64,000 bases of DNA from Leptospirillum sp. (lineage in GTDB: Bacteria > Nitrospirota > Leptospirillia > Leptospirillales > Leptospirillaceae): NCBI GenBank assembly GCA_027315205.1, contig DAHUYM010000008.1, forward strand, positions 62,001-126,000. Direction: 5' to 3'. The notes beneath the pieces are model-generated. The model ran no database searches. It was not told the DNA's origin and saw only the letters and a list, made by a program, of their open reading frames with translations. The stretch's first letter is position 1, and every line of letters starts with the position of its first letter. Of this stretch, positions 1 through 64,000 are shown one piece after another. The translations under genes were made by a program, and so were the position numbers.

Positions 1-4
1 CTGG

Positions 5-80
5 GGGGATGTAGCTCAGTTGGGAGAGCGCCTGCCTTGCACGCAGGAGGCCAGCGGTTCGATCCCGCTCATCTCCACCA
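5..80 (+). tRNA. tRNA-Ala (anticodon TGC)
   Basis: The cloverleaf is complete. The acceptor stem at 5-11 pairs with the strand just before the encoded ACCA end, with one G-U pair. The D arm starts GCTC, the anticodon stem CCTGC/GCAGG encloses TGC, and the T arm carries GGTTCGATCC. The CCA is genomically encoded at 78-80. Its position just upstream of 23S rRNA is the usual 16S-tRNA-23S spacer arrangement, so a 16S gene should lie left of the window. Confidence 0.97.
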
Positions 81-224
81 CGCACTTGGACGGCGCCCGG
101 GAACGAAGGGGGGCGTCGGGGATCATTGACAACTGAATCGGCACAGAAAGACGAAAGAGGGCAGCTTTCCGCGGGGGAACCTGCGGGAAGACGTAAAGCT
201 TTTTGGAGCAAGGGCGAAGAGAGC
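81..224 (+). other. tRNA-Ala to 23S internal transcribed spacer
   Basis: This is about 144 bases of spacer between the tRNA and 23S. No coding gene is supported here. By analogy with other rRNA operons it should contain the left half of the 23S processing stem. I did not resolve box elements. Confidence 0.6.
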
Positions 225-3203
<2,979 letters not shown>

Positions 3204-3267
3204 TTCGCCTCTTCGTCCTTGCTTTTAAAAGCTTGTCGCACTCTTTCGGACATACGCTGTGCCGCTT

Positions 3268-3383
3268 TCCGGTGGCCATACCGGAGGGGTTCCACCCGTT
3301 CCCATCCCGAACACGGCCGTTAAGCCCTCCAGGGCCGATGATACTGCAACCGCAAGGTTGTGGGAAAGTAGGACGCTGCCGGA
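3268..3383 (+). rRNA. 5S ribosomal RNA
   Basis: This is a typical 5S of about 116 nt. It contains TCCGGTGGCC near the 5' end, the conserved CCCATCCCGAACACGG block, and a 3' segment ending GACGCTGCCGGA. The 5' TCCGG pairs with the 3' CCGGA. It lies about 65 bases after 23S and just before the operon terminator. Confidence 0.95.
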
Positions 3384-3399
3384 TCTTTTGACTGCCTTC

Positions 3400-3440
3400 G
3401 GGGAACCGCGACCACCTGTCCGGTTCCCCGCTGGTTTTTT
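3400..3440 (+). terminator. Rho-independent terminator of the rRNA operon
   Basis: A GGGGAACCG / CGGTTCCCC stem (3400-3408 with 3421-3429) is followed by a T run at 3435-3440. It sits 17 bases past 5S. Confidence 0.9.
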
Positions 3441-3528
3441 CCGGGAACCCGCCCATGCCCTTCCGTTCTCCCTTCCTCTTCCTTATTCCTCAAACTTTAA
3501 GAAAATATGATTATTCCGGTCTCGCTTG

Positions 3529-3557
3529 TTGACATGCTTCCCTTCGGTGGCTAAAAT
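3529..3557 (+). promoter_or_regulatory. Sigma70-type promoter upstream of the NuoF/GltD fusion gene
   Basis: TTGACA at 3529-3534 and TAAAAT at 3552-3557 are separated by exactly 17 bases. This predicts a start near 3565 and an unusually long leader of about 255 nt before the ATG at 3821. The match is seen in sequence; activity is inferred. Confidence 0.75.
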
Positions 3558-3585
3558 GAGCGAAATGTGATTGGAATTTCTGTCA

Positions 3586-3828
3586 ATGACAGACAGGAAT
3601 GAAGTGCCGATCACCTTTTCCAGAATCTCACTTCTCAACGAAGAGGAGCCGGATATGTCCCGCGTCAGGGGAGTTGCCTTTTTCGGGCAAAAAAAACTCC
3701 TTCTTCAATCCCAGCGTGAGATCTTTCCTGCCTTTTTCCATCCGACCGATAGCACCTCCCCCGTTTTTTCCGGAATAGGGGCTGTCGTATTCAACTCCGA
3801 TTTCAGGGGATCTAAAAAAAATGAGTAA
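3586..3828 (+). CDS. Possible 80-residue leader ORF, unrecognised
   Basis: An open frame from ATG 3586 fills the leader of the fusion gene and stops at 3826-3828, overlapping the next ATG by a few bases. No Shine-Dalgarno sequence precedes the ATG, the predicted transcript start is only about 20 bases upstream, and the product resembles no family I know. The overlap with the next start could allow translational coupling. It may equally be chance openness in an untranslated leader. Confidence 0.2.
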   Translation: MTDRNEVPITFSRISLLNEEEPDMSRVRGVAFFGQKKLLLQSQREIFPAFFHPTDSTSPVFSGIGAVVFNSDFRGSKKNE

Positions 3829-6800
3829 AACCAATATATATATCGGAATGGCAACCTGCGGCTTGGCTAGCGGTGCCCGGCGTATTCAAGAAGCGGTTGA
3901 GCAGGAAGCCGAAAAAAATGGATACGACCTTGTCTTGGTCCCGACCGGATGCATCGGTATGTGCCACAACGAGCCGATCATGGATATCGAGATGCCGGGA
4001 AGTCCACGGGTTACCTATGGACAGGTCACGCCCGAATCTGTTCCTGCGATCCTCGAATCCCATTTCCGAAAGAATACGTATTACCCAGACCTCGTCTATG
4101 GTCAGACTTCAAGCAACGACTCAGGAGCGATCGAAGGCCTTTCACGACTCGATGAAGCGGATTACTTCCGGAAACAGGTAAAGATCGTTTCCAAACGGTG
4201 CGGAGTGATAGATCCTTCATCCATCGAAGATTACATAAAGTCTAGCGGTTACATGGCCCTTAAGACCGTCGTTTCCTCCTGGACCCCGGAAGCCGTTGTT
4301 GATTGTATCCTGAATTCCGGCCTGAGAGGACGCGGAGGAGCGGGCTTTTCGACAGGGATGAAATGGAAGTTCACCCGGCAATCACCTGGTGAAATCAAAT
4401 ATGTCGTTTGCAATGCGGACGAGGGTGACCCCGGTGCATTCATGGACCGGTCCGTCCTCGAGGGCGATCCCCATTCCGTCATCGAAGGGATGATCATCGC
4501 AGCCTTCGTGATTGGAAATGCCCGCCAGGGTTATATTTATTGCCGGGCCGAATATCCCCATGCGATCCGTCTTCTGAAAAAGGCCATAAGCCAGGCCGTC
4601 GAAAAAGGATTTCTGGGCGAGAGGATCCTCGGGACCGACATGTCCTTTCACATCGAAGTCAAGGAAGGTGCCGGGGCATATGTGTGTGGCGAAGAAACGG
4701 CCCTTCTTGCCTCGATCATGGGCGATCGCGGCATGCCCTGGCCAAAGCCTCCATTTCCCGCCCAAAAGGGAATCTGGGGCAATCCTACCCTCATCAACAA
4801 TGTGGAAACGCTTGCCAATATCCCGCACATCATCCTAGGGGGCGCCGAATGGTTTTCAAGCTTCGGGACCGAAAAGACCAAAGGAACTAAGACGTTCGCA
4901 TTGACCGGGAAAATCAAGCGGACCGGTTTGATCGAAGTCGCCGCGGGAACGACACTCAAGGAAATCGTCTACGAAATTGCAGGCGGCATGTCCGGACATA
5001 AGAAGTTCAAGGCGGCCCAATTGGGGGGACCTTCCGGCGGCTGTATCCCTGTGGACCTCATCGATACGCCCGTCGACTTCGAATCCCTTATTTCAGCGGG
5101 CGCGATCATGGGATCGGGGGGGATCATCGTTCTCGACGAAGCCAACTGTATCGTTGATACGGCAAAATATTTCATGACCTTCACAAAAGACGAATCCTGC
5201 GGGGAATGTACGCCATGCCGGGACGGGACGAAGGTCATGCTCGACATGATCCAGAGGATCAGCGATGGTCGCGGGGAAATGAAAGACCTTGACGACTTGG
5301 TCAATCTCTCCACGTATGTCAAGGCGAACTCTCTTTGCGGGCTTGGTCAAGCCGCTCCCAACCCGGTGCTTTCAACGATCCGTTACTTCCGGGCGGAGTA
5401 CGAAGACCACATCAAGAGAAAAAAATGCGTCGCGCAGTCCTGCAAGGATATCGTGTATGCTCCTTGCCAGCATGAATGCCCGGTGGGCATCGACATCCCC
5501 CGCTACATAACGGAAATCTTCCGGGGACAATACGCCGAAGCGCTCGCGACAATCCGCAAGCGGCTTCCCTTCCCGGGAATCATCAGCCGGACCTGCTACA
5601 GGCCTTGCGAAACTCCTTGCCGTCGTGGCGATTTGGACGAACCCATCGCCATCAACGGCTTGAAGAGGTTTGCCTACGATTGGGAATACAACCAGGGGAT
5701 CCGTCCGGAATACACTCCCGACGCCGACCTGGATAAGAAAGTCGCCGTAGTCGGTTCCGGTCCTGCCGGTCTGACCTGCGCTTTCTACCTGGGAAAGATG
5801 GGATACAAGGTCACGGTTTTCGACCAACTTCCGGTAATCGGAGGCATGCTGGCCGTTGGGATTCCGAAATATCGGCTTCCCAGGGAACTCCTCAACTTCG
5901 AGCTGGCCATTTTCAACAACCTTCCCGTCGAATTCCGCACCAACACGTCGTTGGGAAGGGACTTCACGATGGAAGACCTGTTCCAGCAGGGGTACGATGC
6001 CGTATTCCTCGGAATCGGCGCCCACAAGCCTTCGAAGATGAAGATTGCAGGGGAAGATCTCCCATCCGTACAGGACGGGATCGTCTTCCTGCGAAAAGTC
6101 TGTCTGGAGGAAACGGTACATGTCGGCAAGCGTGTCGCGGTGATCGGAGGCGGAAATGTCGCCATCGACGTCGCGCGCTCCGCGATCAGGAAAGGGGCAG
6201 ACGAGGTCATCGTCTACTATCGCAGGACCCGCGAAGAGATGCCGGCTCACGATTTTGAAGTCCAGGAAGCCGAGCATGAGGGGATCAAGTTCGAATTTCT
6301 CATGGCTCCGCTTGAGATCCGTGAGGAAACCCTTCCGGACGGTTCCAAGGAAACCGTGATCGATTTCCAGGTCAATACGCTTTCGAGGGAATTCGACAAC
6401 AGTGGCCGCCGGAAACCGGTCGCGGTCAAGGGGGACATCAAGCACGTACATGTGGATACGGTTGTTGCCGCCATTGGGCAGACCATGGATACGAGCGTGT
6501 TCGAGAAAAACGGGATCTCATTCCATAAATGGGGCACAGTCAAAGTCGATCCCGATACGCTCATGAGCGAATCCCGCCCCGCCGTTTTTGCCGGCGGAGA
6601 CGCAATGACGGGACCTCTCGACGTCATTCATTCGATCCGTGACGGCGAACAGTGTGCCGTCTTTATCGACCGGTATTTCAAGGGGAACCCCGACAGGTCC
6701 TATCCTTTCTATGCGCCTCCGATCATGGAGGATCCGATCGAGTTGGGCGACATGCACCGTTTGCCCATGCCGGCGCTCCCGATCGAAGCACGAACGGGGT

Positions 6801-6967
6801 TCAGCGAAGTCGAAACCGGTTACTCGGTCCAGGAAGCATGGCAAGAGGCTTCCCGTTGCATCCGGTGCGAACTCGAAGGTCGCATGGATCCCTCGGACAA
6901 GATCAATAAGGCCGAAGGGCTCGTTTCACCTGTGTTTATCAACTTCGATTCGATCACAGTCCGCTGA
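3821..6967 (+). CDS. Fused 2Fe-2S ferredoxin / NuoF / GltD-type flavoprotein oxidoreductase
   Basis: This 1048-residue cytoplasmic redox protein has three modules. Residues 1-90 form a thioredoxin-like ferredoxin domain with Cys13, Cys44 and Cys48; a fourth ligand is not obvious. Residues 120-540 are NuoF-like: the glycine-rich NADH/FMN segment GLRGRGGAGFSTGMKW near 167, GAGAYVCGEETAL, and the 4Fe-4S motif SCGECTPCRDGT near 459 with a later Cys in NSLCGLG. Residues 545-1030 are GltD-like: a CQHECPVG Fe-S motif near 548, an FAD Rossmann motif GSGPAGL near 642, an NADPH-type motif GGGNVAIDVA near 775, and FAGGDA near 923. Such architectures move electrons between NAD(H), NADP(H) and ferredoxin, sometimes by flavin bifurcation. 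The partner here is unknown. A ribosome-binding GGGGA lies about 10 bases before the ATG. The 3' end overlaps the convergent nth gene by 42 bases. Confidence 0.88.
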   Translation: MSKTNIYIGMATCGLASGARRIQEAVEQEAEKNGYDLVLVPTGCIGMCHNEPIMDIEMPGSPRVTYGQVTPESVPAILESHFRKNTYYPDLVYGQTSSNDSGAIEGLSRLDEADYFRKQVKIVSKRCGVIDPSSIEDYIKSSGYMALKTVVSSWTPEAVVDCILNSGLRGRGGAGFSTGMKWKFTRQSPGEIKYVVCNADEGDPGAFMDRSVLEGDPHSVIEGMIIAAFVIGNARQGYIYCRAEYPHAIRLLKKAISQAVEKGFLGERILGTDMSFHIEVKEGAGAYVCGEETALLASIMGDRGMPWPKPPFPAQKGIWGNPTLINNVETLANIPHIILGGAEWFSSFGTEKTKGTKTFALTGKIKRTGLIEVAAGTTLKEIVYEIAGGMSGHKKFKAAQLGGPSGGCIPVDLIDTPVDFESLISAGAIMGSGGIIVLDEANCIVDTAKYFMTFTKDESCGECTPCRDGTKVMLDMIQRISDGRGEMKDLDDLVNLSTYVKANSLCGLGQAAPNPVLSTIRYFRAEYEDHIKRKKCVAQSCKDIVYAPCQHECPVGIDIPRYITEIFRGQYAEALATIRKRLPFPGIISRTCYRPCETPCRRGDLDEPIAINGLKRFAYDWEYNQGIRPEYTPDADLDKKVAVVGSGPAGLTCAFYLGKMGYKVTVFDQLPVIGGMLAVGIPKYRLPRELLNFELAIFNNLPVEFRTNTSLGRDFTMEDLFQQGYDAVFLGIGAHKPSKMKIAGEDLPSVQDGIVFLRKVCLEETVHVGKRVAVIGGGNVAIDVARSAIRKGADEVIVYYRRTREEMPAHDFEVQEAEHEGIKFEFLMAPLEIREETLPDGSKETVIDFQVNTLSREFDNSGRRKPVAVKGDIKHVHVDTVVAAIGQTMDTSVFEKNGISFHKWGTVKVDPDTLMSESRPAVFAGGDAMTGPLDVIHSIRDGEQCAVFIDRYFKGNPDRSYPFYAPPIMEDPIELGDMHRLPMPALPIEARTGFSEVETGYSVQEAWQEASRCIRCELEGRMDPSDKINKAEGLVSPVFINFDSITVR

Positions 6968-7621
6968 TAGGGGGCATTTGGAGCAGTACGGAGACACCGG
7001 TCTGCAGAGGTGCTGACCGAAAGAGACAAGGATCTTGTTGGCCTTTCTTTTCCACAATGACGGGAGAGACGGGGAAAGGACCCGGTAGGTTTCGTCGGGA
7101 TTCCGGGTCCTGATAAAACCCCATCGGTTCACGATCCGGTGGACATGTATATCGACACACAGCCCTTCCTTCCGATGGCCGACCGTCAGCACCAGGTTGG
7201 CTGTTTTGAGTCCCACCCCCGGCAATGACAAGAGTTCCTCGAGCGTTTTCGGAACTTCGCCCCCGAATTTCTTTAAAAGGATCTCTCCGATTCTCTTGAT
7301 TGTTCTGGCCTTCGTCCTGTAGAATCCGACCGGAAAAATAATCTCTGCGATGGATTCTTCAGCCATCTCCGCCAATCGCGCAAGATTTGGGGCCGCCCGA
7401 AACAATCTGTCGGAGGCTGGGAGAGTCACATCGTCCCGTGTGCGAAGCGATAAAAGTGTCATGAACAGGACCCTGTAGGGGTCCTGTTCATTCTTCAGCG
7501 TTTCCGCCGCAGGTTCGGGGACGTCATGAGCCGCCAGAAAACGCTCCACACGTTTCAGAAAGGCGATCGTCTTATCCCTTAGCACTCGATCCTTACCTGA
7601 AGTTTTGTCATTGCTGCGCAT
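6926..7621 (-). CDS. nth: Endonuclease III (DNA glycosylase/AP lyase)
   Basis: The enzyme removes oxidised pyrimidines and cleaves abasic sites in base-excision repair. The helix-hairpin-helix LPGVGLKTANLV carries the catalytic Lys, and VDIHVHRI supplies the catalytic Asp. The C-terminal 4Fe-4S loop has the exact C-x6-C-x2-C-x5-C spacing (CRPVSPYCSKC...C). I choose ATG 7621 (231 residues) because GGAGG lies 5 bases upstream at 7627-7631. An in-frame upstream Met at 7702 has no such site and would overlap the divergent gene. Its 3' end runs convergently into the NuoF/GltD fusion. Confidence 0.95.
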   Translation of the reverse strand: MRSNDKTSGKDRVLRDKTIAFLKRVERFLAAHDVPEPAAETLKNEQDPYRVLFMTLLSLRTRDDVTLPASDRLFRAAPNLARLAEMAEESIAEIIFPVGFYRTKARTIKRIGEILLKKFGGEVPKTLEELLSLPGVGLKTANLVLTVGHRKEGLCVDIHVHRIVNRWGFIRTRNPDETYRVLSPSLPSLWKRKANKILVSFGQHLCRPVSPYCSKCPLSADCDRIEVDKHR

Positions 7622-7678
7622 TGAGTCCTCCGGTGCCGGCGGACCATCGAACCCATCCATGGAAAGGGTAAGAAGGAA

Positions 7679-8089
7679 ATGGTCAAGACGGAACAACGCC
7701 ATCTAAGATTAAAGGAAATCCTTCTCGCAAAGAAAGCCGATGTTGAGAAAGACATCCGCCAACACATGGCGAGGCAAGTGGGACCGGAAAACGAGCATCG
7801 GCTCGACTCTGCCCTGGACCAGGGAGACCTGTCGTCGATCGACATGGGAGAAGGGGTCGACCTGGCTTTGCTCGAGATGCGGAACAAGACCCGGAAAGCG
7901 ATCGATCAGGCCTTGTTGCGTCTGGAGGAAGGAAGTTATGGATATTGCGAAGAATGTTCCGGGGAAATAGAGGAAAAGAGGCTGAAAGTCATGCCGTTTG
8001 CACAACTCTGTATCGTTTGCCAGAGGAAAAAGGAAGAACTGGAAAAGATCGAAAAGGAGGAAACCCTCCGAGATACAGACTCCGCTTGA
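7679..8089 (+). CDS. TraR/DksA-type zinc-finger protein
   Basis: This 136-residue protein begins with a long charged helix. It continues with a DksA C4 zinc finger of spacing C-x2-C-x17-C-x2-C (YGYCEEC ... LCIVC) and a basic helical tail. DksA-family proteins enter the RNA polymerase secondary channel and modulate transcription, with ppGpp in the best-studied case. An acidic cluster at the coiled-coil tip (residues about 43-58, with several Asp and Glu) is compatible with a DksA tip, though the exact DxxDxA motif is not clear. AAGGA precedes the ATG. lgt follows 19 bases downstream, so the two may be cotranscribed. Confidence 0.85.
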   Translation: MVKTEQRHLRLKEILLAKKADVEKDIRQHMARQVGPENEHRLDSALDQGDLSSIDMGEGVDLALLEMRNKTRKAIDQALLRLEEGSYGYCEECSGEIEEKRLKVMPFAQLCIVCQRKKEELEKIEKEETLRDTDSA

Positions 8090-8108
8090 CAGGCCGGAGT
8101 TTCTCAAA

Positions 8109-8918
8109 ATGATCCCTTATCCGCACGTCGACCCTGTCCTGTTCCGGCTGGGCCCTCTAAAAGTCCGGTGGTACGGGCTCATGTACGTCATCGCTTTTTT
8201 CCTGGCGTATTTCCTGCTCAAGGGAGAGGCCCGGAGAAGGGCTTTCCCCCTCGACAGGGACGGTGTATACGATCTCCTGTCGTACGCGGCACTTGGCGTC
8301 ATCCTGGGGGGACGGCTCGGTTATGTGCTGGTCTATAACCTGACGTACTACCTTCACCATCCTCTAGAGATTCTCGCCGTCTGGAAAGGAGGAATGTCCT
8401 TCCACGGGGGATTCCTGGGGGTTGTCGTCGCCGGATGGCTCTTTACCCGCAAAACGAAGATCCCGTTTTTGCCTTTGGCGGATTTGGCCGTCCTTCCGGT
8501 TCCTCTCGGACTGTTCATGGGGAGGATCGGCAATTTTATCAATGGAGAACTCTTCGGACGGCCAAGCCAGATCCCCTGGTGCATGGAATTCCCTCTGGGC
8601 GGACCCATATGTCGCCATCCATCACAATTATATGAGGCAGGGATGGAAGGAATACTTTTGTTTGTCATCTTGCTCGTGGTTTCGCGGATGAAACTTCCGG
8701 ACGGCGTTCTTTTCGGAACCTTCATCGGCTGTTATGGCCTCTTTCGAAGCATAGGGGAGCTCTTTCGGCAACCGGATCCCCAGCTGGGTTTTCTGATCGG
8801 TTCCCTGACGATGGGGGAACTTCTTTCGGTTCCGATGGCTTTTTTGGGGTTCGGCATGGTGCTCTATTTCCTTGGAAAAAAAAGGCCAACACACACCATT
8901 TCTGCGTCATCGACATAA
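8109..8918 (+). CDS. lgt: Prolipoprotein diacylglyceryl transferase
   Basis: This inner-membrane enzyme transfers diacylglycerol from phosphatidylglycerol to the lipobox cysteine of prolipoproteins, the first lipoprotein maturation step. The family signature GRIGNFINGELFG is intact, and the essential His lies in GGMSFHGGFLG. About seven hydrophobic helices fit the family, and 269 residues is a normal length. ATG 8109 (product starting MIPYPHVDP) is preferred over upstream in-frame codons that lie inside the previous gene. Many lipobox proteins in this window are likely substrates. Confidence 0.96.
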   Translation: MIPYPHVDPVLFRLGPLKVRWYGLMYVIAFFLAYFLLKGEARRRAFPLDRDGVYDLLSYAALGVILGGRLGYVLVYNLTYYLHHPLEILAVWKGGMSFHGGFLGVVVAGWLFTRKTKIPFLPLADLAVLPVPLGLFMGRIGNFINGELFGRPSQIPWCMEFPLGGPICRHPSQLYEAGMEGILLFVILLVVSRMKLPDGVLFGTFIGCYGLFRSIGELFRQPDPQLGFLIGSLTMGELLSVPMAFLGFGMVLYFLGKKRPTHTISASST

Positions 8919-8928
8919 GGCACCTGAA

Positions 8929-10695
8929 ATGGGACAGCGCGAAAAACGACTTGCCCTCGCTGCTGAACCCTCTCCGCCGATCAAGGCCGTCATCGGAAAG
9001 GTCCCTTGGCGAAAACGCCTGACGACGCGCCTCTTTTTCTGGTTTTTCCTTCTCCTCTCCATCGGGTTCACGGCCTTGGGATCCCAGATATATCGGATGG
9101 AGTCGCAGCAAGAAAAGGGCCAGATCAAGAGGAATCTCAATGTCCGGATCGACTCGTTCAGGCACACGCTGTCGATCCTCATGAATCATCAGGATATCGT
9201 GGGGTCGAGGGATCTCCTGGATATGCCTCCCGATCAATGGAAGGGAAAAGGGATCCTTCTATTGAAGGGCGATGGCCAGACATTGGCCTTCTCGGACCTT
9301 TCCACGATAGAAGACATGCGAAACAGGAAGATCCTTCTGCCGACTCTCGGTATGGCCCGCCGCATCGATCCGGGCCACGTCCGGATCGATCTTTTGAAGA
9401 CACCCGAAGCGGTCAGAGCTTACTCCAAGGCATTTCTCCAGGACTCCGGCCCGGACATGGGTGCTTTTTTCGAATCCCGGCCCGGGACCTCCCCGTCGGC
9501 GTTCGTTCTCATGAAGCCCATCGAGAATAAGAAATCCTGCGAATCGTGTCATTCCGCCTCGCCAATTCTCGGATATGTTGTAGCATACGAATCTACCGCA
9601 CCTTACATCGGTTCAATGACACACTTGAAGAAGAAGCTTTTCTGGATCTTCCTCGGAGCGCTCGAAACCCTCGTTCTTTTACTGGTCTGGATAACCAGGG
9701 GAAAGTTCGTGACGCCCCTGGTGACCGTGTCGGGAGAGATGAGCCGGTTCTCCGCCCAATCCCCGGATTTCAAATCCCGGCTTCCCGTGAAGCGGGAGGA
9801 CGAGATCGGCCGATTTGCCTATTTCGTCAATCGGTTCATCGACCTTTTCCAGGGATGGGTGGGGGAAATCTCCGACCGTGTCCATTGGGTCGTCTCCCAT
9901 TCCGAACTGCTGACACAGAGCATGGCTGCGAGGAAACGGGAGGAGAGCGAACGTGGAGCGCGGATCCAGCAGATTCGCGACAGGCTCCATGAGCTCAAGA
10001 AGGATATCGGGATTTCGACGGGAGGACCCGCGAGTCGGGAAACCCTGGTCGACCTCATGGATCGTTCCACCGTGCTAAAGACCGGAATCCGGGAAGTGCT
10101 GTCCAATTTTCTGGAAACCCAGACCCTTTCTGAAAAACATGAAAAAGGACTTGAACTCCTGAAGTCGGGACAGCTTCAACTCGAATCCATCCTGCGAGGG
10201 CTCAGGGAAATGGCGGACCAGACCAATGCCGTCGCGATGAATGCGGCCGTCCAGGCTGTTCATGCCGGGCCGTATGGCAAGATGTTCCGGGTCATATCGG
10301 ATTCTCTCTCCCAACTGTCGTCGAAAACGACCGATATCACCGGACGGGCGGCTCAAAAACTTGTCGAGCTTCAAATAGGTCTGAACGATATAAGCCGGTT
10401 TTTTGAAGAAGACAACGAGATGACCGAAAGAGTGAGCCGAAAGCTCACACTGTCCCAGGAGGATCTCGATCGTCTCCGGGGAATGATGGATCAACTGGGA
10501 CAAACCCTCGAAACACTGGAACGAAAAATCCTGGTCGAATCCGAAGCCTTCCTTCAGCTCGAACGGGAATTCCTTGAGCTACAGGCGGCCCACAAAGCCC
10601 GCGAATCCCAACGTCCCGTCGACGATATGAGGCTCAGGGAGATCATGAAAGTCTCAAAAGAACTCGAGAAAGAGCTGAACCGCTTCAAATCCTGA
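8929..10695 (+). CDS. Membrane sensor with CxxCH haem motif, HAMP region and degenerate MCP hairpin
   Basis: This 588-residue transducer has TM1 near 32-55 and a periplasmic domain of about 180 residues. That domain carries a c-type haem attachment motif CESCH at 204-208, shortly before TM2 (about 237-258). A HAMP-like linker follows, then a long coiled coil containing an MCP-like hairpin segment (MADQTNAVAMNAAVQAVHAG near 427). The canonical hairpin is eroded: EIADQTNLLALNAA becomes EMADQTNAVAMNAA, and the following GRGF block is GKMF. Family knowledge suggests a redox, gas or iron sensor that signals through a kinase complex, but no CheA, CheW or histidine kinase is nearby. ATG 8929, just past the lgt stop, is preferred over a TTG inside lgt. 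Confidence 0.8.
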   Translation: MGQREKRLALAAEPSPPIKAVIGKVPWRKRLTTRLFFWFFLLLSIGFTALGSQIYRMESQQEKGQIKRNLNVRIDSFRHTLSILMNHQDIVGSRDLLDMPPDQWKGKGILLLKGDGQTLAFSDLSTIEDMRNRKILLPTLGMARRIDPGHVRIDLLKTPEAVRAYSKAFLQDSGPDMGAFFESRPGTSPSAFVLMKPIENKKSCESCHSASPILGYVVAYESTAPYIGSMTHLKKKLFWIFLGALETLVLLLVWITRGKFVTPLVTVSGEMSRFSAQSPDFKSRLPVKREDEIGRFAYFVNRFIDLFQGWVGEISDRVHWVVSHSELLTQSMAARKREESERGARIQQIRDRLHELKKDIGISTGGPASRETLVDLMDRSTVLKTGIREVLSNFLETQTLSEKHEKGLELLKSGQLQLESILRGLREMADQTNAVAMNAAVQAVHAGPYGKMFRVISDSLSQLSSKTTDITGRAAQKLVELQIGLNDISRFFEEDNEMTERVSRKLTLSQEDLDRLRGMMDQLGQTLETLERKILVESEAFLQLEREFLELQAAHKARESQRPVDDMRLREIMKVSKELEKELNRFKS

Positions 10696-10726
10696 CCCTT
10701 CGGGCTTTTCCCGGAAAGGACCTCGC

Positions 10727-11152
10727 ATGGCCTGCCGTCTGTCGCAACGCGTCGAATACGCCGTTAGGGCCTTGATCGAGCTGGCCATCGCAAGGGAGAT
10801 GGGTTTGTCCGGCACCCAGATCTCGGAGCGTGCCCATGTTCCCAATCCCTTCCTGAAACAGATCCTCGCGACACTGGTCAAGGGCAACGTCATCGAAAGC
10901 ACGAGAGGGCGGCAAGGACGATACCGTTTGGGAAAACAGCCTGAAACCATCACCCTGTACCGTTTGCTGGAATTGATCGAAGGCCCGATCGTCTTTTACG
11001 AACCTGCCGATCCGCCGGGGCCGGCGATGAAAGCGTTGTTCGACGACCTCACCGAAAGGATGGTCGTTCAGATGCATTCTGTTTCGCTCAAGGACTTTCT
11101 GGAAGCGACTCTCAAGGATCGGAAAGAAACCCGTCCGATGTTTTTCATCTAG
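10727..11152 (+). CDS. Rrf2-family transcriptional regulator
   Basis: This 141-residue winged-helix protein of Rrf2/IscR type has an N-terminal helix with RVEYAVRALIELA, a recognition segment ISERAHVPNPFLKQIL, and a wing with STRGRQGRYRLGK. Only one cysteine (Cys3) is present, so the three-Cys cluster of IscR, NsrR and RsrR is absent and it is unlikely to bind an Fe-S centre in the classic way. AAAGGA lies before the ATG. The gene follows the haem-motif sensor by 31 bases, so they may be coexpressed. Its 3' end overlaps the convergent gene by 8 bases. Confidence 0.9.
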   Translation: MACRLSQRVEYAVRALIELAIAREMGLSGTQISERAHVPNPFLKQILATLVKGNVIESTRGRQGRYRLGKQPETITLYRLLELIEGPIVFYEPADPPGPAMKALFDDLTERMVVQMHSVSLKDFLEATLKDRKETRPMFFI

Positions 11153-11597
11153 GATCGACTCCGGCTTTTGTTGGCAGGGGATGGGCCCCATAGACCAGTT
11201 GGCCTCCCAGGGTCGCTGTACCGACGAGCAAAACAAACCCGACCAGCAAAAGAGCCGATTCGATCCAGGCCCCCTTCGGAGAGGGAAGGGGGCCTTTCCG
11301 AAGGGAGTCCTTCCACAGGAGGAGTCCCCAGATGACATAGGTCAGGATCCCGAGGGTAAAGTGAAGGTCCACTCTTCCTGTTAGATGGGGGGCGATGGGT
11401 TGAAATTCCCTTCGTGCCAGGAATCCGGCTCCGTAGACGATCGGGAAAAGGACGAGAAGGACCCTCGCCTGAATGTGGAGAGGAACCCCGATGCGCACGG
11501 AAAATCGTTCCGAAACGCGCGATAGGGGATAGAGGAACCCCAGTCCGATCAGCACGTGGACCAGGAAGGGATGAAGCGCCGTTTTAAACACCGCCAT
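11145..11597 (-). CDS. DUF2231-like four-helix membrane protein
   Basis: The predicted 150-residue product is almost entirely membrane helices. It has an N-terminal HPFLVHVLIGLGFLYPL segment and a C-terminal TATLGGQLVYGAHP segment, which recall the DUF2231 family (His and Gly positions near helix ends, GG-LVY near the end). The in-frame opening extends upstream to 11810, but that region is charged and low quality. ATG 11597 begins exactly at the first helix and has GGGAG upstream. The function is unknown; related proteins have been linked to membrane redox or haem contexts only by neighbourhood. Confidence 0.6.
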   Translation of the reverse strand: MAVFKTALHPFLVHVLIGLGFLYPLSRVSERFSVRIGVPLHIQARVLLVLFPIVYGAGFLARREFQPIAPHLTGRVDLHFTLGILTYVIWGLLLWKDSLRKGPLPSPKGAWIESALLLVGFVLLVGTATLGGQLVYGAHPLPTKAGVDPR

Positions 11598-11715
11598 GGC
11601 CGGTATTCTCCCGCGCTCGATCGGATAAGCAAGCGTTCGCGCATGGAAAGAGGAAAAAACTACGTCTCCGATATCGCCCCACCAACGGACCCTGATCGGT
11701 TTTGCGGCCGGTCTT

Positions 11716-11934
11716 TTGACGACCGTCTCCTTTTTCCCCCAGGTGATGAAGGCGTGGCGCTCGAAAGATCTCACAAGCCTGTCCGGATGGATGTACGCAC
11801 TTTTTTCCACGGGTGTGGCTCTCTGGCTTATCTATGGCATTTTCCTCAAATCGTATCCGATCGTTTTTTTCAACGCCATCACCCTCTTCCTTTCACTTTC
11901 CATCCTGCTCGCAAAACTGTTCCGCAGAAACTGA
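11716..11934 (+). CDS. SemiSWEET-like PQ-loop transporter, start uncertain
   Basis: This three-helix protein carries the PQ motif (SFFPQVMKAWRSKD) and a third helix with FFNAITLFLSLSILL, typical of bacterial SemiSWEET sugar or small-solute carriers, which act as dimers. The first annotatable start, TTG 11716, would remove the beginning of helix 1. In-frame homologous-looking residues (LIGFAAGLL) extend upstream to CTG 11692, and the frame is open to 11629 with no ATG, GTG or TTG. A non-standard initiator or loss of the N-terminus is therefore likely. The stop abuts the convergent AttH-like gene. Confidence 0.65.
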   Translation: MTTVSFFPQVMKAWRSKDLTSLSGWMYALFSTGVALWLIYGIFLKSYPIVFFNAITLFLSLSILLAKLFRRN

Positions 11935-13098
11935 TCACCCAGGGCAAATGGCCCTGTCCGTCTTGTCGTACCCGGTCAGCTCCAGGTAGCCCTCTCCCTG
12001 GTACGATTTCGTCACCGGATCCTCGAGTGTGACGGCCCCTTCCCAGTAGGGGACGGATCCTTTCAACTCCTGATCATCGAGTCTCGGACGGATGAGGAAT
12101 GTCCTTCCCGAACTCCCGATCGAAACCTGGATGAGAGAAGGATAGCAGATGCCCGTCCGGGGGCTTTTCCAATACCGGACGGGCACAATCGTAACGGCAG
12201 AGGAGCCAAGCCATCGGACGGGTCCCTTCGTGCCCACTTGGTACGTCCCCCCCCGGAACGCATCCGGATGGCCGTGATCCTCCATCTGGAAAATCATGAG
12301 TGTTTTACCTTCCAGGAGGCGTGCTCCGAGCCAGATCCATCCCGTCTGATTCGAACCCATCATCTGGTGGGTCCACTCATGGTCGAGCCAGGCTTTTCCC
12401 GACACCGTCCTCCAGAGAATTTCATTGTTTTTCCCGACATTCCCGATCCTGCCCCTAACCGTAAGCGAAGGTTGGGAATAATAATAGGCCCAGTCCTTTT
12501 CTCCCGGACCGGTCCTGAGGACGCCCGAGGGATCCTGCCAAAGCGGAGGCTCGCTTCCCGAAAGGTCGAGGTCCAGGAGGACCCCCGAGACCTCTTCCGA
12601 CAGATGCAGGGAGAAGCGCCGCGAATCTCCCGTATATTCCAGGCGGTTTCCGTAGAGCGCGATCGCGAACGGTTGTTCCTGGAGGAAGGCCGAATTCCGG
12701 AACCGCCTTCCCGCGGTTTCCCTCCAGAGAAACCGGTTCTTCGCAAAGTCGGAGATCGCCCCGTGGAAGGAAAGAACGGTTTTCGGCTCCCATGAGGATC
12801 GGGGAAGGTTCCTTGGATGCCGGTATCCCGTTTCGAACTTGAAGAACGTCCCTTCGAAACCGAATGCACGCGGAACTCCGGTAAGCCTTAAGTGTCCGGT
12901 GAGATACCACCATTCCACCGCATATTCCGGATGGGCCTCCAGAAGGCGTCCCGGGGTCTGCCGTACGACCGGAATGGCGGACAGGTTAGCCGAAATGGCG
13001 ACGGCGTCTCCCGTTGGTCCCATGAGAAGTCCGATAAAAGCGAAAACAAGGAATCGACGGAGACCTACCAGAGAATGACCTGGTTCTCCTTGTCTCAA
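11935..13098 (-). CDS. AttH/CrtC-like exported lipocalin-domain protein
   Basis: The 387-residue product has an N-terminal hydrophobic export segment (about 13-33). Two lipocalin-like domains of the AttH/CrtC (hydroxyneurosporene synthase-like) family follow, marked by VEWWYLTGHL near residue 62 and by YYSQPSL and KAWLDHEW in the middle. CrtC members hydrate carotenoids; AttH-like members beside FtsX-type ABC transporters have no firmly known substrate. The start is TTG 13098, with GGGAG 7 bases upstream. It is the last gene of a leftward four-gene operon, following the permease by 4 bases. A role in export or modification of a lipid-like compound is inferred from context. Confidence 0.82.
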   Translation of the reverse strand: MRQGEPGHSLVGLRRFLVFAFIGLLMGPTGDAVAISANLSAIPVVRQTPGRLLEAHPEYAVEWWYLTGHLRLTGVPRAFGFEGTFFKFETGYRHPRNLPRSSWEPKTVLSFHGAISDFAKNRFLWRETAGRRFRNSAFLQEQPFAIALYGNRLEYTGDSRRFSLHLSEEVSGVLLDLDLSGSEPPLWQDPSGVLRTGPGEKDWAYYYSQPSLTVRGRIGNVGKNNEILWRTVSGKAWLDHEWTHQMMGSNQTGWIWLGARLLEGKTLMIFQMEDHGHPDAFRGGTYQVGTKGPVRWLGSSAVTIVPVRYWKSPRTGICYPSLIQVSIGSSGRTFLIRPRLDDQELKGSVPYWEGAVTLEDPVTKSYQGEGYLELTGYDKTDRAICPG

Positions 13099-13102
13099 GA
13101 GG

Positions 13103-15652
13103 CTACTCCCTTCCTGAAAATCTTCCGCCCTTCCGGAATGCCAGAAACGGCAAGGATCCGGAAAGTGTCGCTACGGAAAGAATGAGGAGGGACATACAGG
13201 CGATCGTTCCGGCGGGCCATACCCAGAGGATCGTCCAGCCGAACGCCTGACGGTTAATGACATGCACGATAATCCAACCGACGCCCGTTCCCAGCAGAAG
13301 CCCCATGACGATGCCCGACAAACCCATCATGGCGGCTTCCATCGTCAGGATTTTCCGGATATCCCCGGTATCGAGACCCATCGAGCGCATGAGCGAGAAC
13401 TCGTACCCCCGCTCATATAGAAGCATGAGGAGGGTGTTCCCGACGCCGACGACGGAGATCACCAGGCTGATGCCCAACAGGGCATAGGTAATGGCGAACG
13501 ACTGGTGGAAGATCTTCATGACTCTCCGCTTGAGTTCCGGCTGGGACCGGATTTTGAGGCGAGGATGCCCGGGAAGGTCGTTCAAAAGCGTTTGAATCGT
13601 CCGGTCGGGTGTCCGGTTCGGTTTAAGGAAGAGGGAAAGGTTGGTCACCGTGGACCTTTGGAAAAGCGGCCCGATGTCATGGTAGGGGAAAAGAACGACC
13701 CCGCCCTCTGAGGAATAATCGTGATATACGCAAAGAACCCGAACCGCCCTTGGACCCATGGGAGTTGGCAGGGTGAGCGTGTCCCCGGGTCGTTTTCCGG
13801 AGTGGTAGGCAAAGCTTTCCGATATCAGGACCCCCTCGTCCCGGGCAAATTCGCGCAGAACACGCTCGCGATGGCCGGTCATAAGGGAAAGTATCGCTTT
13901 GTCCGGCAGACGGCTCAGCTCGGAAAAACCAACCCGGATCGCACGTCCCCTGTACTGTGCCGGGAAAGACGCGTACCGGGCGACGAATTGGATGTCGGGG
14001 ATTTTCCCTATGGCCTCGAGGACTTCGGGCCCCAACGGGTCGTTGCAGATTGCCGCCCGGCAGGACAGAGGTTTCACGAACAGATCCGCAACGAGATTCT
14101 GGGATATCCAGAGGTTCAGCGTCCGTTCGAAAGAATGTACAAGGATGAGGATTCCCGTCATCATCGCCAATCCGATCATGACCGAGGAAATGGCGATTCC
14201 GCTCCGGGAAATCCCGAACCGAAAATAGGAAAGGGCCAGTTCGGAAAGAGGAAAAGGGCCGTCAAACCGGGAAAGTAGAAAAGCCATGATCCGTGAAAGG
14301 ACCCGGACAACGAATGGGATAGACAGCCCCGCCGAAAAGACCCAGAGAAGGGCGCCAAGATAACCGAACAGAGGAAAATCCCGATAGGGCGGGAGGGTCA
14401 GGAAATACGTTCCGGCCAAGAAGACCGTCGCGCCGAGTCCGAACTTAAAGAGGATCCGGCGGTTACGGTTTTTTTCAAGGGAAATCCGGTTCTGGGACAG
14501 GATAGGGGGGATGGCCACTGCTTCACGGGCCGGGAAATAGGCCGAGAAGAGAGAGGCCGAGACGGTCAGAAGCCAGACGGGAAGGTCGTCTCTCGTCGTA
14601 CCCACCGAGGGAAGAAGGCCCACAGGAAGGTACATCGTGTCGAGGGTTCTGGAGACCGCCTGGATGGTCAGCCGTGAAAGGAGATGGCCGAAAACAAGAC
14701 CCGTGGCGCCTCCTGCAATACCGATCAGGAGACCTTCCATAAGGATGAGGCCGCGTATTTCTCCCGGAGTCGCCCCCAGGAGCCTGAGCGTCGAAAATGG
14801 ACGCCGGTTCTGAAGGGTAAGAAGCGACAAGGTGTTATAGATCAAAAACATCCCCACGATGAGAGACACCAGGCTGAGTGCGAACAGGTTCGACCGATAG
14901 GAAAAGAGAAGGCGCGAAAACTCCCTTCTCCGTTCCTGCTGGCTGACGAGGGAAAGTCCCGGACCGACCATCCGTTCGATTTCCCGTTCCCAATATGCTG
15001 CCTCCCGGCCTTGGGCCCTGGGTATTTTCCATTCGAGATCGATCCGGCTCAGGCGATTCGGAACCCCGAATCGCATCTGGACCCAGGCGATATCCATAAA
15101 CAGTGTGCGGGAGGGGATCAGGGAGGCAGAAACCGTACGCGGAATCTCTCCCATGACGGGGATGGGGATGAGTTTGGTCCCGTACAGGACTGTGATGGTT
15201 TGCCCGACCGCAAGCCCCAGCCGCTTGAGTTCCCCCGGCGGAAGGTAGGCGCCCCCCCTCGTCAGGCTGTCGAAAGAAAGTCTGTGGGAGAGCCTGTCGG
15301 TCGACGCCAGGAAATCGACTCCCCGCACCCAGAAGACCTTGTTTTTGTATCGGACGTTCCGCGTGAGGAGAGGGGAGATGCGAAACGGCAAGGAGGGCAT
15401 CCTCCCCCGAAGACGGTCCAGGACTCGATCGGAGAAAAGGGTGCCCGCCGGGCTGCGGACGATATAGTTTGTCCGCCCCTGAAGATGGGAGACAGCGTTT
15501 TGAAAGGATTCGAACGAAGAGCGGTTGGCGATGAGAACCGCGGACACGACGGCGGTTCCGGCTGCGACACCTCCCAGAGTCAGGAAGAAAACACCCTTCT
15601 GGCGCCATAGCGTCACAAACGCAAGTCGGAGGAGAAAGAACGCTGATGTCAC
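13103..15652 (-). CDS. FtsX/MacB-type ABC transporter permease
   Basis: This is an 849-residue inner-membrane protein with a duplicated FtsX architecture. It has one N-terminal helix, a large periplasmic domain (about 40-250), three helices, a second half starting near 470 with another periplasmic domain, and three C-terminal helices. GTG 15652 overlaps the stop of the ATPase gene by 4 bases, which implies translational coupling. Together with the upstream ATPase it forms a LolCDE/MacB-like mechanotransmission system, which moves lipids or lipoproteins out of the inner membrane rather than across it. The AttH-like gene downstream is the probable periplasmic partner. Confidence 0.9.
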   Translation of the reverse strand: MTSAFFLLRLAFVTLWRQKGVFFLTLGGVAAGTAVVSAVLIANRSSFESFQNAVSHLQGRTNYIVRSPAGTLFSDRVLDRLRGRMPSLPFRISPLLTRNVRYKNKVFWVRGVDFLASTDRLSHRLSFDSLTRGGAYLPPGELKRLGLAVGQTITVLYGTKLIPIPVMGEIPRTVSASLIPSRTLFMDIAWVQMRFGVPNRLSRIDLEWKIPRAQGREAAYWEREIERMVGPGLSLVSQQERRREFSRLLFSYRSNLFALSLVSLIVGMFLIYNTLSLLTLQNRRPFSTLRLLGATPGEIRGLILMEGLLIGIAGGATGLVFGHLLSRLTIQAVSRTLDTMYLPVGLLPSVGTTRDDLPVWLLTVSASLFSAYFPAREAVAIPPILSQNRISLEKNRNRRILFKFGLGATVFLAGTYFLTLPPYRDFPLFGYLGALLWVFSAGLSIPFVVRVLSRIMAFLLSRFDGPFPLSELALSYFRFGISRSGIAISSVMIGLAMMTGILILVHSFERTLNLWISQNLVADLFVKPLSCRAAICNDPLGPEVLEAIGKIPDIQFVARYASFPAQYRGRAIRVGFSELSRLPDKAILSLMTGHRERVLREFARDEGVLISESFAYHSGKRPGDTLTLPTPMGPRAVRVLCVYHDYSSEGGVVLFPYHDIGPLFQRSTVTNLSLFLKPNRTPDRTIQTLLNDLPGHPRLKIRSQPELKRRVMKIFHQSFAITYALLGISLVISVVGVGNTLLMLLYERGYEFSLMRSMGLDTGDIRKILTMEAAMMGLSGIVMGLLLGTGVGWIIVHVINRQAFGWTILWVWPAGTIACMSLLILSVATLSGSLPFLAFRKGGRFSGRE

Positions 15653-16365
15653 GGGCGGCCGGCGGGGTTGTCCAGGATTTCCCCATCCCGGACATGGAAG
15701 ATTCTTTGTCCATACCGCGAGGCATCCTGGCTGTGTGTTGCCATCACGATCGTTGGCTGTCTTTCCTGGTGAAGCTTGGACAAGAGGGTGAGGATGACAT
15801 GCCCCGTGCGATGGTCGAGCGATCCGGTCGGCTCGTCCGCCAGGATGATCGACGGGCCGTGTACGAGAGCCCTTGCCAGGGCAACCCTTTGCTGTTCTCC
15901 GCCCGACAGCTCCGAAGGATAACGGTGTTCTTTCCCGGCGAGTTCGACTTCTTCCAGGAGGCGACGGGCCGGGCCGGAATCATGTCTTCCGTTCAGCCGA
16001 AGGGGGAGGACAATATTTTCCCAGGCCGTCAGAGTCGGAAAGAGATTGAAAAACTGGAAAACAAATCCCATACGGGTGCGGCGAAACAACGTTCTTTCGG
16101 ATTCGGAAAGATCTGAGACCGGAACATTTCCGATCTCGATGGTTCCCGAATCCGGCCGGTCGACACCCGCCAGAAGATTCAGCAGTGTGGATTTCCCCGA
16201 ACCCGAGTCTCCCATCAAAATGACCCATTCCCCCGCGTCGACCGACAGGGAGACCCCGTTCAACACAGGTCGATCTCCGCGTTCCTCGGGAAGATACCGT
16301 TTTGTGAGGGAGGTTATGCGGATCGGGAGGCCGGCCGGTCCCGTTTCTTCGGTGACAAACGTCAT
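15649..16365 (-). CDS. LolD/MacB-type ABC transporter ATPase
   Basis: The 238-residue nucleotide-binding subunit has all motifs intact: Walker [13 protein letters not shown], signature [15 protein letters not shown], Walker [13 protein letters not shown], and an H-loop in MATHSQD. It resembles LolD, the usual partner of FtsX-type permeases. Its stop overlaps the permease GTG, and its ATG overlaps the stop of the upstream dehydrogenase gene. Confidence 0.95.
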
Positions 16366-17243
16366 GGGAGCGACGATCGCTTTCTCAGATATTCGTAGAC
16401 GGAGGAGATGTCCTGTTCGCCCAGTCCCATCTTCTGGGCTTCCCGATAATCGTTATAGAGGCCCCAGGCCAGTGGGGAAGGAGATCCCGAGGACAGGAGT
16501 TCCCGTGCCAGGAGTCCAAGATCCTTCGTCATGAGGGAGAGGGAAAAGGCTTTTGCATAGGACCGGTTTTCGAGGTTCGTTTTCTTGATCCTGTAAAAAG
16601 GGGTCGCCAGAGGGCTGTCGAGGATCATGTCGAGCACCATCCCGCGATCGAGACCGAGTTCTTCCCCTGCGAGAAGGACCTGTGCCAGGGCTTCCATGTG
16701 GGACGCCAGCAGGGCGTTGATAACGAGCTTGGCTTTCATCCCCGAACCCGCGGGACCGAAGAACAGGGTCTTCCGGCCCATAATATCGAGAAATGGCCGG
16801 ATCGTGGCGAGTTTCTCCGGGTCCCCCCCGGCCAGGAGAAGCAGTTCCCCTTTCTCCGCAGGGACGACAGAACCTGAAACGGGGACATCCAGATAATCGA
16901 CCCTGCGCTCTCCGAGGGTTCGGGCCTCTTCCCGCGCCTCTTCCGGCGCAATCGTGGAAAGATTGACCACGATCGATCCCGGTGCGACCTCTTTTAATAT
17001 GCCGTCTTTTCCGTTGATGAGGGCCGAAGATGCCGTTCCATCGGTCACCATAATGAAGAGAAGGCGTGTCTTTCCCGCGACTTCGGCAGGCGAAGCCGCA
17101 GACATGGAGCCCGGGCATGCCGGAAGTTTCGTCCGGTCGCGGTTATAGCCGACAACGGAAATCCCGTGATCCAGAAGCCGTTTCGCCATGCGGCTTCCCA
17201 TGCTGCCGAAGCCGATCCAGCCTACGGTCGTATTGGATGTCAT
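16362..17243 (-). CDS. 3-hydroxyisobutyrate dehydrogenase-family oxidoreductase
   Basis: This 293-residue beta-hydroxyacid dehydrogenase has an N-terminal NAD(P) Rossmann motif GWIGFGSMGSRMA, the substrate-binding segment DVPVSGSVVPAEKGEL (the family usually has DAPVSGG), and the catalytic Lys in GSGMKAKLVINALL. The family includes 3-hydroxyisobutyrate, tartronate-semialdehyde and succinic-semialdehyde (glyoxylate) reductases; which one this is cannot be told. AAAGGAAG precedes the ATG. It is the first gene of the operon with the LolD-like ATPase, FtsX permease and AttH-like protein, and sits behind a promoter overlapped by a Fur-like site. Confidence 0.88.
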   Translation of the reverse strand: MTSNTTVGWIGFGSMGSRMAKRLLDHGISVVGYNRDRTKLPACPGSMSAASPAEVAGKTRLLFIMVTDGTASSALINGKDGILKEVAPGSIVVNLSTIAPEEAREEARTLGERRVDYLDVPVSGSVVPAEKGELLLLAGGDPEKLATIRPFLDIMGRKTLFFGPAGSGMKAKLVINALLASHMEALAQVLLAGEELGLDRGMVLDMILDSPLATPFYRIKKTNLENRSYAKAFSLSLMTKDLGLLARELLSSGSPSPLAWGLYNDYREAQKMGLGEQDISSVYEYLRKRSSLP

Positions 17244-17329
17244 CGCTTCCTTTCCGGTTCGTCAATTTCCGCTGAAAAGAACATTTCCTTTCATTGTATA
17301 TGCAGCATGGCAACGGATTCCATGTACCA

Positions 17330-17358
17330 GATAATGATTCTTATTCTCAATCTGTCAA
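17330..17358 (-). promoter_or_regulatory. Leftward promoter overlapped by a Fur-box-like sequence
   Basis: On the minus strand TTGACA (17353-17358) and CATTAT (17331-17336) are spaced by 16 bases. Between and over them lies GATAATGATTCTTATTCTC (17330-17348), which matches the 19-bp Fur consensus at 15 positions and the 7-1-7 form at 11 of 14. This geometry would let Fur block the promoter of the dehydrogenase/ABC/AttH operon when iron is abundant. The match is seen in sequence; binding is inferred. Confidence 0.55.
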
Positions 17359-17385
17359 AAAGAGCACTATCACGCGGACCGATGG

Positions 17386-17399
17386 GTGCGGATCCGCAC
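17386..17399. repeat. Perfect 14-bp palindrome in the intergenic region
   Basis: GTGCGGATCCGCAC is self-complementary without a spacer. It lies between the leftward dehydrogenase operon and the rightward T4SS-like operon, 126 bases before the latter's first ATG. It could be a dimeric regulator site. No clear sigma70 promoter for the rightward operon was found around it. Confidence 0.4.
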
Positions 17400-17524
17400 G
17401 ATCATCAGATTTTTACAGCTAAAAACGCTTAAAAGGTCTGGAACTTCATGTTCGCACATGGCTCTGGCCGGAGCGGGATTCTGTGGCATGAAACTTGGAT
17501 GCGTTGCCGGACAAGGAGGAAACG

Positions 17525-17788
17525 ATGCACACAGAAAAAGTGGTCCTTTTTGTCCAGAACTTCGGCGAAAACTCAATGATCACGACGTTCGCGAACAACA
17601 TCGCCAATTTCGTGGTGTACGGGCTCGGAGGGTTTCTCTTCATTCTGGGAATGGCTCGTTCCGGTTTTGCGATGAAGTCCCATGATGCCGATGGAATACG
17701 GCAGGGTGTCATGACGATTGCCGGAGGATCCCTTGTTCTGATGTCGAAAGCGATCTGGGACACTCTCACCAGCTGGGCGGGGTTCTAG
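17525..17788 (+). CDS. VirB2/TrbC-like candidate pilin subunit
   Basis: This 87-residue protein has two hydrophobic segments (about 20-42 and 55-75) separated by a short polar loop, the shape of VirB2/TrbC pilins. It lacks the long cleavable leader seen in many pilins. ATG 17525 is chosen because a perfect AAGGAGG lies 5 bases upstream; an earlier in-frame start is not needed. It is the first gene of the T4SS-like operon, one base before the VirB3-like gene. The assignment rests on size, topology and position, not on a diagnostic motif. Confidence 0.6.
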   Translation: MHTEKVVLFVQNFGENSMITTFANNIANFVVYGLGGFLFILGMARSGFAMKSHDADGIRQGVMTIAGGSLVLMSKAIWDTLTSWAGF

Positions 17789-17789
17789 G

Positions 17790-18092
17790 ATGAAAGAAGA
17801 ACCGGTTCTCCGGGGAATCCTCGACTCTCCGCGGCTGGGTCGATTTCGGGTTCCGCTCGACATCTACCCATTTATCGCCGTCCTTCTGGCGGGGTTTATG
17901 ATTCATCTTTCCCTCGTCACGATCTGTGTCCTCAATGTTTTACTCGCCATGTGCGTCTGGAGGCTCAGAAAACAGGGGGAAGGCACTCTAAGGGGATTTT
18001 TTTCTTACGCCATTTCACGTCGAATCTTTCTTCCGTCCGGAAAAACGAACCCTTCGCTCCCCAAGGGATTCCGGCGTTCCTTGAATTCATGA
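17790..18092 (+). CDS. VirB3/TraL-like inner-membrane protein
   Basis: This 100-residue protein has an N-terminal RGILDSPRLGRFRVPLD segment like the VirB3 pattern, a double hydrophobic stretch at about 26-58, and a basic tail containing FFSYAISRRIFLP. VirB3 proteins anchor the VirB4 ATPase to the inner membrane. Its stop overlaps the VirB4-like ATG (ATGA), the usual B3-B4 coupling. Confidence 0.65.
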   Translation: MKEEPVLRGILDSPRLGRFRVPLDIYPFIAVLLAGFMIHLSLVTICVLNVLLAMCVWRLRKQGEGTLRGFFSYAISRRIFLPSGKTNPSLPKGFRRSLNS

Positions 18093-20596
18093 AAAACGAC
18101 TTTTTCCCTGAATCGCGCAACCCTCCCCTGTCCAAATATCTCGACCTGCTGGGAGAGGAAAGGGGGATCCTCTATGGTTCGAGGGGGCGTTATGCCCGGA
18201 TTTTCCGTCTTTCCGGAGCACCTGTTTTCTTCAAGTCCGAACCGGATCTGGCCCAAATATACCGGGGGATCGGAAGTCTCCTCCACGTGCTGCCGGAGGG
18301 CATGGGTCTCCAGTTCCGGGTCGAAACGCGCATCCGGAAGCCGGATGGTACGGAGGAAAACCCCTTCTTCCGGTTCGGGAGAAGATCGGATGCGCCGGAG
18401 TTTTCCGGGGATAGCCCGGAGACGTTCTACCACCAATCCAAGAAAAAGGATTTCGAGGGGAGGGTGTTTCGGGAAAGGGCCCTTTATATGGCCGTCGTTT
18501 CCTATCCGGACGAGGATCTTTCAAAGATTAGGCCCTCCCTGTTCCCGATCCGTTCCATCATAAAGGGCAACAGGGGTCCGCTCGAAAAACAACACCGACA
18601 CAGGATCGAATCCCTGGATTCGGTATGCCGGACGGTCGACGCCCTGTTGCCCGGCTGCGGGATCCTGGGCACCCTTTTGGAAGGAACTCTGTTATGGAAC
18701 TATCTTTTCGATCTCTTGAATCCCGGTTCGGACGGAGACATCCCGGAGCATGAACCGGATAATCCCTACGGATATACCCTGGGAGAACGCGTGGGACAAA
18801 CCGGGTTTATCGAAAACCCTTCCGGTCTCATGGCCCGTACCCCGGCCGGACATGCAATGCACGGAAAAATGTTCGCGCTTCGCCTTCTTCCGTCCAGCAT
18901 CGACCGGGACACTATCGCCCCGATCCTTCACGATTTCGCGTTTTCCCACGATATCGTTCTGAATCTCTGGAAACCCGAGGCCGAAAAATGCTCCCGGGCC
19001 GTCCAGACCCATGCGACACTGAACCGATTCCTCACTCTTCTGCTCCCCGGAAAGTCCTATCGCCTGGAAAATGATATTTCGAAACAGGATGCCTTCCTCA
19101 TGCGCTCTCATCAGGGTCCGGAAGAGGAACGGGTCCCGTACCTCTTGAATCTTGCCGTACGCATATGGGGGGAGAGCGAATCCGACCTTCTTGAAAAGGG
19201 CAAGGAATTGACACGGGGATTTTCGGAAGCGATGGGCGCTTCTGTCGGTCACGAACTGTTTCGTCAATGGCCTCTTTTCCTGAGTTTCCTTCCACTCCAG
19301 GGCGACGCCAACGATCGCTGGGAAGTCCTTTTGTCAAAAGATATCGCCCCGATCCTCCCGATTTGGGACAAGACGCCCGACCCTGCGACTCCCTGGTTCA
19401 TCTCGAAAAACCATCTCGACGAACCCGTCGCGATCGACCTTTGGGATTCCCGATTGCCGAACCACAACGGTCTTGTGCTGGGGCGTTCCGGAAGTGGAAA
19501 ATCCTTCGGGGTCAAGATGCTCCTGGGCCAGTTTCTGAGCCGGGAAAAGGCTCACCATGCCATCGTCGTCGAGAACGGTGGGGACTTCGAACGCTTTTGC
19601 CGCTTCTTCGAAAGCCCTTATATGAAAGTGGATCTCTCCGGAGTCCATTCCTTGAATCCGTTTCCGACACGTGAGCAACTGTGCATTTCCGACGGGCCTC
19701 CTCTTCAATACGATCCGGACCTGGTCGGCTTCCTGACAGGGGTGATGGAAACGTTCATCGCCCCGTCCGTCAAAGTTGAAGAAATCCATCGAAAGATCCT
19801 GTCCTCCTGCCTGATTTCCGTTTACGACCGGCTCCCGGACCACGCATCTCGTCCGATGCTTTCCCATCTGGTCCAGGAGCTTTTCCGATACCGGGGCCGA
19901 GACACGGAAGATGAGACGACCTCCTATGCAATCGGGAAAATCCTGGATTCCTGGGCAACCGGAATTTACGGCGCTCTCTTCAATCATCCGAAAGGGTTCG
20001 ACTTCGACTCCCGACTGATGGCGTTCGACCTGGGAGGACTGGACCATCATGAGCACCTGAAAGGGATCCTCTTCGCGTTCATCGGAAGTCTTTCGCTTTA
20101 CCGTCTCAAAGAGGGAGCGGGGAGACGGAAGCTGTTCCTGGTCTTCGACGAGGCCCACCGGATTCTCCGCTATCTTCAGGGTACCGAATTTCTTTCCCAC
20201 CTCTATCGCACCGTTCGGAAGTTCGGCGGGGCCGTCATTGCGATAAGCCAGTCTCCGTCGGACTTCACCGACCAAAATCTCGCGGCAGGGATCCTGAACA
20301 ATACCGCCTGGAAATGGGTTTTCCCCCTCCAGTCCGGAGTCCCGGATCTTGAAACTCTTGGATTCCACGAGAGGGAAAGGGACCTCGTCGAAACACTGGA
20401 ATTCGAGAAAGGCGTCTATTCCGAAGTCCTTTCCCGGATCGGTGAAGATACAACGATTCTCAGGCTTGAACCCTCGCCCGTCGAGTACTGGATATCCGCC
20501 AAGTCTCCTGAAGAAGACGCCCGGTTCGCGGAAGCCCTCGAAACGGGGGGATCGTTTATGGAGGCGCTTCGTCTGCTGACCAGGGAAAGGTCGTGA
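18089..20596 (+). CDS. VirB4/TraC-type T4SS ATPase
   Basis: This 835-residue ATPase energises assembly and transport in type IV secretion. Walker A (VLGRSGSGKSFGVK) lies near residue 464 and Walker B (LFLVFDEAHRIL) near 682, followed by a sensor-like VIAISQSPSDF segment. The N-terminal half is the membrane-associated VirB4/TraC domain. ATG 18089 overlaps the preceding stop; a longer in-frame opening from 17951 lies inside the VirB3-like gene. It is the most diagnostic member of the operon. Confidence 0.9.
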   Translation: MKNDFFPESRNPPLSKYLDLLGEERGILYGSRGRYARIFRLSGAPVFFKSEPDLAQIYRGIGSLLHVLPEGMGLQFRVETRIRKPDGTEENPFFRFGRRSDAPEFSGDSPETFYHQSKKKDFEGRVFRERALYMAVVSYPDEDLSKIRPSLFPIRSIIKGNRGPLEKQHRHRIESLDSVCRTVDALLPGCGILGTLLEGTLLWNYLFDLLNPGSDGDIPEHEPDNPYGYTLGERVGQTGFIENPSGLMARTPAGHAMHGKMFALRLLPSSIDRDTIAPILHDFAFSHDIVLNLWKPEAEKCSRAVQTHATLNRFLTLLLPGKSYRLENDISKQDAFLMRSHQGPEEERVPYLLNLAVRIWGESESDLLEKGKELTRGFSEAMGASVGHELFRQWPLFLSFLPLQGDANDRWEVLLSKDIAPILPIWDKTPDPATPWFISKNHLDEPVAIDLWDSRLPNHNGLVLGRSGSGKSFGVKMLLGQFLSREKAHHAIVVENGGDFERFCRFFESPYMKVDLSGVHSLNPFPTREQLCISDGPPLQYDPDLVGFLTGVMETFIAPSVKVEEIHRKILSSCLISVYDRLPDHASRPMLSHLVQELFRYRGRDTEDETTSYAIGKILDSWATGIYGALFNHPKGFDFDSRLMAFDLGGLDHHEHLKGILFAFIGSLSLYRLKEGAGRRKLFLVFDEAHRILRYLQGTEFLSHLYRTVRKFGGAVIAISQSPSDFTDQNLAAGILNNTAWKWVFPLQSGVPDLETLGFHERERDLVETLEFEKGVYSEVLSRIGEDTTILRLEPSPVEYWISAKSPEEDARFAEALETGGSFMEALRLLTRERS

Positions 20597-20622
20597 TGAA
20601 AACGAACGGATCGGGGGGATAG

Positions 20623-21219
20623 GTGGGAAACCGGATAAGAAGAACGCCAGTTTTGGTTGTTCTCGTAATTTTTTTGTTGTTGGGACACATGCAAACGGCT
20701 TGGGCTCTGGGGGGAATCGGAACCCTCGTGGAAAGCCGGATCCTTTGGGTCGAAACGCGAACGATGCAAAGCCTCCAACATTTGAAAAGCTTTTTCCTTG
20801 AGAAAGACCAGGGCGAGGATTTCTATGGCACTCCCGTCCTTCCCGTGGAGCCTCCAAGCACGGATCCGGTACCGACGACGGCTCCCAGTATCTCGGACCT
20901 TACCTTGTCCGCCCATGAAGGGATGGGGGAAGCTCTGGGGGGGATCGCCCAGACCCCCGGGGAAGAGGTAATCGGTCAGGGCATCCATCAAATGGCATAC
21001 CAGGCCAGCCCTGAAGGCGCCCTTAGGCTGGGTGCAGATACCCAGGGGCATATCTACCAGATCCTTCTTTCGATCCACAAGGATCTTCTCTATCTCCTGA
21101 AGGAGCAGTCGTCCTCGGCGGGAATCGAGGGGCACGTGATCGATCTTGCCCATCAAAGAGACCAGGAAGACCAGAGGATCATCGAGATGCAATTGCCAAG
21201 CTGGATCATTCTCCGCTGA
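20623..21219 (+). CDS. Exported protein in VirB5 position, unrecognised
   Basis: The 198-residue product has a signal peptide (hydrophobic 10-28 ending in AWALG). A region with many Pro and Thr follows (about 66-90), then a mostly helical C-terminal half. It lies between the VirB4-like and VirB6-like genes, where VirB5/TrbJ minor pilus proteins occur, but I see no convincing VirB5 motif. The start is GTG 20623, with a GGGGGGAT ribosome-binding stretch. It ends 2 bases before the VirB6-like gene. Confidence 0.5.
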   Translation: MGNRIRRTPVLVVLVIFLLLGHMQTAWALGGIGTLVESRILWVETRTMQSLQHLKSFFLEKDQGEDFYGTPVLPVEPPSTDPVPTTAPSISDLTLSAHEGMGEALGGIAQTPGEEVIGQGIHQMAYQASPEGALRLGADTQGHIYQILLSIHKDLLYLLKEQSSSAGIEGHVIDLAHQRDQEDQRIIEMQLPSWIILR

Positions 21220-21221
21220 CG

Positions 21222-22439
21222 ATGCTCTGTCCTGGACCCAACGGCCGCATCGGAACGCTTCTGTTCCAGGATTCCACAACGATCCCCTGTGTCATGGTGC
21301 CCATTCAGGGACAAATTATGGGTGTGGTCCGTATCCTGATGCTGGTGACACTCCCCATATCGGTCCTCGTCCTCTGGGGAAAGATGCGCGACCAGAAACC
21401 GATTTTTTCCGACCTGGTCCGCATCGTGACCGTATTTATCCTGCTGATCGGCTATGGAACGTTTTTCCAGGACATGACCGGTTTTGTCGGATCGGTGGCG
21501 AATGCCCTCTACCCTTCAGACCGGATTCTTGCGTTCTACGAGGCGTTGTGGGGTTCACCACTGGTTCCGGGAACCGCCGGGTCGTTTCTGAGTTTCCTGT
21601 CCGATCCGATGGGGCTTTTTTATGTTCTCCTGGTGGACTTTTTAAAGGTCCTCGTTTTTCTATTCACGCTGATTCGATATGCACTGTTGTCCTTCCTGTA
21701 TGTGATCGGCCCGTTGCTTTTCGCCATGGGAATCATTCCCGGACTTTTTTTCATGGTCTTCCAGTGGGGCAGGAACGCCATCGAGATCATGTTCTGGCTC
21801 GTGATCCACAATGTTTTCATCGGTATTTTCACGGCCATCAACCTGATCCAGGCCATTCAGCCCGTGGCCCTTTCGGTAACGATCACCAACCGTGTGCTAT
21901 CGATCGGGGTGATGCTCGTGCTGGTACTCATGTTCCTTTTTGTTCCGATCCTGACCCATCTTTTGCTCGACCGGTCGTACGAAGGGATCGGATCGTTCGT
22001 GGGACCCCAGGTGACGATGATGGGAAAACGGATGTTCGAAGCCGGTTTCCTCCGACCCCTCTCGACGGGGGAGATGCCATTGGGCTTGGGTGAGCTCAAG
22101 TTTGGAACGGTGACGAAAGATACCGGCCAGGGGAAACGGGTCTACCGGAAGAAGCAGTTCAGGATCGGTCCTTACAGCGTCACCTCGTTACTGTGGAAAA
22201 GAAAACCGAAGGAAACGAAAGAACTGTCTGCTGGATCGGCATCCGAGGACACCCCTCAAAAAAGTCCCCGCAAGACAAGGAAAGCGTCAACGCGAAAAAC
22301 CCCGTCTTCGGAGACCCCGACGAAACCCAAGACCCGGACAAAAAGAACCTCTTCCAAACCGGCCCCGGACTCCGGCATGCCCAGGGCACCCAAGCGCCGA
22401 AAGTCGGCAAAAAAAGAAGAAAGTGAAGCCAATCCATGA
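21222..22439 (+). CDS. VirB6/TrbL-like polytopic membrane protein with basic tail
   Basis: This 405-residue protein has about six hydrophobic segments between residues 30 and 260, in a TrbL/VirB6-like pattern. The last 85 residues are a low-complexity Lys/Ser/Thr/Pro tail (runs such as KSPRKTRKAS). VirB6 forms part of the inner-membrane channel and contacts substrate. The basic tail could bind DNA or the cell surface, but this is speculation. It overlaps the VirB8-like start by 4 bases. Confidence 0.7.
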   Translation: MLCPGPNGRIGTLLFQDSTTIPCVMVPIQGQIMGVVRILMLVTLPISVLVLWGKMRDQKPIFSDLVRIVTVFILLIGYGTFFQDMTGFVGSVANALYPSDRILAFYEALWGSPLVPGTAGSFLSFLSDPMGLFYVLLVDFLKVLVFLFTLIRYALLSFLYVIGPLLFAMGIIPGLFFMVFQWGRNAIEIMFWLVIHNVFIGIFTAINLIQAIQPVALSVTITNRVLSIGVMLVLVLMFLFVPILTHLLLDRSYEGIGSFVGPQVTMMGKRMFEAGFLRPLSTGEMPLGLGELKFGTVTKDTGQGKRVYRKKQFRIGPYSVTSLLWKRKPKETKELSAGSASEDTPQKSPRKTRKASTRKTPSSETPTKPKTRTKRTSSKPAPDSGMPRAPKRRKSAKKEESEANP

Positions 22440-23125
22440 ATTTTCCGTTCTCATTCTCCGGATCGACGGAACGTGACATCCCGTTGCCCCCTTCCGGGTT
22501 CGACCGACTTCTCGAACTGGAAGACCGGCTGGTCCTCTACCTGCGCGTCTACTGGATCACTGTCACCGCTTTTATCCTTGCCATTCTGGGAATCTGGTAT
22601 ACGTCTCCGAGAGTTCCTCTCGTGGTCGGGATCACCCAGACCGGTTCGATGATGCCGATGGAAGTCCTTTCGAAGGAGGAACGACACACACGGTTCGGAA
22701 TGATTCTTTCCTCGTTCATCAAGGATTTTCTTCGCGATTTCACGGAGTACGATTCGTTCCAGGAACCCTACCGTCTCTCGCGTGCTTTTCGTGTCATGAC
22801 ACCGGCACTCATGACAAAGCTCGAAACCGAGTTTCGTGAAAAGGGGATTGTCGACAGGATTACCAAGGCCCGGATCCGGAGCCGGATCGAAATACGCGAA
22901 AGCCGGATTCGCCGGATTTCTGACGGGATCTACGCCGTAACCGTGGTCAGCGTCAGGCATGTCGCGTCCTACGATGACCCGGCGTCCAGACGCGATGAGG
23001 TCCTCAAATCACGGCTTGTCGTGCGGGAAGGATCCCCGACGCCGACGAATCCCTATGGTCTTTGGGTCACGTCGTATGCAGAACATCTCCTGGACCGGAG
23101 CCAAACCGGTGGAGGAGCGCCATGA
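22436..23125 (+). CDS. VirB8/TraE-like assembly protein
   Basis: This 229-residue bitopic protein has a short cytoplasmic N-terminus, one TM helix at about 39-58, and a periplasmic domain of VirB8 length with SRAFRVMTPALMTKLE and a C-terminal LWVTSYAEHLL strand. VirB8 is the assembly hub linking inner-membrane and core complexes. ATG 22436 overlaps the upstream stop, and its own stop overlaps the VirB9-like ATG. Confidence 0.72.
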   Translation: MNFPFSFSGSTERDIPLPPSGFDRLLELEDRLVLYLRVYWITVTAFILAILGIWYTSPRVPLVVGITQTGSMMPMEVLSKEERHTRFGMILSSFIKDFLRDFTEYDSFQEPYRLSRAFRVMTPALMTKLETEFREKGIVDRITKARIRSRIEIRESRIRRISDGIYAVTVVSVRHVASYDDPASRRDEVLKSRLVVREGSPTPTNPYGLWVTSYAEHLLDRSQTGGGAP

Positions 23126-24240
23126 AAAAAGGGTTTTTTGCGGGATTTATATTGAGTCTGGTCATCGTTCTGCTCCCGGTCTTTCTTTACATGGACGCCC
23201 GATCCTCGTCTCCCCGTCCATCGAACTCCTACGGGGCACCGAACGTGCCGGATCCGTTCATCTCTGGGGCGATCCGTCCGGACCGGTCGACCGGTCCGTC
23301 GAATCTGCCGTCCGGAACAGACAATGGAGATCCGCCAAAGACGAATGAACAGGAAAAAGAGGCAAATCCGGATGAAAAAAAAGCGGAAAACATCGTGATG
23401 CTTAAAAAAAGGGACATTCCCCAGGCGAACTTCCGGGTCCCGAAGCACGAGGGGATCCGGACACGGGTCTACGACCCCAACAGGATCTATACGCTCCGCA
23501 CCGCGATCTCGCATGTCTCCCTGATCGACCTGCCGGAAGAGGCGAAAGAGGTCTATATGGGGGATTCGAAACTCTTCCTGGCCGAGGTCTTCGGTTCACG
23601 CGTGAAGGTAAAACCCATCACGTACGACCCGGCGTCCAAGACCAACATGATCATCTACACGATCCACAAGCGATTTACGTTCAGGGTGAAAACCGTTCCG
23701 CCAGGTGAAGAGGACGACCTGACGACCTTCCTTTCCCCCGACGCCGAAACCGTCGTGAACCTGAATCCCCTGAAGACCGTGATCCGGGAGCACATGGAAA
23801 AAAAGGAGGCCAGGGATCTCGAGGCGAAACGGACCGAGACCCTGAAGGAAGCCGGACCGACGATGCCGCTCCGGATATCAGGAGTCACTCGACGTATTCT
23901 CATGACTTTTTTGGGATTCTCCCGGAATCAGGACTCTTTTTTCGGCCTCCTCGAAATCCGGAACGGCAATTCCCGGCGTTTTTATCTGAGCGGGGTCCGG
24001 ATCCGGAAATATAAAAGCGGACTTTTTTGGGAAGGACAAAAAGAATTCGATCCCCGGTCGGACTGGAGCCAGAGTTTCAACGCCTGGGTGGACCCTGGAA
24101 CGAGCAAGAGATTTCTCGTTCAGGTGGGCCATGTTCCGGGATTGTCGTCCCGTGAAGGGATCCGGGTGGTTGTGGAAGGGACCCTGAGGGGAGAAGGGGA
24201 TATCCGCTGGCGCGGGGATTCGGGTGGCGTATTCCGATGA
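23122..24240 (+). CDS. VirB9/TraK-like periplasmic core protein
   Basis: The 372-residue product has an N-terminal hydrophobic export segment (5-23), a Pro/Ser/Asp-rich linker (about 28-90), and a VirB9-like N-domain. That domain reads as YDPNRIYTLRTAISHVSLIDLP, then GDSKLFLAEVFG, VKVKPITYDP and TNMIIYT. A C-terminal beta-rich region with GVRIRKYKSGLFWEG follows. VirB9 builds the outer-membrane core ring with VirB7 and VirB10. ATG 23122 (ATGA overlap) is the start. No separate VirB7 lipoprotein was found. Confidence 0.78.
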   Translation: MKKGFFAGFILSLVIVLLPVFLYMDARSSSPRPSNSYGAPNVPDPFISGAIRPDRSTGPSNLPSGTDNGDPPKTNEQEKEANPDEKKAENIVMLKKRDIPQANFRVPKHEGIRTRVYDPNRIYTLRTAISHVSLIDLPEEAKEVYMGDSKLFLAEVFGSRVKVKPITYDPASKTNMIIYTIHKRFTFRVKTVPPGEEDDLTTFLSPDAETVVNLNPLKTVIREHMEKKEARDLEAKRTETLKEAGPTMPLRISGVTRRILMTFLGFSRNQDSFFGLLEIRNGNSRRFYLSGVRIRKYKSGLFWEGQKEFDPRSDWSQSFNAWVDPGTSKRFLVQVGHVPGLSSREGIRVVVEGTLRGEGDIRWRGDSGGVFR

Positions 24241-25220
24241 CGGGACGATGGGGATTCATTCTCGGTCTGGCCGGTATCGGTTTTTTCCTGTATTCGTCCT
24301 TTCATCCGGGATCACTGTCACGTCAAACATCACGCGTGTCAGAAGGAGAAGGGAATGCCACCGGTACCGGGTTCCCTCGGAATACCACACGCTGGCAAAC
24401 GCCCCCGAGCTGGACGGGGTTCTCTCTGTCTCCCGGATCCCGAACCTCCGGGCAAAACGCGTCGATCCTTTCCGGGAAGTCCGCCCGTCACGATCTCGAT
24501 TCACAGAGCACCGTCTATATCGGCTCAGGATCGCCCACGGCAGCTTCTCCGGCGGCGGACAATCCTCTGATCGCACTGGTGAAAAGTGTGTTTTCGAACG
24601 GTCGAACGCCATTGTCCCCCCGGATTCCCGCGAATCCGGAGGCCCGGAGATCGTCCGGAGGGTCCGGGGGCGTTCCTTCGGGAACGACCCTCAAGGGCGA
24701 AGTTGTGCGAGATGTCGAAGGGCCGGGAAGCCAGGTTCCCATCTATGTCATCGTCCTCCCTCAATCGGCCGGAGAGATCAGAATCGGTCATCCGTTCGAA
24801 TTGATGGGATATCCGGACGGACTCACGGAGGATCGGCGGCTTAAGGTCCGGTTCATCAAAGCACTCTACCGGGGAGGATTCGAATCGCCGATGTCCGGGT
24901 ACGCCCTGTCCGGAGGAAGGGAGGGGATACCGATCCGGCTTTCGAACCATTTCGGCGGCAACATGACCCGCTCGTTCGGACGGGATTCTCTCATGCTGGG
25001 TGGGGCAGCTGTGGGAGCCGCCGGATGGTCGGGCAGCGGAAATCTTGCCGATGTCCTGGGAATGGAAGAAGGCGGCACGTTGCTTTACGAGGCGCAAAAC
25101 GGCATCTCGTCGCAAAATCGCCAGCCCAGTTATCGTCTCGACCGACACACCCCGATCGACGTCCTGGTCGTCCAGGGGTTTCCCCTTGCGGATTCTTTGA
25201 CGTCCGGAACCTCAAAATGA
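24237..25220 (+). CDS. VirB10/TrbI-like core protein
   Basis: The 327-residue bitopic protein has a TM segment at about 6-22, a long Ser/Gly/Pro-rich periplasmic linker (25-150) and a beta-rich C-domain. That domain starts near GTTLKGEVVRDVEGPGS and includes a GYALSGGREG segment and a Gly-rich helical insertion (LMLGGAAVGAAGWSG) like the VirB10 antenna region. VirB10 spans both membranes and couples ATPase activity to the outer pore. Its start overlaps the VirB9-like stop, and its stop overlaps the next ATG. Confidence 0.72.
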   Translation: MTGRWGFILGLAGIGFFLYSSFHPGSLSRQTSRVSEGEGNATGTGFPRNTTRWQTPPSWTGFSLSPGSRTSGQNASILSGKSARHDLDSQSTVYIGSGSPTAASPAADNPLIALVKSVFSNGRTPLSPRIPANPEARRSSGGSGGVPSGTTLKGEVVRDVEGPGSQVPIYVIVLPQSAGEIRIGHPFELMGYPDGLTEDRRLKVRFIKALYRGGFESPMSGYALSGGREGIPIRLSNHFGGNMTRSFGRDSLMLGGAAVGAAGWSGSGNLADVLGMEEGGTLLYEAQNGISSQNRQPSYRLDRHTPIDVLVVQGFPLADSLTSGTSK

Positions 25221-26077
25221 CCCTTGACGATCTGTTCGAGTTCGTCGGGAGCTGCCGAAATCTGGAAAGGGAGATAAATGCCCTCTTTTATGAACGCGAA
25301 GAGGCGATAAGAGCCTCGATCCTGGCCCTCCTGACGAACGAGCACGTCTATCAGATCGGACTGCCCGGAACCGGAAAAAGCCTTCTGATCCGAACCCTTG
25401 CCCAACGTGTGTCCGGATGCATCTTCTTCGAAACGCTCCTGAACGGTGAGTCCACCCGGGAATCCCTTTCGGAATCCACCGGGAGACAGGGCCTGGCGAA
25501 CGCTCATATCGTTTTTCTGGACGAAGTATTCAGGGCCCCGAAATCCCTCCTGTTTTCCCTTCTTCCCGCCCTGAACGAACGCATCTTCTACGACGGAGGC
25601 CCAAAAAGACTTCCGCTCTTGTCCCTCTTCGCCGCCAGCAACCAGAATCCCTCTCCGGCGGACGGACTTGACGCCTTCTACGATCGCTTCACATTTCGGT
25701 CCCTGATCCGTCCCATCGCGAAAAAAAAGAATTTCCAGGACTATATGGACGACCATCGCCCGAGCATGCCCAATTTGGGGGATTTCCCCCTCCCGGTCGA
25801 CTCGTTAAAGGAGTCGGGGAACGCTATCCGAACACTGGTCGAGTTCGATGTCGGGGGACGCGAGGCGATCTGGCACGTGCGGGAACGTTTTTCCCAAGAG
25901 GGAATATGGCTTTCGGACCGCCGTTGGAAGAAGGTCTGGATCGCCGCGAAGGCCGCCGCGGCTTACGCTTTTTCCGAGCGCGTGAGAGAGATCCATGTCC
26001 GGGAATTGTTCCCCGTCTTGTGGACGTATCCGACAGAATTCCGGATGATCGAACGCATCCTTCTCGAGATCTCCTGA
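25217..26077 (+). CDS. MoxR/RavA-type AAA+ ATPase in the T4SS-like operon
   Basis: This 286-residue AAA+ ATPase has Walker A GLPGTGKS near residue 48, Walker B HIVFLDEVFRAP, a sensor-1 region LFAASNQNPS, and an Arg-finger region around FYDRFTFRSLIRP, all typical of the MoxR/RavA clade. It has none of the VirB11 hallmarks. ATG 25217 overlaps the VirB10-like stop, so it is translationally coupled to the secretion genes. MoxR proteins usually remodel partner complexes, often with a VWA protein, which is not found here. It may replace VirB11 or act as an assembly chaperone. Confidence 0.85.
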   Translation: MTLDDLFEFVGSCRNLEREINALFYEREEAIRASILALLTNEHVYQIGLPGTGKSLLIRTLAQRVSGCIFFETLLNGESTRESLSESTGRQGLANAHIVFLDEVFRAPKSLLFSLLPALNERIFYDGGPKRLPLLSLFAASNQNPSPADGLDAFYDRFTFRSLIRPIAKKKNFQDYMDDHRPSMPNLGDFPLPVDSLKESGNAIRTLVEFDVGGREAIWHVRERFSQEGIWLSDRRWKKVWIAAKAAAAYAFSERVREIHVRELFPVLWTYPTEFRMIERILLEIS

Positions 26078-26261
26078 CCATCCATCCGATTTATCCCTTT
26101 TTCAGGTTGTTCCGGGTCGTCTTTGAGATCGATTTCCCTCTCGGAACTCCTTGATCAAATCTTGACCAAAGAGGGAAATGACCTGACCGGGTCGGAAAAC
26201 AAAACCTTTTTCCACAGTGTTTTCCACAGTTCATCCCCCAGGGCTGGTAGCGGATTTCGGT
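26078..26261. other. Intergenic region between convergent genes
   Basis: This stretch of 184 bases holds the tandem DnaA-box-like repeat described separately. No convincing terminator stem was found. Confidence 0.5.
26208..26230. repeat. Tandem 12-bp DnaA-box-like repeat
   Basis: Two copies of TTTTCCACAGT (26208-26218 and 26220-26230) lie 12 bases apart. Each contains TTTTCCACA, which fits the relaxed DnaA box TT(A/T)TNCACA. No replication gene is adjacent. It could be a regulatory or origin-like site, or an accident of composition. Confidence 0.45.
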
Positions 26262-26708
26262 TTATTCAGGGGAGGGAAGGGGTTCCGTGCTCCGAAAGCG
26301 GTATAGCCCCCGGCCCGTATGAAGAACCTGGTCTTTTCGCCGGACGAGCGCCACTCGCACGGCATTTTTCAGGTCCCGGGAATTTGGAGCCCCCGAACCG
26401 GATGAAAGAAGGTCTGTGATTTCGTCGAGTGTAAAGTCGCGATTGTCCGAGCTGAGGATCCGGAGCGCTTCGTCGCCGATGGACGCCGAATGGGCCTGGA
26501 AGGACGGGGGAGAAAGAAATGCGGGTTTTGACCGGGGTAACAGGTTCTCCGGTTTGGGGAACGGGGCGGAGGAAGGTTGGGTATCGCTTTCCAGGAAGGT
26601 TCCGATCAAGCGTTCCATTTCCCTGAGCCTCAGGATTTCATGTTCGAGGCGGGAAATCTCTTTCCGGATCTCTTCCTGGAAACGAATCGATTGAGTACTG
26701 AAATCCAT
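26262..26708 (-). CDS. Coiled-coil / winged-helix-like protein, unrecognised
   Basis: This 148-residue protein has an N-terminal coiled coil (about 8-45, heptad-rich with many Glu, Arg and Leu), a Pro/Ser linker (46-80), and a C-terminal domain. That domain starts near SIGDEALRIL and has a helix-turn-helix-like FTLDEITDLLSS and a wing-like HTGRGLYRF. It resembles a small DNA-binding protein but matches no family I can name. ATG 26708 has GGAGAG upstream; the in-frame opening to 26951 runs through AT-rich non-coding sequence. It is convergent with the T4SS-like operon and may regulate it. Confidence 0.55.
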   Translation of the reverse strand: MDFSTQSIRFQEEIRKEISRLEHEILRLREMERLIGTFLESDTQPSSAPFPKPENLLPRSKPAFLSPPSFQAHSASIGDEALRILSSDNRDFTLDEITDLLSSGSGAPNSRDLKNAVRVALVRRKDQVLHTGRGLYRFRSTEPLPSPE

Positions 26709-26787
26709 ACGTCTCTCCATTCGAACAATGTACGAACAGTCTAAACACGACGTTCGGTGAAAGCAACCACGATAAAAAACGTTTAAA

Positions 26788-26809
26788 ATAGACCACGTAA
26801 TTGGTCTAT
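26788..26809. repeat. Inverted repeat upstream of the coiled-coil gene
   Basis: ATAGACC (26788-26794) and GGTCTAT (26803-26809) are separated by 8 bases. They lie about 80 bases upstream of the leftward start at 26708, in an AT-rich region. This is a candidate operator. Confidence 0.4.
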
Positions 26810-26820
26810 CAATAACAGAA

Positions 26821-26925
26821 TCCATGACATTAGATTTAATTAAAAAAATATTAAATATTATATAGTTAAAAAAATAAATACATTCGATTCTTAAAAAAAA
26901 TAAAAAGAGGATCCCGCCCTTGTCG
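26821..26925. other. Strongly AT-rich tract between divergent genes
   Basis: About 100 bases consist mostly of A and T (runs such as TTAATTAAAAAAATATTAAA), in contrast to the GC-rich flanks. It separates the leftward coiled-coil gene from hemW. It could hold promoters for both, a curved or nucleoid-protein-binding segment, or a DNA-unwinding element. No coding content was seen. Confidence 0.5.
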
Positions 26926-26949
26926 AAGGGTTCGGGATAGAATACGTCC

Positions 26950-28116
26950 ATGTCCCATCCGATCTTTCCCGATCCCGAAGGTTGCGGTTTTTATGTACAG
27001 GTTCCGTTCTGTACGGAACGATGCGATTATTGCAGCATTGCCGTTTCGGCGCGGCCGGATCGGGCGGCCCCCTATATCAGGGCTCTTGGACGGGAAGTGG
27101 AACGGACCCGGAAGCACGCAGAAGCATTGTCCCCGAGTACGTTTTACATCGGAGGGGGCACGCCGACCTCATTGCCCTTACCCCAACTGGAGGAGATTCT
27201 CTCTCTTCTTCCTATCCCCCCGGGCTTCCAGCCTGAAATGACCCTTGAAGCCCGGCCGGAAACGCTCTCGGATACGCTTCTCGAACGGATCGAAAAAAAA
27301 GGTGTCACCCGTTTGAGCGTTGGCATCGAGGCCTTTTCCCTTGAACAAATGCGCTTTCTGGGGAGGAAGGCCGAAGCGACTGATCCCGTCGGCATCCTCA
27401 ACCGCATACGATCCGGTTTTTCGGGAAGGGTGTCGATGGATTTTATTGTCGGGGGCGACGGATACGACCCAGATCTTTTCAGGAAAAACGCCGGACGACT
27501 GTACGATGCGGGCCTCGATCACCTTTCCGTCTACCCGCTTGCGCTTGAACTCAGGACGGTCCTGAAACTCAAGGAGACCAGGGGTGAGCTTGACGGGTTA
27601 CTGGAGGACACGACCGCACATCAATGGCGGAGAGCCACGGAAGATTTACGGTTGATGGGTTGGCACCATTATGAAGTTTCGAACTTCGCGCACGATCCCG
27701 ATTTGATTTGTTTTCATAACGTTCTGGTCTGGAAAGGGGGGAACTATATCGGCATCGGAGCCGGTGCCCATCAGAAAATCGGTAACGTACGTACTAATAA
27801 CGTACGATCAATTATATCGTACGAACAGGCTCTTGAAAAGGATCGGGACCCGTTCGATGAGAAGGAAGAACTCTCCGAGACCGCGCTTTGGATGGAATAT
27901 ATGTACACGAACGCACGCCTATCGTACGGAATTCCGTTCGAACATATTATACCGTACGTTGGCGAGCGAGGCTTTTCCTCTTATATCGCAACCATGCTCC
28001 GGTCCGGATGGATAGACCAGGTCTCATTGGATAAAGGACGTCTGAGATTTACGTTCGAGGGTTGGTTGTGGCTCGATGAACTGGTGGGACGGCTGGTTTC
28101 GTTGAGGCATGATTGA
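26950..28116 (+). CDS. hemW: HemW-like radical SAM protein (haem chaperone family)
   Basis: The 388-residue radical SAM enzyme has CTERCDYC (Cys21, Cys25, Cys28) for the 4Fe-4S cluster, the family segment YIGGGTPTSLP, and SVGIEAFSLEQM. The C-terminal HemW domain contains VSNFAHDP and WKGGNYIGIGAGAH. It is related to HemN but is the shorter HemW type, which binds haem and delivers it to target proteins; older annotation calls it oxygen-independent coproporphyrinogen oxidase. The last third carries an unusual group of CGTACG words and rare-looking codons. Xer recombinase lies convergently 18 bases away. Confidence 0.9.
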   Translation: MSHPIFPDPEGCGFYVQVPFCTERCDYCSIAVSARPDRAAPYIRALGREVERTRKHAEALSPSTFYIGGGTPTSLPLPQLEEILSLLPIPPGFQPEMTLEARPETLSDTLLERIEKKGVTRLSVGIEAFSLEQMRFLGRKAEATDPVGILNRIRSGFSGRVSMDFIVGGDGYDPDLFRKNAGRLYDAGLDHLSVYPLALELRTVLKLKETRGELDGLLEDTTAHQWRRATEDLRLMGWHHYEVSNFAHDPDLICFHNVLVWKGGNYIGIGAGAHQKIGNVRTNNVRSIISYEQALEKDRDPFDEKEELSETALWMEYMYTNARLSYGIPFEHIIPYVGERGFSSYIATMLRSGWIDQVSLDKGRLRFTFEGWLWLDELVGRLVSLRHD

Positions 28117-28134
28117 AGGGAGTGTCCGGTTCTC

Positions 28135-29034
28135 TCAGGAGGACGGGCCTCCTCCTCTGGGATGGCGCTTGGCCAAATCCTCCTTCAGGCGGGTTATTTC
28201 GACGCGGGTATAGATCTCCGTCGTCTGGATATCGGCGTGTCCGAGCAAAAGCTGGATCGAACGGATATCCATTCCGTGCGCGAGGAGGTGCGTCGCGAAC
28301 GAATGTCTGAGAGTGTGCGGCGAAATTTCTGACGCGATGCCCGCTTTTCGTGCGTACCCTTTGATAAGAAACCACAATCCTTGCCTGGAAAATCCATCGT
28401 GAAGACGGGTCAGAAAAACAGTACGATGTTTTGTACGGATCTTTGATCGTACGTTATCGATGTACTCTTCCAGCCGTTCGATCGTTTCGCCGTCCAAAAA
28501 AGAAATGCGCTCTTTCAGTCCTTTTCCCAGGACTTTTACCGTTTCCTCGACGAGATCGATTTTGTCGAGGGTCAGGTTCGCGACCTCCGAGACCCGGAGC
28601 CCCGATGCGTAGAACACGGACAGGATGGCACGATCCCGGATCCCTTCGTCCGTCGACGGAGCCGGGATATCGAGGAGACGTCGTATCTCAACTTCGCTGA
28701 GGGTCTTGGGGAGGTTCCGGGGAATCCGGGGAGAAGGGAGGTCCTTGAGGTCGATCGAAGGGTACCCGAGCGTTGCGAGAAATCGGCTCCATTTTCGGAG
28801 GGAAGCTAAAATCCTTGCCCGACTTCTAGGGGCGAGCTCTTCCCGCGATCGAAAATAGGCCCCCAGATCCTCGCTCGAGAAGTCCAGGAGGGTTTTGCCT
28901 TCGTCATCGAGAAACCGGGTGAATCCGAACAGATCGAGGAGATACGCCTGTACCGTGTTGGCCGAGCGGCCGTCGGAGATCCTGAGATCCTGTTCGAACC
29001 GATCGAGGAGATCCCGTATCGCGTCCGGAATCAT
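28135..29034 (-). CDS. XerC/XerD-type tyrosine recombinase
   Basis: This 299-residue recombinase has a SAM-like N-terminal core-binding domain (1-95) and a catalytic domain. All active-site residues are visible: Arg in ASGLRVSE, Lys in GKGLKER, His and Arg in HTLRHSF, His in LLGHADI, and the nucleophile Tyr in TTEIYTRV. The length and domains fit chromosomal XerC/XerD, which resolve chromosome dimers at dif. Integrases of mobile elements are usually longer or more divergent, but its closeness to the T4SS-like operon makes a mobile role possible. No dif-like site was recognised nearby. Confidence 0.9.
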   Translation of the reverse strand: MIPDAIRDLLDRFEQDLRISDGRSANTVQAYLLDLFGFTRFLDDEGKTLLDFSSEDLGAYFRSREELAPRSRARILASLRKWSRFLATLGYPSIDLKDLPSPRIPRNLPKTLSEVEIRRLLDIPAPSTDEGIRDRAILSVFYASGLRVSEVANLTLDKIDLVEETVKVLGKGLKERISFLDGETIERLEEYIDNVRSKIRTKHRTVFLTRLHDGFSRQGLWFLIKGYARKAGIASEISPHTLRHSFATHLLAHGMDIRSIQLLLGHADIQTTEIYTRVEITRLKEDLAKRHPRGGGPSS

Positions 29035-29056
29035 CGTAGTGTCTCACTCCATGGAG

Positions 29057-30262
29057 TTATTCACCATTCGCAGAATACGCGGTCACGCTGTTTCCGAACG
29101 TATTGCCCAACGATACACCTAAGCACGGACCCGTTTTCGGTCCGTTCTGACCGACATAAACATAGGGTACCGTATTTCCTGCGATCCCGTTCAAAGTGGC
29201 ATCCGGAAACGACGTCATCGCTCCTGTATTATAAACCTCACAATTGGCATAAGGGGCATTGAACTCGTTTAAAGGGATGCTGGGACTGGCTCCTGCGTAT
29301 CCGGGAGCCGGAAAAACGAGTTGCATGATGTTCCCGTTTCCGTTGGCCACCTCGACGAATTCGCATTGGCCCGTCGTGCAGTATTGTTGGGTTGGGTTGT
29401 TTCCCACATAGGTCGTAATCGCCGTCGGGTTGTTGAGGTCATTGAAATTACCCGTATTGAAGGTTGCGACCAATTGAAGGGTCCCGTTGTTGGAATAAAA
29501 AACATAGATAGATCCGGGATTGCCTGAGGGATTTGCCGTGTCGGTGACATAGAGGTATCCGTATTTGTCGGCGGTGACGGCTGTTATATTTACAGTGGAA
29601 GGAAGGCCGGAGGGAAGAGCTTGTAGCGACAGTGATGGGGGGGTGGTTCCCGCTTGAAACGAAAAATAGCTCCCTGTCGATGTAATTCCATACACAAAGG
29701 GCGTGGATCCGTTAACGGAAGTCGCTAACCCTACAACGCTCGAAGATCCAATTGATAAAGTTATGTTGGTACTAGTCGTACCGCAAGCTGTAGATGAAGA
29801 CGAATTCGTCCCCAACGTGAGCGTTCCACTATTTGAAGAGGCAAAGTAAACGTATGATGTACTGGATGTACTGTTAAAATAGGTCGCTATTCCGGAAATG
29901 GAAGAGGTCAACCCTGTTGTTCCGCATGAGATAGCAGCAGATGACGGTCGAGACGTCCCGTTCGTAGTCCAGGCGTTCAAATTTCCCCCAGAATCTCCCA
30001 CAAAAAGGTACTTTGCGCTCGTCGCAACCTCCGTTGCAAGGGATCTTACAGGATTAGTTCCAAGGGGAGGATTCACGCAGGTGCTTGTCCCCGATTCTAC
30101 ATAACACCCGGCATCTGTTGAAGTAAAAAGAACGATGGATCCCGTCTGCCCTGTCGGCAGTGGAGTTGCCGGTCCGGTGGAGTTCCCGCTGGAACAGGAT
30201 CCGACGATCAAAATCAGTATACCGAAGAGAATCCCTCCCAAAGCCGATATTCGTTTTTTCAA
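29057..30262 (-). CDS. Exported lipoprotein, Ser/Thr-rich beta-propeller-like
   Basis: The product is about 401 residues. The leader ends in a lipobox (LILIVGSC), so it should be lipidated and exposed at a membrane surface. The mature part is rich in Ser, Thr, Gly and Asn. It has repeated strands of NHL/propeller flavour such as SAKYLFVGDSGGNLNAW and YGYLYVTDTANPSG, and several paired cysteines. TTG 30262 is preferred over an upstream ATG because GGAG lies 8 bases before it and the leader then starts KKRISALGG. The upstream lipoprotein gene ends 47 bases away, so the two form an operon. The function is unknown. Confidence 0.65.
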   Translation of the reverse strand: MKKRISALGGILFGILILIVGSCSSGNSTGPATPLPTGQTGSIVLFTSTDAGCYVESGTSTCVNPPLGTNPVRSLATEVATSAKYLFVGDSGGNLNAWTTNGTSRPSSAAISCGTTGLTSSISGIATYFNSTSSTSYVYFASSNSGTLTLGTNSSSSTACGTTSTNITLSIGSSSVVGLATSVNGSTPFVYGITSTGSYFSFQAGTTPPSLSLQALPSGLPSTVNITAVTADKYGYLYVTDTANPSGNPGSIYVFYSNNGTLQLVATFNTGNFNDLNNPTAITTYVGNNPTQQYCTTGQCEFVEVANGNGNIMQLVFPAPGYAGASPSIPLNEFNAPYANCEVYNTGAMTSFPDATLNGIAGNTVPYVYVGQNGPKTGPCLGVSLGNTFGNSVTAYSANGE

Positions 30263-30309
30263 ATCCCTGTCTCCATCGATCCTTGATCGTCCAATTGAAT
30301 ACGGAACAT

Positions 30310-31617
30310 TCACTGAAGCCCCGGGTTCGTTGCGGAGATCGTATATGTGGGCGGGTTATCTCCCGTGAAGGTCGACATCGGTGAAAAACCGAAGAGCTGG
30401 CCGTTATTGACCTGCGAGTTGAACATCAAACCGGACCCCGTCGGGAATTCCGTCGACGTGATTGTTTGATTCGGATCGAAGGTCAACGCATAGGACCCTG
30501 AAAGATTGGTGCCCAGCTGATTGTTGATGTTCGGGCCCCCGATCTTCCGCGTGGGAGCCCCTCCTCCGGTGGGATAGCCGTTTATCAGGCTGCCGACATT
30601 GTCCCAGATGAGGATATCGTTGTTCGCCCAATCCGAAACATATAACGACTGGTTGTATACGACGATTCCCGTCGGTACGGAGAGGAGGGTGTTTCCCTGT
30701 GCCAGGCGGGCCGAAGGCTGGATGTTCATGTTGCCGTTGCAGCCTGTGGGAAGAGGGCTCTCGCTGGCCACTCCCAGGCAATAGCCGTTGGAATAGATCA
30801 TCACTTCCGCATTTCCGGTATTCGAGACAAACAAGGTTTTCAGCTGATTCGAAAAATACAGGAACCCCGGGCAGTTCAACGCGGTATTGTTGGCGGATAG
30901 CCCCGCACAGATCCCGTTCGCGACCCCCGGGAGGATCCCCCCGGATGGAGAAAGATTGTAGGTTCCGGCCCCTGATATCTGGGAAAGGTCGAAAGAAAGA
31001 ACGCCACCCCCCCCGGAATTGGCCACAAAAAGAATCGGATGTGTCAGTGCCGTTCCTGATGAATCGACCAGATCCATCGACATGCCTTCCGGCGCGACTA
31101 GACTCGTATTGCTTCCCATGATCGTGATGTCGGGAGTCGCTTTTGGGGAGTTTGCGTTGAACCCACAATAGATGTAAATGGCATTATTTACACCGTCCGA
31201 AACGAGCAAGGCCGGGGTGGAACATCCGGTGATAGAAGGAAGAGCCCCAATACCGTCAAGGGCTAAAATATTTTTCGCGTAAGGATAGACCAGCAAACCA
31301 TCCGGACCTTGCAACCCTTGGGACAGGGTGGAACCCGGGGATATTATTCCGCTGGTCTGAAGGAAAGAGGAGGAGGTCGCATAGCTCGGAAAAACGAGAA
31401 CCTGATGGGAGCCGTAGCTGGTGACTGTCATAAAGGAATTCGCAGGGGTTGCATTATCCGAATAAATGGCCAATCCATAGGGATAGTTGATGTTGTTCGT
31501 TCCAGGAGGATTGTTCCCGCATCCGGCAAGATTCGTAACGAGGAGGAGAAAGAGACTCCAGAAAAACCCGCGGAACGCACGCCGTGACGCATGGTGCGTC
31601 CTCAGTAAATAAGTCAT
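30310..31617 (-). CDS. Exported lipoprotein with NHL-like repeats
   Basis: The 435-residue product has a signal peptide with a perfect lipobox (TNLAGC at about 29-34). The mature protein is rich in Asn, Ser and Gly and carries NHL-like repeats, for example KTLFVSNTGNAEVMIYSNG and QSLYVSDWANNDILIWDN, consistent with a beta-propeller. The in-frame opening continues to 31695, but ATG 31617 begins a normal lipoprotein leader. It is the first gene of a two-gene lipoprotein operon and is divergent from the siroheme reductase gene. A binding or scaffold role on the cell surface is inferred only. Confidence 0.68.
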   Translation of the reverse strand: MTYLLRTHHASRRAFRGFFWSLFLLLVTNLAGCGNNPPGTNNINYPYGLAIYSDNATPANSFMTVTSYGSHQVLVFPSYATSSSFLQTSGIISPGSTLSQGLQGPDGLLVYPYAKNILALDGIGALPSITGCSTPALLVSDGVNNAIYIYCGFNANSPKATPDITIMGSNTSLVAPEGMSMDLVDSSGTALTHPILFVANSGGGGVLSFDLSQISGAGTYNLSPSGGILPGVANGICAGLSANNTALNCPGFLYFSNQLKTLFVSNTGNAEVMIYSNGYCLGVASESPLPTGCNGNMNIQPSARLAQGNTLLSVPTGIVVYNQSLYVSDWANNDILIWDNVGSLINGYPTGGGAPTRKIGGPNINNQLGTNLSGSYALTFDPNQTITSTEFPTGSGLMFNSQVNNGQLFGFSPMSTFTGDNPPTYTISATNPGLQ

Positions 31618-31832
31618 CGATTGAATAGGAAACCCCAAGAAAATACTGGATCTGAAAATATTTACATGATCCACTGGTTGAATCGGATTTTGCAATCCGG
31701 CAGGTATTTCAATTATCGAATAATATCAAAGAATGCAGCACTAAAAGTCAACGGTGGCGTTGAAGGTACCTTGCCTCCGAATCCTCGATTCAAACTTTCC
31801 CGAATTATTTCGTGTATAAATCCCATTAACCG

Positions 31833-31861
31833 TTGACAGACGCCAGTTCTTTGTATATGTT
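31833..31861 (+). promoter_or_regulatory. Promoter of the siroheme reductase gene
   Basis: TTGACA at 31833-31838 and TATGTT at 31856-31861 are spaced by 17 bases. The predicted start near 31868 lies downstream of an in-frame ATG at 31864. This supports the GTG at 31903 as the true start codon. Confidence 0.6.
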
Positions 31862-31902
31862 ATATGTATTGTAAATATTTAACATTAATCGAGGTCGTCC
31901 TG

Positions 31903-33549
31903 GTGTCGAATCTTGAAGAATCAAAAGCCGCCCGCCATGAACGCATAAAGGGCGAAAAAAACCCCTGGGAAATGCTTCCCGAAATCTATGCCTACGCCCC
32001 CAAGGGAATCGACGCGGTTCCCGAGGAGGATTTCAATACGCGTCTCAGGTGGTGGGGGCTCTATCCCCAGGGAGACGGGGAGGGGGTCAAGGGCGGAACC
32101 GACCCCTATTTCATGCTCCGCATTCGCATTCCAGGCGGAATTCTGACCTCAACCCAGTTCAGGCTGATCGGTAGTATTTCCGAACGATTCGCCCGGGGAA
32201 CGGCGGACGTCACCGTCCGCCAAAACATCCAGCTCCACTGGCTGAGAATCGAAGATATTCCGGAGATCTTCCAGACTCTGTTCGAAGCCGGTTTGACAAG
32301 CATGGGGGCGTGCGGAGACGACACGCGAAACATCACGACATGCCCTGTCAGCGACCTCGACCCCGACCCTTCGAATAACCTTTCCGACCTTGTCCTCAAA
32401 GTCACCAAGGAGCTTAACGGGAATCCTCTTTTCTACAATCTCCCGAGAAAATTCAAGATCACGCTATCGGGATGTGCGACCCAGTGCACATATCCCGAAA
32501 TCAACGATATCGGAATCACCCCTGTCATTCATGGCGACGGGAGAAAGGGTTTCAAGATCCAGGTTGCCGGGGGACTCTCCACCCGACCCCACTTCGCCGT
32601 TCCCCTTAATGTCTTCCTCGGCAGGGACCAGATCGTTCCTGTCGTTCGGGGCGTGGCGTGCCTGTTCCGGGATCGGGAAGAACTCCGGCAGAAAAGGGAA
32701 CGCGCCCGGCTCAAGTTTCTCTTTCTCGATCATGGATGGGACCGAAACCGGTTCGAAGAAGAACTTCGGGGATATATCGATTTCCCCCTTGAGCCGTGGG
32801 TCCCGATCGAAGAGGGCGTTCACCCGGCCCATACCGTCCGGGATCATATGGGATTTTTCTCCCAGGTCGGTAGGGAAAGACTTCATTACGTTGGTCTTCC
32901 GATCAATCAGGGGTCCCTGAACCCGGAGCTGTTCAAAAGAATATCGGAACTCTCAGAATCCTGTGGGGATGGACATATCCGGCTCACCCCCCAGCAAAAC
33001 GTCGTCATGACCGGAATTTCTTACCGAAAAATCGAGGAATTAAAGGACGCCATGACGGTTTTGGGAATTCCTTTGGATTCTCACTCTTTTCTATCCCGGA
33101 CAGTGTCCTGTACGGGAAAAACCTATTGCCGGCTTGCCCTTGTTGAAACGAAGTCATTTGCCCGCAGCATGGCCGAGACGCTTGACAGAAAGTACCCGAC
33201 CCCGACAAGACCGATCAATATTCATGTCACGGGTTGTCCCAATGATTGCGGTCAACAAAGAATTGCTGAAATAGGACTGCAGGGTGGTCAGTTCAAGGAT
33301 TCGGAAGGAACGTTGAGGGACGGGTTCGACCTTTTCCTCGGGGGGCAAACGGGAACGGTCAAGGCGTTCAACAGCCGCGTGGGAATCCGATTGGACGCAG
33401 ACCACGCCACAAAGGCCATTTCCGACCTGATCGAAATTTTTGAGTCGGAGAGCGAAGAGGAGGAGGATTTTCGTTCGTTCGTGCTGCGTATCGGAACGAA
33501 CACACTGAAGGAAAGGATTGCTCCCAAAAAACCCGCTTCGAAAACCTAG
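31903..33549 (+). CDS. Ferredoxin-type nitrite/sulfite reductase (siroheme, 4Fe-4S)
   Basis: This 548-residue enzyme catalyses a six-electron reduction of sulfite to sulfide or nitrite to ammonia. It has two ferredoxin-like/siroheme half-domains, and the cluster motif is C-x5-C (CTGKTYC) followed by C-x3-C (CPNDC). Siroheme-binding segments include TVRQNIQLHWL and RLTPQQNVVMTG. The substrate cannot be set from sequence by eye. GTG 31903 is preferred because GAGG lies 8 bases upstream and the predicted transcript start excludes the ATG at 31864. No nitrate or sulfate assimilation genes are adjacent. Confidence 0.9.
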   Translation: MSNLEESKAARHERIKGEKNPWEMLPEIYAYAPKGIDAVPEEDFNTRLRWWGLYPQGDGEGVKGGTDPYFMLRIRIPGGILTSTQFRLIGSISERFARGTADVTVRQNIQLHWLRIEDIPEIFQTLFEAGLTSMGACGDDTRNITTCPVSDLDPDPSNNLSDLVLKVTKELNGNPLFYNLPRKFKITLSGCATQCTYPEINDIGITPVIHGDGRKGFKIQVAGGLSTRPHFAVPLNVFLGRDQIVPVVRGVACLFRDREELRQKRERARLKFLFLDHGWDRNRFEEELRGYIDFPLEPWVPIEEGVHPAHTVRDHMGFFSQVGRERLHYVGLPINQGSLNPELFKRISELSESCGDGHIRLTPQQNVVMTGISYRKIEELKDAMTVLGIPLDSHSFLSRTVSCTGKTYCRLALVETKSFARSMAETLDRKYPTPTRPINIHVTGCPNDCGQQRIAEIGLQGGQFKDSEGTLRDGFDLFLGGQTGTVKAFNSRVGIRLDADHATKAISDLIEIFESESEEEEDFRSFVLRIGTNTLKERIAPKKPASKT

Positions 33550-33551
33550 GC

Positions 33552-33743
33552 CTATTGGTGGGTCGACCAATAAAGGACGAAATAATAAAGGCCGACCATT
33601 CCGATCAAAACAAGGGCTTTCCAGATTCTGTGCAGATGCCGCGTATAGAGTGAACCCAAAATCGCAAGGCTCAGGAAAAGAAGCAGGATCCGCCAGTCGA
33701 ACTGGGCATACCATGGTTGTACCTGCGAACTTACATCACCCAT
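33552..33743 (-). CDS. Small 63-residue membrane protein
   Basis: It has two hydrophobic segments (about 19-32 and 43-58) with a basic loop TRHLHRIWK between them. It starts at ATG 33743 and ends 2 bases from the convergent reductase stop. No family was recognised. The hydrophobic pattern and clean non-overlapping placement argue for a real gene, but no strong ribosome-binding site is seen. Confidence 0.45.
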   Translation of the reverse strand: MGDVSSQVQPWYAQFDWRILLLFLSLAILGSLYTRHLHRIWKALVLIGMVGLYYFVLYWSTHQ

Positions 33744-33790
33744 CGGACCATTTCCAGGAGTTTTGGGAAAACAAGGATATCAATCGGGTA

Positions 33791-34630
33791 TTAGCGAAGT
33801 GCCAGGCGTGATCGTACCTTTTCCGTAAGCTTTAGGATCGGCCGGTTCAGGTGCTCATCCTTGACGGCAATTTTTTCCAGCATTCCCGTCAGGACGCTCT
33901 GAGGAGCCATGCGGTCGTAATCCGGAGCTTCCCGGGCCATCAGGATCGCCTTTCTTCTATAATCAGACATCGTGTTGTGCAACGGCATCTTGTATTCGAA
34001 GAGCACTTCCTCGATTTGAGGGAGAACCGCTTCCCCGCAATGCTTGATGAACGCTTCGACCATCTGGCAGAAGAATGAAAAGTGCCTTGCCTCGTCTTTC
34101 GAAAGGTGGTTCAGGAGCTTTACCAGGACAGGTTCTTCTATTTTCCGGGCCAGTGACTGATAGTAAAGCTGGGTGGCTTTTTCCTGGAGAAGGGTGTAGG
34201 TAAAGACCTGAACAGGTTCGGAGAAACCGATGGAAAAAGCTTTACGGTTCTCGAGAATCATCTTTTCCTCCAGAATATCTTCCGAAGGCTCGATTCCCGA
34301 TTTCAACTGATACATGGCCAGAGCTTGGGCATGGCGGTCTTCTTCCATCCCCCAGCGTACAATGAAATGGAAGAGTTCTCTGTTATGGATGGCCTCGACG
34401 TCGTTATGAGCCTTGTCGATTGGAAAGAGTTCCTGATATTCCTGAAAATATCCCGGAAGATGATCCTCGACAAAGGTCACAAAGACGATGGCGGATTTTT
34501 GACCTTCCGTCAGGAGTTCCGGTTTCAGGTCATCCCACGGCAGAGAAGTAAAGCGGTTCCAGTTCGCATCATCGGCAATATTATTGAAGGAACCGACAAT
34601 TTGTCTTATTGTTGAAATCGGAAGTCGCAC
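33791..34630 (-). CDS. Acyl-ACP desaturase-like ferritin-fold di-iron enzyme
   Basis: The 279-residue soluble di-iron protein has two iron-ligand motifs, WGMEEDRHAQAL and LSKDEARHFSFF, which correspond to the EExxH-type pairs of stearoyl-ACP desaturases. A further Glu-rich helix EKATQLYYQSL is also present. It should introduce a double bond into acyl-ACP using O2 and ferredoxin. GTG 34630 is favoured (AGG six bases upstream) over a TTG at 34645. It is divergent from glgA. Confidence 0.82.
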   Translation of the reverse strand: MRLPISTIRQIVGSFNNIADDANWNRFTSLPWDDLKPELLTEGQKSAIVFVTFVEDHLPGYFQEYQELFPIDKAHNDVEAIHNRELFHFIVRWGMEEDRHAQALAMYQLKSGIEPSEDILEEKMILENRKAFSIGFSEPVQVFTYTLLQEKATQLYYQSLARKIEEPVLVKLLNHLSKDEARHFSFFCQMVEAFIKHCGEAVLPQIEEVLFEYKMPLHNTMSDYRRKAILMAREAPDYDRMAPQSVLTGMLEKIAVKDEHLNRPILKLTEKVRSRLALR

Positions 34631-34672
34631 GCATTTCCTTTCCAAGAGCGAATCTTAGTTTTTCAATATTTA

Positions 34673-34701
34673 TTTACATGCTAACGGCATCTTTTTATTA
34701 T
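34673..34701 (+). promoter_or_regulatory. Candidate promoter for glgA
   Basis: TTTACA at 34673-34678 and TATTAT at 34696-34701 are separated by 17 bases in an AT-rich stretch. This predicts a leader of about 145 nt before glgA. Confidence 0.5.
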
Positions 34702-34851
34702 ATAGACAGTTCCTAAAAATATCTACTAAATTTGATGCTCAATGGAAAGTGTCCGGGACGTTCGGGTTGACTGTGGCCCGTCTGTTCCCGTATTGGACTC
34801 TTCTTAAATTTCAATGCTTGACTTTGAAAATCCCCGGAGAAAAGGAGATTT

Positions 34852-36360
34852 GTGATCGATTCGCGTTCGAAGCTGATTTTTCGGACTTTGTTCCTGTCCT
34901 CTGAAATCGCTCCCTTCAGTAAAACCGGAGGATTGGCCGATGTGGCTGAATCTCTTCCCGCTGCTCTCAAGAAGGGTTCGCTTGGCGATTTCGACATCCG
35001 GATTGCCACGATCGCTTTTTCTGGAATCGAACAGACCGAAGGCATCGTGCACTATAAAACGATTCCCTTCTCATGTCCTCTCGGGGAGTTCAAGGCCGAT
35101 ATCCACTTAGGACACGCCAGCAGATCTAAGGATATCCCTATTTACTTCATCGGCATCGAAAATCTTTTCAACAGGACGGGGGGAGTCTACGGAGATGAAA
35201 AAGGGGAGTATTCCGATAATTTTGAACGGTTTACTCTGTGGACCCACGCATTGTTTCAGCTGATCGAGGAAGAATCTTTTTACCCGGATATTGTTCACGG
35301 AAACGATTGGCAAACGGGACTTTTTTTTCCGCTTCTTTCGGAACGAAAGAAAGAGGATCCCCTCTTTGCGAAAATACATTCCCTTTTCACAATCCATAAC
35401 CTTTCCTACAAGGGCCTATTTCCCATTTCCCGCCTCAGGGATACCGGACTTCCAAGGGAGTATGCCCATTTTTCAAGGCTGGAATTCTATGGAAAGCTCT
35501 CTTTTCTTAAAGGCGGTATTACCGCCGCGGACATCGTTACCACCGTGAGTCCTAACTATCGCAACGAGGTATTGTCCGAACCGGCCGGAGAAGGTTTGAG
35601 CGGTGCCCTGAAAATGCGTGGAAAGGATTTCGTGGGAATTTTGAACGGAATCGATTCGGCGCGTTGGGACCTGGCTAACGACCCCCTTTTTCCGTATCAC
35701 CCGTCAACATACGAGATGAAATGGAAGCTTTCGGTCAAAAAAGACCTCCTGGAGCATGCCGGGTTCGATCCGAATGGCGAAACATTCCCCCTGATCTCCA
35801 TGGTAACCCGCCTTACGCCGCAAAAGGGTGTTGATATTGCATTTCGGGCGTTCAATACAATCTTTAAGGAAGAATCCGCTGCCTTCAGGGCGATTGTCCT
35901 GGGATCTGGTGACTCCGCTCTTGTCAAAGACGGCATGCGCTTTTCAGAGCTTTACCCCAGGGACTTTGCGATGTTCGACCTGTTCGATGAAAAAATCGCC
36001 CATGCGATTTTTGCCGGGAGTGATTTTTTTCTCATGCCATCACGATTCGAACCTTGCGGCTTGTCGCAAATGTATTCCATGCGATACGGAACCTTGCCGA
36101 TCGTCAATCCCACGGGAGGGCTGAAAGATACCGTGATTCCCGACGTGAACGGCATTTGGCTCGACGAACTTACCCCCGAGGCCATTATTCGAGCGATCAA
36201 AGTAGGGGTTCAGATTTATCGTGACGGGAAAAGGTTGGCAGATATGAGAAAAAACGCCATGATGGTCGACAACGGATGGGAAAACAGGGCAAATGCGTAC
36301 CTTGCACTCTACACACAAATCACAAAATCCGAACCGATCACTGCGGACCCCGCGTTATGA
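34852..36360 (+). CDS. glgA: Glycogen synthase (ADP-glucose type)
   Basis: This 502-residue GT5 glycosyltransferase elongates alpha-1,4-glucan from ADP-glucose. The N-terminal ADP-glucose motif is KTGGLADV, and EIAPFSK precedes it. The C-terminal catalytic/retaining motif is FEPCGLSQMYSMRYG, followed by NPTGGLKDTV. The length is typical. GTG 34852 has GGAG close upstream. The 3' end overlaps a convergent 44-residue membrane protein gene by 23 bases. No glgB or glgC is adjacent. Confidence 0.95.
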   Translation: MIDSRSKLIFRTLFLSSEIAPFSKTGGLADVAESLPAALKKGSLGDFDIRIATIAFSGIEQTEGIVHYKTIPFSCPLGEFKADIHLGHASRSKDIPIYFIGIENLFNRTGGVYGDEKGEYSDNFERFTLWTHALFQLIEEESFYPDIVHGNDWQTGLFFPLLSERKKEDPLFAKIHSLFTIHNLSYKGLFPISRLRDTGLPREYAHFSRLEFYGKLSFLKGGITAADIVTTVSPNYRNEVLSEPAGEGLSGALKMRGKDFVGILNGIDSARWDLANDPLFPYHPSTYEMKWKLSVKKDLLEHAGFDPNGETFPLISMVTRLTPQKGVDIAFRAFNTIFKEESAAFRAIVLGSGDSALVKDGMRFSELYPRDFAMFDLFDEKIAHAIFAGSDFFLMPSRFEPCGLSQMYSMRYGTLPIVNPTGGLKDTVIPDVNGIWLDELTPEAIIRAIKVGVQIYRDGKRLADMRKNAMMVDNGWENRANAYLALYTQITKSEPITADPAL

Positions 36361-36472
36361 CCTTTATTGCCCTGAAAATGGCGAAAACCCCAAGAATGAG
36401 CATGGTCGAGACTCCAATGACGACGATATAGTCGAAGGGGCCCCAGGTAGCGGTGCTGAAATGAGAATTCAT
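36338..36472 (-). CDS. Small 44-residue single-span membrane protein
   Basis: It starts at ATG 36472 with a strong GGAGG site 5 bases upstream and has one TM helix (about 14-34) followed by a basic tail (RAIKVITRG). It lies 13 bases after the Crp/Fnr-type regulator, on the same strand, so it is probably cotranscribed. No family was recognised. The ribosome-binding site makes it more credible than its size suggests. Confidence 0.6.
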   Translation of the reverse strand: MNSHFSTATWGPFDYIVVIGVSTMLILGVFAIFRAIKVITRGPQ

Positions 36473-36485
36473 GCTTCCTCCAGGC

Positions 36486-37214
36486 TCAGAAGAAATTTCC
36501 CGTGCTTTCCTTCCGAAGTTTGTTTTCATTCAGAATATAGATCCTGCTATCGGAAATTCGAATGATCTCCGATTGGATAAACGCTCCGAGCGAGCGAGAG
36601 ACCGTTTCGCGGGAGACGCCAGACAGGGATGCCAACTCCTGTCTGGTGAACCGATCGTTAATATATGGCAAACCTTTTTCGTTCTTGGCCCCTTCTTTCT
36701 CAAAGATTTCGAGGATCGTCCTCGCGATCTTCGCGTATGAATCGGCAAAGGCCATATGCATGAGCTTTTCGTCGGTCTGTCGAAGCCGTCGCCCCATGAC
36801 AGAGAGAAGCTTGAGGGCAAATTCCGGATAATTCGTGAAAAATTTCAAAAAATCCGTTTTTTCGATTGAGATAACAGTCGTGGGTTCCAGGGATGTGACC
36901 GTCGCACTGCGGGTATCGTCATTGTCCAGAAGTGCGATTTCACCGAAGAAATCCGACGGGTAGCCGATCGATACGATAATCTCCCTTCCTTCCTGATCTT
37001 CTGTCGAAACCTTGACCGAGCCTGAAACGATCACGAAAAGTTCTGTGCCCCGGTCGTACTCCTGGATAATTTTTTGACTTGGTTTGTAATTCCGGATCCG
37101 GATGATCTTTTCCAGATTCTGCATCTCATCCGTTTTCAACGAATTGAACAGTTCGACCGATTTCAGAATCTGAGTCAGACTTTTTCCAGAATTCGAACTT
37201 GATAAGGAAGACAT
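36486..37214 (-). CDS. Crp/Fnr-family transcriptional regulator
   Basis: This 242-residue protein has an N-terminal cyclic-nucleotide-binding fold (about 20-140; IIQEYDRGTELFVIVSGSV, FFGEIALLDNDDTRSATV) and a C-terminal winged helix with the recognition segment ASLSGVSRETVSRSL. The phosphate-binding-cassette region FGEIALLDNDDTRSA keeps the Glu and Arg positions, so cAMP-type ligand binding is possible, and a class III nucleotide cyclase is encoded about 8 kb away. No Fnr-type cysteine cluster is present. ATG 37214 was chosen. Confidence 0.9.
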   Translation of the reverse strand: MSSLSSSNSGKSLTQILKSVELFNSLKTDEMQNLEKIIRIRNYKPSQKIIQEYDRGTELFVIVSGSVKVSTEDQEGREIIVSIGYPSDFFGEIALLDNDDTRSATVTSLEPTTVISIEKTDFLKFFTNYPEFALKLLSVMGRRLRQTDEKLMHMAFADSYAKIARTILEIFEKEGAKNEKGLPYINDRFTRQELASLSGVSRETVSRSLGAFIQSEIIRISDSRIYILNENKLRKESTGNFF

Positions 37215-37509
37215 AATGAGGTTTCCCTAAGATTTGTCTGGTTGGTTTGATGAGGTGGCACCCAAGTTCATATTTTACCCGAGAGGACCCCGCAATCCAA
37301 GCTTTTTTCCTCGCTCTACGCCATCACATCCTTAGTGATCTGGCATCTCCGTATCATTACAACAAAGTGAAAAAACAATGGAATAAGGACTTATTCTATT
37401 TTGCCTTGCAATTTTAAATAGTTTCTGAAATATTGGAGCATAGTTTTATCATGCGGGATATGTCACGTTCGCTATTTTTAAAGATTCTGAAGCGTTCAAA
37501 GGAGTTATA
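37215..37509. other. Intergenic region between divergent genes
   Basis: This is about 295 AT-leaning bases between the Crp/Fnr regulator and the MltD-like gene. A weak -35-like TTGCAA near 37406 lacks a good -10. It must contain both promoters, but I cannot place them. No small gene was seen. Confidence 0.4.
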
Positions 37510-38976
37510 TTGAGGATTCACGCCCGTCTAGAAAAAGCGTTCATTTTTTACTCATCGATCCTGCTTTTTTCAGCGGGCTGCTCGACGGTAGGCACTCCTT
37601 CAAAAACAGTCACGCATAGTCAGAAGTCCGATATCGCCGGTAATCTTCCCCAAAATGTACCTCCTCCCTTGATACCGAGCCCTTCCCCGGATCAACTGAA
37701 GACTGGCACACAAACAAAGACGGTAACGACCCCGGGAAACCTTCCCAAGGGGAAACAAATCCTGACAATGGCGACGCTTCAGGGGAATTCGGGAAGTCTT
37801 GCGAAGATCGAGATCAACAGTCGACCCTTCATGAGGATACCGGACGATTCCAGTATCGAGTGGTATAAAACGTATTTTCAAACGGCCGGACGGCAACATT
37901 TCAAAGTCTGGCTCGAACGGTCGACGAAGTATCTCCCGTTTATCAAGTCCGTGTTTCGACGGGAAGGCCTGCCTGAAGATCTTGCCTATCTTTCCCTGAT
38001 AGAAAGCGGGTTCAGTCCACGCGCCTATTCCTATTCAAGGGCATCGGGACTTTGGCAATTCATGAGCTGGACCGGCAGAAAATATGGACTGAAGGTCAAC
38101 TGGTGGATCGATCAGCGCCGGGACCCAGTCCAGTCGACGTACGCTGCTGCCCGTTACCTGAGGGACCTTTACAATGAATTTCATTCGTGGAGTCTGGCTC
38201 TCGCCGCCTACAATGCGGGGGAGGGGAAGATCGCGAATGCCGTGGCCGAAACGGGAACAAAGGATTATTGGGAGATCCGGAATACAAACGCCATTTCCAA
38301 CGAGACGAAAGATTACGTTCCGAAATTTCTCGCCGCGCTGAAGATCGCAAAGGATCCTTCCCGATACGGTTTGGGAGAGATCGATTATGATGATCCTCTC
38401 GATTTTGAGACGGTCTATATCCACCATCCGACGGAAATCCGTACACTTGCAAAGTCGGCCGGGATTACGATGTCCACCTTCAGGAACTTCAACCCCGAGT
38501 TTATCCGCTGGGCGACTCCACCGCACATCCCATCGATTCCGGTCAATATTCCCAAGGGAATGAAAAATCAGTTCCTAGCCCGTCTTTCAAGCTTGCCGGA
38601 GTTATCCCACGGTGAAATGCTTTCAGACCAGGGAGTAGGGAACCACACCATTCGGTCCGGGGACTCCCTATGGACGATCTCACGTCATTACGGGGTATCT
38701 GTCCGGTCCTTGATGGAGGCCAACAACATTTCGAACACATCGATTCTCCGTCCGGGTAAAAGATTACTCATTCCTCCGGCGGGGGTTTCTTCAAGACATT
38801 CGGGCCATCATTATTCCTCCCATCATGGGTGGGTTCGCCATCGAATCAGGAAGGGTGAATCTCTTTTTGTATTGGCGAAGAAATTTCGGACGACGATATC
38901 GGCCATACGGATCAAGAATCATCTCTCGCGCAATTTCCTGCGTGCAGGTCAAACCATCATGGTTCCCATCCGGTAA
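37510..38976 (+). CDS. MltD-like lytic transglycosylase lipoprotein with two LysM domains
   Basis: The 488-residue lipoprotein (lipobox LFSAGC near 18-23) cleaves peptidoglycan glycan strands. The SLT domain at about 155-300 contains the catalytic Glu in AYLSLIESGFSP, followed by SRASGLWQFMSWTGRKYG and AAYNAGEGKIANA. Two LysM modules are at about 378-422 (HTIRSGDSLWTISRHYG) and 440-486 (HRIRKGESLFVLAKKF). The start is TTG 37510, with AAAGGAG 6 bases upstream. Confidence 0.93.
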   Translation: MRIHARLEKAFIFYSSILLFSAGCSTVGTPSKTVTHSQKSDIAGNLPQNVPPPLIPSPSPDQLKTGTQTKTVTTPGNLPKGKQILTMATLQGNSGSLAKIEINSRPFMRIPDDSSIEWYKTYFQTAGRQHFKVWLERSTKYLPFIKSVFRREGLPEDLAYLSLIESGFSPRAYSYSRASGLWQFMSWTGRKYGLKVNWWIDQRRDPVQSTYAAARYLRDLYNEFHSWSLALAAYNAGEGKIANAVAETGTKDYWEIRNTNAISNETKDYVPKFLAALKIAKDPSRYGLGEIDYDDPLDFETVYIHHPTEIRTLAKSAGITMSTFRNFNPEFIRWATPPHIPSIPVNIPKGMKNQFLARLSSLPELSHGEMLSDQGVGNHTIRSGDSLWTISRHYGVSVRSLMEANNISNTSILRPGKRLLIPPAGVSSRHSGHHYSSHHGWVRHRIRKGESLFVLAKKFRTTISAIRIKNHLSRNFLRAGQTIMVPIR

Positions 38977-39215
38977 CTTTTCCTTCGAGACATTCGCCCG
39001 GTCGAGACACGTCTTATCGCTACCCCGTCTGAACCCGTTTCCACTTTCAATTTATCCAGCGCTTGGCCCGATTTCTCTCCCACAAGTGATCCTTGATATC
39101 TGATTTAGGTCAGGGAATGTGTCGTTGCGGCTTCGGATATGAGACACACCGAAGGCTTCGATGCACGAAATTTGAACGCTTACATGAGGATTCTTCCCTC
39201 TAATGGGCGACGAGT

Positions 39216-39998
39216 CTATTTCTGGGGCGGGACAGGCATGGAAGGGGGAGTCTGTTTCAGAGGAGGAGCCGATGTCGGACCCTGATTCAAGTAGGTACCG
39301 GCTTCAGCGGCCCATGGTGAATTCGGAAATTTTTTGACCAGGGTTTGAAAATTGAGAAGAGCGAGTGCAGGCTGGTTTAAGGATTGGTATATCTTCCCGA
39401 TATTATAGTAAGCCGCATCGGCCAGGACCTTTTCGGGAAACTTGAGAACCTTTTGAAACATGGCAAGGGCCTGATCGTACTGTTTCGTGGAATTAAATGT
39501 CACTCCGAGACTTTCATAGTAGAAAGGAAGAATTTTAGTATCGCCGGCATTCTTTTCGAGGCCTGTATGAAGCCAGGTCAAAGCTTCCTGCGGATGCCCC
39601 TGCTGATTTGCAATCGACGCCAGGAATAGGGGAGCGATTTTTGCGCTTGAAGAGTCGGGATAACTTTTCATGACTTCCGAAAACAACTTTTGAGGGTTTG
39701 ACAGATCTTGGGTTTTATCTTGCATGTTCTGGGAAAAGGATTGTTCAGCCTTTGTCTCCAAAGTCGCGGCCGTTTGTTCGGTTTTTTTCTTGTCGCTGTA
39801 GATATGGGCGACAAGCCCAATTCCACCGAGAATGATGACCCCGATGATTCCGCTTACGATTATGGGGGTTTTCCGGGTATCCATCAATTGGCTGATGGCT
39901 TGCCCCATCGCCGAAGAGGAGGCGGAAGAAGTGTGAGGCGTTCCGGAATTGGTGTTTTGAGGCGAAGAGGACCCTTTTTTTCGTATGCGGTAGGACAT
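39216..39998 (-). CDS. Membrane-anchored TPR protein
   Basis: The 260-residue product has a cytoplasmic polar N-terminus (Ser/Thr-rich, 1-40), one TM helix at about 46-66, and a periplasmic TPR region at about 95-235 (for example LPFYYESLGVTFNSTKQYDQAL and AAYYNIGKIYQSLNQPALAL), ending in a Pro-rich tail. The topology recalls YfgM/BamD-like periplasmic TPR proteins. It lies 7 bases after the ferredoxin-like gene, on the same strand as NuoF, in one operon. Confidence 0.72.
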   Translation of the reverse strand: MSYRIRKKGSSSPQNTNSGTPHTSSASSSAMGQAISQLMDTRKTPIIVSGIIGVIILGGIGLVAHIYSDKKKTEQTAATLETKAEQSFSQNMQDKTQDLSNPQKLFSEVMKSYPDSSSAKIAPLFLASIANQQGHPQEALTWLHTGLEKNAGDTKILPFYYESLGVTFNSTKQYDQALAMFQKVLKFPEKVLADAAYYNIGKIYQSLNQPALALLNFQTLVKKFPNSPWAAEAGTYLNQGPTSAPPLKQTPPSMPVPPQK

Positions 39999-40005
39999 GA
40001 ATGCA

Positions 40006-40323
40006 TTACCCTTTCTTTTGTTCCATCCTGTAATAGAGATTTCTTAGCGATAGGGGCTTATCGGAACGGAGCTGATTGATCAGATCCCGGACGCTACCGC
40101 TGTTCATTCCGGAAAACCAGTATCCTTCGGGGTAGACAAGAACCATCGGACCGTATTCACATTGGTCGAGACAACCACATTTTGTCACGAGAATTTCCTG
40201 GGCCGGTCCCAGGGAATTCAGGTATTCCTGGGCTTCGAGTTTTAATTCTTCGCCTCCATTGCCCAGGCATTTGTTTCCGGTACAAAACAATACATGTGAT
40301 CGGTAACGCATGGAAGAAGGCAC
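40006..40323 (-). CDS. Thioredoxin-like [2Fe-2S] ferredoxin
   Basis: The product is about 100-105 residues, with a C-x4-C (LFCTGNKCLG) and C-x3-C (CGCLDQCEYG) arrangement typical of thioredoxin-like 2Fe-2S proteins related to NuoE. GTG 40323 or ATG 40311 could be the start; neither has a clear ribosome-binding site. It follows the NuoF-like gene by 34 bases. The pair resembles the N-terminal ferredoxin + NuoF arrangement fused in the 3821-6967 gene. Confidence 0.82.
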   Translation of the reverse strand: MPSSMRYRSHVLFCTGNKCLGNGGEELKLEAQEYLNSLGPAQEILVTKCGCLDQCEYGPMVLVYPEGYWFSGMNSGSVRDLINQLRSDKPLSLRNLYYRMEQKKG

Positions 40324-40357
40324 CGTCAGTCAGATCCCATATCAGTTTGCTCCGGAA

Positions 40358-41731
40358 TCAAAGGACCGTACCCTGAAGCAGCATCCCGGAAGTAGCCAAG
40401 TTCTGGTAATGAGGCGTTCGATGGTTTCGACGACAGAGTCCGGTTGCAAGATGTTCATCTATCTCTTCCGGAAAATGCTTCAGAAGCGTTTCGACGCTAT
40501 ATGCCGAAGCCGTGATGAGTCCGCAATTGCCACGGCCTTTGATCAGACCGGCGACCTTTTTGATCCGGACGATCGTTTCCCGGGAGGCTTTTCCGGTTTC
40601 CACGTCTTCCAGAAGTTCATGGAGATTCTCGGTTCCAATCCGGCATGGAGGGCATTGTCCACAGCTGCCGACCTCATAAAACCTCGAGAATTCCGCGGCG
40701 GTAGCAACGGGGCAGTCCTGGTCAGAAAGGACAATGATCCCGCCGGACCCGATTCCAGAGCCCAATCCGCGCAGAGCATCATAATCAAGTGAAACGTCAA
40801 AGTCTTTTCTTGGGAGAATACCGAACGAAGGCCCTCCAGGGTAGAACCCGGAAAGGGTTTCGCCGGCCGCGGCGCCTCCGGCCAGGTCTTCGACAAGGAT
40901 CCGCAGGTTTGCCCCGAGGGGAAGCTCGACGATCAGGGGTGTTTTCACGGATCCCGTTACGGCAAATACCATCGTACCCGGGCTCTTGGAGGTCCCCCTG
41001 GATCGGAACCAGTCCGGACCGTTTCGAAGTATGTGGGGAACATGGGCGTACGTTTCGACATTGTTCACGATCGTCGGACAGTTGTAGAGACCCCGGTCGG
41101 TCGGATAGCCTGGAGGTTTCGGTCTCGGTTTTGGAGTCCTCCCTTCGAGAGATTCCAGAAGGGCCGTTTCTTCTCCGGCGATGTACGCGCTGGGGCCGAC
41201 AAAAATTTCGATGTCCACCGAAAAATCGGTGCCCAATATGCGATCTCCCACGAAACCGGCCTTCAGCGCTTCTTCTCTGGCCGCCTTCAGGATCCTGATC
41301 CCCTCAGGGAAGCTTTCCTTGATGAAGAAAAAGCATTTTCGCGCTTTGACGGCGTACGCGGCGATGAGGATGCCTTCAAGGATCTGGTGGGGATTCGTCT
41401 CGATCAGGAAGTGATCTTTATGGCTTCCAGGCTCACCTTCGCTTCCGTTGGCGACCACGTATTTTTCCGATAGCCTGTGGGTGGCGACCTTCTCCCATTT
41501 CAGGGCGGTCGGGAACCCGCTTCCTCCGCGACCACGCAATCCCGCGTCTCGAATCTCGGAAATGACTTCAACGGGGGAAATCTTTGTAATGGCGCGAATA
41601 AGGCCATCGTATCCACCGACGTTCCGGTAGGATTCCAGGCCAGGTCCCCCATCAATAATCTCCCGACGAATCAGAACCGGATCAGGTCCGATTCGAAAGG
41701 GAATTCCGTGCGCAGATGTTTCTAAGCTCAA
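40358..41731 (-). CDS. nuoF: NuoF-like NADH-binding flavoprotein subunit
   Basis: The 457-residue subunit has GLRGRGGSGFPTALKW and GPSAYIAGEETALLESLEG (NADH and FMN binding), an SLBB region, and the N3-type 4Fe-4S ligands SCGQCPPCRIG plus NCGL. It accepts hydride from NADH and passes electrons to Fe-S carriers. It is not next to other Nuo subunits; only a ferredoxin-like protein and a TPR protein follow, so it may belong to a soluble NADH:acceptor complex (formate dehydrogenase, hydrogenase-like or other). The start is TTG 41731, with GGAGGA upstream. Confidence 0.88.
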   Translation of the reverse strand: MSLETSAHGIPFRIGPDPVLIRREIIDGGPGLESYRNVGGYDGLIRAITKISPVEVISEIRDAGLRGRGGSGFPTALKWEKVATHRLSEKYVVANGSEGEPGSHKDHFLIETNPHQILEGILIAAYAVKARKCFFFIKESFPEGIRILKAAREEALKAGFVGDRILGTDFSVDIEIFVGPSAYIAGEETALLESLEGRTPKPRPKPPGYPTDRGLYNCPTIVNNVETYAHVPHILRNGPDWFRSRGTSKSPGTMVFAVTGSVKTPLIVELPLGANLRILVEDLAGGAAAGETLSGFYPGGPSFGILPRKDFDVSLDYDALRGLGSGIGSGGIIVLSDQDCPVATAAEFSRFYEVGSCGQCPPCRIGTENLHELLEDVETGKASRETIVRIKKVAGLIKGRGNCGLITASAYSVETLLKHFPEEIDEHLATGLCRRNHRTPHYQNLATSGMLLQGTVL

Positions 41732-41977
41732 GAAAATCCTCCTCCACTTTGGTGAAATAGTAAGGTATTCGGCCTCTCCGGTCAAACGAGGACGATATGA
41801 TTTTAGTTAATAAAGTATCCAAAAAATAGAGATATTCTTTAAGATCCGCTCCCCTTTCCAGGGGATTAACAAGCTTTGTTTGCAATCAGGAGTTCGGATT
41901 GTCAAAATCCTTTTTGATTCACATTTGTTCCCCGATTCTTGTCAAACACGGGGATCCTAAGGAGGGAAGGGAAAATC

Positions 41978-42475
41978 ATGGGCGTCGAACATCCTGCAGT
42001 CGGAATTATCATGGGCAGTGCGAACGACTGGAAAGTCATGCAATCGGCTGCGAAAACACTAAAACAGTTCGGGATTCCTTATGAAGCCCGCGTCGTGTCT
42101 GCACATCGTACACCCGATCTCCTTTTCCAATATTCGGAAGAATCACGGGGGAGGGGGTTGTCCGTCATTATTGCGGGAGCAGGCGGAGCCGCCCATCTCC
42201 CTGGCATGGTCGCTTCGAAAACGACGCTTCCCGTTCTGGGAGTTCCGATTCCAAGCACCTCTCTAAATGGGCTGGACTCGCTTCTTTCCATTGTGCAAAT
42301 GCCGAAGGGAGTTCCCGTAGGCACTTTGGCCATTGGCGAAGCCGGAGCCGAGAACGCCGCTCTTCTGGCTATTTCCATTCTTGGAATCCGGGACGAATCC
42401 CTCAGAAAAAAACTTGAGGAATTCCGACTTGGTCTCAGGGAAAAGGCCCTCTCCTCATCCCTGCCGGAGGTTTGA
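41978..42475 (+). CDS. purE: N5-carboxyaminoimidazole ribonucleotide mutase
   Basis: This 165-residue class I PurE converts N5-CAIR to CAIR in purine synthesis. [13 protein letters not shown] carries the phosphate-binding GS-x-DW motif, and [11 protein letters not shown] supplies the His-containing loop. [12 protein letters not shown] and PVLGVPIPS are further signatures. ATG 41978 follows an AAGGAGGGAAGGG purine tract. purK starts 3 bases after the stop. Confidence 0.96.
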
Positions 42476-42478
42476 TCG

Positions 42479-43621
42479 ATGCTGCTTCCGGGGTCCTGGC
42501 TCGGTGTTCTAGGTGGTGGCCAGCTGGGAAAAATGTTCGCCCTGACGGCCCTCACAATGGGGTATAGAGTTGTCACATGGGATCCAGACCCGACCAGTCC
42601 TGCCGGCGAATTTGCATCCCACCATATTCAGGCCGGGTTCCACGACCCGAACGCCCTGAAGATTTTTTGCAAATACGCGCGGGCCGCAACGACAGAATTT
42701 GAAAACATTCCGGAAGATATCCTTAGAGCCCTTTCCGGTAATATGACGGTCATCCCGGGCCCGGATCCCGTGTCCATTTGCCAGGACCGGGTACGCGAAA
42801 AAAAGTTCTTGGAAAAAGAAGGCTTTCCCGTCCCGCCCTTTTCGGAGATCCTTGTGATCGAGGATCTCGAGGTGGCCTTAAAACATGTTGGGACGCCTTC
42901 ACTCTTAAAAATTAATCGTTGGGGTTATGACGGAAAAGGTCAGACGACCGTTGTTTCATTAAACGATGCGATGAAGGCTTTCGAGGATTTCGGCAGGGTT
43001 CCTTGCATCCTTGAACAAAAGATCCCATTCGTCAAGGAATTGTCTGTCATTCTTGGCCGGAACCGTAAAGGAGAGATTCGGGTATTCCCCGTCGCCGAAA
43101 ACGTTCACCGAAATGGTGTCCTTGAAACGACAGTCGTCCCCGCCAGGATTTCTGACATGGTCGCCCAGAAAGCTTGCCAAATTGCCCAGGAGATCGCATC
43201 TCGCCTGCATTACCAAGGGGTCCTTGCCGTAGAGTTTTTTCTCACGGAAGAAGGTCTGCTCGTGAACGAAATGGCTCCGCGTCCCCACAATAGCGGCCAC
43301 TTTACCCTCGATGCCTGTTTGACAAACCAGTTTGAACAGCAGGTGAGGACGTTATGCGGCCTACCGCTGGGGGACCCGCGTCTTGTAAGCCCGGCAGCCA
43401 TGGGAAACATAATGGGGGAGTGCTGGTCTGGAGGGGAAGAGCCCGACTGGGAGAAAATTCTCCGTAACCCGGACGTCAAGCTTCACCTGTATGGAAAAGT
43501 CGAAGCCCGACCCGGAAGGAAGATGGGGCATTTCACCTGCCTTGCAGAGGATGCGGATGCGGCACTTTCTCGTGTCCGTTCCATTTTATCGGAGCTTTAC
43601 CACCGAACGGACTCAGCGTAG
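42479..43621 (+). CDS. purK: N5-carboxyaminoimidazole ribonucleotide synthase
   Basis: This 380-residue ATP-grasp enzyme makes N5-CAIR from AIR, bicarbonate and ATP, supplying PurE. N-terminal WLGVLGGGQLGKMFA, the ATP-grasp LLKINRWGYDGKGQ, and the C-terminal NEMAPRPHNSGHFTLDAC signature are all present. It is cotranscribed with purE and convergent with the DsbA-like gene 5 bases away. Confidence 0.96.
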   Translation: MLLPGSWLGVLGGGQLGKMFALTALTMGYRVVTWDPDPTSPAGEFASHHIQAGFHDPNALKIFCKYARAATTEFENIPEDILRALSGNMTVIPGPDPVSICQDRVREKKFLEKEGFPVPPFSEILVIEDLEVALKHVGTPSLLKINRWGYDGKGQTTVVSLNDAMKAFEDFGRVPCILEQKIPFVKELSVILGRNRKGEIRVFPVAENVHRNGVLETTVVPARISDMVAQKACQIAQEIASRLHYQGVLAVEFFLTEEGLLVNEMAPRPHNSGHFTLDACLTNQFEQQVRTLCGLPLGDPRLVSPAAMGNIMGECWSGGEEPDWEKILRNPDVKLHLYGKVEARPGRKMGHFTCLAEDADAALSRVRSILSELYHRTDSA

Positions 43622-43626
43622 ACCTA

Positions 43627-44292
43627 TTATGCTTCGCGAAGAAGAACTTCACCCGCATGGATAAATAATTCGGGATCCATAAGTCCGCCGATAAATACCC
43701 GGTCGCCCCCACTATTTTCGAGCACCAAAGTCGGCCGGACAGTGACCTTTTCCCTTTCGGCGGATACCTGATCTTCTCGAAGGGCTTTTTGGGTTTCGAT
43801 TTCCATGAATCCTTTCATGAGTTCCGCAAAATTAAACCCCACTTTCCGGGATATTTGCTCGATGATCTCCGTTGATCCGATATTGAGTCCTTCTTCGTAC
43901 ATCGCTTTCCTCAACTCCCAAAGAAACAGCGATCCTTTTTCAGGATCGAGCCGTAACGCCGAAGAAACCCATAGGCAGCATGTTTCCGAAGACACCGGAA
44001 CATCGTTTTTTTTCCAGGCTTTCACCTCTAGAGCGACCCCCGAGTTCCTTGAAACAGATTCGAGTTTGGGGACAAATTCTTCAGGACGGGTCATATTGCG
44101 TTGCTTCAGGAATTCATTGAGTTCCCGATAGAGAACGAAGAGCCTCTCACGGAAAATCAGACGACCTGAAAAATGCTCTCGAAACTGGTGGATGGATTGA
44201 TTCGCGATATAGCTCCAAGAACACATCGGATCTGTAAACCATTGTGCATAGAGTAAATTGGAAGCAAAGGTCTTTTGCAGAGACGGATCCAT
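43627..44292 (-). CDS. DsbA-like (FrnE/HCCA-type) thioredoxin-fold protein
   Basis: The 221-residue thioredoxin-fold protein has DPMCSWSYIAN near residue 21, so the active-site motif is C-x2-S-like (CSWS) rather than CxxC. The helical insertion and VRPTLVL near the C-terminus (the cis-Pro loop) fit the DsbA/FrnE superfamily. It has no signal peptide and should be cytoplasmic. One active-site Cys is missing, so disulfide exchange may proceed by a one-Cys mechanism or be lost. It is the third gene after the nucleotide cyclase and TPR lipoprotein genes. Confidence 0.75.
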   Translation of the reverse strand: MDPSLQKTFASNLLYAQWFTDPMCSWSYIANQSIHQFREHFSGRLIFRERLFVLYRELNEFLKQRNMTRPEEFVPKLESVSRNSGVALEVKAWKKNDVPVSSETCCLWVSSALRLDPEKGSLFLWELRKAMYEEGLNIGSTEIIEQISRKVGFNFAELMKGFMEIETQKALREDQVSAEREKVTVRPTLVLENSGGDRVFIGGLMDPELFIHAGEVLLREA

Positions 44293-44303
44293 CTTCGGTC
44301 TTC

Positions 44304-45152
44304 CTATTTTATTTTGTTCTCTTTTTCGAGCACTTCCAGTTTTTTCAGAAGTGAGCGGGCCTTCTGGATGTTTTCCCTGACTTCTTTATTTTGGGGATTG
44401 AGATCGATGACCTGTCCCCAATAGAATAAGGCCCTGTGAAGGTGCTGTTGTGTAAAGGCCATGTCCCCATTATTTGTCCATGTTTTTTCCAACAAAGCGA
44501 GCTTCGCTCTTAACGATACCGCATTTGAATCCAGCGGAGAGACCGCTAACGCCCTTCGGATATCGATCAGGGCCGCATGGTATTTTTTCTCTTCCATCCG
44601 CCTTTGGGCCAAGTGTGTATAAGCCTCTACCGAAATGGAGTTCATATCCTTAGTATCCAGAAATGCCACCGATCGACTGTTTTTCAATGCCCAGAACTCC
44701 TGGTCCGACCTGATTTTTGACCTGAGATAATAAACCCATACCGGACGCGCCAGATCGGCCGGAGCTTTGCGAAAGTAAAGGGGATCTCTCTCCAGAATCT
44801 TGTCGATCAAGGGCAGGGATTGATCCGGCGACACGGTTTTAAGGATGACATTAGTTTTTTTCAAGTCTGCCAGATTCCATGCATTGTTTACATAATGAGT
44901 CCAGTGAATCTTGTTTACAGGATCTTTCAGCTGGCCCGCCTTCACCATCGCAAGGTCATATCTGCCTTCCTTTACCAACCGCTCTATCGTTTGAAGCTCG
45001 TTTTCGGGTATCTGTTTCGGGGGAGGGGGAGGAGCGGCAACCGGTCGTGGAGGAATCCCGCAACCTGCATCAACAAGAACCATCGCGGAAATAAAAACGA
45101 TCGCCAGTCGCCGGAACACGCTGCCAAAGGATTTGAACGTTGAAAGCCACAT
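44304..45152 (-). CDS. TPR-like lipoprotein
   Basis: The 282-residue lipoprotein has a lipobox VDAGC near residue 31, then a Pro-rich segment (APPPPPKQ), then helical repeats of TPR type in the last half (ALIDIRRALAVSPLDSNAVS, HRALFYWGQVIDLNPQNKEV). ATG 45152 has GGAGGG about 11 bases upstream. It follows the cyclase stop by 8 bases and precedes the DsbA-like gene by 11, so the three form an operon. A role as periplasmic partner of the cyclase sensor domain is possible but not shown. Confidence 0.7.
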   Translation of the reverse strand: MWLSTFKSFGSVFRRLAIVFISAMVLVDAGCGIPPRPVAAPPPPPKQIPENELQTIERLVKEGRYDLAMVKAGQLKDPVNKIHWTHYVNNAWNLADLKKTNVILKTVSPDQSLPLIDKILERDPLYFRKAPADLARPVWVYYLRSKIRSDQEFWALKNSRSVAFLDTKDMNSISVEAYTHLAQRRMEEKKYHAALIDIRRALAVSPLDSNAVSLRAKLALLEKTWTNNGDMAFTQQHLHRALFYWGQVIDLNPQNKEVRENIQKARSLLKKLEVLEKENKIK

Positions 45153-45160
45153 CGGGAATT

Positions 45161-46675
45161 TTACCCTCCTGTTGATCCGGTAGAAGAGGAAATGGGAAGG
45201 GGAACAGAATCAGGGCCTGGTCTAGATTGCTCGGAATCGGGAATCTTCTCAATGATTTTGCTGACTAAAATCGGTTCATCAAGCCCCTTGAGCGATACGG
45301 GTAGGGGGTCCGAAAACTGGAAAAATCTTGAAACGCGTTCGACAACACTGGAGGTCACGAGAATCTCCCCAGGCTTTGCCAAGGTTTCGATCCTCGATGC
45401 GATATTAACCGTCTGACCGACCACCGTGTATTCCATTCGGGCTCCGGAACCAATATTGCCGACAATACCGTCACCCACATGCAGGCCCATTCCGAATTCG
45501 GCAACCGGAAGACCCTTCGATTTCCGTGCAAGGGTTTTTTCCCGTATTGCTTCCATCATCGCAAGAGCACATCCTAGCGCCGTTTTGGGGTGCTCTTCAA
45601 AATATTCCGGAATCCCAAATACGACCATCACTCCATCACCCATAATATTATTGATCGACCCCTGATACTTAAACACGACTTCGATAAGGGATTGATAGTA
45701 GTCATTCAAGATTGTGACGACTTGCTCCGGGGACAATTGGTTCGAAAGCCGGGTGAAATTCCGGATGTCCGCAAAGAGGACAACGACCTGTTGGCGCATG
45801 CCTCCCAGATGGATCAGTTCAGGGTGGAGGATGATCCGCTCGGCGACATCTTTGGACACATATCGAATGAGGGCATTCTGCAAGAGTTCCTTATGCCGAA
45901 GTTCCATGACCATTGCATTGAACGACTGGGTCAGATCCCCAAGTTCGTCATGACCGTCTTGTTTCAGATGGACGGTAAAATCCCCCTGTTTAAGGGACAT
46001 GGTCGCCTTGTAAAGATTTCGAATGCGTTTCGTAAGATACCGGGACAAAAAAATCGATCCGCCCAGCGAGAGAAAAACGCCTACGACTCCCAAGGCGATG
46101 AAAGAAGATAGAACTTCCTTGTGAATGATTCTATAGGGTTTGTCCGAAAAGTAGACTGAGATCGTTCCGATAGGCACTTTTCCAAAAAAGACGGTTTTGC
46201 TGGCGAGGTCGTATTTAAGGCTTTCAGAATGGGTAAAGAAGAGAGATGGGTTATTTCTGGGGCTCAGGCCATGCTTAAGAAACGGAGGGATTTCTCCATT
46301 GAGAGAATCTCCAAGGAGATCTCCGTTTCTCCCGTAGATGAGGATTTCTTCGACCCCGTCATGGTGGGAATAGGTCCGGAGAATATCGTCGATCGTCAAC
46401 CGGTCTGCGTTCAAGATCGGGACGGATACCACATGGCTCAGTTCATCAAGAAAAAGGATGCTCTCACTTTTTAAAAGATGTCGCACATGAAGGTCCATCT
46501 CTTTTGCAAGCAGGGAATATCCCGTTGCAAGTGCGACTAAGGATATGGATGCGGAGAGCAAAAAGATCTTGAGAAAAAGGCCGAGGCGGAAACCCGAATT
46601 CAATGAAAGGCCTATCCTCCGCGTGCTCACATGGTAGAACCCGCGGAAACGTGGAGTATAATGTTCGAAAAACAT
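45161..46675 (-). CDS. Membrane class III adenylate/guanylate cyclase with HAMP domain
   Basis: The 504-residue protein has TM1 near 33-55, a periplasmic sensor domain (about 60-190), TM2 near 192-212, a HAMP domain with SRYLTKRIRNLYK, and a cyclase domain at about 300-470. Metal Asp residues are visible in VVLFADIRNF and NIMGDGVMV. Asn and Arg for transition-state binding are in GQTVNIASRIE. The purine-specifying positions are noteworthy: the usual Lys three residues before GD is Asn (NIMGD), and the usual Asp is Thr (YTVVG), as in class IIIb. Substrate choice is therefore unclear. It heads an operon with a TPR lipoprotein and a DsbA-like protein. Confidence 0.88.
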   Translation of the reverse strand: MFFEHYTPRFRGFYHVSTRRIGLSLNSGFRLGLFLKIFLLSASISLVALATGYSLLAKEMDLHVRHLLKSESILFLDELSHVVSVPILNADRLTIDDILRTYSHHDGVEEILIYGRNGDLLGDSLNGEIPPFLKHGLSPRNNPSLFFTHSESLKYDLASKTVFFGKVPIGTISVYFSDKPYRIIHKEVLSSFIALGVVGVFLSLGGSIFLSRYLTKRIRNLYKATMSLKQGDFTVHLKQDGHDELGDLTQSFNAMVMELRHKELLQNALIRYVSKDVAERIILHPELIHLGGMRQQVVVLFADIRNFTRLSNQLSPEQVVTILNDYYQSLIEVVFKYQGSINNIMGDGVMVVFGIPEYFEEHPKTALGCALAMMEAIREKTLARKSKGLPVAEFGMGLHVGDGIVGNIGSGARMEYTVVGQTVNIASRIETLAKPGEILVTSSVVERVSRFFQFSDPLPVSLKGLDEPILVSKIIEKIPDSEQSRPGPDSVPLPISSSTGSTGG

Positions 46676-46721
46676 TGCAAGTTCTTTGTTAAAGGATAAT
46701 AAACTCTTAAAGGAATATCAA

Positions 46722-48254
46722 TTGCGAAGAGTCTCATTTGAGAGGGATGAGAAAAAGGTAGAGAGCTATTCCGTACCGTTGGGAGTCCTTCTTTTAACTC
46801 TTTTCGTTTTATTCGTTTTCATGATTCTGTCATTTCAGAATCCTATCCCAAAAAACCTTGTCCATAGGACTTGTGGCCCTTGTCCCCTCGCACAGGTGCG
46901 ACTGGCAAGCATCGATGAACTCGAAAATGCCCAGAAAGATATCAACAAAAAGCTTGGGATCCCTCCTTCAGAACACGAAGGAACGGAAAAACCCGGCAAC
47001 CCCGTCGAGAGAAATCCTACCAATCCTTTGGTTAGCTGGGCTTTGGTCGCGATTGCGACCATGGGGATCGGGATCCTTCTATTAATCCTTCGGAAAGAAA
47101 GAAAAAAAATCCGCCATTTTGAAGATAATCCGCTTGGCATCCTTTCGAAGGATAGGGAACCCTTGTCTTTTGATGCCGGCAAACAAACTGCGACCCTTCC
47201 GGAGCTTCAACGTCCTGTCACCGAACTTTCCAACGCTCCTATCCCGGCGTTTCCCGAAGCGACCAAGACGCTGGAAGAAGAAACGACAGTTTTGACAGGA
47301 AAGCTGGATCGGTTTTTAAACGGGATGCGAGAACAGACCGGTCCACGGAAAGAGCAGTTCGATCTTTCGGTCCAGAGATTCGACCCGAAACTGAAATCGT
47401 TTTTCCATGTTGGGCAGGTGACGGGCAAACGATTTCCCGCAAACCATGTTTTGGGGTTTTTGAATGCAGACATGGCGAATGCTTGGATAGACATCCATTT
47501 TACAGAATGGGAAAAAAGTCCAAAGGCAAGTGAAGGGGGAACCGGTCCGATTATCTTCTCTATCGGATTTCCCTTTTTTGACAACAAAGGTCAGCTGTAT
47601 GCGCTTACGATATCGTGTGCGGATTGCCCCGAGCTTCCTTCTTCCTGGTATGAAGGCTTTAAGGAATTCATTCCGGATATACAGAAAATCCTTCTCGATT
47701 ATCCGAACCTGCGATATGCCCTTCCTACGGAAACCCGCAATATTGAAGGCGACCTGGATCTCAGGGCAGTCGAAAATCGCGTTTTTCTGGAAATTCAAAA
47801 AGGAACTCGCCTCGGAATCACTTTTACCCTTCTGTTTATAAAGCTGGCTTCTCCCGGAAAAGAAAATACGTCCTTATTCCTGAACAATGAATTTTTTCCG
47901 AGATTCAAGCGCTGGACGGAAGATACGCTTCGTCAAGGAGATTCGTTAACCGTTCTGCCGGAAAACGTGATCCTCATCCTTTTTCCGGAAACAAATCAAG
48001 CAGAAGCCAACTATGTTTTGGAACGCATTAACGAACGCTTCGAGTCCCTTTTGAGGGAATACAAAACCCAGCCGGTAAAACTATTCTCTAATTTCATCGA
48101 ATGGCGGAAGGGGTCCCCGATATCTCCCCAGATACTGCTCAAAAATGGACTTCGCTTCGACATCCCTCAGGAAAAATCCGAAGAACAACAACTCCTTGAA
48201 CATTTAAGAGGAAAGAAATTCCATTCACCCGGACCGGATCCGAACACCTTATGA
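46722..48254 (+). CDS. Two-TM protein with degenerate GGDEF-like domain
   Basis: The 510-residue product has TM segments near 18-40 and 105-126, with a short Cys-containing periplasmic loop between (CGPCPLA). A long cytoplasmic part ends in a fold resembling a diguanylate cyclase. In the segment RQGDSLTVLPENVILILFP the GGDEF signature position reads LPENV, so catalysis is not expected. It may bind a nucleotide or act structurally. The start is TTG 46722, 7 bases after AAAGGA (46709-46714). It is divergent from the class III cyclase. Confidence 0.55.
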   Translation: MRRVSFERDEKKVESYSVPLGVLLLTLFVLFVFMILSFQNPIPKNLVHRTCGPCPLAQVRLASIDELENAQKDINKKLGIPPSEHEGTEKPGNPVERNPTNPLVSWALVAIATMGIGILLLILRKERKKIRHFEDNPLGILSKDREPLSFDAGKQTATLPELQRPVTELSNAPIPAFPEATKTLEEETTVLTGKLDRFLNGMREQTGPRKEQFDLSVQRFDPKLKSFFHVGQVTGKRFPANHVLGFLNADMANAWIDIHFTEWEKSPKASEGGTGPIIFSIGFPFFDNKGQLYALTISCADCPELPSSWYEGFKEFIPDIQKILLDYPNLRYALPTETRNIEGDLDLRAVENRVFLEIQKGTRLGITFTLLFIKLASPGKENTSLFLNNEFFPRFKRWTEDTLRQGDSLTVLPENVILILFPETNQAEANYVLERINERFESLLREYKTQPVKLFSNFIEWRKGSPISPQILLKNGLRFDIPQEKSEEQQLLEHLRGKKFHSPGPDPNTL

Positions 48255-48290
48255 TCGAAGAGATTATCTTCAAAAAATATCGAACAGTTC

Positions 48291-48319
48291 TTGCATTTTT
48301 ACCTTGAAGGGTGTATACA
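48291..48319 (+). promoter_or_regulatory. Promoter of the NHL-repeat protein gene
   Basis: TTGCAT at 48291-48296 and TATACA at 48314-48319 are separated by 17 bases. The predicted leader is about 150 nt and holds a small CGCT...AGCG stem near 48430; no known riboswitch was recognised. Confidence 0.6.
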
Positions 48320-48478
48320 ATCTGCGATTCGAATAAGGTACGAAGAGCGAAGCCGTTTGCACTTATAATTCGATCCGGTTTTCAGTTGGCGGCTTACTCT
48401 TAATGGGCCGGAAGGGCTCAAAACCTTGTGTTCGCTTGAATCGAGCGATAGCGGCGGACTTTTCGTAAGGAGGGCACT

Positions 48479-49666
48479 TTGAAAAAGGGCAAAGAATTGG
48501 AGAGAAAAGGATTGTCGAACTGGAAGGCAGCAGCAAAGGTGATTTCTCTCGGTGTCGGTGCCACCCTTGTCCTGGGCGCTGGGGTCCAGGCTCAGGCCGT
48601 GACAGTTAGCACGGTAGCCGGCTCCTACCATGAGAGAGGGCATTTGGACGGCACAGGTCGTGAAGCGCGATTTGAATTCCCCCAAGGCATTGTGGCGGCA
48701 CCGGATGGCAGCATATATATCGCTGATACCGGAAACGACATGATCCGTAAGATTTCTTCGAATGGTCTGAAGGAATCCATGCCAACCCCCGCCCATCTCC
48801 AGCACTTGACCTATGAGGTCGAAACGATTGCGGGCGCAGATCACCGGGGTCGCTTCCGGGATGGGGTCGGAACCAATTCTCGTTTCAACAATCCGGAAGG
48901 ATTGGCCATCTCCCCTGATGGAAAAACCCTCTATGTTGCGGATTCCCGGAATAACAGGGTTCGAAAGATCGATCTTGCTACAAAAACGGTTTCCACTCTT
49001 GTGGGTAGGTCGTTCGCCGGCGGAAATGATGGGGTCGGTACAGGTGCCGGGTTGAATACACCCCGTGGAGTGGCCATCTCTCCTGATGGGAAAAACCTTT
49101 ACATTGCAGATTCTGGAAATAATGCGATTCGTAAGATGGATTTGGGTACGGGCCAGGTAACGACAATCGCAGGCGGTGGCGCATTCATGCCAGGCTATGC
49201 CGACGGTGTCGGAACACAGGCAACATTCAAGGAACCTCGCGGCTTGGCCATCTCTTCCGATGGACAGGTACTCTATATTGCGGATACAAGAAACAACCTG
49301 ATCCGGAAAATGGTGCTCGCGACAGGGAACGTATCAACGATTGCCGGTCATGCCGGTTTTCCTGGAACGCTCAACGGACCCGGACCTGATGCCTATTTTT
49401 ACCAGCCGGTCTCACTGGCGCTTGATGGAAACAAGCTGTATGTCGCCGACGGCGCGAATGCGGACATCCGTATGGTGGATCTCGGAACTGGAACCGTTTC
49501 AACGATTGCCGGGGCCACTCTCAATGGGGGTGTTCCGATTGCAGGCAGGGAAGACGGAGACGGAGTCGAAGGTCATTTCCAGTTTCCTGGAGCATTGACG
49601 ACCTTTCACGGCCTTATCTTCGTGACAGACTCGCCGGCGGATACCATCCGAGAGGTAAGCTTCTAA
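48479..49666 (+). CDS. Exported NHL-repeat beta-propeller protein
   Basis: This 395-residue protein has a signal peptide ending near AQAVTVS (about residue 42). It then carries roughly six NHL repeats with the pattern GLAISPDGKTLYVADSRNNRVRKID, separated by VSTLVG/VSTIAG linkers. This gives a six-bladed propeller, secreted or periplasmic, likely a binding scaffold. There is no lipobox. The start is TTG 48479 with AAGGAGG upstream. A strong terminator follows. The gene stands alone with its own promoter. Confidence 0.85.
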   Translation: MKKGKELERKGLSNWKAAAKVISLGVGATLVLGAGVQAQAVTVSTVAGSYHERGHLDGTGREARFEFPQGIVAAPDGSIYIADTGNDMIRKISSNGLKESMPTPAHLQHLTYEVETIAGADHRGRFRDGVGTNSRFNNPEGLAISPDGKTLYVADSRNNRVRKIDLATKTVSTLVGRSFAGGNDGVGTGAGLNTPRGVAISPDGKNLYIADSGNNAIRKMDLGTGQVTTIAGGGAFMPGYADGVGTQATFKEPRGLAISSDGQVLYIADTRNNLIRKMVLATGNVSTIAGHAGFPGTLNGPGPDAYFYQPVSLALDGNKLYVADGANADIRMVDLGTGTVSTIAGATLNGGVPIAGREDGDGVEGHFQFPGALTTFHGLIFVTDSPADTIREVSF

Positions 49667-49691
49667 TAATTCCTCTAGACCATCGCATCCT

Positions 49692-49735
49692 TAAAAAAGG
49701 GAGCGGGGAGAACATTCCTCGCTCCCTTTTTATTT
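49692..49735 (+). terminator. Rho-independent terminator after the NHL-repeat gene
   Basis: GGGAGCG pairs with CGCTCCC around a short loop, with A-rich sequence before and a T run after (from 49727). It is bidirectional in appearance. Confidence 0.88.
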
Positions 49736-49778
49736 TGTTTCACACCTGAACTCTACGAAATAAAGGAGCGACGAACAC

Positions 49779-50693
49779 ATGTCCGAACCTAAATTTCGGT
49801 CTCCGTCGAATCTTGCCCGTATGGTGAAAATCCACCGGTTGACCGGTTCCATGCCGTTGGCGTTTCATTTCCTTCGCAACGGATCGGTAAAACCTGCCCT
49901 GCATTATCTTGAAAAAGGAGGAAAATTTATTTTTGAACAGGGTCGATGGATCGCCAAATACGGACATCAATCGATTCTGGTCGACAGATTACATGGAAAA
50001 CAGTTTCATATTTTAGAGCATTTGGATCCCATCGAATTTAGCGGATGGAATATTTCATATTCGCTCTCCGGAGAAATTACAATCCAATACGATGACAGGA
50101 AGATACAGTTCGATTCGTATGACGGAATTATCAACATGGTTGAATTTTTCTCCGAATACGAGTGTTTGTTTGTCAAAGGAAAAACAGTCATCGATATTGG
50201 CGCATACCGGGGAGAAAGTCCGTTGTATTTCTTGCTCAAGGGAGCCCAAAAAGTATTGGCCATCGAACCAAACAAAGAACATTTTTCGATTGCATCCGAA
50301 AGGATTATGAAGAATGGATTTTCCGATAAAATTGATATCCGCAATGTGGGTTTGGGCAATGAGGTCCATGAGTTTGATTCTCGATCTGGTGGCTTGGAAG
50401 CAGGTCCTCTCTGGTCAATGGAAGATTTCCAGAAATGGATAGCGGGGAATAAAGATAAAGACTGTGACCTTGTCATGAAGATTGATTGTGAAGGCTGTGA
50501 ATATGTTTTATATAAAAAGCCTGAATTCGTGTCGGAATGGAAAAATCTTGGTTTGAAAGAATTTGTAATGGAATACCATGAAGGCGACGTCTTAACTTTG
50601 GTTAAAAACTGGAGTTCGAACGGGTTTTACGTGTACCGGATCGTTCAAAAAAGCCACGATTGTGGCATTATTCACGGAATCTTGAGGGATTAG
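49779..50693 (+). CDS. FkbM-family SAM-dependent methyltransferase
   Basis: The 304-residue Rossmann methyltransferase has the SAM motif TVIDIGAYRGESPLYF near residue 136, VLAIEPNKEHF as the acidic-loop strand, and LVMKIDCEGCEYVL, the FkbM-type catalytic region. FkbM enzymes methylate sugars or polyketide hydroxyls. No surface-sugar cluster is adjacent, so the substrate is unknown. The gene is distinctly more AT-rich than its neighbours, which suggests horizontal acquisition. AAGGAG lies about 11 bases before the ATG. It overlaps the convergent TPR gene by 4 bases. Confidence 0.88.
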   Translation: MSEPKFRSPSNLARMVKIHRLTGSMPLAFHFLRNGSVKPALHYLEKGGKFIFEQGRWIAKYGHQSILVDRLHGKQFHILEHLDPIEFSGWNISYSLSGEITIQYDDRKIQFDSYDGIINMVEFFSEYECLFVKGKTVIDIGAYRGESPLYFLLKGAQKVLAIEPNKEHFSIASERIMKNGFSDKIDIRNVGLGNEVHEFDSRSGGLEAGPLWSMEDFQKWIAGNKDKDCDLVMKIDCEGCEYVLYKKPEFVSEWKNLGLKEFVMEYHEGDVLTLVKNWSSNGFYVYRIVQKSHDCGIIHGILRD

Positions 50694-51628
50694 GATGAGG
50701 GAGCCGGCCAATGAAGAAGGATGGATTCGCTCCCCGATATTGGGGGGATTTTTTTTAAAAGCTGCCGGGAGAGCAGATAATCTTTTTGTGCCAGTACTTT
50801 ATTCCCTTGTAAAAGGCGAATCTGGTAAGCCACGATGATATGCCGGGTAGCTTCATCCCAATTTTCCAGATGATAATTCGCCAACGCGCCCCCTTCTGAA
50901 TCGAACGCGATACCATCGGAATTCCCGATTCCCCTGTCGAGCTTCAGCGCCGTTTTAAAAGCAGTACGGGCATCCTTGTAGTTGTTTATTGCAAGATACA
51001 CACCTCCGATGTTGGCCCAATTGCCAGCTTCGTTTCTTTTATTTCCCAGACTGCGATTGATGGCTTGGGCATTTTGAAAGTTCTTCAGCGAATCGTTCCA
51101 TTTGTCTTCGATGGCATTTGACAAACCAAGTGTATTGAAAAGGTGTGCTTTGGTTTCGTGCTTGATTCTCGATGAGGGAAGGGGATTGATGAGAGTGAAG
51201 GCCTTTTCAATGAATTCATTCGCCTGGGCCGTGTTCTTGAGGGCAATTTCCGTATCCCCGATCAGGGAAAAGGTTTGGGCCTCAAGGATCGGATCTTTTA
51301 GAACTTCACAAATCAGTAAGGCACGCTGGAACCATGAAAGAGCCCTGGGGTATTGTCCCAACGCATTGTAAATATACCCGATACGATTCATGTCGATAAG
51401 CGTGTTTTGGAGATCTCCGGAAAGTTGATGATTTTTCAGAGCGGAGCGAACGAGGAACAAGGCCTGTTCAGGCTGGTTTCTTTCGAATGCTTCATTGGCT
51501 TCGGAAAGGGAATTCCTTGCCATGCGGAGGTTCTTGGGGGTTTGATCATGGGACGCACAACCGGCAAAAGTGAAAACGGAAATCAGCGTCGTTAGCACGA
51601 GAAATCCTGAAATGCGCCGCACTTTCAA
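50690..51628 (-). CDS. TPR lipoprotein at the end of the Mla-type operon
   Basis: The 312-residue lipoprotein has a lipobox TFAGC near residue 20-24 and at least five TPR-like helical pairs (for example IDMNRIGYIYNALGQYPRAL and NWANIGGVYLAINNYKDAR). The start is TTG 51628 or GTG two codons later. It overlaps the MlaD-like stop by 4 bases, so it is translationally coupled to the MCE transport genes. It may take the place of an outer-membrane or periplasmic component (MlaA or MlaC), neither of which is seen here. Confidence 0.72.
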   Translation of the reverse strand: MKVRRISGFLVLTTLISVFTFAGCASHDQTPKNLRMARNSLSEANEAFERNQPEQALFLVRSALKNHQLSGDLQNTLIDMNRIGYIYNALGQYPRALSWFQRALLICEVLKDPILEAQTFSLIGDTEIALKNTAQANEFIEKAFTLINPLPSSRIKHETKAHLFNTLGLSNAIEDKWNDSLKNFQNAQAINRSLGNKRNEAGNWANIGGVYLAINNYKDARTAFKTALKLDRGIGNSDGIAFDSEGGALANYHLENWDEATRHIIVAYQIRLLQGNKVLAQKDYLLSRQLLKKIPPISGSESILLHWPAPSS

Positions 51629-52560
51629 GGTTTCTTCCCGGTTCCATCAGAAGTGGACGGAAAAGTGAGGGGCGCCCTGGATGGATCGCCGATTTGGGGA
51701 AGCTGGGATGGGATGATGATCAGGTTCTTGATCGGCCAACTCTGTTTCAGTCCTTCTACGATATTATCGGCATTGGTGACGGTGTTCCGAGTGTCATGAA
51801 TCAGCATGAGAGTCGATTGTGAGATTGGGGAGAGCTGAGGTGTCGCATTCTTCACGTCCCGGATCGCAGATTGGAGATCGGACATCATCGTTGGCAGATT
51901 TTTCGTGGCATTCTTTATTTTTTCGCTCGTACTCTGGATATTTCCTACCGTGTCCCGCAGGTCGTCGTAAAGTTCTTCTCTCTTAAGGAACGCCCCTACA
52001 GTTCCTTTCCCCCTGTCGATCGAATCGGTCAGATCGGCGATGTTCGAAACAATCCTTTGAAGCTCGAGAATGGTCGGGTTCAGCTTCGCCATGATCTGCT
52101 CGAAGGTGAGAGGGGTTTCGGAACGGATTCTGTGATTGGGGTAAATCACCGGAAGCCAGGGGGATCCCAAACTGATGCGAAGGGTCACATCTCCGGAAAT
52201 GATCCCGGATTTTTTGATGCTGACGAAGGAATCATTTCGGATCTTGTTCTGGTATTTGGCGAGGAGTTCCATATCGACCTTGACCTGGTTCAGTTTCGTA
52301 AAATCTACCGACTTGACCGAACCGATCGGAATACCGGCAAGTTTGACGGGGATGCCGGGAACAATCCCGTAGGATTGATCGAGAATCGTATAGATGATGT
52401 ACCTCTTGTCAAAGGCATGCTGATTGACCGCAACTTCGTACAAACCAAAAATAAGTCCAAGAAGAGGGATCAATAGAAAGAAAGCGGCGATCCGTTCCAG
52501 TTTTTTTTCGCTTGTCCTGTGAACATAATGCAGTTTCATGCCGTCAACGGACCTCTTCAA
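51625..52560 (-). CDS. mlaD: MlaD-like MCE-domain lipid transport protein
   Basis: The 311-residue protein has one TM segment near 24-44 and an MCE domain at about 55-135 (YGIVPGIPVKLAGIPIGSVKSVDF). A long C-terminal helical region then ends in a Pro-rich tail. MCE proteins form hexameric rings that carry phospholipids between the membranes. ATG 52560 or 52539 could be the start. It lies downstream of the ATPase and permease genes. Confidence 0.9.
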   Translation of the reverse strand: MKRSVDGMKLHYVHRTSEKKLERIAAFFLLIPLLGLIFGLYEVAVNQHAFDKRYIIYTILDQSYGIVPGIPVKLAGIPIGSVKSVDFTKLNQVKVDMELLAKYQNKIRNDSFVSIKKSGIISGDVTLRISLGSPWLPVIYPNHRIRSETPLTFEQIMAKLNPTILELQRIVSNIADLTDSIDRGKGTVGAFLKREELYDDLRDTVGNIQSTSEKIKNATKNLPTMMSDLQSAIRDVKNATPQLSPISQSTLMLIHDTRNTVTNADNIVEGLKQSWPIKNLIIIPSQLPQIGDPSRAPLTFPSTSDGTGKKP

Positions 52561-52593
52561 GCATGAATTTTGAGAACGGCATGAAATTGTGTT

Positions 52594-53373
52594 TCATAAG
52601 GTCGCTTTTTCCTCTAATTGGCCACCATCCGTACTCCATGGGGCATAAAAATTTTCTCGAAGCTTTACGATCCGAGCCTCGTCGACTTCCTTGATAGCCC
52701 GACCTTCGCAGATTTCATAATACCGGCTGAACACTCCGATCGGGAGCAACGGTTTGCGGGATAGAGTAAAGATGGTTGTTTCCCCTTTTTCCCGAACTTT
52801 TTTGAGAATACTCCGGAGAAACAGGAACCCTTCATGGTCCAGACCTTCGATCGGATCGTCCAGAATAAGCAGCTTCGGATCGAATATAAGAGCCCTCAGA
52901 AGGCCAACGGTCTTGATCATATTGATGCTCAGTTCAAATGGCAAGCAACTCTGAATGGGTAGCAGGCAATTTTCATCCAGGATCCTGTCGACAATCTGAT
53001 TGGCGCGACTTTGCGAATGGTTCGCGACAAATTGGAGAGGAAAGGCAAGATTTGAACGGACGGAACGATTTTGAATGAGAATACCCTTGTCCGGAAGAAT
53101 ACCGATCTTATGACGGACATTATACAGGATACGGCTGCTGGGATTTTTCATGCTTCTGTCGAACGCCTCATAAATACCTGAGTCGAGGAAAAGAAGTCCC
53201 ATGATCGATTTCACAAACATGGATTTTCCCGATCCGCTGGTTCCCAGAAGGAGAATGTGTTCTCCCTCATAAATTGAAAAATTCACGTCCCGGAGAAGGA
53301 TAGATTCCTCATCCAGGGAATACCGGAAGGAAGCATCTTTTATCCGGATGATCGGTTTCGTACGTTCCGTCAA
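52594..53373 (-). CDS. mlaF: MlaF-like ABC ATPase with degenerate signature motif
   Basis: The 259-residue ATPase of an MCE transporter has Walker A GTSGSGKSMF and Walker B LLILDDPIEGLD. The signature helix is aberrant: where [13 protein letters not shown] is expected, it reads LSINMIKTVGLLRAL. The ATP hydrolysis interface may therefore be altered. The H-loop position reads TLSRKP, with no clear His. The start is TTG 53373, with GGAG upstream and 23 bases after the permease stop. Confidence 0.8.
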   Translation of the reverse strand: MTERTKPIIRIKDASFRYSLDEESILLRDVNFSIYEGEHILLLGTSGSGKSMFVKSIMGLLFLDSGIYEAFDRSMKNPSSRILYNVRHKIGILPDKGILIQNRSVRSNLAFPLQFVANHSQSRANQIVDRILDENCLLPIQSCLPFELSINMIKTVGLLRALIFDPKLLILDDPIEGLDHEGFLFLRSILKKVREKGETTIFTLSRKPLLPIGVFSRYYEICEGRAIKEVDEARIVKLRENFYAPWSTDGGQLEEKATL

Positions 53374-53396
53374 GAGCTCCACTCCTAGGCCGTTTC

Positions 53397-54179
53397 TTAT
53401 AAAAGAGATGAAAAAACGAGAAAAAGGGTCGAAAACGCCGTGCACAAGACGATTGCGTTCACCAATGCCCGGGTTGTCTGTTGGGGCACGTCCGTAGGAG
53501 ATTGCCCAACCTTGAGACCATGATAGGTCCCGACGGCCGCGACGATAAACCCATAGACCACCCCTTCAAGGATAGGGATAAGAAGATCGGTAAGCGTGAT
53601 GCTGCGCTCAAGCTCCAGAATCAGAGATACAGGGGGCATGGACATTCCGAAAAACGCCATAAGAAACCCCCCGAAAAAAGAAAACAAAGCGAAGTAAAAC
53701 GAAAGAGCTACCGTCGAGATGACAACCCCGAAGATTTTCGGGGTGATCAAGAAATAAGAAAGGTTGGCCCCCATCATTTCAATCGTATCGAGTTCGCCGG
53801 ATACCCGCATGTTTCCGATTTCGACCGATAATGCAGACGTCGATCGGGCGATTACGATGAGAGCCGTCGCGAACGGTCCGACGATCCGGAGGATGACGTG
53901 AAGTATGATCGGTCCGACGAGATTCTGGATTCCGAGCTTTGGAAGTTCGATTCCGGCTTCGGCGACCGTTCCCATTCCTATGAGAACGCTCACGATCGTG
54001 AGGATCGGAATTGCATCGAGTCCCGTCAGGAGAATCTGGTTGAAAAGGAGCGGAATGGAGTTTCGCCGCCGGATCAGGATTCCCGTGAAGTCCAGGAAGC
54101 TGGTGAGAATAATTTGGGCCAAATCGCGCAGATAAAAATAGATGTTGAAAAAATTTGAATATGCGAGATAGTTTTCCAA
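53397..54179 (-). CDS. mlaE: MlaE-like permease
   Basis: The 260-residue polytopic inner-membrane protein has five to six helices and the MlaE signatures IARSTSALSVEIGNMRVSGE and VGTYHGLKVG. With the ATPase and MCE protein it forms a phospholipid transporter that keeps outer-membrane lipid asymmetry or moves lipids outward. The gene is 27 bases after an exported hypothetical protein, probably in the same operon. Confidence 0.93.
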   Translation of the reverse strand: MENYLAYSNFFNIYFYLRDLAQIILTSFLDFTGILIRRRNSIPLLFNQILLTGLDAIPILTIVSVLIGMGTVAEAGIELPKLGIQNLVGPIILHVILRIVGPFATALIVIARSTSALSVEIGNMRVSGELDTIEMMGANLSYFLITPKIFGVVISTVALSFYFALFSFFGGFLMAFFGMSMPPVSLILELERSITLTDLLIPILEGVVYGFIVAAVGTYHGLKVGQSPTDVPQQTTRALVNAIVLCTAFSTLFLVFSSLL

Positions 54180-54206
54180 ATCCCCACCTACTTTACATAA
54201 TATATC

Positions 54207-54896
54207 TTATTTGCGATTCAGGTCTTCCGTCTCCTGACCTTTCCGGGGATTGCCGAGGAAAGAGCTTACAAAATGATTCACCTTGAGAGAATCCCATTTT
54301 TTTATAGGAAGCATCCTCCTCCATGCCGTAAAAAGAATGGGTGTCTTCATGGTTTGGGTGCGGATCAGGATAACGGCATAACCGAATTGCTCTTGAGAGG
54401 TAAACGCCGATTGATTTCCAATCTGGGTTCCCAGGCGCCGAACTTCGGAAAGCGTGTCCGCGTCGAGGCGTTTTGGGTCATATAAAATCAGGATATTTCC
54501 TTTGTGCAGCACATTGACTATTGTGCATGGGGAAATAGGCCCTTCGATATCGTTTCGGGGAATTAAATTGGGCCGGAAAAGACCCGATGTCGGGGGATCC
54601 GAGTTGTAGGCGAAAACCTTGCAGTCCGCTTCGCTGTCGGCCTGTCGGTACCCAAGGCTCGCAAATCGCTGGATGCCGGAACGGATGGGGTTGAACGGCT
54701 GGTTCGAGCCTCCGAACGTGGAACCAAACATTGGCAAGGGGGAAGCCCCAAAACCGGATTGGCTGTCAGCAATGCCCCGTCCGGGCAATGTCAAAGCACT
54801 AAGGAGAACCGATAGACAAACGATACCGAAAATCAGTATATTGGCCCTTGTCGGGGCTATACGGATTTTCGCTGTCATCAACATGATCCTGTTCAT
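54207..54896 (-). CDS. Exported protein of unknown function
   Basis: The 229-residue product has a signal peptide (hydrophobic about 20-40, ending GRGIADS), and the mature part contains two cysteines (in ADCKVFAYN and SPCTIVNV). No family was recognised. It starts at ATG 54896 (or a second Met four codons later) and is divergent from the candidate barrel gene by 23 bases. It precedes the Mla-type genes and may be their first operon member. Confidence 0.55.
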   Translation of the reverse strand: MNRIMLMTAKIRIAPTRANILIFGIVCLSVLLSALTLPGRGIADSQSGFGASPLPMFGSTFGGSNQPFNPIRSGIQRFASLGYRQADSEADCKVFAYNSDPPTSGLFRPNLIPRNDIEGPISPCTIVNVLHKGNILILYDPKRLDADTLSEVRRLGTQIGNQSAFTSQEQFGYAVILIRTQTMKTPILFTAWRRMLPIKKWDSLKVNHFVSSFLGNPRKGQETEDLNRK

Positions 54897-54919
54897 TTCT
54901 CAACCACTCCCGATAAAAA

Positions 54920-55468
54920 ATGACTTGCATGAAGGAGAGTAACATTCCCAAAATTTGGTTTCAATCCACGGCTATCTCGCTTTTTGCCCTGTTTTGCGTC
55001 TCCGCAACCGTTCTTTCCGAAAAGGCGTATGCCGATCCGACCCCAAGTATTTTCGGCGAGTTTATCCCGGGATCCATTGATCCCCAGGACTCCGCCTTCA
55101 AGACGGGGATGGGATGGGGCGGTGGCGTTTTCTGGGATGTTTTTGTCAATTCGTTCCTGTTCTTCCGAGGCGGAATCAAGGCGGAGAATTTTGTCGATCC
55201 GGGGATCTTCCTCTTTCCTGCGACGATCGGTCTCGGAGCCCGACTGACCCAGGGAAGCCCTGGTGATCTCTATATCTTGGCGGATGTCGGTTTTGCCCCA
55301 TCGTTTTATCCCGGTGGAGCGTCTGTCACCGCTTATTATGACGGAGGCTTGGGATATTCGTTCAAGCGTCTCTTTTTCGAAGCCAAGGTCTCCGTTGTCC
55401 CGAATGCCAATTTTGTCGGTGGCACACTCCTGTATTTCCCTTTGACCGTTGGGATCCACCTCTTTTGA
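54920..55468 (+). CDS. Small candidate outer-membrane barrel protein
   Basis: The 182-residue product has a signal peptide ending near KAYADP (about residue 39). The mature part alternates Gly- and aromatic-rich strands (WGGGVFWDVFVNSFLFFRGG, TAYYDGGLGYSF) and ends with HLF, a C-terminal Phe as expected for a barrel recognised by the Bam machinery. No specific family was recognised. ATG 54920 or 54929 could start it. A terminator follows. Confidence 0.55.
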   Translation: MTCMKESNIPKIWFQSTAISLFALFCVSATVLSEKAYADPTPSIFGEFIPGSIDPQDSAFKTGMGWGGGVFWDVFVNSFLFFRGGIKAENFVDPGIFLFPATIGLGARLTQGSPGDLYILADVGFAPSFYPGGASVTAYYDGGLGYSFKRLFFEAKVSVVPNANFVGGTLLYFPLTVGIHLF

Positions 55469-55477
55469 TGCCGAATA

Positions 55478-55511
55478 AAAAAAAGGAGGGGCAATCGCCC
55501 CCCCTTTTTTC
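55478..55511 (+). terminator. Rho-independent terminator after the candidate barrel gene
   Basis: A GGGGC/GCCCC stem with one outer mismatch and an AATC loop is followed by T6. An A run precedes the stem. Confidence 0.8.
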
Positions 55512-55656
55512 CTTACTCACAAAGTGTGATTTATGAAGACCTTTAACCCGTTTCTTTCTTATAACTAATCGAAGCTTGTCTTTGAGCTTGAACTGTTGCT
55601 AAGAGCGAGAAACCGAGGAACCTCATACACTTTGTTTCTAGGAAACCAAACGACTG
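55512..55656. other. Gap between the candidate barrel terminator and cspA
   Basis: About 145 bases lie downstream of both converging genes. A GTTTC/GAAAC mini-stem near 55635-55650 is the only structure seen. It is too weak to call a terminator. Confidence 0.4.
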
Positions 55657-55863
55657 TCACGCACTCACTTTGGTGACGTTGGCAGCCTGAGGACCCTTGG
55701 ATCCGCTCTGAATTTCAAACTCAACGAGTTGACCCTCTTCCAGGGTCTTGAAACCGCTCCCCTGAATCGCGGAATAGTGAACGAAAATGTCTTCACCATT
55801 CTCTTGAGAAATGAAACCATAGCCTTTGTTTGCATTGAACCACTTAACATGACCTCTTGCCAT
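55657..55863 (-). CDS. cspA: CspA-family cold-shock protein
   Basis: The 68-residue RNA/ssDNA chaperone has RNP1 ([10 protein letters not shown]) and RNP2 ([10 protein letters not shown]) and ends [11 protein letters not shown], a full-length CSD fold. GGAGG lies 9 bases before the ATG. The predicted promoter is 160 bases upstream, and an intrinsic terminator sits inside the leader. Expression is therefore likely controlled by transcript structure, as known for cspA leaders in other bacteria, though the arrangement here differs. Confidence 0.97.
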
Positions 55864-55928
55864 TGAAAGTAACCTCCGTGAATGTTGCGGTGTATGTTGC
55901 GTGCGAAAGTTGGCTACTGGCCAGAAAC

Positions 55929-55961
55929 AAAAAAACCGCAGCGTAGGACTCTGCTGCGGTT
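55929..55961 (-). terminator. Intrinsic terminator within the cspA leader (attenuator-like)
   Basis: On the minus strand a 9-bp AACCGCAGC / GCTGCGGTT stem with a 10-base loop is followed by T7. It lies between the cspA promoter and the cspA start codon, about 66 bases before the ATG. Confidence 0.8.
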
Positions 55962-56023
55962 AGGGTCGAAATTTCATTCTTCAATCCTTCTTGCCAGTAA
56001 ATGCCTGCACCAACTCTTGTATG

Positions 56024-56052
56024 AATCTAGCAAACGAACTTTGAACTGTCAA
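56024..56052 (-). promoter_or_regulatory. Promoter of cspA
   Basis: On the minus strand TTGACA (56047-56052) and TAGATT (56024-56029) are spaced by exactly 17 bases. The predicted start is near 56016, giving a leader of about 150 nt. Confidence 0.75.
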
Positions 56053-56126
56053 CAACAATTTTGCTCTTTAGTTCGTCCGATGAAGAAATTTGTTTTCCCA
56101 GGGAGATTCTCTTTATAGTGAAAGCT

Positions 56127-56726
56127 ATGACAGATGCCGTTATTCACAAGGATACCCGGTCTTCCGAGCATGATCGGGGTTTTACGCTCGTGGAAATTCT
56201 CGTTGTCCTTTTCCTGATCGCACTGATCACTTCCCTGATCCTTCCCAAGCTCACCTTCAAGCGTCAGAAGAATTTGCGTGCCGTGGGAATCAAGATCGCG
56301 TCCGAATCTCGTTTTCTTTATTGGCAATCTCTCTCCCGACAAAAAGTGATTCGCCTGTACTTCGATTTCGAGAGGCAAAAGATCTACGCTCTTCAGATCG
56401 AACCGGATGGCGAAAAAAAACCGGTCCGGGGACCGGGAACGCTTTCCTGGGGGATGCCTCCCGGTATCAGGATCGATCGGATTGAAAATTTACACCAGGG
56501 AAAGGTCGATTCTGGAAAAACGTTCATTCAGTATTTTCCCACCGGTTCCGTCGAACCGACGACGATCCATCTTTCTGATCGCTCCGAGCGTTCTCTCACT
56601 CTTTCGGTAAACACGATCAACGGGAAGGTCCACATCTACAAGGGAGATGTCCAGGAAAGTCGTCTGCCCCCCATGGTCCCCGGGGTTCCTGGCGGTGGAC
56701 CGTCCCCGTCGATCGGTGGAGGATGA
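56127..56726 (+). CDS. gspH: Type II secretion pseudopilin GspH-like
   Basis: The 199-residue pseudopilin has the prepilin peptidase site DRGFTLVEIL near residue 17 (cleavage before Phe, Glu at +5) and a hydrophobic helix. The mature C-domain is Pro/Gly-rich at its end. ATG 56127 was chosen; a GTG at 56118 is possible. It overlaps gspI by 4 bases. Minor pseudopilins H, I, J and K form the tip that starts pseudopilus assembly. Confidence 0.75.
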   Translation: MTDAVIHKDTRSSEHDRGFTLVEILVVLFLIALITSLILPKLTFKRQKNLRAVGIKIASESRFLYWQSLSRQKVIRLYFDFERQKIYALQIEPDGEKKPVRGPGTLSWGMPPGIRIDRIENLHQGKVDSGKTFIQYFPTGSVEPTTIHLSDRSERSLTLSVNTINGKVHIYKGDVQESRLPPMVPGVPGGGPSPSIGGG

Positions 56727-57094
56727 ATGTGCTTAAAGATCGGGGTTTTACCCTTTTTGAAGTAATGGTGGCCCTATTCATTTTCAGTGTCGCCGTTCTC
56801 GCGTTGGTTACGACCCGGAACCAGTCAATACGCATGAACGAGATCGCTCGGGAACATATCACGATGACGCTCCTGGCACATCGAAAGCTCGCAGAAACCA
56901 TGGGACAGGGCTTCGCTCCTTTGGGGCAGGCGTCCGGAGCCTTTGGCGACAAACACAAGGAATATCGGTGGAAAGAAACCGTAATCCCCTCCCCCCTTCC
57001 CGTTGTCCGTCAAGTCACCGTGACCATTTCCAGCGGGTCGGGGAAAAATCTCCGTTCCCTGTCTTTCACCGCTTTGATATCGAGCCTTCCATAA
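56723..57094 (+). CDS. gspI: Type II secretion pseudopilin GspI-like
   Basis: The 123-residue product has the site DRGFTLFEVMVAL near residue 7, and the short C-domain ends in a strand-rich VRQVTVTISSGSGKN, fitting GspI length and pattern. ATG 56723 overlaps the gspH stop. gspJ follows 1 base after the stop. Confidence 0.78.
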   Translation: MNVLKDRGFTLFEVMVALFIFSVAVLALVTTRNQSIRMNEIAREHITMTLLAHRKLAETMGQGFAPLGQASGAFGDKHKEYRWKETVIPSPLPVVRQVTVTISSGSGKNLRSLSFTALISSLP

Positions 57095-57095
57095 A

Positions 57096-57782
57096 ATGGG
57101 AATCGGCCGGACTCCAATGGGTGGCAAGAAATTCGGAAAGCCTGACGATCGCGGCTTCACTCTTCTTGAAGTACTGGTCGCCTTTTTCATCCTGACCATT
57201 CTTTTGGGTCTTTTGTTCCGAGTCGTTAAAGATACGGATGATGTCGGACGGCGGGTCGAAGACGGAAATCGCATCTATGAAAATATCCAGGCTTCATTTG
57301 TCCGCATCCGGGAAGAACTGCTTTCGACATATCTAAACCAGAATGATCCCCTGACCTATTTCATAGGGAACCCGCAATATTCCGCCGAAAATGAACATGA
57401 CACCCTTCTGTTCTCATCCCTTTCGCAGACACGACTCATGCAGAACGCACCGGTCTCCCATCTTGCCGGGATACAGTACATTCTCGTACCCGAGAAGCAT
57501 GGAAAAGACTACATTCTGGCCCATGAACAAGATACAAACTTGCTTTCGTACGGAACGCAAGCCGTGATCGCAGAGCCTTTGGTGCATCACGTTAAATCGC
57601 TCAGGTTTCTCTATTTTGACGGTCAACAGTGGACGAACCAATGGAATTCAATGCAGAGCCACCTTCTACCCTTGCTGGTCAAGGTTTCGCTTGAGATTCG
57701 CAATCGGGGCGGTAAGGTTGAATCCTTTACGGATGTCATTCCCATCCCACTGTCGACGATGGGGCAGAATACGCAACATTAA
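57096..57782 (+). CDS. gspJ: Type II secretion pseudopilin GspJ-like
   Basis: The 228-residue product has the site DRGFTLLEVLVAFF near residue 18 and a C-domain with IRNRGGKVESFTDVIP, as in GspJ. No gspK was found after it; the next 270 bases hold only a possible frameshifted relic. The remaining secretion genes must be elsewhere. Confidence 0.78.
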   Translation: MGIGRTPMGGKKFGKPDDRGFTLLEVLVAFFILTILLGLLFRVVKDTDDVGRRVEDGNRIYENIQASFVRIREELLSTYLNQNDPLTYFIGNPQYSAENEHDTLLFSSLSQTRLMQNAPVSHLAGIQYILVPEKHGKDYILAHEQDTNLLSYGTQAVIAEPLVHHVKSLRFLYFDGQQWTNQWNSMQSHLLPLLVKVSLEIRNRGGKVESFTDVIPIPLSTMGQNTQH

Positions 57783-58055
57783 GGCAGGCGGGACCTATTA
57801 GAAAACGTGACTCTCACCTCCTTATTTGCGAAACAGATGAACACGCCATTGAGGCTCTCGGCTCCGCCCTCCAGAAAAACGACCAGGGAGCAACTGGGAT
57901 GGCCGCCCGGCAACCCGGGCTTATCGCCAACATCGAGAGTTCAGCGAGTTATTTTGCGAAATAATCTGTTTGACAGGATCGTCCCAAACGTTCTGTCGAC
58001 GATGGATGCAAATATGAACGGATAAGGAGCGAGAAAACGGTTCCGATGGAGATTC
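57783..58055 (+). pseudogene. Possible frameshifted small ORF after gspJ
   Basis: One frame (from ATT 57797 to a stop near 57964) reads as an Ala/Glu-rich helical peptide (ETDEHAIEALGSALQKND). Another frame, open from GTG 57807 to 58025, continues as NNLFDRIVPNVLSTMDANMNG. Joined by a shift near 57960 they would give one plausible protein of about 75 residues. No family was recognised and no canonical start exists for the first part. It may also be non-coding. Confidence 0.25.
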
Positions 58056-59447
58056 CTAAACACCGGAGTCCATCATTTCGTACCCCATGGCGAGGTTGTC
58101 AAAGCGGGTGCAATACCCCAGATAGGCCAACATGACGGAGCCGATAGGGCCGTTTCTTTGCTTTCCGATAATGATCTCGGCTTTCCCGTGGTTTTCCTTG
58201 TTTTCCGGATGATAGACCTCATCTCGATAGATGAATAGAACGATATCGGCATCCTGCTCTATCGATCCGGATTCACGAAGGTCTGCCAAGATGGGCTTTT
58301 TATCCTTGGGACGGTTCTCGACCGCTCTTGACAGCTGGGCCAAGGCCAAAATGGGAATTCCGAGTTCCTTTGCGAGCGCTTTCAGGGAACGGGATATTTC
58401 CGAGATTTCCTGTTCCCTGTTATCTGTCCTCTGAGATCCTTTCACGAGTTGAAGATAATCCACAACGATCAGGGAAAGGTTCTTGACCTGGTTTTTCAGC
58501 CGACGGGCACGTGCCCTGAGCTCAAAGACGGTAAGGTCTCCCGAATCGTCGATGAACAGAGGAACGTCGCTGGCTTCGCCGAAGGCATCCATGACCGAAC
58601 GCCAGTCTTCCCCTTCCAGCTGTCCGGTCCTGAGTTTTTTGGAGTCAACCCGGCTCTGTGCGCTGATCAGACGAAGGAAAAGCTGTTCCTTGGACATTTC
58701 CAGGCTGAACATGCCGACGGGACGATGCAGTTCGAATGCCACATACTGGGCAATTCCAAGGGCGAATGCCGTTTTACCCATCGCAGGCCGTCCCGCGACG
58801 ATGATCAGATCCGCAGGATGGAAACCCGTGGTTTCCCGATCAAGATCGATGAATCCGGAGGGAAGTCCGATTACCGGATCCTTTATGTCACGGGAACGGA
58901 GTTCTTCAAGCTTTTTGAACTGCACGTCGAGGTAAGGGACATCTCCGATGCGAACGAAGCCGGATGTCGTCCGGTGAAAACCCAATTCGAGAATGCGCCG
59001 TTCCGCTAGATCGAGAAGGGCCTCGATCTCTTCGGATTCTTCATACCCTTTCTGGGCGATATCTTCGGCGGCAAGAATGAGTTTCCTGTATATGCCTTTC
59101 TCTCGGAGGAGATTGGCGTAATGTTTCGCGTTGGCCGCAGTCGGTACGATATAGCTGAGTTCTTCTATATATAGGGGAGTTCCGGTCAATCCGCTCCAGC
59201 CTTTTTTATTGAGAGCGTCGGATAGTGTCACGGGATCGACCGGAATATGCTTTTCGGACATTTCCCGCATCGTGGAATAAATTTTCCGGTGGGCATCCAG
59301 AAGAAAGTCGTCTTCCTTGATCGAATCACCGATATTGGCAAGGACTTCGTTGTTCAGAAGAATGGAGCCCAAAAAGGATTTTTCTGCCTCGAGGCTTTGC
59401 GGAAGATTCTTGAGGATCTGGGATCGAGATTTCCTGGCGTTTGCCAT
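58056..59447 (-). CDS. dnaB: Replicative DNA helicase
   Basis: The 463-residue hexameric helicase unwinds DNA at the replication fork. The N-terminal domain (1-150) begins LPQSLEAEKSFLGSIL. The RecA-like domain has Walker A GRPAMGKTAFALGI and Walker B LIVVDYLQLV, and ends with ESGSIEQDADIVLFIYR. ATG 59447 (4 bases after hisZ) is preferred to a longer opening that overlaps hisZ. No intein was seen. Confidence 0.96.
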   Translation of the reverse strand: MANARKSRSQILKNLPQSLEAEKSFLGSILLNNEVLANIGDSIKEDDFLLDAHRKIYSTMREMSEKHIPVDPVTLSDALNKKGWSGLTGTPLYIEELSYIVPTAANAKHYANLLREKGIYRKLILAAEDIAQKGYEESEEIEALLDLAERRILELGFHRTTSGFVRIGDVPYLDVQFKKLEELRSRDIKDPVIGLPSGFIDLDRETTGFHPADLIIVAGRPAMGKTAFALGIAQYVAFELHRPVGMFSLEMSKEQLFLRLISAQSRVDSKKLRTGQLEGEDWRSVMDAFGEASDVPLFIDDSGDLTVFELRARARRLKNQVKNLSLIVVDYLQLVKGSQRTDNREQEISEISRSLKALAKELGIPILALAQLSRAVENRPKDKKPILADLRESGSIEQDADIVLFIYRDEVYHPENKENHGKAEIIIGKQRNGPIGSVMLAYLGYCTRFDNLAMGYEMMDSGV

Positions 59448-59451
59448 GCCG

Positions 59452-60792
59452 TCACCGTTCCCCAAGACTTTTGATAACACGATCAGGATCTGGGAGTTCC
59501 CCTTCGAAATCGTGAATGGAACCTTCGGAGTCGACGAGACGGACCGTGTTTTCTTCGAATTGCAGGACCGCTCCGATCGCAGGATATTGGGGAAGAACGC
59601 GGGAGATGTTGAAAGGAGAGCGCTCTTCTTTCGAATTGATGTAAACGACCGGAATTCCTTTCCTCCGTAGTTCCTGGGCCAGAATCGTCATTTTTTCCCG
59701 GGTTTCTTTACCCTTTCCCGAAAACAGTACTCCCAAGCCTTTACGATGGCCCCGTTCGGGTAGTTCCTGAAAGAGACTCTCGATCCGGTTGACATGAAAC
59801 GCGAATCCGGTCGCGGGCATGGACTTCCCGAAGAGGGCCGGAAGCGTGTCGTATCTCCCTCCGGAAGCCAGTTCCTGATAAGCCCCGGAAGAATAGATAT
59901 GGAAAATCATTCCCGAATAATACGGACCGCTTGGCCTCAGGGCAAAGTCGACCTGGATGCTTTTTTCTTTCTGGTCTTTCATGAGCCGGAGGAGTTCCGC
60001 GAGGTTTTCCACTCCAATCGTCCAATCGCCAGAAACCTCGAGTTTTTCAGCGTCGGACAATAGCTTCAGGGACTCCGTCAATGTGTGGTTCTTCTCGAGC
60101 ATGCGTTCGATCAGTTTGAGAAGATTCTTGTGTGCCGTGGTACGTGCATTTGAACGTTCACGTATTCCACGAAAATCGTGTGCAAAAAAAGCCCGCTGGA
60201 TCGCATGTTCGGCCTCTCCGGTCAAACCCTTGCACAGGTGTTTCAAGGCAGATCTCTGTATCCCTTCGTGCGCCAGGACCAGGGTAGGATTTTTAAGGCC
60301 GAGGAGATGGCTTCCTTCAAGGCAGATGGAAAGGATTTCCCAATCGGCCTGGCTTGAAGGATCTCCAAATAATTCAATCCCCGTCTGAAGGATCTCTCTC
60401 TCGAGAATATGGTGATCTTCATGGCGAAATACGGATGTACTGTAGGAATAACGGGACGAATTCCCGTCCGTTTCGTTGGATTGGGCCGCAAGGCGAGCAA
60501 TCTGGGCTGTCGCGTCCGGCCTCAGGATAAGCACATGTCCTGATCCTCGATCCTGAAGCGTATACGCTTTGTTCAGAAGGGTCGGATCAAGTCCTGGACT
60601 CAATGAATCAAGGTATTCAAAGGAAGGAAGAGTGATCTCGGAGTAACCCCATAGGGAAAACAGGCCAAGAATTTGCCCGGTCATCTCCCGTCGATAGGAA
60701 GCGATCCGAGAAAAAACGGGGCCGACTCCTTTCGGAGTATGACCCCGTACGACTTTCGAGCCAGAAGCCTGTGTGCCCGAACGCGATTTCAT
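59452..60792 (-). CDS. hisZ: ATP phosphoribosyltransferase regulatory subunit
   Basis: This 446-residue HisRS-like protein carries histidine-sensing regulation for short-form HisG. It has the class II synthetase core (RPDATAQIARLAA, FRHEDHHILEREILQ) and the HisZ-type PYYSGMIFHIYS and ASGGRYDTL segments. A canonical HisRS tRNA-binding C-domain is not clear, although a C-terminal anticodon-like domain of about 90 residues is present, so true HisRS is not fully excluded. Its ATG overlaps the serA stop by 4 bases. hisG is not in the window. Confidence 0.8.
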   Translation of the reverse strand: MKSRSGTQASGSKVVRGHTPKGVGPVFSRIASYRREMTGQILGLFSLWGYSEITLPSFEYLDSLSPGLDPTLLNKAYTLQDRGSGHVLILRPDATAQIARLAAQSNETDGNSSRYSYSTSVFRHEDHHILEREILQTGIELFGDPSSQADWEILSICLEGSHLLGLKNPTLVLAHEGIQRSALKHLCKGLTGEAEHAIQRAFFAHDFRGIRERSNARTTAHKNLLKLIERMLEKNHTLTESLKLLSDAEKLEVSGDWTIGVENLAELLRLMKDQKEKSIQVDFALRPSGPYYSGMIFHIYSSGAYQELASGGRYDTLPALFGKSMPATGFAFHVNRIESLFQELPERGHRKGLGVLFSGKGKETREKMTILAQELRRKGIPVVYINSKEERSPFNISRVLPQYPAIGAVLQFEENTVRLVDSEGSIHDFEGELPDPDRVIKSLGER

Positions 60793-62396
60793 ACATTCCG
60801 TGCTGGCAGATGGAGCACTTTAAGCGTCAAGACATTCGGTATTTTTCGAAGTTCATCGAGAAGCTTGGCATTGATGTCGGTATCGACGCCGATCAGTGAA
60901 ACGGCCTTGCCTCCGGGAAAGTCGCGTCCAAATTGCATTCTGGAAATATTGATTTTGTGGGCTCCCAGTATAGTTCCAACGGCTCCGACGACACCTGGTT
61001 GGTCCTGATTGGCAAGATACAACATGATCGGTTCCGGAACCACTTCCACGGCAAGATTGTCCATTGATACGATCCGATAGTCCCGCCTTTGGAAAACCGA
61101 TCCCGATATCTGATGGTGTGCGTTCGCTGAGGATATTTTAATCGTCAGGAGTCCCATATAGTCGCCATGATGGGAGGACCGGACTTCGACGACTTCAATG
61201 CCGCGTTCTTTCGCCAGGCTCGGCGCGTTAACTTCATTGACCCGGAGATCGAGAATCGGAGCCAGAATCCCTTTAAGGGCCGCGATGGTCAGTGCGGCGG
61301 TCGATAGATTGGCGACTTCTCCACCATACTCAAGGGTCACTTTGCTGATAGGATCCGAGATGATCTGTGCCATTACCGAGCCCATGATCTCGGCCAGTTT
61401 CTGGTAAGGTCCCAGAAGGGCCATTTCGTCCGGCGGTATGGATGGAAGGTTGGCCGCAAACCGGATAATCCCTTTTCCGAGGTAATCGACCATCTGGTCC
61501 GCGATCGCGAGTGCGACATTTTCCTGGGCTTCCTTGGTCGCGGCTCCAATATGCGGCGTCGAGATAAAGTTGTCGAGTTTTAGGAGTGGATGTTCCGGCG
61601 ATACCGGTTCCTGGACAAAGACATCGAAAGCGGCTCCCGCAACCTGCCCCGAACTCAGCGCATCGGCCAAATCCTGTTCGTTCACGATTCCGCCACGGGC
61701 ACAATTGACGATGTAAACGCCCTTCTTCATCTTGGCAAGCGTATTCTTGTTGACCAAGTCGGTCGTCTCGGTTGTCAGGGGCGTGTGAACCGTAATGAAG
61801 TCTGATCTTTGGAAGATTTCCTCGAGAGAAACGGGGTGAACACCGCATTTCTCGGCCACCTCAGGAGTCAGGTAAGGGTCGAAGGCGATAAGGTTCATGG
61901 AAAGTCCTCGGGCAATCTGGGCAACATGCTGTCCGATTTTTCCCATTCCCACGATACCCAGGGTCTTCTGAAAGAGTTCCACACCCATGAACTTGCCTTT
62001 TTCCCATTTCCCCGATCGATTCGATGCATTCGCCTGTGGAATTTTCCGGGCCATCGACAACAGGAGGGACATGGTATGTTCGGCCGTGGTGATGGTATTT
62101 CCGCCGGGAGTATTCATCACGACAATACCCTTGGCAGTTGCCGCTTCAAGGTCGACATTGTCGAGTCCGGCGCCGGCTCTCCCGATCACTTTAAGCTTGT
62201 GCGCCGCCTTGATGATGTCTTTTGTGACACGGGTCCCGCTTCGAATGACCAGACCGTCATATTCGGCGATTTCACGGGCGAGGTCTTCAGGAGTCAACTT
62301 TGTTTTCATATCAACCTGGAAGCCGGCATCTTTAAAAATCCGGACACCATCTTCCGAAATGGGATCACTGATCAGGATGCGTATAGCGGACGACAA
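60789..62396 (-). CDS. serA: D-3-phosphoglycerate dehydrogenase (long form)
   Basis: The 535-residue enzyme catalyses the first step of serine synthesis. It has an N-terminal catalytic domain with GRAGAGLDNVDLEAA, NAD-binding GMGKIGQHVA, and the catalytic CARGGIVNE and PHIGAATKEAQ segments. The ASB-type intervening domain and a C-terminal ACT domain (NQDQPGVVGAVGTIL) make it the type that can be serine-sensitive. The start is TTG 62396 with GGAGG 6 bases upstream. It follows the aminotransferase gene by 16 bases; the two likely form a serine operon with hisZ. Confidence 0.95.
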   Translation of the reverse strand: MSSAIRILISDPISEDGVRIFKDAGFQVDMKTKLTPEDLAREIAEYDGLVIRSGTRVTKDIIKAAHKLKVIGRAGAGLDNVDLEAATAKGIVVMNTPGGNTITTAEHTMSLLLSMARKIPQANASNRSGKWEKGKFMGVELFQKTLGIVGMGKIGQHVAQIARGLSMNLIAFDPYLTPEVAEKCGVHPVSLEEIFQRSDFITVHTPLTTETTDLVNKNTLAKMKKGVYIVNCARGGIVNEQDLADALSSGQVAGAAFDVFVQEPVSPEHPLLKLDNFISTPHIGAATKEAQENVALAIADQMVDYLGKGIIRFAANLPSIPPDEMALLGPYQKLAEIMGSVMAQIISDPISKVTLEYGGEVANLSTAALTIAALKGILAPILDLRVNEVNAPSLAKERGIEVVEVRSSHHGDYMGLLTIKISSANAHHQISGSVFQRRDYRIVSMDNLAVEVVPEPIMLYLANQDQPGVVGAVGTILGAHKINISRMQFGRDFPGGKAVSLIGVDTDINAKLLDELRKIPNVLTLKVLHLPARNV

Positions 62397-62412
62397 AAGG
62401 AGCCTCCTTCGA

Positions 62413-63558
62413 CTATTCCTGTATAAGGATTTCCTGAGCTTTAGCGACACCGGACCCGAGGGGTTTATTTTTGTAGCCCATCCGGGTCAGGACCATCTCG
62501 ACCCCGCTCACGGCGGTGATGATGTCGAAAACATCCGAATACCCCATGTGGGAAAGGCGGAAAACCTTTCCTTTCAAATGGTCCTGTCCGCCAGCCGCGG
62601 TAATTCCGTATTGGTTCCGAAGATTTTTGTATATGGCCTCTCCGTCGAATCCCTCGGGGGCAACGACTGCCGTTACAGCTTCGGAGGAGATATGCTTCGC
62701 GAAAACCTCGAGTCCGAATCCTTTGATCCCTTCGCGGGTAGCCTTGGCCAGTCGGGAATGCCTGGCGAAAATTTTCTCGAGACCTTCTCCCTTCATCATT
62801 TTCAGGGATTCCGAAAGACCGATCCAAAGAGTTACCGCCGGTGTCCATGCGTTGCTGTCTTTGAGAAGGTTGTCACGTTCCCTTTTGAGATCAAGGTAGA
62901 ATCGGGGGCATTTTGCCATGGACTGCAGTTTCCAGGCTTTTTCGCTGACACCGATGAATGCGAGTCCGGGAGGCAGCATCAGGGCTTTTTGCGAACCCGT
63001 GATCAGAACATCGATCCCCCAGGCATCCATAGGAAGGTTGGTGACGCCAAGTGCGGTGATAGCATCGACAACCAGAATCGTATTTTCTCTATCTTTCGTA
63101 AGTTCGGCGAGCTTCTTCACATCGTGGGCCACACCTGTCGAGGTCTCGCTGGCCTGGACGTAAACGCCGCGGATCGATGGATCCTTGGCAAGCAGACCTG
63201 CCACGATGTTCACATCGACCGATTCTCCCCAATTTACCTTCACTTCAACCGGTAACACCCCGAATGCCTGGGCAATCTTTAACCAACGCTCCCCAAATTT
63301 CCCCCCGTTGATGGCAATGATCTTGTCGCCGGGGGACATGAAATTGCTGATGGAGGCTTCCATTCCGGCGGTGCCGCTTCCGGCAACGGTGATGACTTCC
63401 TGACTGGTCTGGAAAAGCCATTTCAGGTCGCTCCGCACCTGTTGAATGATAGGGATAAAATCGGGAGAACGGTGGTGAATGATGGATCGGGACATTGCCA
63501 ACAGAACTTCCGGAGGAACCGGAGTCGGTCCAGGAGCTAAGAGGTACTGTTTTTTCAT
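62413..63558 (-). CDS. Class V aminotransferase (serine-pyruvate / alanine-glyoxylate type)
   Basis: The 381-residue PLP enzyme starts LLAPGPTPVPPEVL. The Schiff-base Lys lies in LITGSQKALM, and VVDAITALG carries the cofactor Asp. The family includes serine-pyruvate, alanine-glyoxylate and aspartate-type aminotransferases. Its place directly before serA suggests it supplies the second step of serine synthesis, replacing or complementing SerC, or that it works in glyoxylate metabolism. Confidence 0.9.
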   Translation of the reverse strand: MKKQYLLAPGPTPVPPEVLLAMSRSIIHHRSPDFIPIIQQVRSDLKWLFQTSQEVITVAGSGTAGMEASISNFMSPGDKIIAINGGKFGERWLKIAQAFGVLPVEVKVNWGESVDVNIVAGLLAKDPSIRGVYVQASETSTGVAHDVKKLAELTKDRENTILVVDAITALGVTNLPMDAWGIDVLITGSQKALMLPPGLAFIGVSEKAWKLQSMAKCPRFYLDLKRERDNLLKDSNAWTPAVTLWIGLSESLKMMKGEGLEKIFARHSRLAKATREGIKGFGLEVFAKHISSEAVTAVVAPEGFDGEAIYKNLRNQYGITAAGGQDHLKGKVFRLSHMGYSDVFDIITAVSGVEMVLTRMGYKNKPLGSGVAKAQEILIQE

Positions 63559-63792
63559 GGCGATGAAACTCCTATTGATGAGACACAGTGGGACGCCTAC
63601 GGGTCCTGAGACCAGAAACAGGGGATTTTATCGGGGTCGGGGAATCGAACCATGCGAGAACCCGGTTTATCCAAGGATGCCAACGACATTTTTAACCCTG
63701 TGAAGATACAACAGCGGTGAAGAAAAGACAAGAATTGTTGAGTTATTATTTGAATATTTTAATGCATTAAAAATAATTAAATATATCTAAAT
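63559..63792. other. AT-rich intergenic region upstream of the aminotransferase gene
   Basis: The last part (about 63725-63792) is very AT-rich, with an inverted TTAATGCATTAA word near 63760. It must hold the promoter of the serine operon, but no clean -35/-10 pair was found. A T-loop-like GGTTCGATTCC on the minus strand near 63640 has no tRNA fold around it. Confidence 0.4.
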
Positions 63793-64000
63793 TTATTTTT
63801 TTGAAATTTTTTCATAATGGTCGTTTCCAAGGGGATCATGCCAGTATCCTTTGATATCCGAATGAACGAGAACATTAAAAAGCCCTTGCGCCAACGGGAT
63901 GATCGGGACACCATCGCGAGTCAGGATATTCTGTGCTTTTGTGTAATCATCGATTCGCGCTTCAAGATTCTGCGTGCTGACGGCAAGAACGATGAGTCGA
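63793..64000 (-). CDS. C-terminus of an ABC-type peptide/solute-binding protein (partial)
   Basis: The frame runs from the window edge to TAA at 63793-63795 and gives 68 residues with no start. It reads as the extreme C-terminus of an SBP_bac_5 (OppA/DppA-like) protein: DDYTKAQNILTRDGVPIIPL, then GLFNVLVHSDIKGYWHDPLG. The rest lies right of the window. It is a periplasmic substrate receptor for oligopeptides or related solutes. Confidence 0.72.
   Translation of the reverse strand, partial: RLIVLAVSTQNLEARIDDYTKAQNILTRDGVPIIPLAQGLFNVLVHSDIKGYWHDPLGNDHYEKISKK

Follow-up and report, generated by a model that had tools for sequence, protein, structure and literature searches.

A VirB-type operon conserved in the Leptospirillum family carries a MoxR ATPase gene in the virB11 position and may serve DNA uptake

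What does a VirB-type channel operon do when its final gene encodes a MoxR/RavA-type ATPase? The question is raised by nine + strand genes located at positions 17525 to 26077 of a 64,000-nucleotide stretch of Leptospirillum sp. DNA, designated here the window. The coordinates and junctions matched those of a first-pass annotation of the window exactly. The genes are separated by gaps of 1 base (virB2/virB3), 26 bases (virB4/virB5) and 2 bases (virB5/virB6), and 4-base overlaps are found at the virB3/virB4, virB6/virB8, virB8/virB9, virB9/virB10 and virB10/moxR junctions.

The identity of each protein was assessed by family profile scans, comparison with solved structures, predicted folds and gene order (all genes on the + strand). 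The first gene (17525..17788) encodes an 87-aa VirB2-like pilin that matched PF04956 (TrbC/VirB2) above the cut-off (E 4e-9) and was the most conserved of the proteins compared, with 93% mean column identity over 12 sequences. The third gene (18089..20596) encodes an 835-aa VirB4/TraC-like ATPase. Its best-scoring model was TIGR02746 (TraC; E 2e-52), at 177.9 bits, below the strict model cut-off of 567, and P-loop_TraG was matched above its cut-off (E 2.5e-21). The Walker A and Walker B residues of VirB4 were invariant in 13 sequences (alignment A1, which comprised 13 of 17 matches and omitted L013, the partial L015, the distant L016 and the fragment L017). Alignments A2 to A8 combined the window protein with those of the 13 loci that bore the gene (9, 8, 11, 9, 10, 12 and 11 loci, respectively). 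The 372-aa VirB9-like protein (23122..24240) matched PF03524 at 2 bits below the cut-off (E 1e-7), TIGR02781 (E 2e-7) and, by profile, TrwF/VirB9 (E 0.004). The 327-aa VirB10-like protein (24237..25220) was recognized by its predicted fold, a VirB10-type C-terminal domain (Foldseek E 3e-9; VIA-align Z up to 13.9) in a model that contains two helices predicted with low confidence. Its best 20 Foldseek rows were all T4SS core chains, and the fold matches included ComB10 (Z 9.0).

The remaining four proteins were assigned mainly from gene order and weak profiles, and their identities are correspondingly weak. The VirB3-like small membrane protein (100 aa, 17790..18092) lies between virB2 and virB4 and has orthologs with 34-41% identity in the equivalent position. 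The VirB5-like exported helical protein (198 aa, GTG start, 20623..21219) was assigned by position and by an N-terminal hydrophobic stretch that reads as signal-peptide-like, and its all-helical model was poor (mean pLDDT 55.9). The VirB6-like polytopic membrane protein (405 aa, 21222..22439) was assigned by position and hydrophobicity and has orthologs in the equivalent position. The VirB8-like protein (229 aa, 22436..23125) matched PF04335 below the cut-off (E 0.007) and, by profile, the collinear protein of plasmid pYRE with a probability of 75%; against solved structures its profile gave only an unrelated match. No family cut-off was reached by the VirB3-, VirB5-, VirB6- and VirB10-like proteins, and the VirB6 and VirB10 profiles had no sequence match among solved structures. 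The supported identities are VirB2, the TraC-like VirB4, VirB9 in part, VirB10 by its predicted fold, and the MoxR/RavA-type ATPase. The first-pass description of the operon as complete-looking was slightly generous, as neither VirB1 nor VirB7 was found among the nine proteins.

The last gene (25217..26077) encodes a 286-aa MoxR/RavA-type AAA+ ATPase and occupies the position directly after virB10 that is held by virB11 in classical operons. The protein matched PF20030 above the cut-off (E 3e-26) and RavA structures (E 6e-24), RavA being the closest solved structure. The Walker A, Walker B, sensor and lid motifs are intact and were invariant in 9 sequences. It shares with RavA and other MoxR proteins the AAA core, the lid and the SDRRWK motif; it differs from RavA in lacking the C-terminal extension (286 aa versus about 498) and in being tied to a VirB operon. 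MoxR ATPases are chaperone-like, and a gene for a vWA partner usually, though not universally, lies beside them; no vWA partner was found among the operon proteins and seven scanned flank genes of the window. The first-pass annotation had staked its reading on conservation of this gene with the operon. MoxR was found in 13 of 21 family genomes and lay directly 3' of virB10 in 13 of the 13 in which both were seen, and the proposal of a VirB-type channel operon with MoxR as its final gene was borne out by family scans, fold and synteny. The papers found in searches for MoxR with type IV secretion and VirB4 or VirB10 presented no MoxR ATPase as a T4SS part in their titles or abstract openings. 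The chances are about even that this orphan MoxR, sitting in the virB11 slot, replaces or supplements VirB11.

A VirB11 ATPase is part of most Gram-negative conjugation systems. None was found in the host genome, where PF00437 (T2SSE) gave a single match, the GspE protein of a type II secretion cluster. The coupling protein (VirD4) families PF10412 and PF02534 and the three relaxase classes tested (PF03432, PF08751 and PF03389) each gave 0 matches in the host genome, whose assembly is 99.93% complete in 42 contigs and could have lost a plasmid. The absence of a coupling protein, VirB11 and relaxase near the operon, reported by the first-pass annotation, thus extends to the whole host genome for the families tested; discovery of the coupling protein and relaxase outside the usual order had been named there as evidence against its reading, and neither was found. 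The F-type accessory proteins TraF, TraH, TraN, TraU and TraW were not found among the nine operon proteins.

The distribution of the operon was assessed across the family, whose members are acidophilic iron oxidisers. VirB4 was present in 15 of 21 family genomes, including all 4 that are at least 90% complete, and the six genomes with no match are 64-80% complete. The operon is flanked by housekeeping genes, and a flank was common to 13 of the 15 genomes, the remaining two lying on short contigs. The gene set and order recur in related genera, far more than would be expected by chance. Distances between operon proteins tracked those of the flanking housekeeping genes (Pearson 0.82-0.98, Spearman 0.56-0.85). 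All finite dN/dS values were at most 0.30 in seven hand-picked pairs, for some of which several genes were absent, and that of the pilin was at most 0.007. No VirB4 match contained an internal stop, and no relative was found among viral contigs. A scan of genome contigs identified 13 loci, each of them on a contig titled as Leptospirillum sp. or as a Nitrospirae MAG; the two peptide patterns used detect nothing beyond close relatives, and other phyla may therefore hold relatives as well. A distant VirB4 with 21% identity was found in one further genome (G066), and its locus was inspected by eye. These results indicate that the operon is fixed in the chromosome, passes down vertically and is kept by purifying selection throughout the Leptospirillum family, and it very probably encodes a fixed core machine of which MoxR is a component.

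Release of DNA, uptake of DNA and effector secretion had been left unranked by the first-pass annotation. The machine and the place of MoxR within it are well supported; we infer its direction, its substrate and the action of MoxR, and the gene content of the host favours uptake over release or effector secretion. Of the readings considered, the likeliest, which we hold tentatively, is that this domesticated VirB-type machine takes up DNA as Helicobacter ComB does, with ComEC and DprA as its partners. The ancestor of such a machine would have been a conjugation apparatus whose VirB4 was TraC-like, and the machine itself is without a coupling protein or a relaxase of the tested classes. MoxR would probably do the job of VirB11 as an additional ring-shaped ATPase at the base of VirB4, where, by acting on VirB4 and the pilin base, the ring might switch or drive polymerisation and retraction of the pilin. 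Retraction of the pseudopilus would draw double-stranded DNA from outside the cell into the periplasm by way of the outer-membrane ring of VirB9 and VirB10, ComEC would then pass one strand to the cytoplasm, and DprA and RecA would recombine that strand.

ComEC and DprA are both present in the host. They are weak markers of uptake because they are frequent in control genomes, with a match in 10 of 14 for ComEC and in 10 of 14 for DprA, including Escherichia coli. The sole HHH_3 match in the host was GspK, and so no ComEA-like receptor was seen. In a search for uptake-signal sequences that covered 97,534 bases of the host and 90,001 bases of a relative (G003), no word approached a frequency of one per kb, and the commonest words occurred at about the frequency predicted from their sub-words. 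The same relative has additional ATPases of the T2SSE family and, near comEC, a pilus-like cluster, which suggests that uptake in that genome could use another route.

The ComB system of Helicobacter pylori is termed a unique competence-specific T4SS in an excerpt of one report, in which it is described as being without VirD4 and as requiring a VirB11-type ATPase that binds ComB4 (PMC13395361); in part of a second report it is described as being without VirB5 (PMC12857230). The Leptospirillum machine shares with ComB a reduced VirB set (pilin, VirB3, VirB4, VirB6 and VirB8 to VirB10) and the lack of VirD4 and relaxase, and in both cases the host also has genes for ComEC and DprA. It differs in having a VirB5-like gene, a TraC-like VirB4, and MoxR instead of the VirB11-type ComB11. 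Of the two, uptake has been demonstrated only for ComB, and ComB11 was reported in the excerpt cited above to be required in H. pylori (PMC13395361). With no VirB11-type ComB11 it was not classed as ComB, and it would work like ComB without being a member. Since ComB has been called unique, a second, unrelated uptake T4SS, if true, would show how a DNA exporter gets reversed, and if MoxR is the base motor, a large and poorly understood group of ATPases would gain a defined machine. Recombination has been reported in natural populations of Leptospirillum group II, according to part of the source (PMC2704941), and uptake, if true, would offer a mechanism. The fuller proposal is rather doubtful: a conjugation machine would have been co-opted for natural DNA uptake a second time and independently, family-wide in acidophiles and with MoxR replacing VirB11 as base motor.

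The relationship to conjugation systems is seen most directly in plasmid pYRE of Myxococcus stipitatus, a TraC-type conjugation system to which VirB4 had its best match among plasmids (24.9% over 72%). In both, the pilin is followed by the small protein, VirB4 and the later proteins in matching order, with VirB4 and VirB8 pairing clearly and VirB6, VirB9 and VirB10 weakly. The pYRE system differs in being plasmid-borne, in having a coupling protein (TraM recognition domain) and in carrying a protein kinase gene at the expected place of virB10, and no MoxR gene is annotated in the stretch examined. F-type (MPF_F) systems have in common with the operon a VirB4 that scores best, although below the cut-off, with the F-type TraC model and the lack of VirB11; the Leptospirillum operon differs in its VirB-like gene order and in that no coupling protein or relaxase was found. 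The F system operates without VirB11, as stated in an excerpt of PMC12857230; a TraC-like system may therefore need no replacement, and MoxR may act otherwise.

Of the alternatives to uptake, we consider an export machine without a coupling protein the strongest, although unlikely. Its substrates, either proteins or DNA, would enter from the periplasm or, as in systems that are without VirD4, directly via VirB4, and MoxR, which as a chaperone-like ATPase suits such a role, would remodel the substrate or the channel; the VirB5-like protein and pilin are also retained. Some T4SSs without VirD4 do export, according to part of one source (PMC12857230). The operon contains no candidate substrate gene, however, and its flanks are housekeeping genes. 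Exporters without VirD4 usually retain VirB11, which was not found in the host.

Somewhat less probable is a conjugation-type pilus that would anchor the cell to minerals or to partners in a biofilm and would have neither DNA nor protein as substrate, MoxR aiding its assembly or retraction. The conservation of the pilin (93% mean column identity, dN/dS at most 0.007) and the failure to find a type IV pilus motor in the host are consistent with this, yet surface pilins typically vary faster. The outer-membrane core and the VirB4 motor are also under selection, a weak objection because a pilus needs both too. A helper mating apparatus for mobile elements that supply their own coupling protein and relaxase is improbable: coupling proteins and TrwC-type relaxases are present in relatives such as G003, G004 and G019, but the operon is kept with no coupling-protein family match in the host and in two complete-looking genomes (G002 and G006), and it is difficult to see why a mere helper would be inherited as a fixed trait. 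The conjugation remnant that had been suggested at first, to which the missing coupling protein, relaxase, VirB1 and VirB7 would point, is extremely improbable, being contradicted by synteny, vertical inheritance and purifying selection across the family, and a remnant or mobile element was rejected on the basis of flanks common across genera, low dN/dS, housekeeping-like distances, a VirB4 free of internal stops and the lack of any viral-contig relative.

Several further properties of the locus were recorded. A defence system was considered and rejected; the PADLOC matches were of the P-loop kind alone, to mad8 and HerA in the case of VirB4 and, weakly, to mad8 and Nhi in the case of MoxR. 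In a scan for promoters and terminators, promoter-like sites were at chance level (3 found, 2.9 expected), and 21 terminators were found where 14.1 were expected. Matches to MoxR occurred in 124 plasmid records, the best of which (34.6%) were on Listeria plasmids. At 0.55-0.58, the GC content of the operon is the same as in the 14 kb upstream (0.545-0.584), and it falls to 0.51-0.53 downstream.

The operon occupies positions 17525-26077 on the + strand of the window and consists of nine genes. Three junctions have gaps (1, 26 and 2 bases) and the other five overlap by 4 bases, the same coordinates and spacing that the first-pass annotation had given. Family scans supported the assignment of VirB2 (PF04956), VirB4 (TIGR02746 TraC and P-loop_TraG) and MoxR (PF20030, AAA_5 and AAA_lid_8), and supported part of VirB9, through a PF03524 match 2 bits below its cut-off. 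The VirB-type assignments made earlier from motifs and gene order held for VirB2 and VirB4, for part of VirB9 and, by predicted fold, for VirB10; the VirB8-like protein gave a weak family match, and the VirB3-, VirB5- and VirB6-like proteins, whose labels rest on gene order, size and hydrophobicity, matched no family in the scans.

The VirB10-like protein reached no sequence family in the scans and matched no solved structure by profile. In its predicted fold a disordered linker joins an N-terminal helix to a C-terminal domain rich in strands; pLDDT is 73-92 per ten-residue block across residues 141-240 and averages 61.6 for the chain as a whole. T4SS core chains (VirB10, TraB-type, CagY, DotG-type and ComB10) filled the first 20 Foldseek rows (best E 3e-9), and VIA-align Z was 13.9 with Dot/Icm, 13.7 with F and 9.0 with ComB10. 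Two helices predicted with low confidence (244-262 and 270-287; 45-50) occupy the place of the outer-membrane helices of VirB10 proteins. Because the predicted fold matches T4SS core chains, the operon does include the outer-membrane ring component.

The MoxR protein (286 aa) carries the Walker A, Walker B (VFLDE), SN sensor, DRF and SDRRWK lid motifs, all kept in 9/9 aligned sequences. Its closest solved structure is RavA, which at ~498 aa has a C-terminal extension that the operon protein lacks. No vWA protein was found among the operon proteins and seven flanking genes in the window.

The distribution of the operon was assessed in 81 genomes, comprising the host with 20 further members of its family, and 60 genomes from its phylum. 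VirB4 orthologs, 45-59% identical to that of the host, were present in 15 of the 21 family genomes, including all four of at least 90% completeness; the six without VirB4 are 64-80% complete. Outside the family, one of the 60 genomes gave a distant match (21% identity), and a VirB4 profile search of the phylum matched 16 of 395, namely the same 15 family genomes and one weak match. The MoxR ortholog was found in 13/21 family genomes versus 0/60 others (E 1e-15); G010 and G012, with VirB4 and no MoxR match, have contigs that stop short of the moxR slot. The pairing of moxR with virB10 seen earlier in the host recurred in its relatives, as the two genes were adjacent (<100 bases between matched parts) in 13/13 genomes where both were seen. 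In a single genome (L051 14980-16628, the genome shared with L021), ~1.6 kb of extra DNA holding a 273-aa ORF without a family separates virB8 and virB9.

The operon is bordered on one side by a 3-hydroxyisobutyrate-dehydrogenase-type gene and an ABC/FtsX transporter, and on the other by a small gene that matched no family together with genes for a HemW-type radical SAM protein and a XerC-type integrase (HemW and XerC being names given in this analysis). At least one flank was present in 13/15 genomes, and the contigs of the other two (G010 and G015) were too short to judge; the dehydrogenase gene was not found in the G006 stretch examined, nor HemW in that of G019. Distances of B4, B5, B6, B10 and MoxR tracked those of FtsX, the ABC ATPase, the dehydrogenase and HemW over 15-36 genome pairs (Pearson 0.82-0.98; Spearman 0.56-0.85). 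In seven chosen genome pairs, all finite operon dN/dS values were <=0.30 and those of the pilin <=0.007. A passing element was ruled out by the common flanks, the tracking of flank-protein distances and dN/dS <=0.30. The operon is a core system. Mean column identity was 93% for the pilin, 68% for VirB4, 67% for B5, 66% for B6, 63% for MoxR, 62% for B9, 60% for B10 and 59% for B8; conservation within the operon is thus highest in the pilin (17525-17788), which is unusual for a surface pilin.

The absence of VirB11, VirD4 and a relaxase near the operon, reported in the first-pass annotation, held in searches of the whole host genome, in which no coupling protein (PF10412, PF02534) and no relaxase of three classes (PF03432, PF08751, PF03389) was matched. 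The T2SSE family yielded GspE only, encoded in a type II secretion cluster that also holds the genes of GspD, F, G, N, L and K; the search therefore found no VirB11 and no type IV pilus motor. For strain CF-1, too, a paper reports that a gsp operon is present and that a complete type IV secretion system is not (PMC7084401). G003, G004 and G019 are among the relatives with coupling proteins and TrwC relaxases. ComEC and DprA are both present in the host (18/21 and 17/21 in the family), and no ComEA-like receptor was seen because the sole HHH_3 match in the host is GspK. We favour a machine that would take up DNA, because mating parts are absent, because ComEC and DprA occur in a host that showed neither a type IV pilus motor nor a ComEA-like receptor, and because ComB, the Helicobacter pylori competence system, is the closest described T4SS handling DNA without a coupling protein. 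Against uptake, ComEC and DprA each also matched 10/14 control genomes.

In Agrobacterium-type operons virB10 is followed by virB11, whereas in Leptospirillum moxR takes that slot. VirB11, a hexameric ATPase, docks on VirB4 (PMC12857230). ComB was long believed to work without such an ATPase, yet a VirB11-type ATPase that binds ComB4 is now reported to be needed for its DNA uptake (PMC13395361). In a host where VirB11 was not detected, MoxR forming a ring in the virB11 slot could be a non-orthologous replacement. Against such a replacement, the F system works without VirB11 (PMC12857230).

The best plasmid match of VirB4 was on pYRE of Myxococcus stipitatus (24.9% over 72%, E 2e-38), which bears a TraC-type conjugation system. 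pYRE shares the order in which a pilin-like protein is followed by a small protein, VirB4 and four more proteins, but has a coupling protein upstream, which the Leptospirillum operon lacks; the latter has an added MoxR, and the annotation of the pYRE stretch examined includes no MoxR gene. Profile alignment paired same-position proteins with probabilities of 100% for B4 and 75% for B8; B9 (35%), B10 (7%) and B6 (6%) were weak yet scored best at the same position, and B2 (1%) and B5 were unconvincing. From this order and pairing, a mobile conjugation system of the operon's build does exist. The expected virB10 position of pYRE (L072:20567-23008) holds a protein of 813 aa. A protein kinase domain forms its N-terminal part, and its C-terminal 163 residues matched the B10-like profile weakly (probability 7%, E 0.005); it is perhaps a kinase-VirB10 fusion.

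Published papers mention Leptospirillum T4SS components as conjugation genes (PMC4223469, PMC5880901), and another mentions ComEC together with a TrbG-like protein in the vicinity of other loci (PMC7231039). No description of the operon was found in the accessible portions of open-licence literature on MoxR with T4SS, VirB4 or VirB10, or on Leptospirillum T4SS, VirB4, natural transformation or ComEC.

Several further features were observed. The host ComEC-like protein (L068:7645-9249, - strand) matched the Pfam Competence domain alone, and its usual other domains were not detected at E 1e-4. An MltD-type murein transglycosylase with LysM-like matches (window 37510-38976), 11.4 kb downstream of the operon, is a general cell-wall enzyme and not evidently a VirB1. 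Two prepilin-like genes at 56061-57782, of which the second encodes a GspJ-type pseudopilin, are distant from the gsp cluster, which is on a different contig. In G003, prepilin-like proteins and T2SSE-family ATPases cluster near comEC (L070 4590-16043; G003:C1 ~492.6-504.0 kb), with a coupling protein and TrwC relaxase ~40 kb away; this looks like a plasmid-type pilus from an integrated element. A 1048-aa protein at 3821-6967 (+) fuses NADH-dehydrogenase 51-kDa-type and pyridine-nucleotide oxidoreductase domains. Adjacent 418- and 461-aa proteins with lipoprotein-like starts and no family match (29057-31695, - strand) are kept nearby in two further loci.
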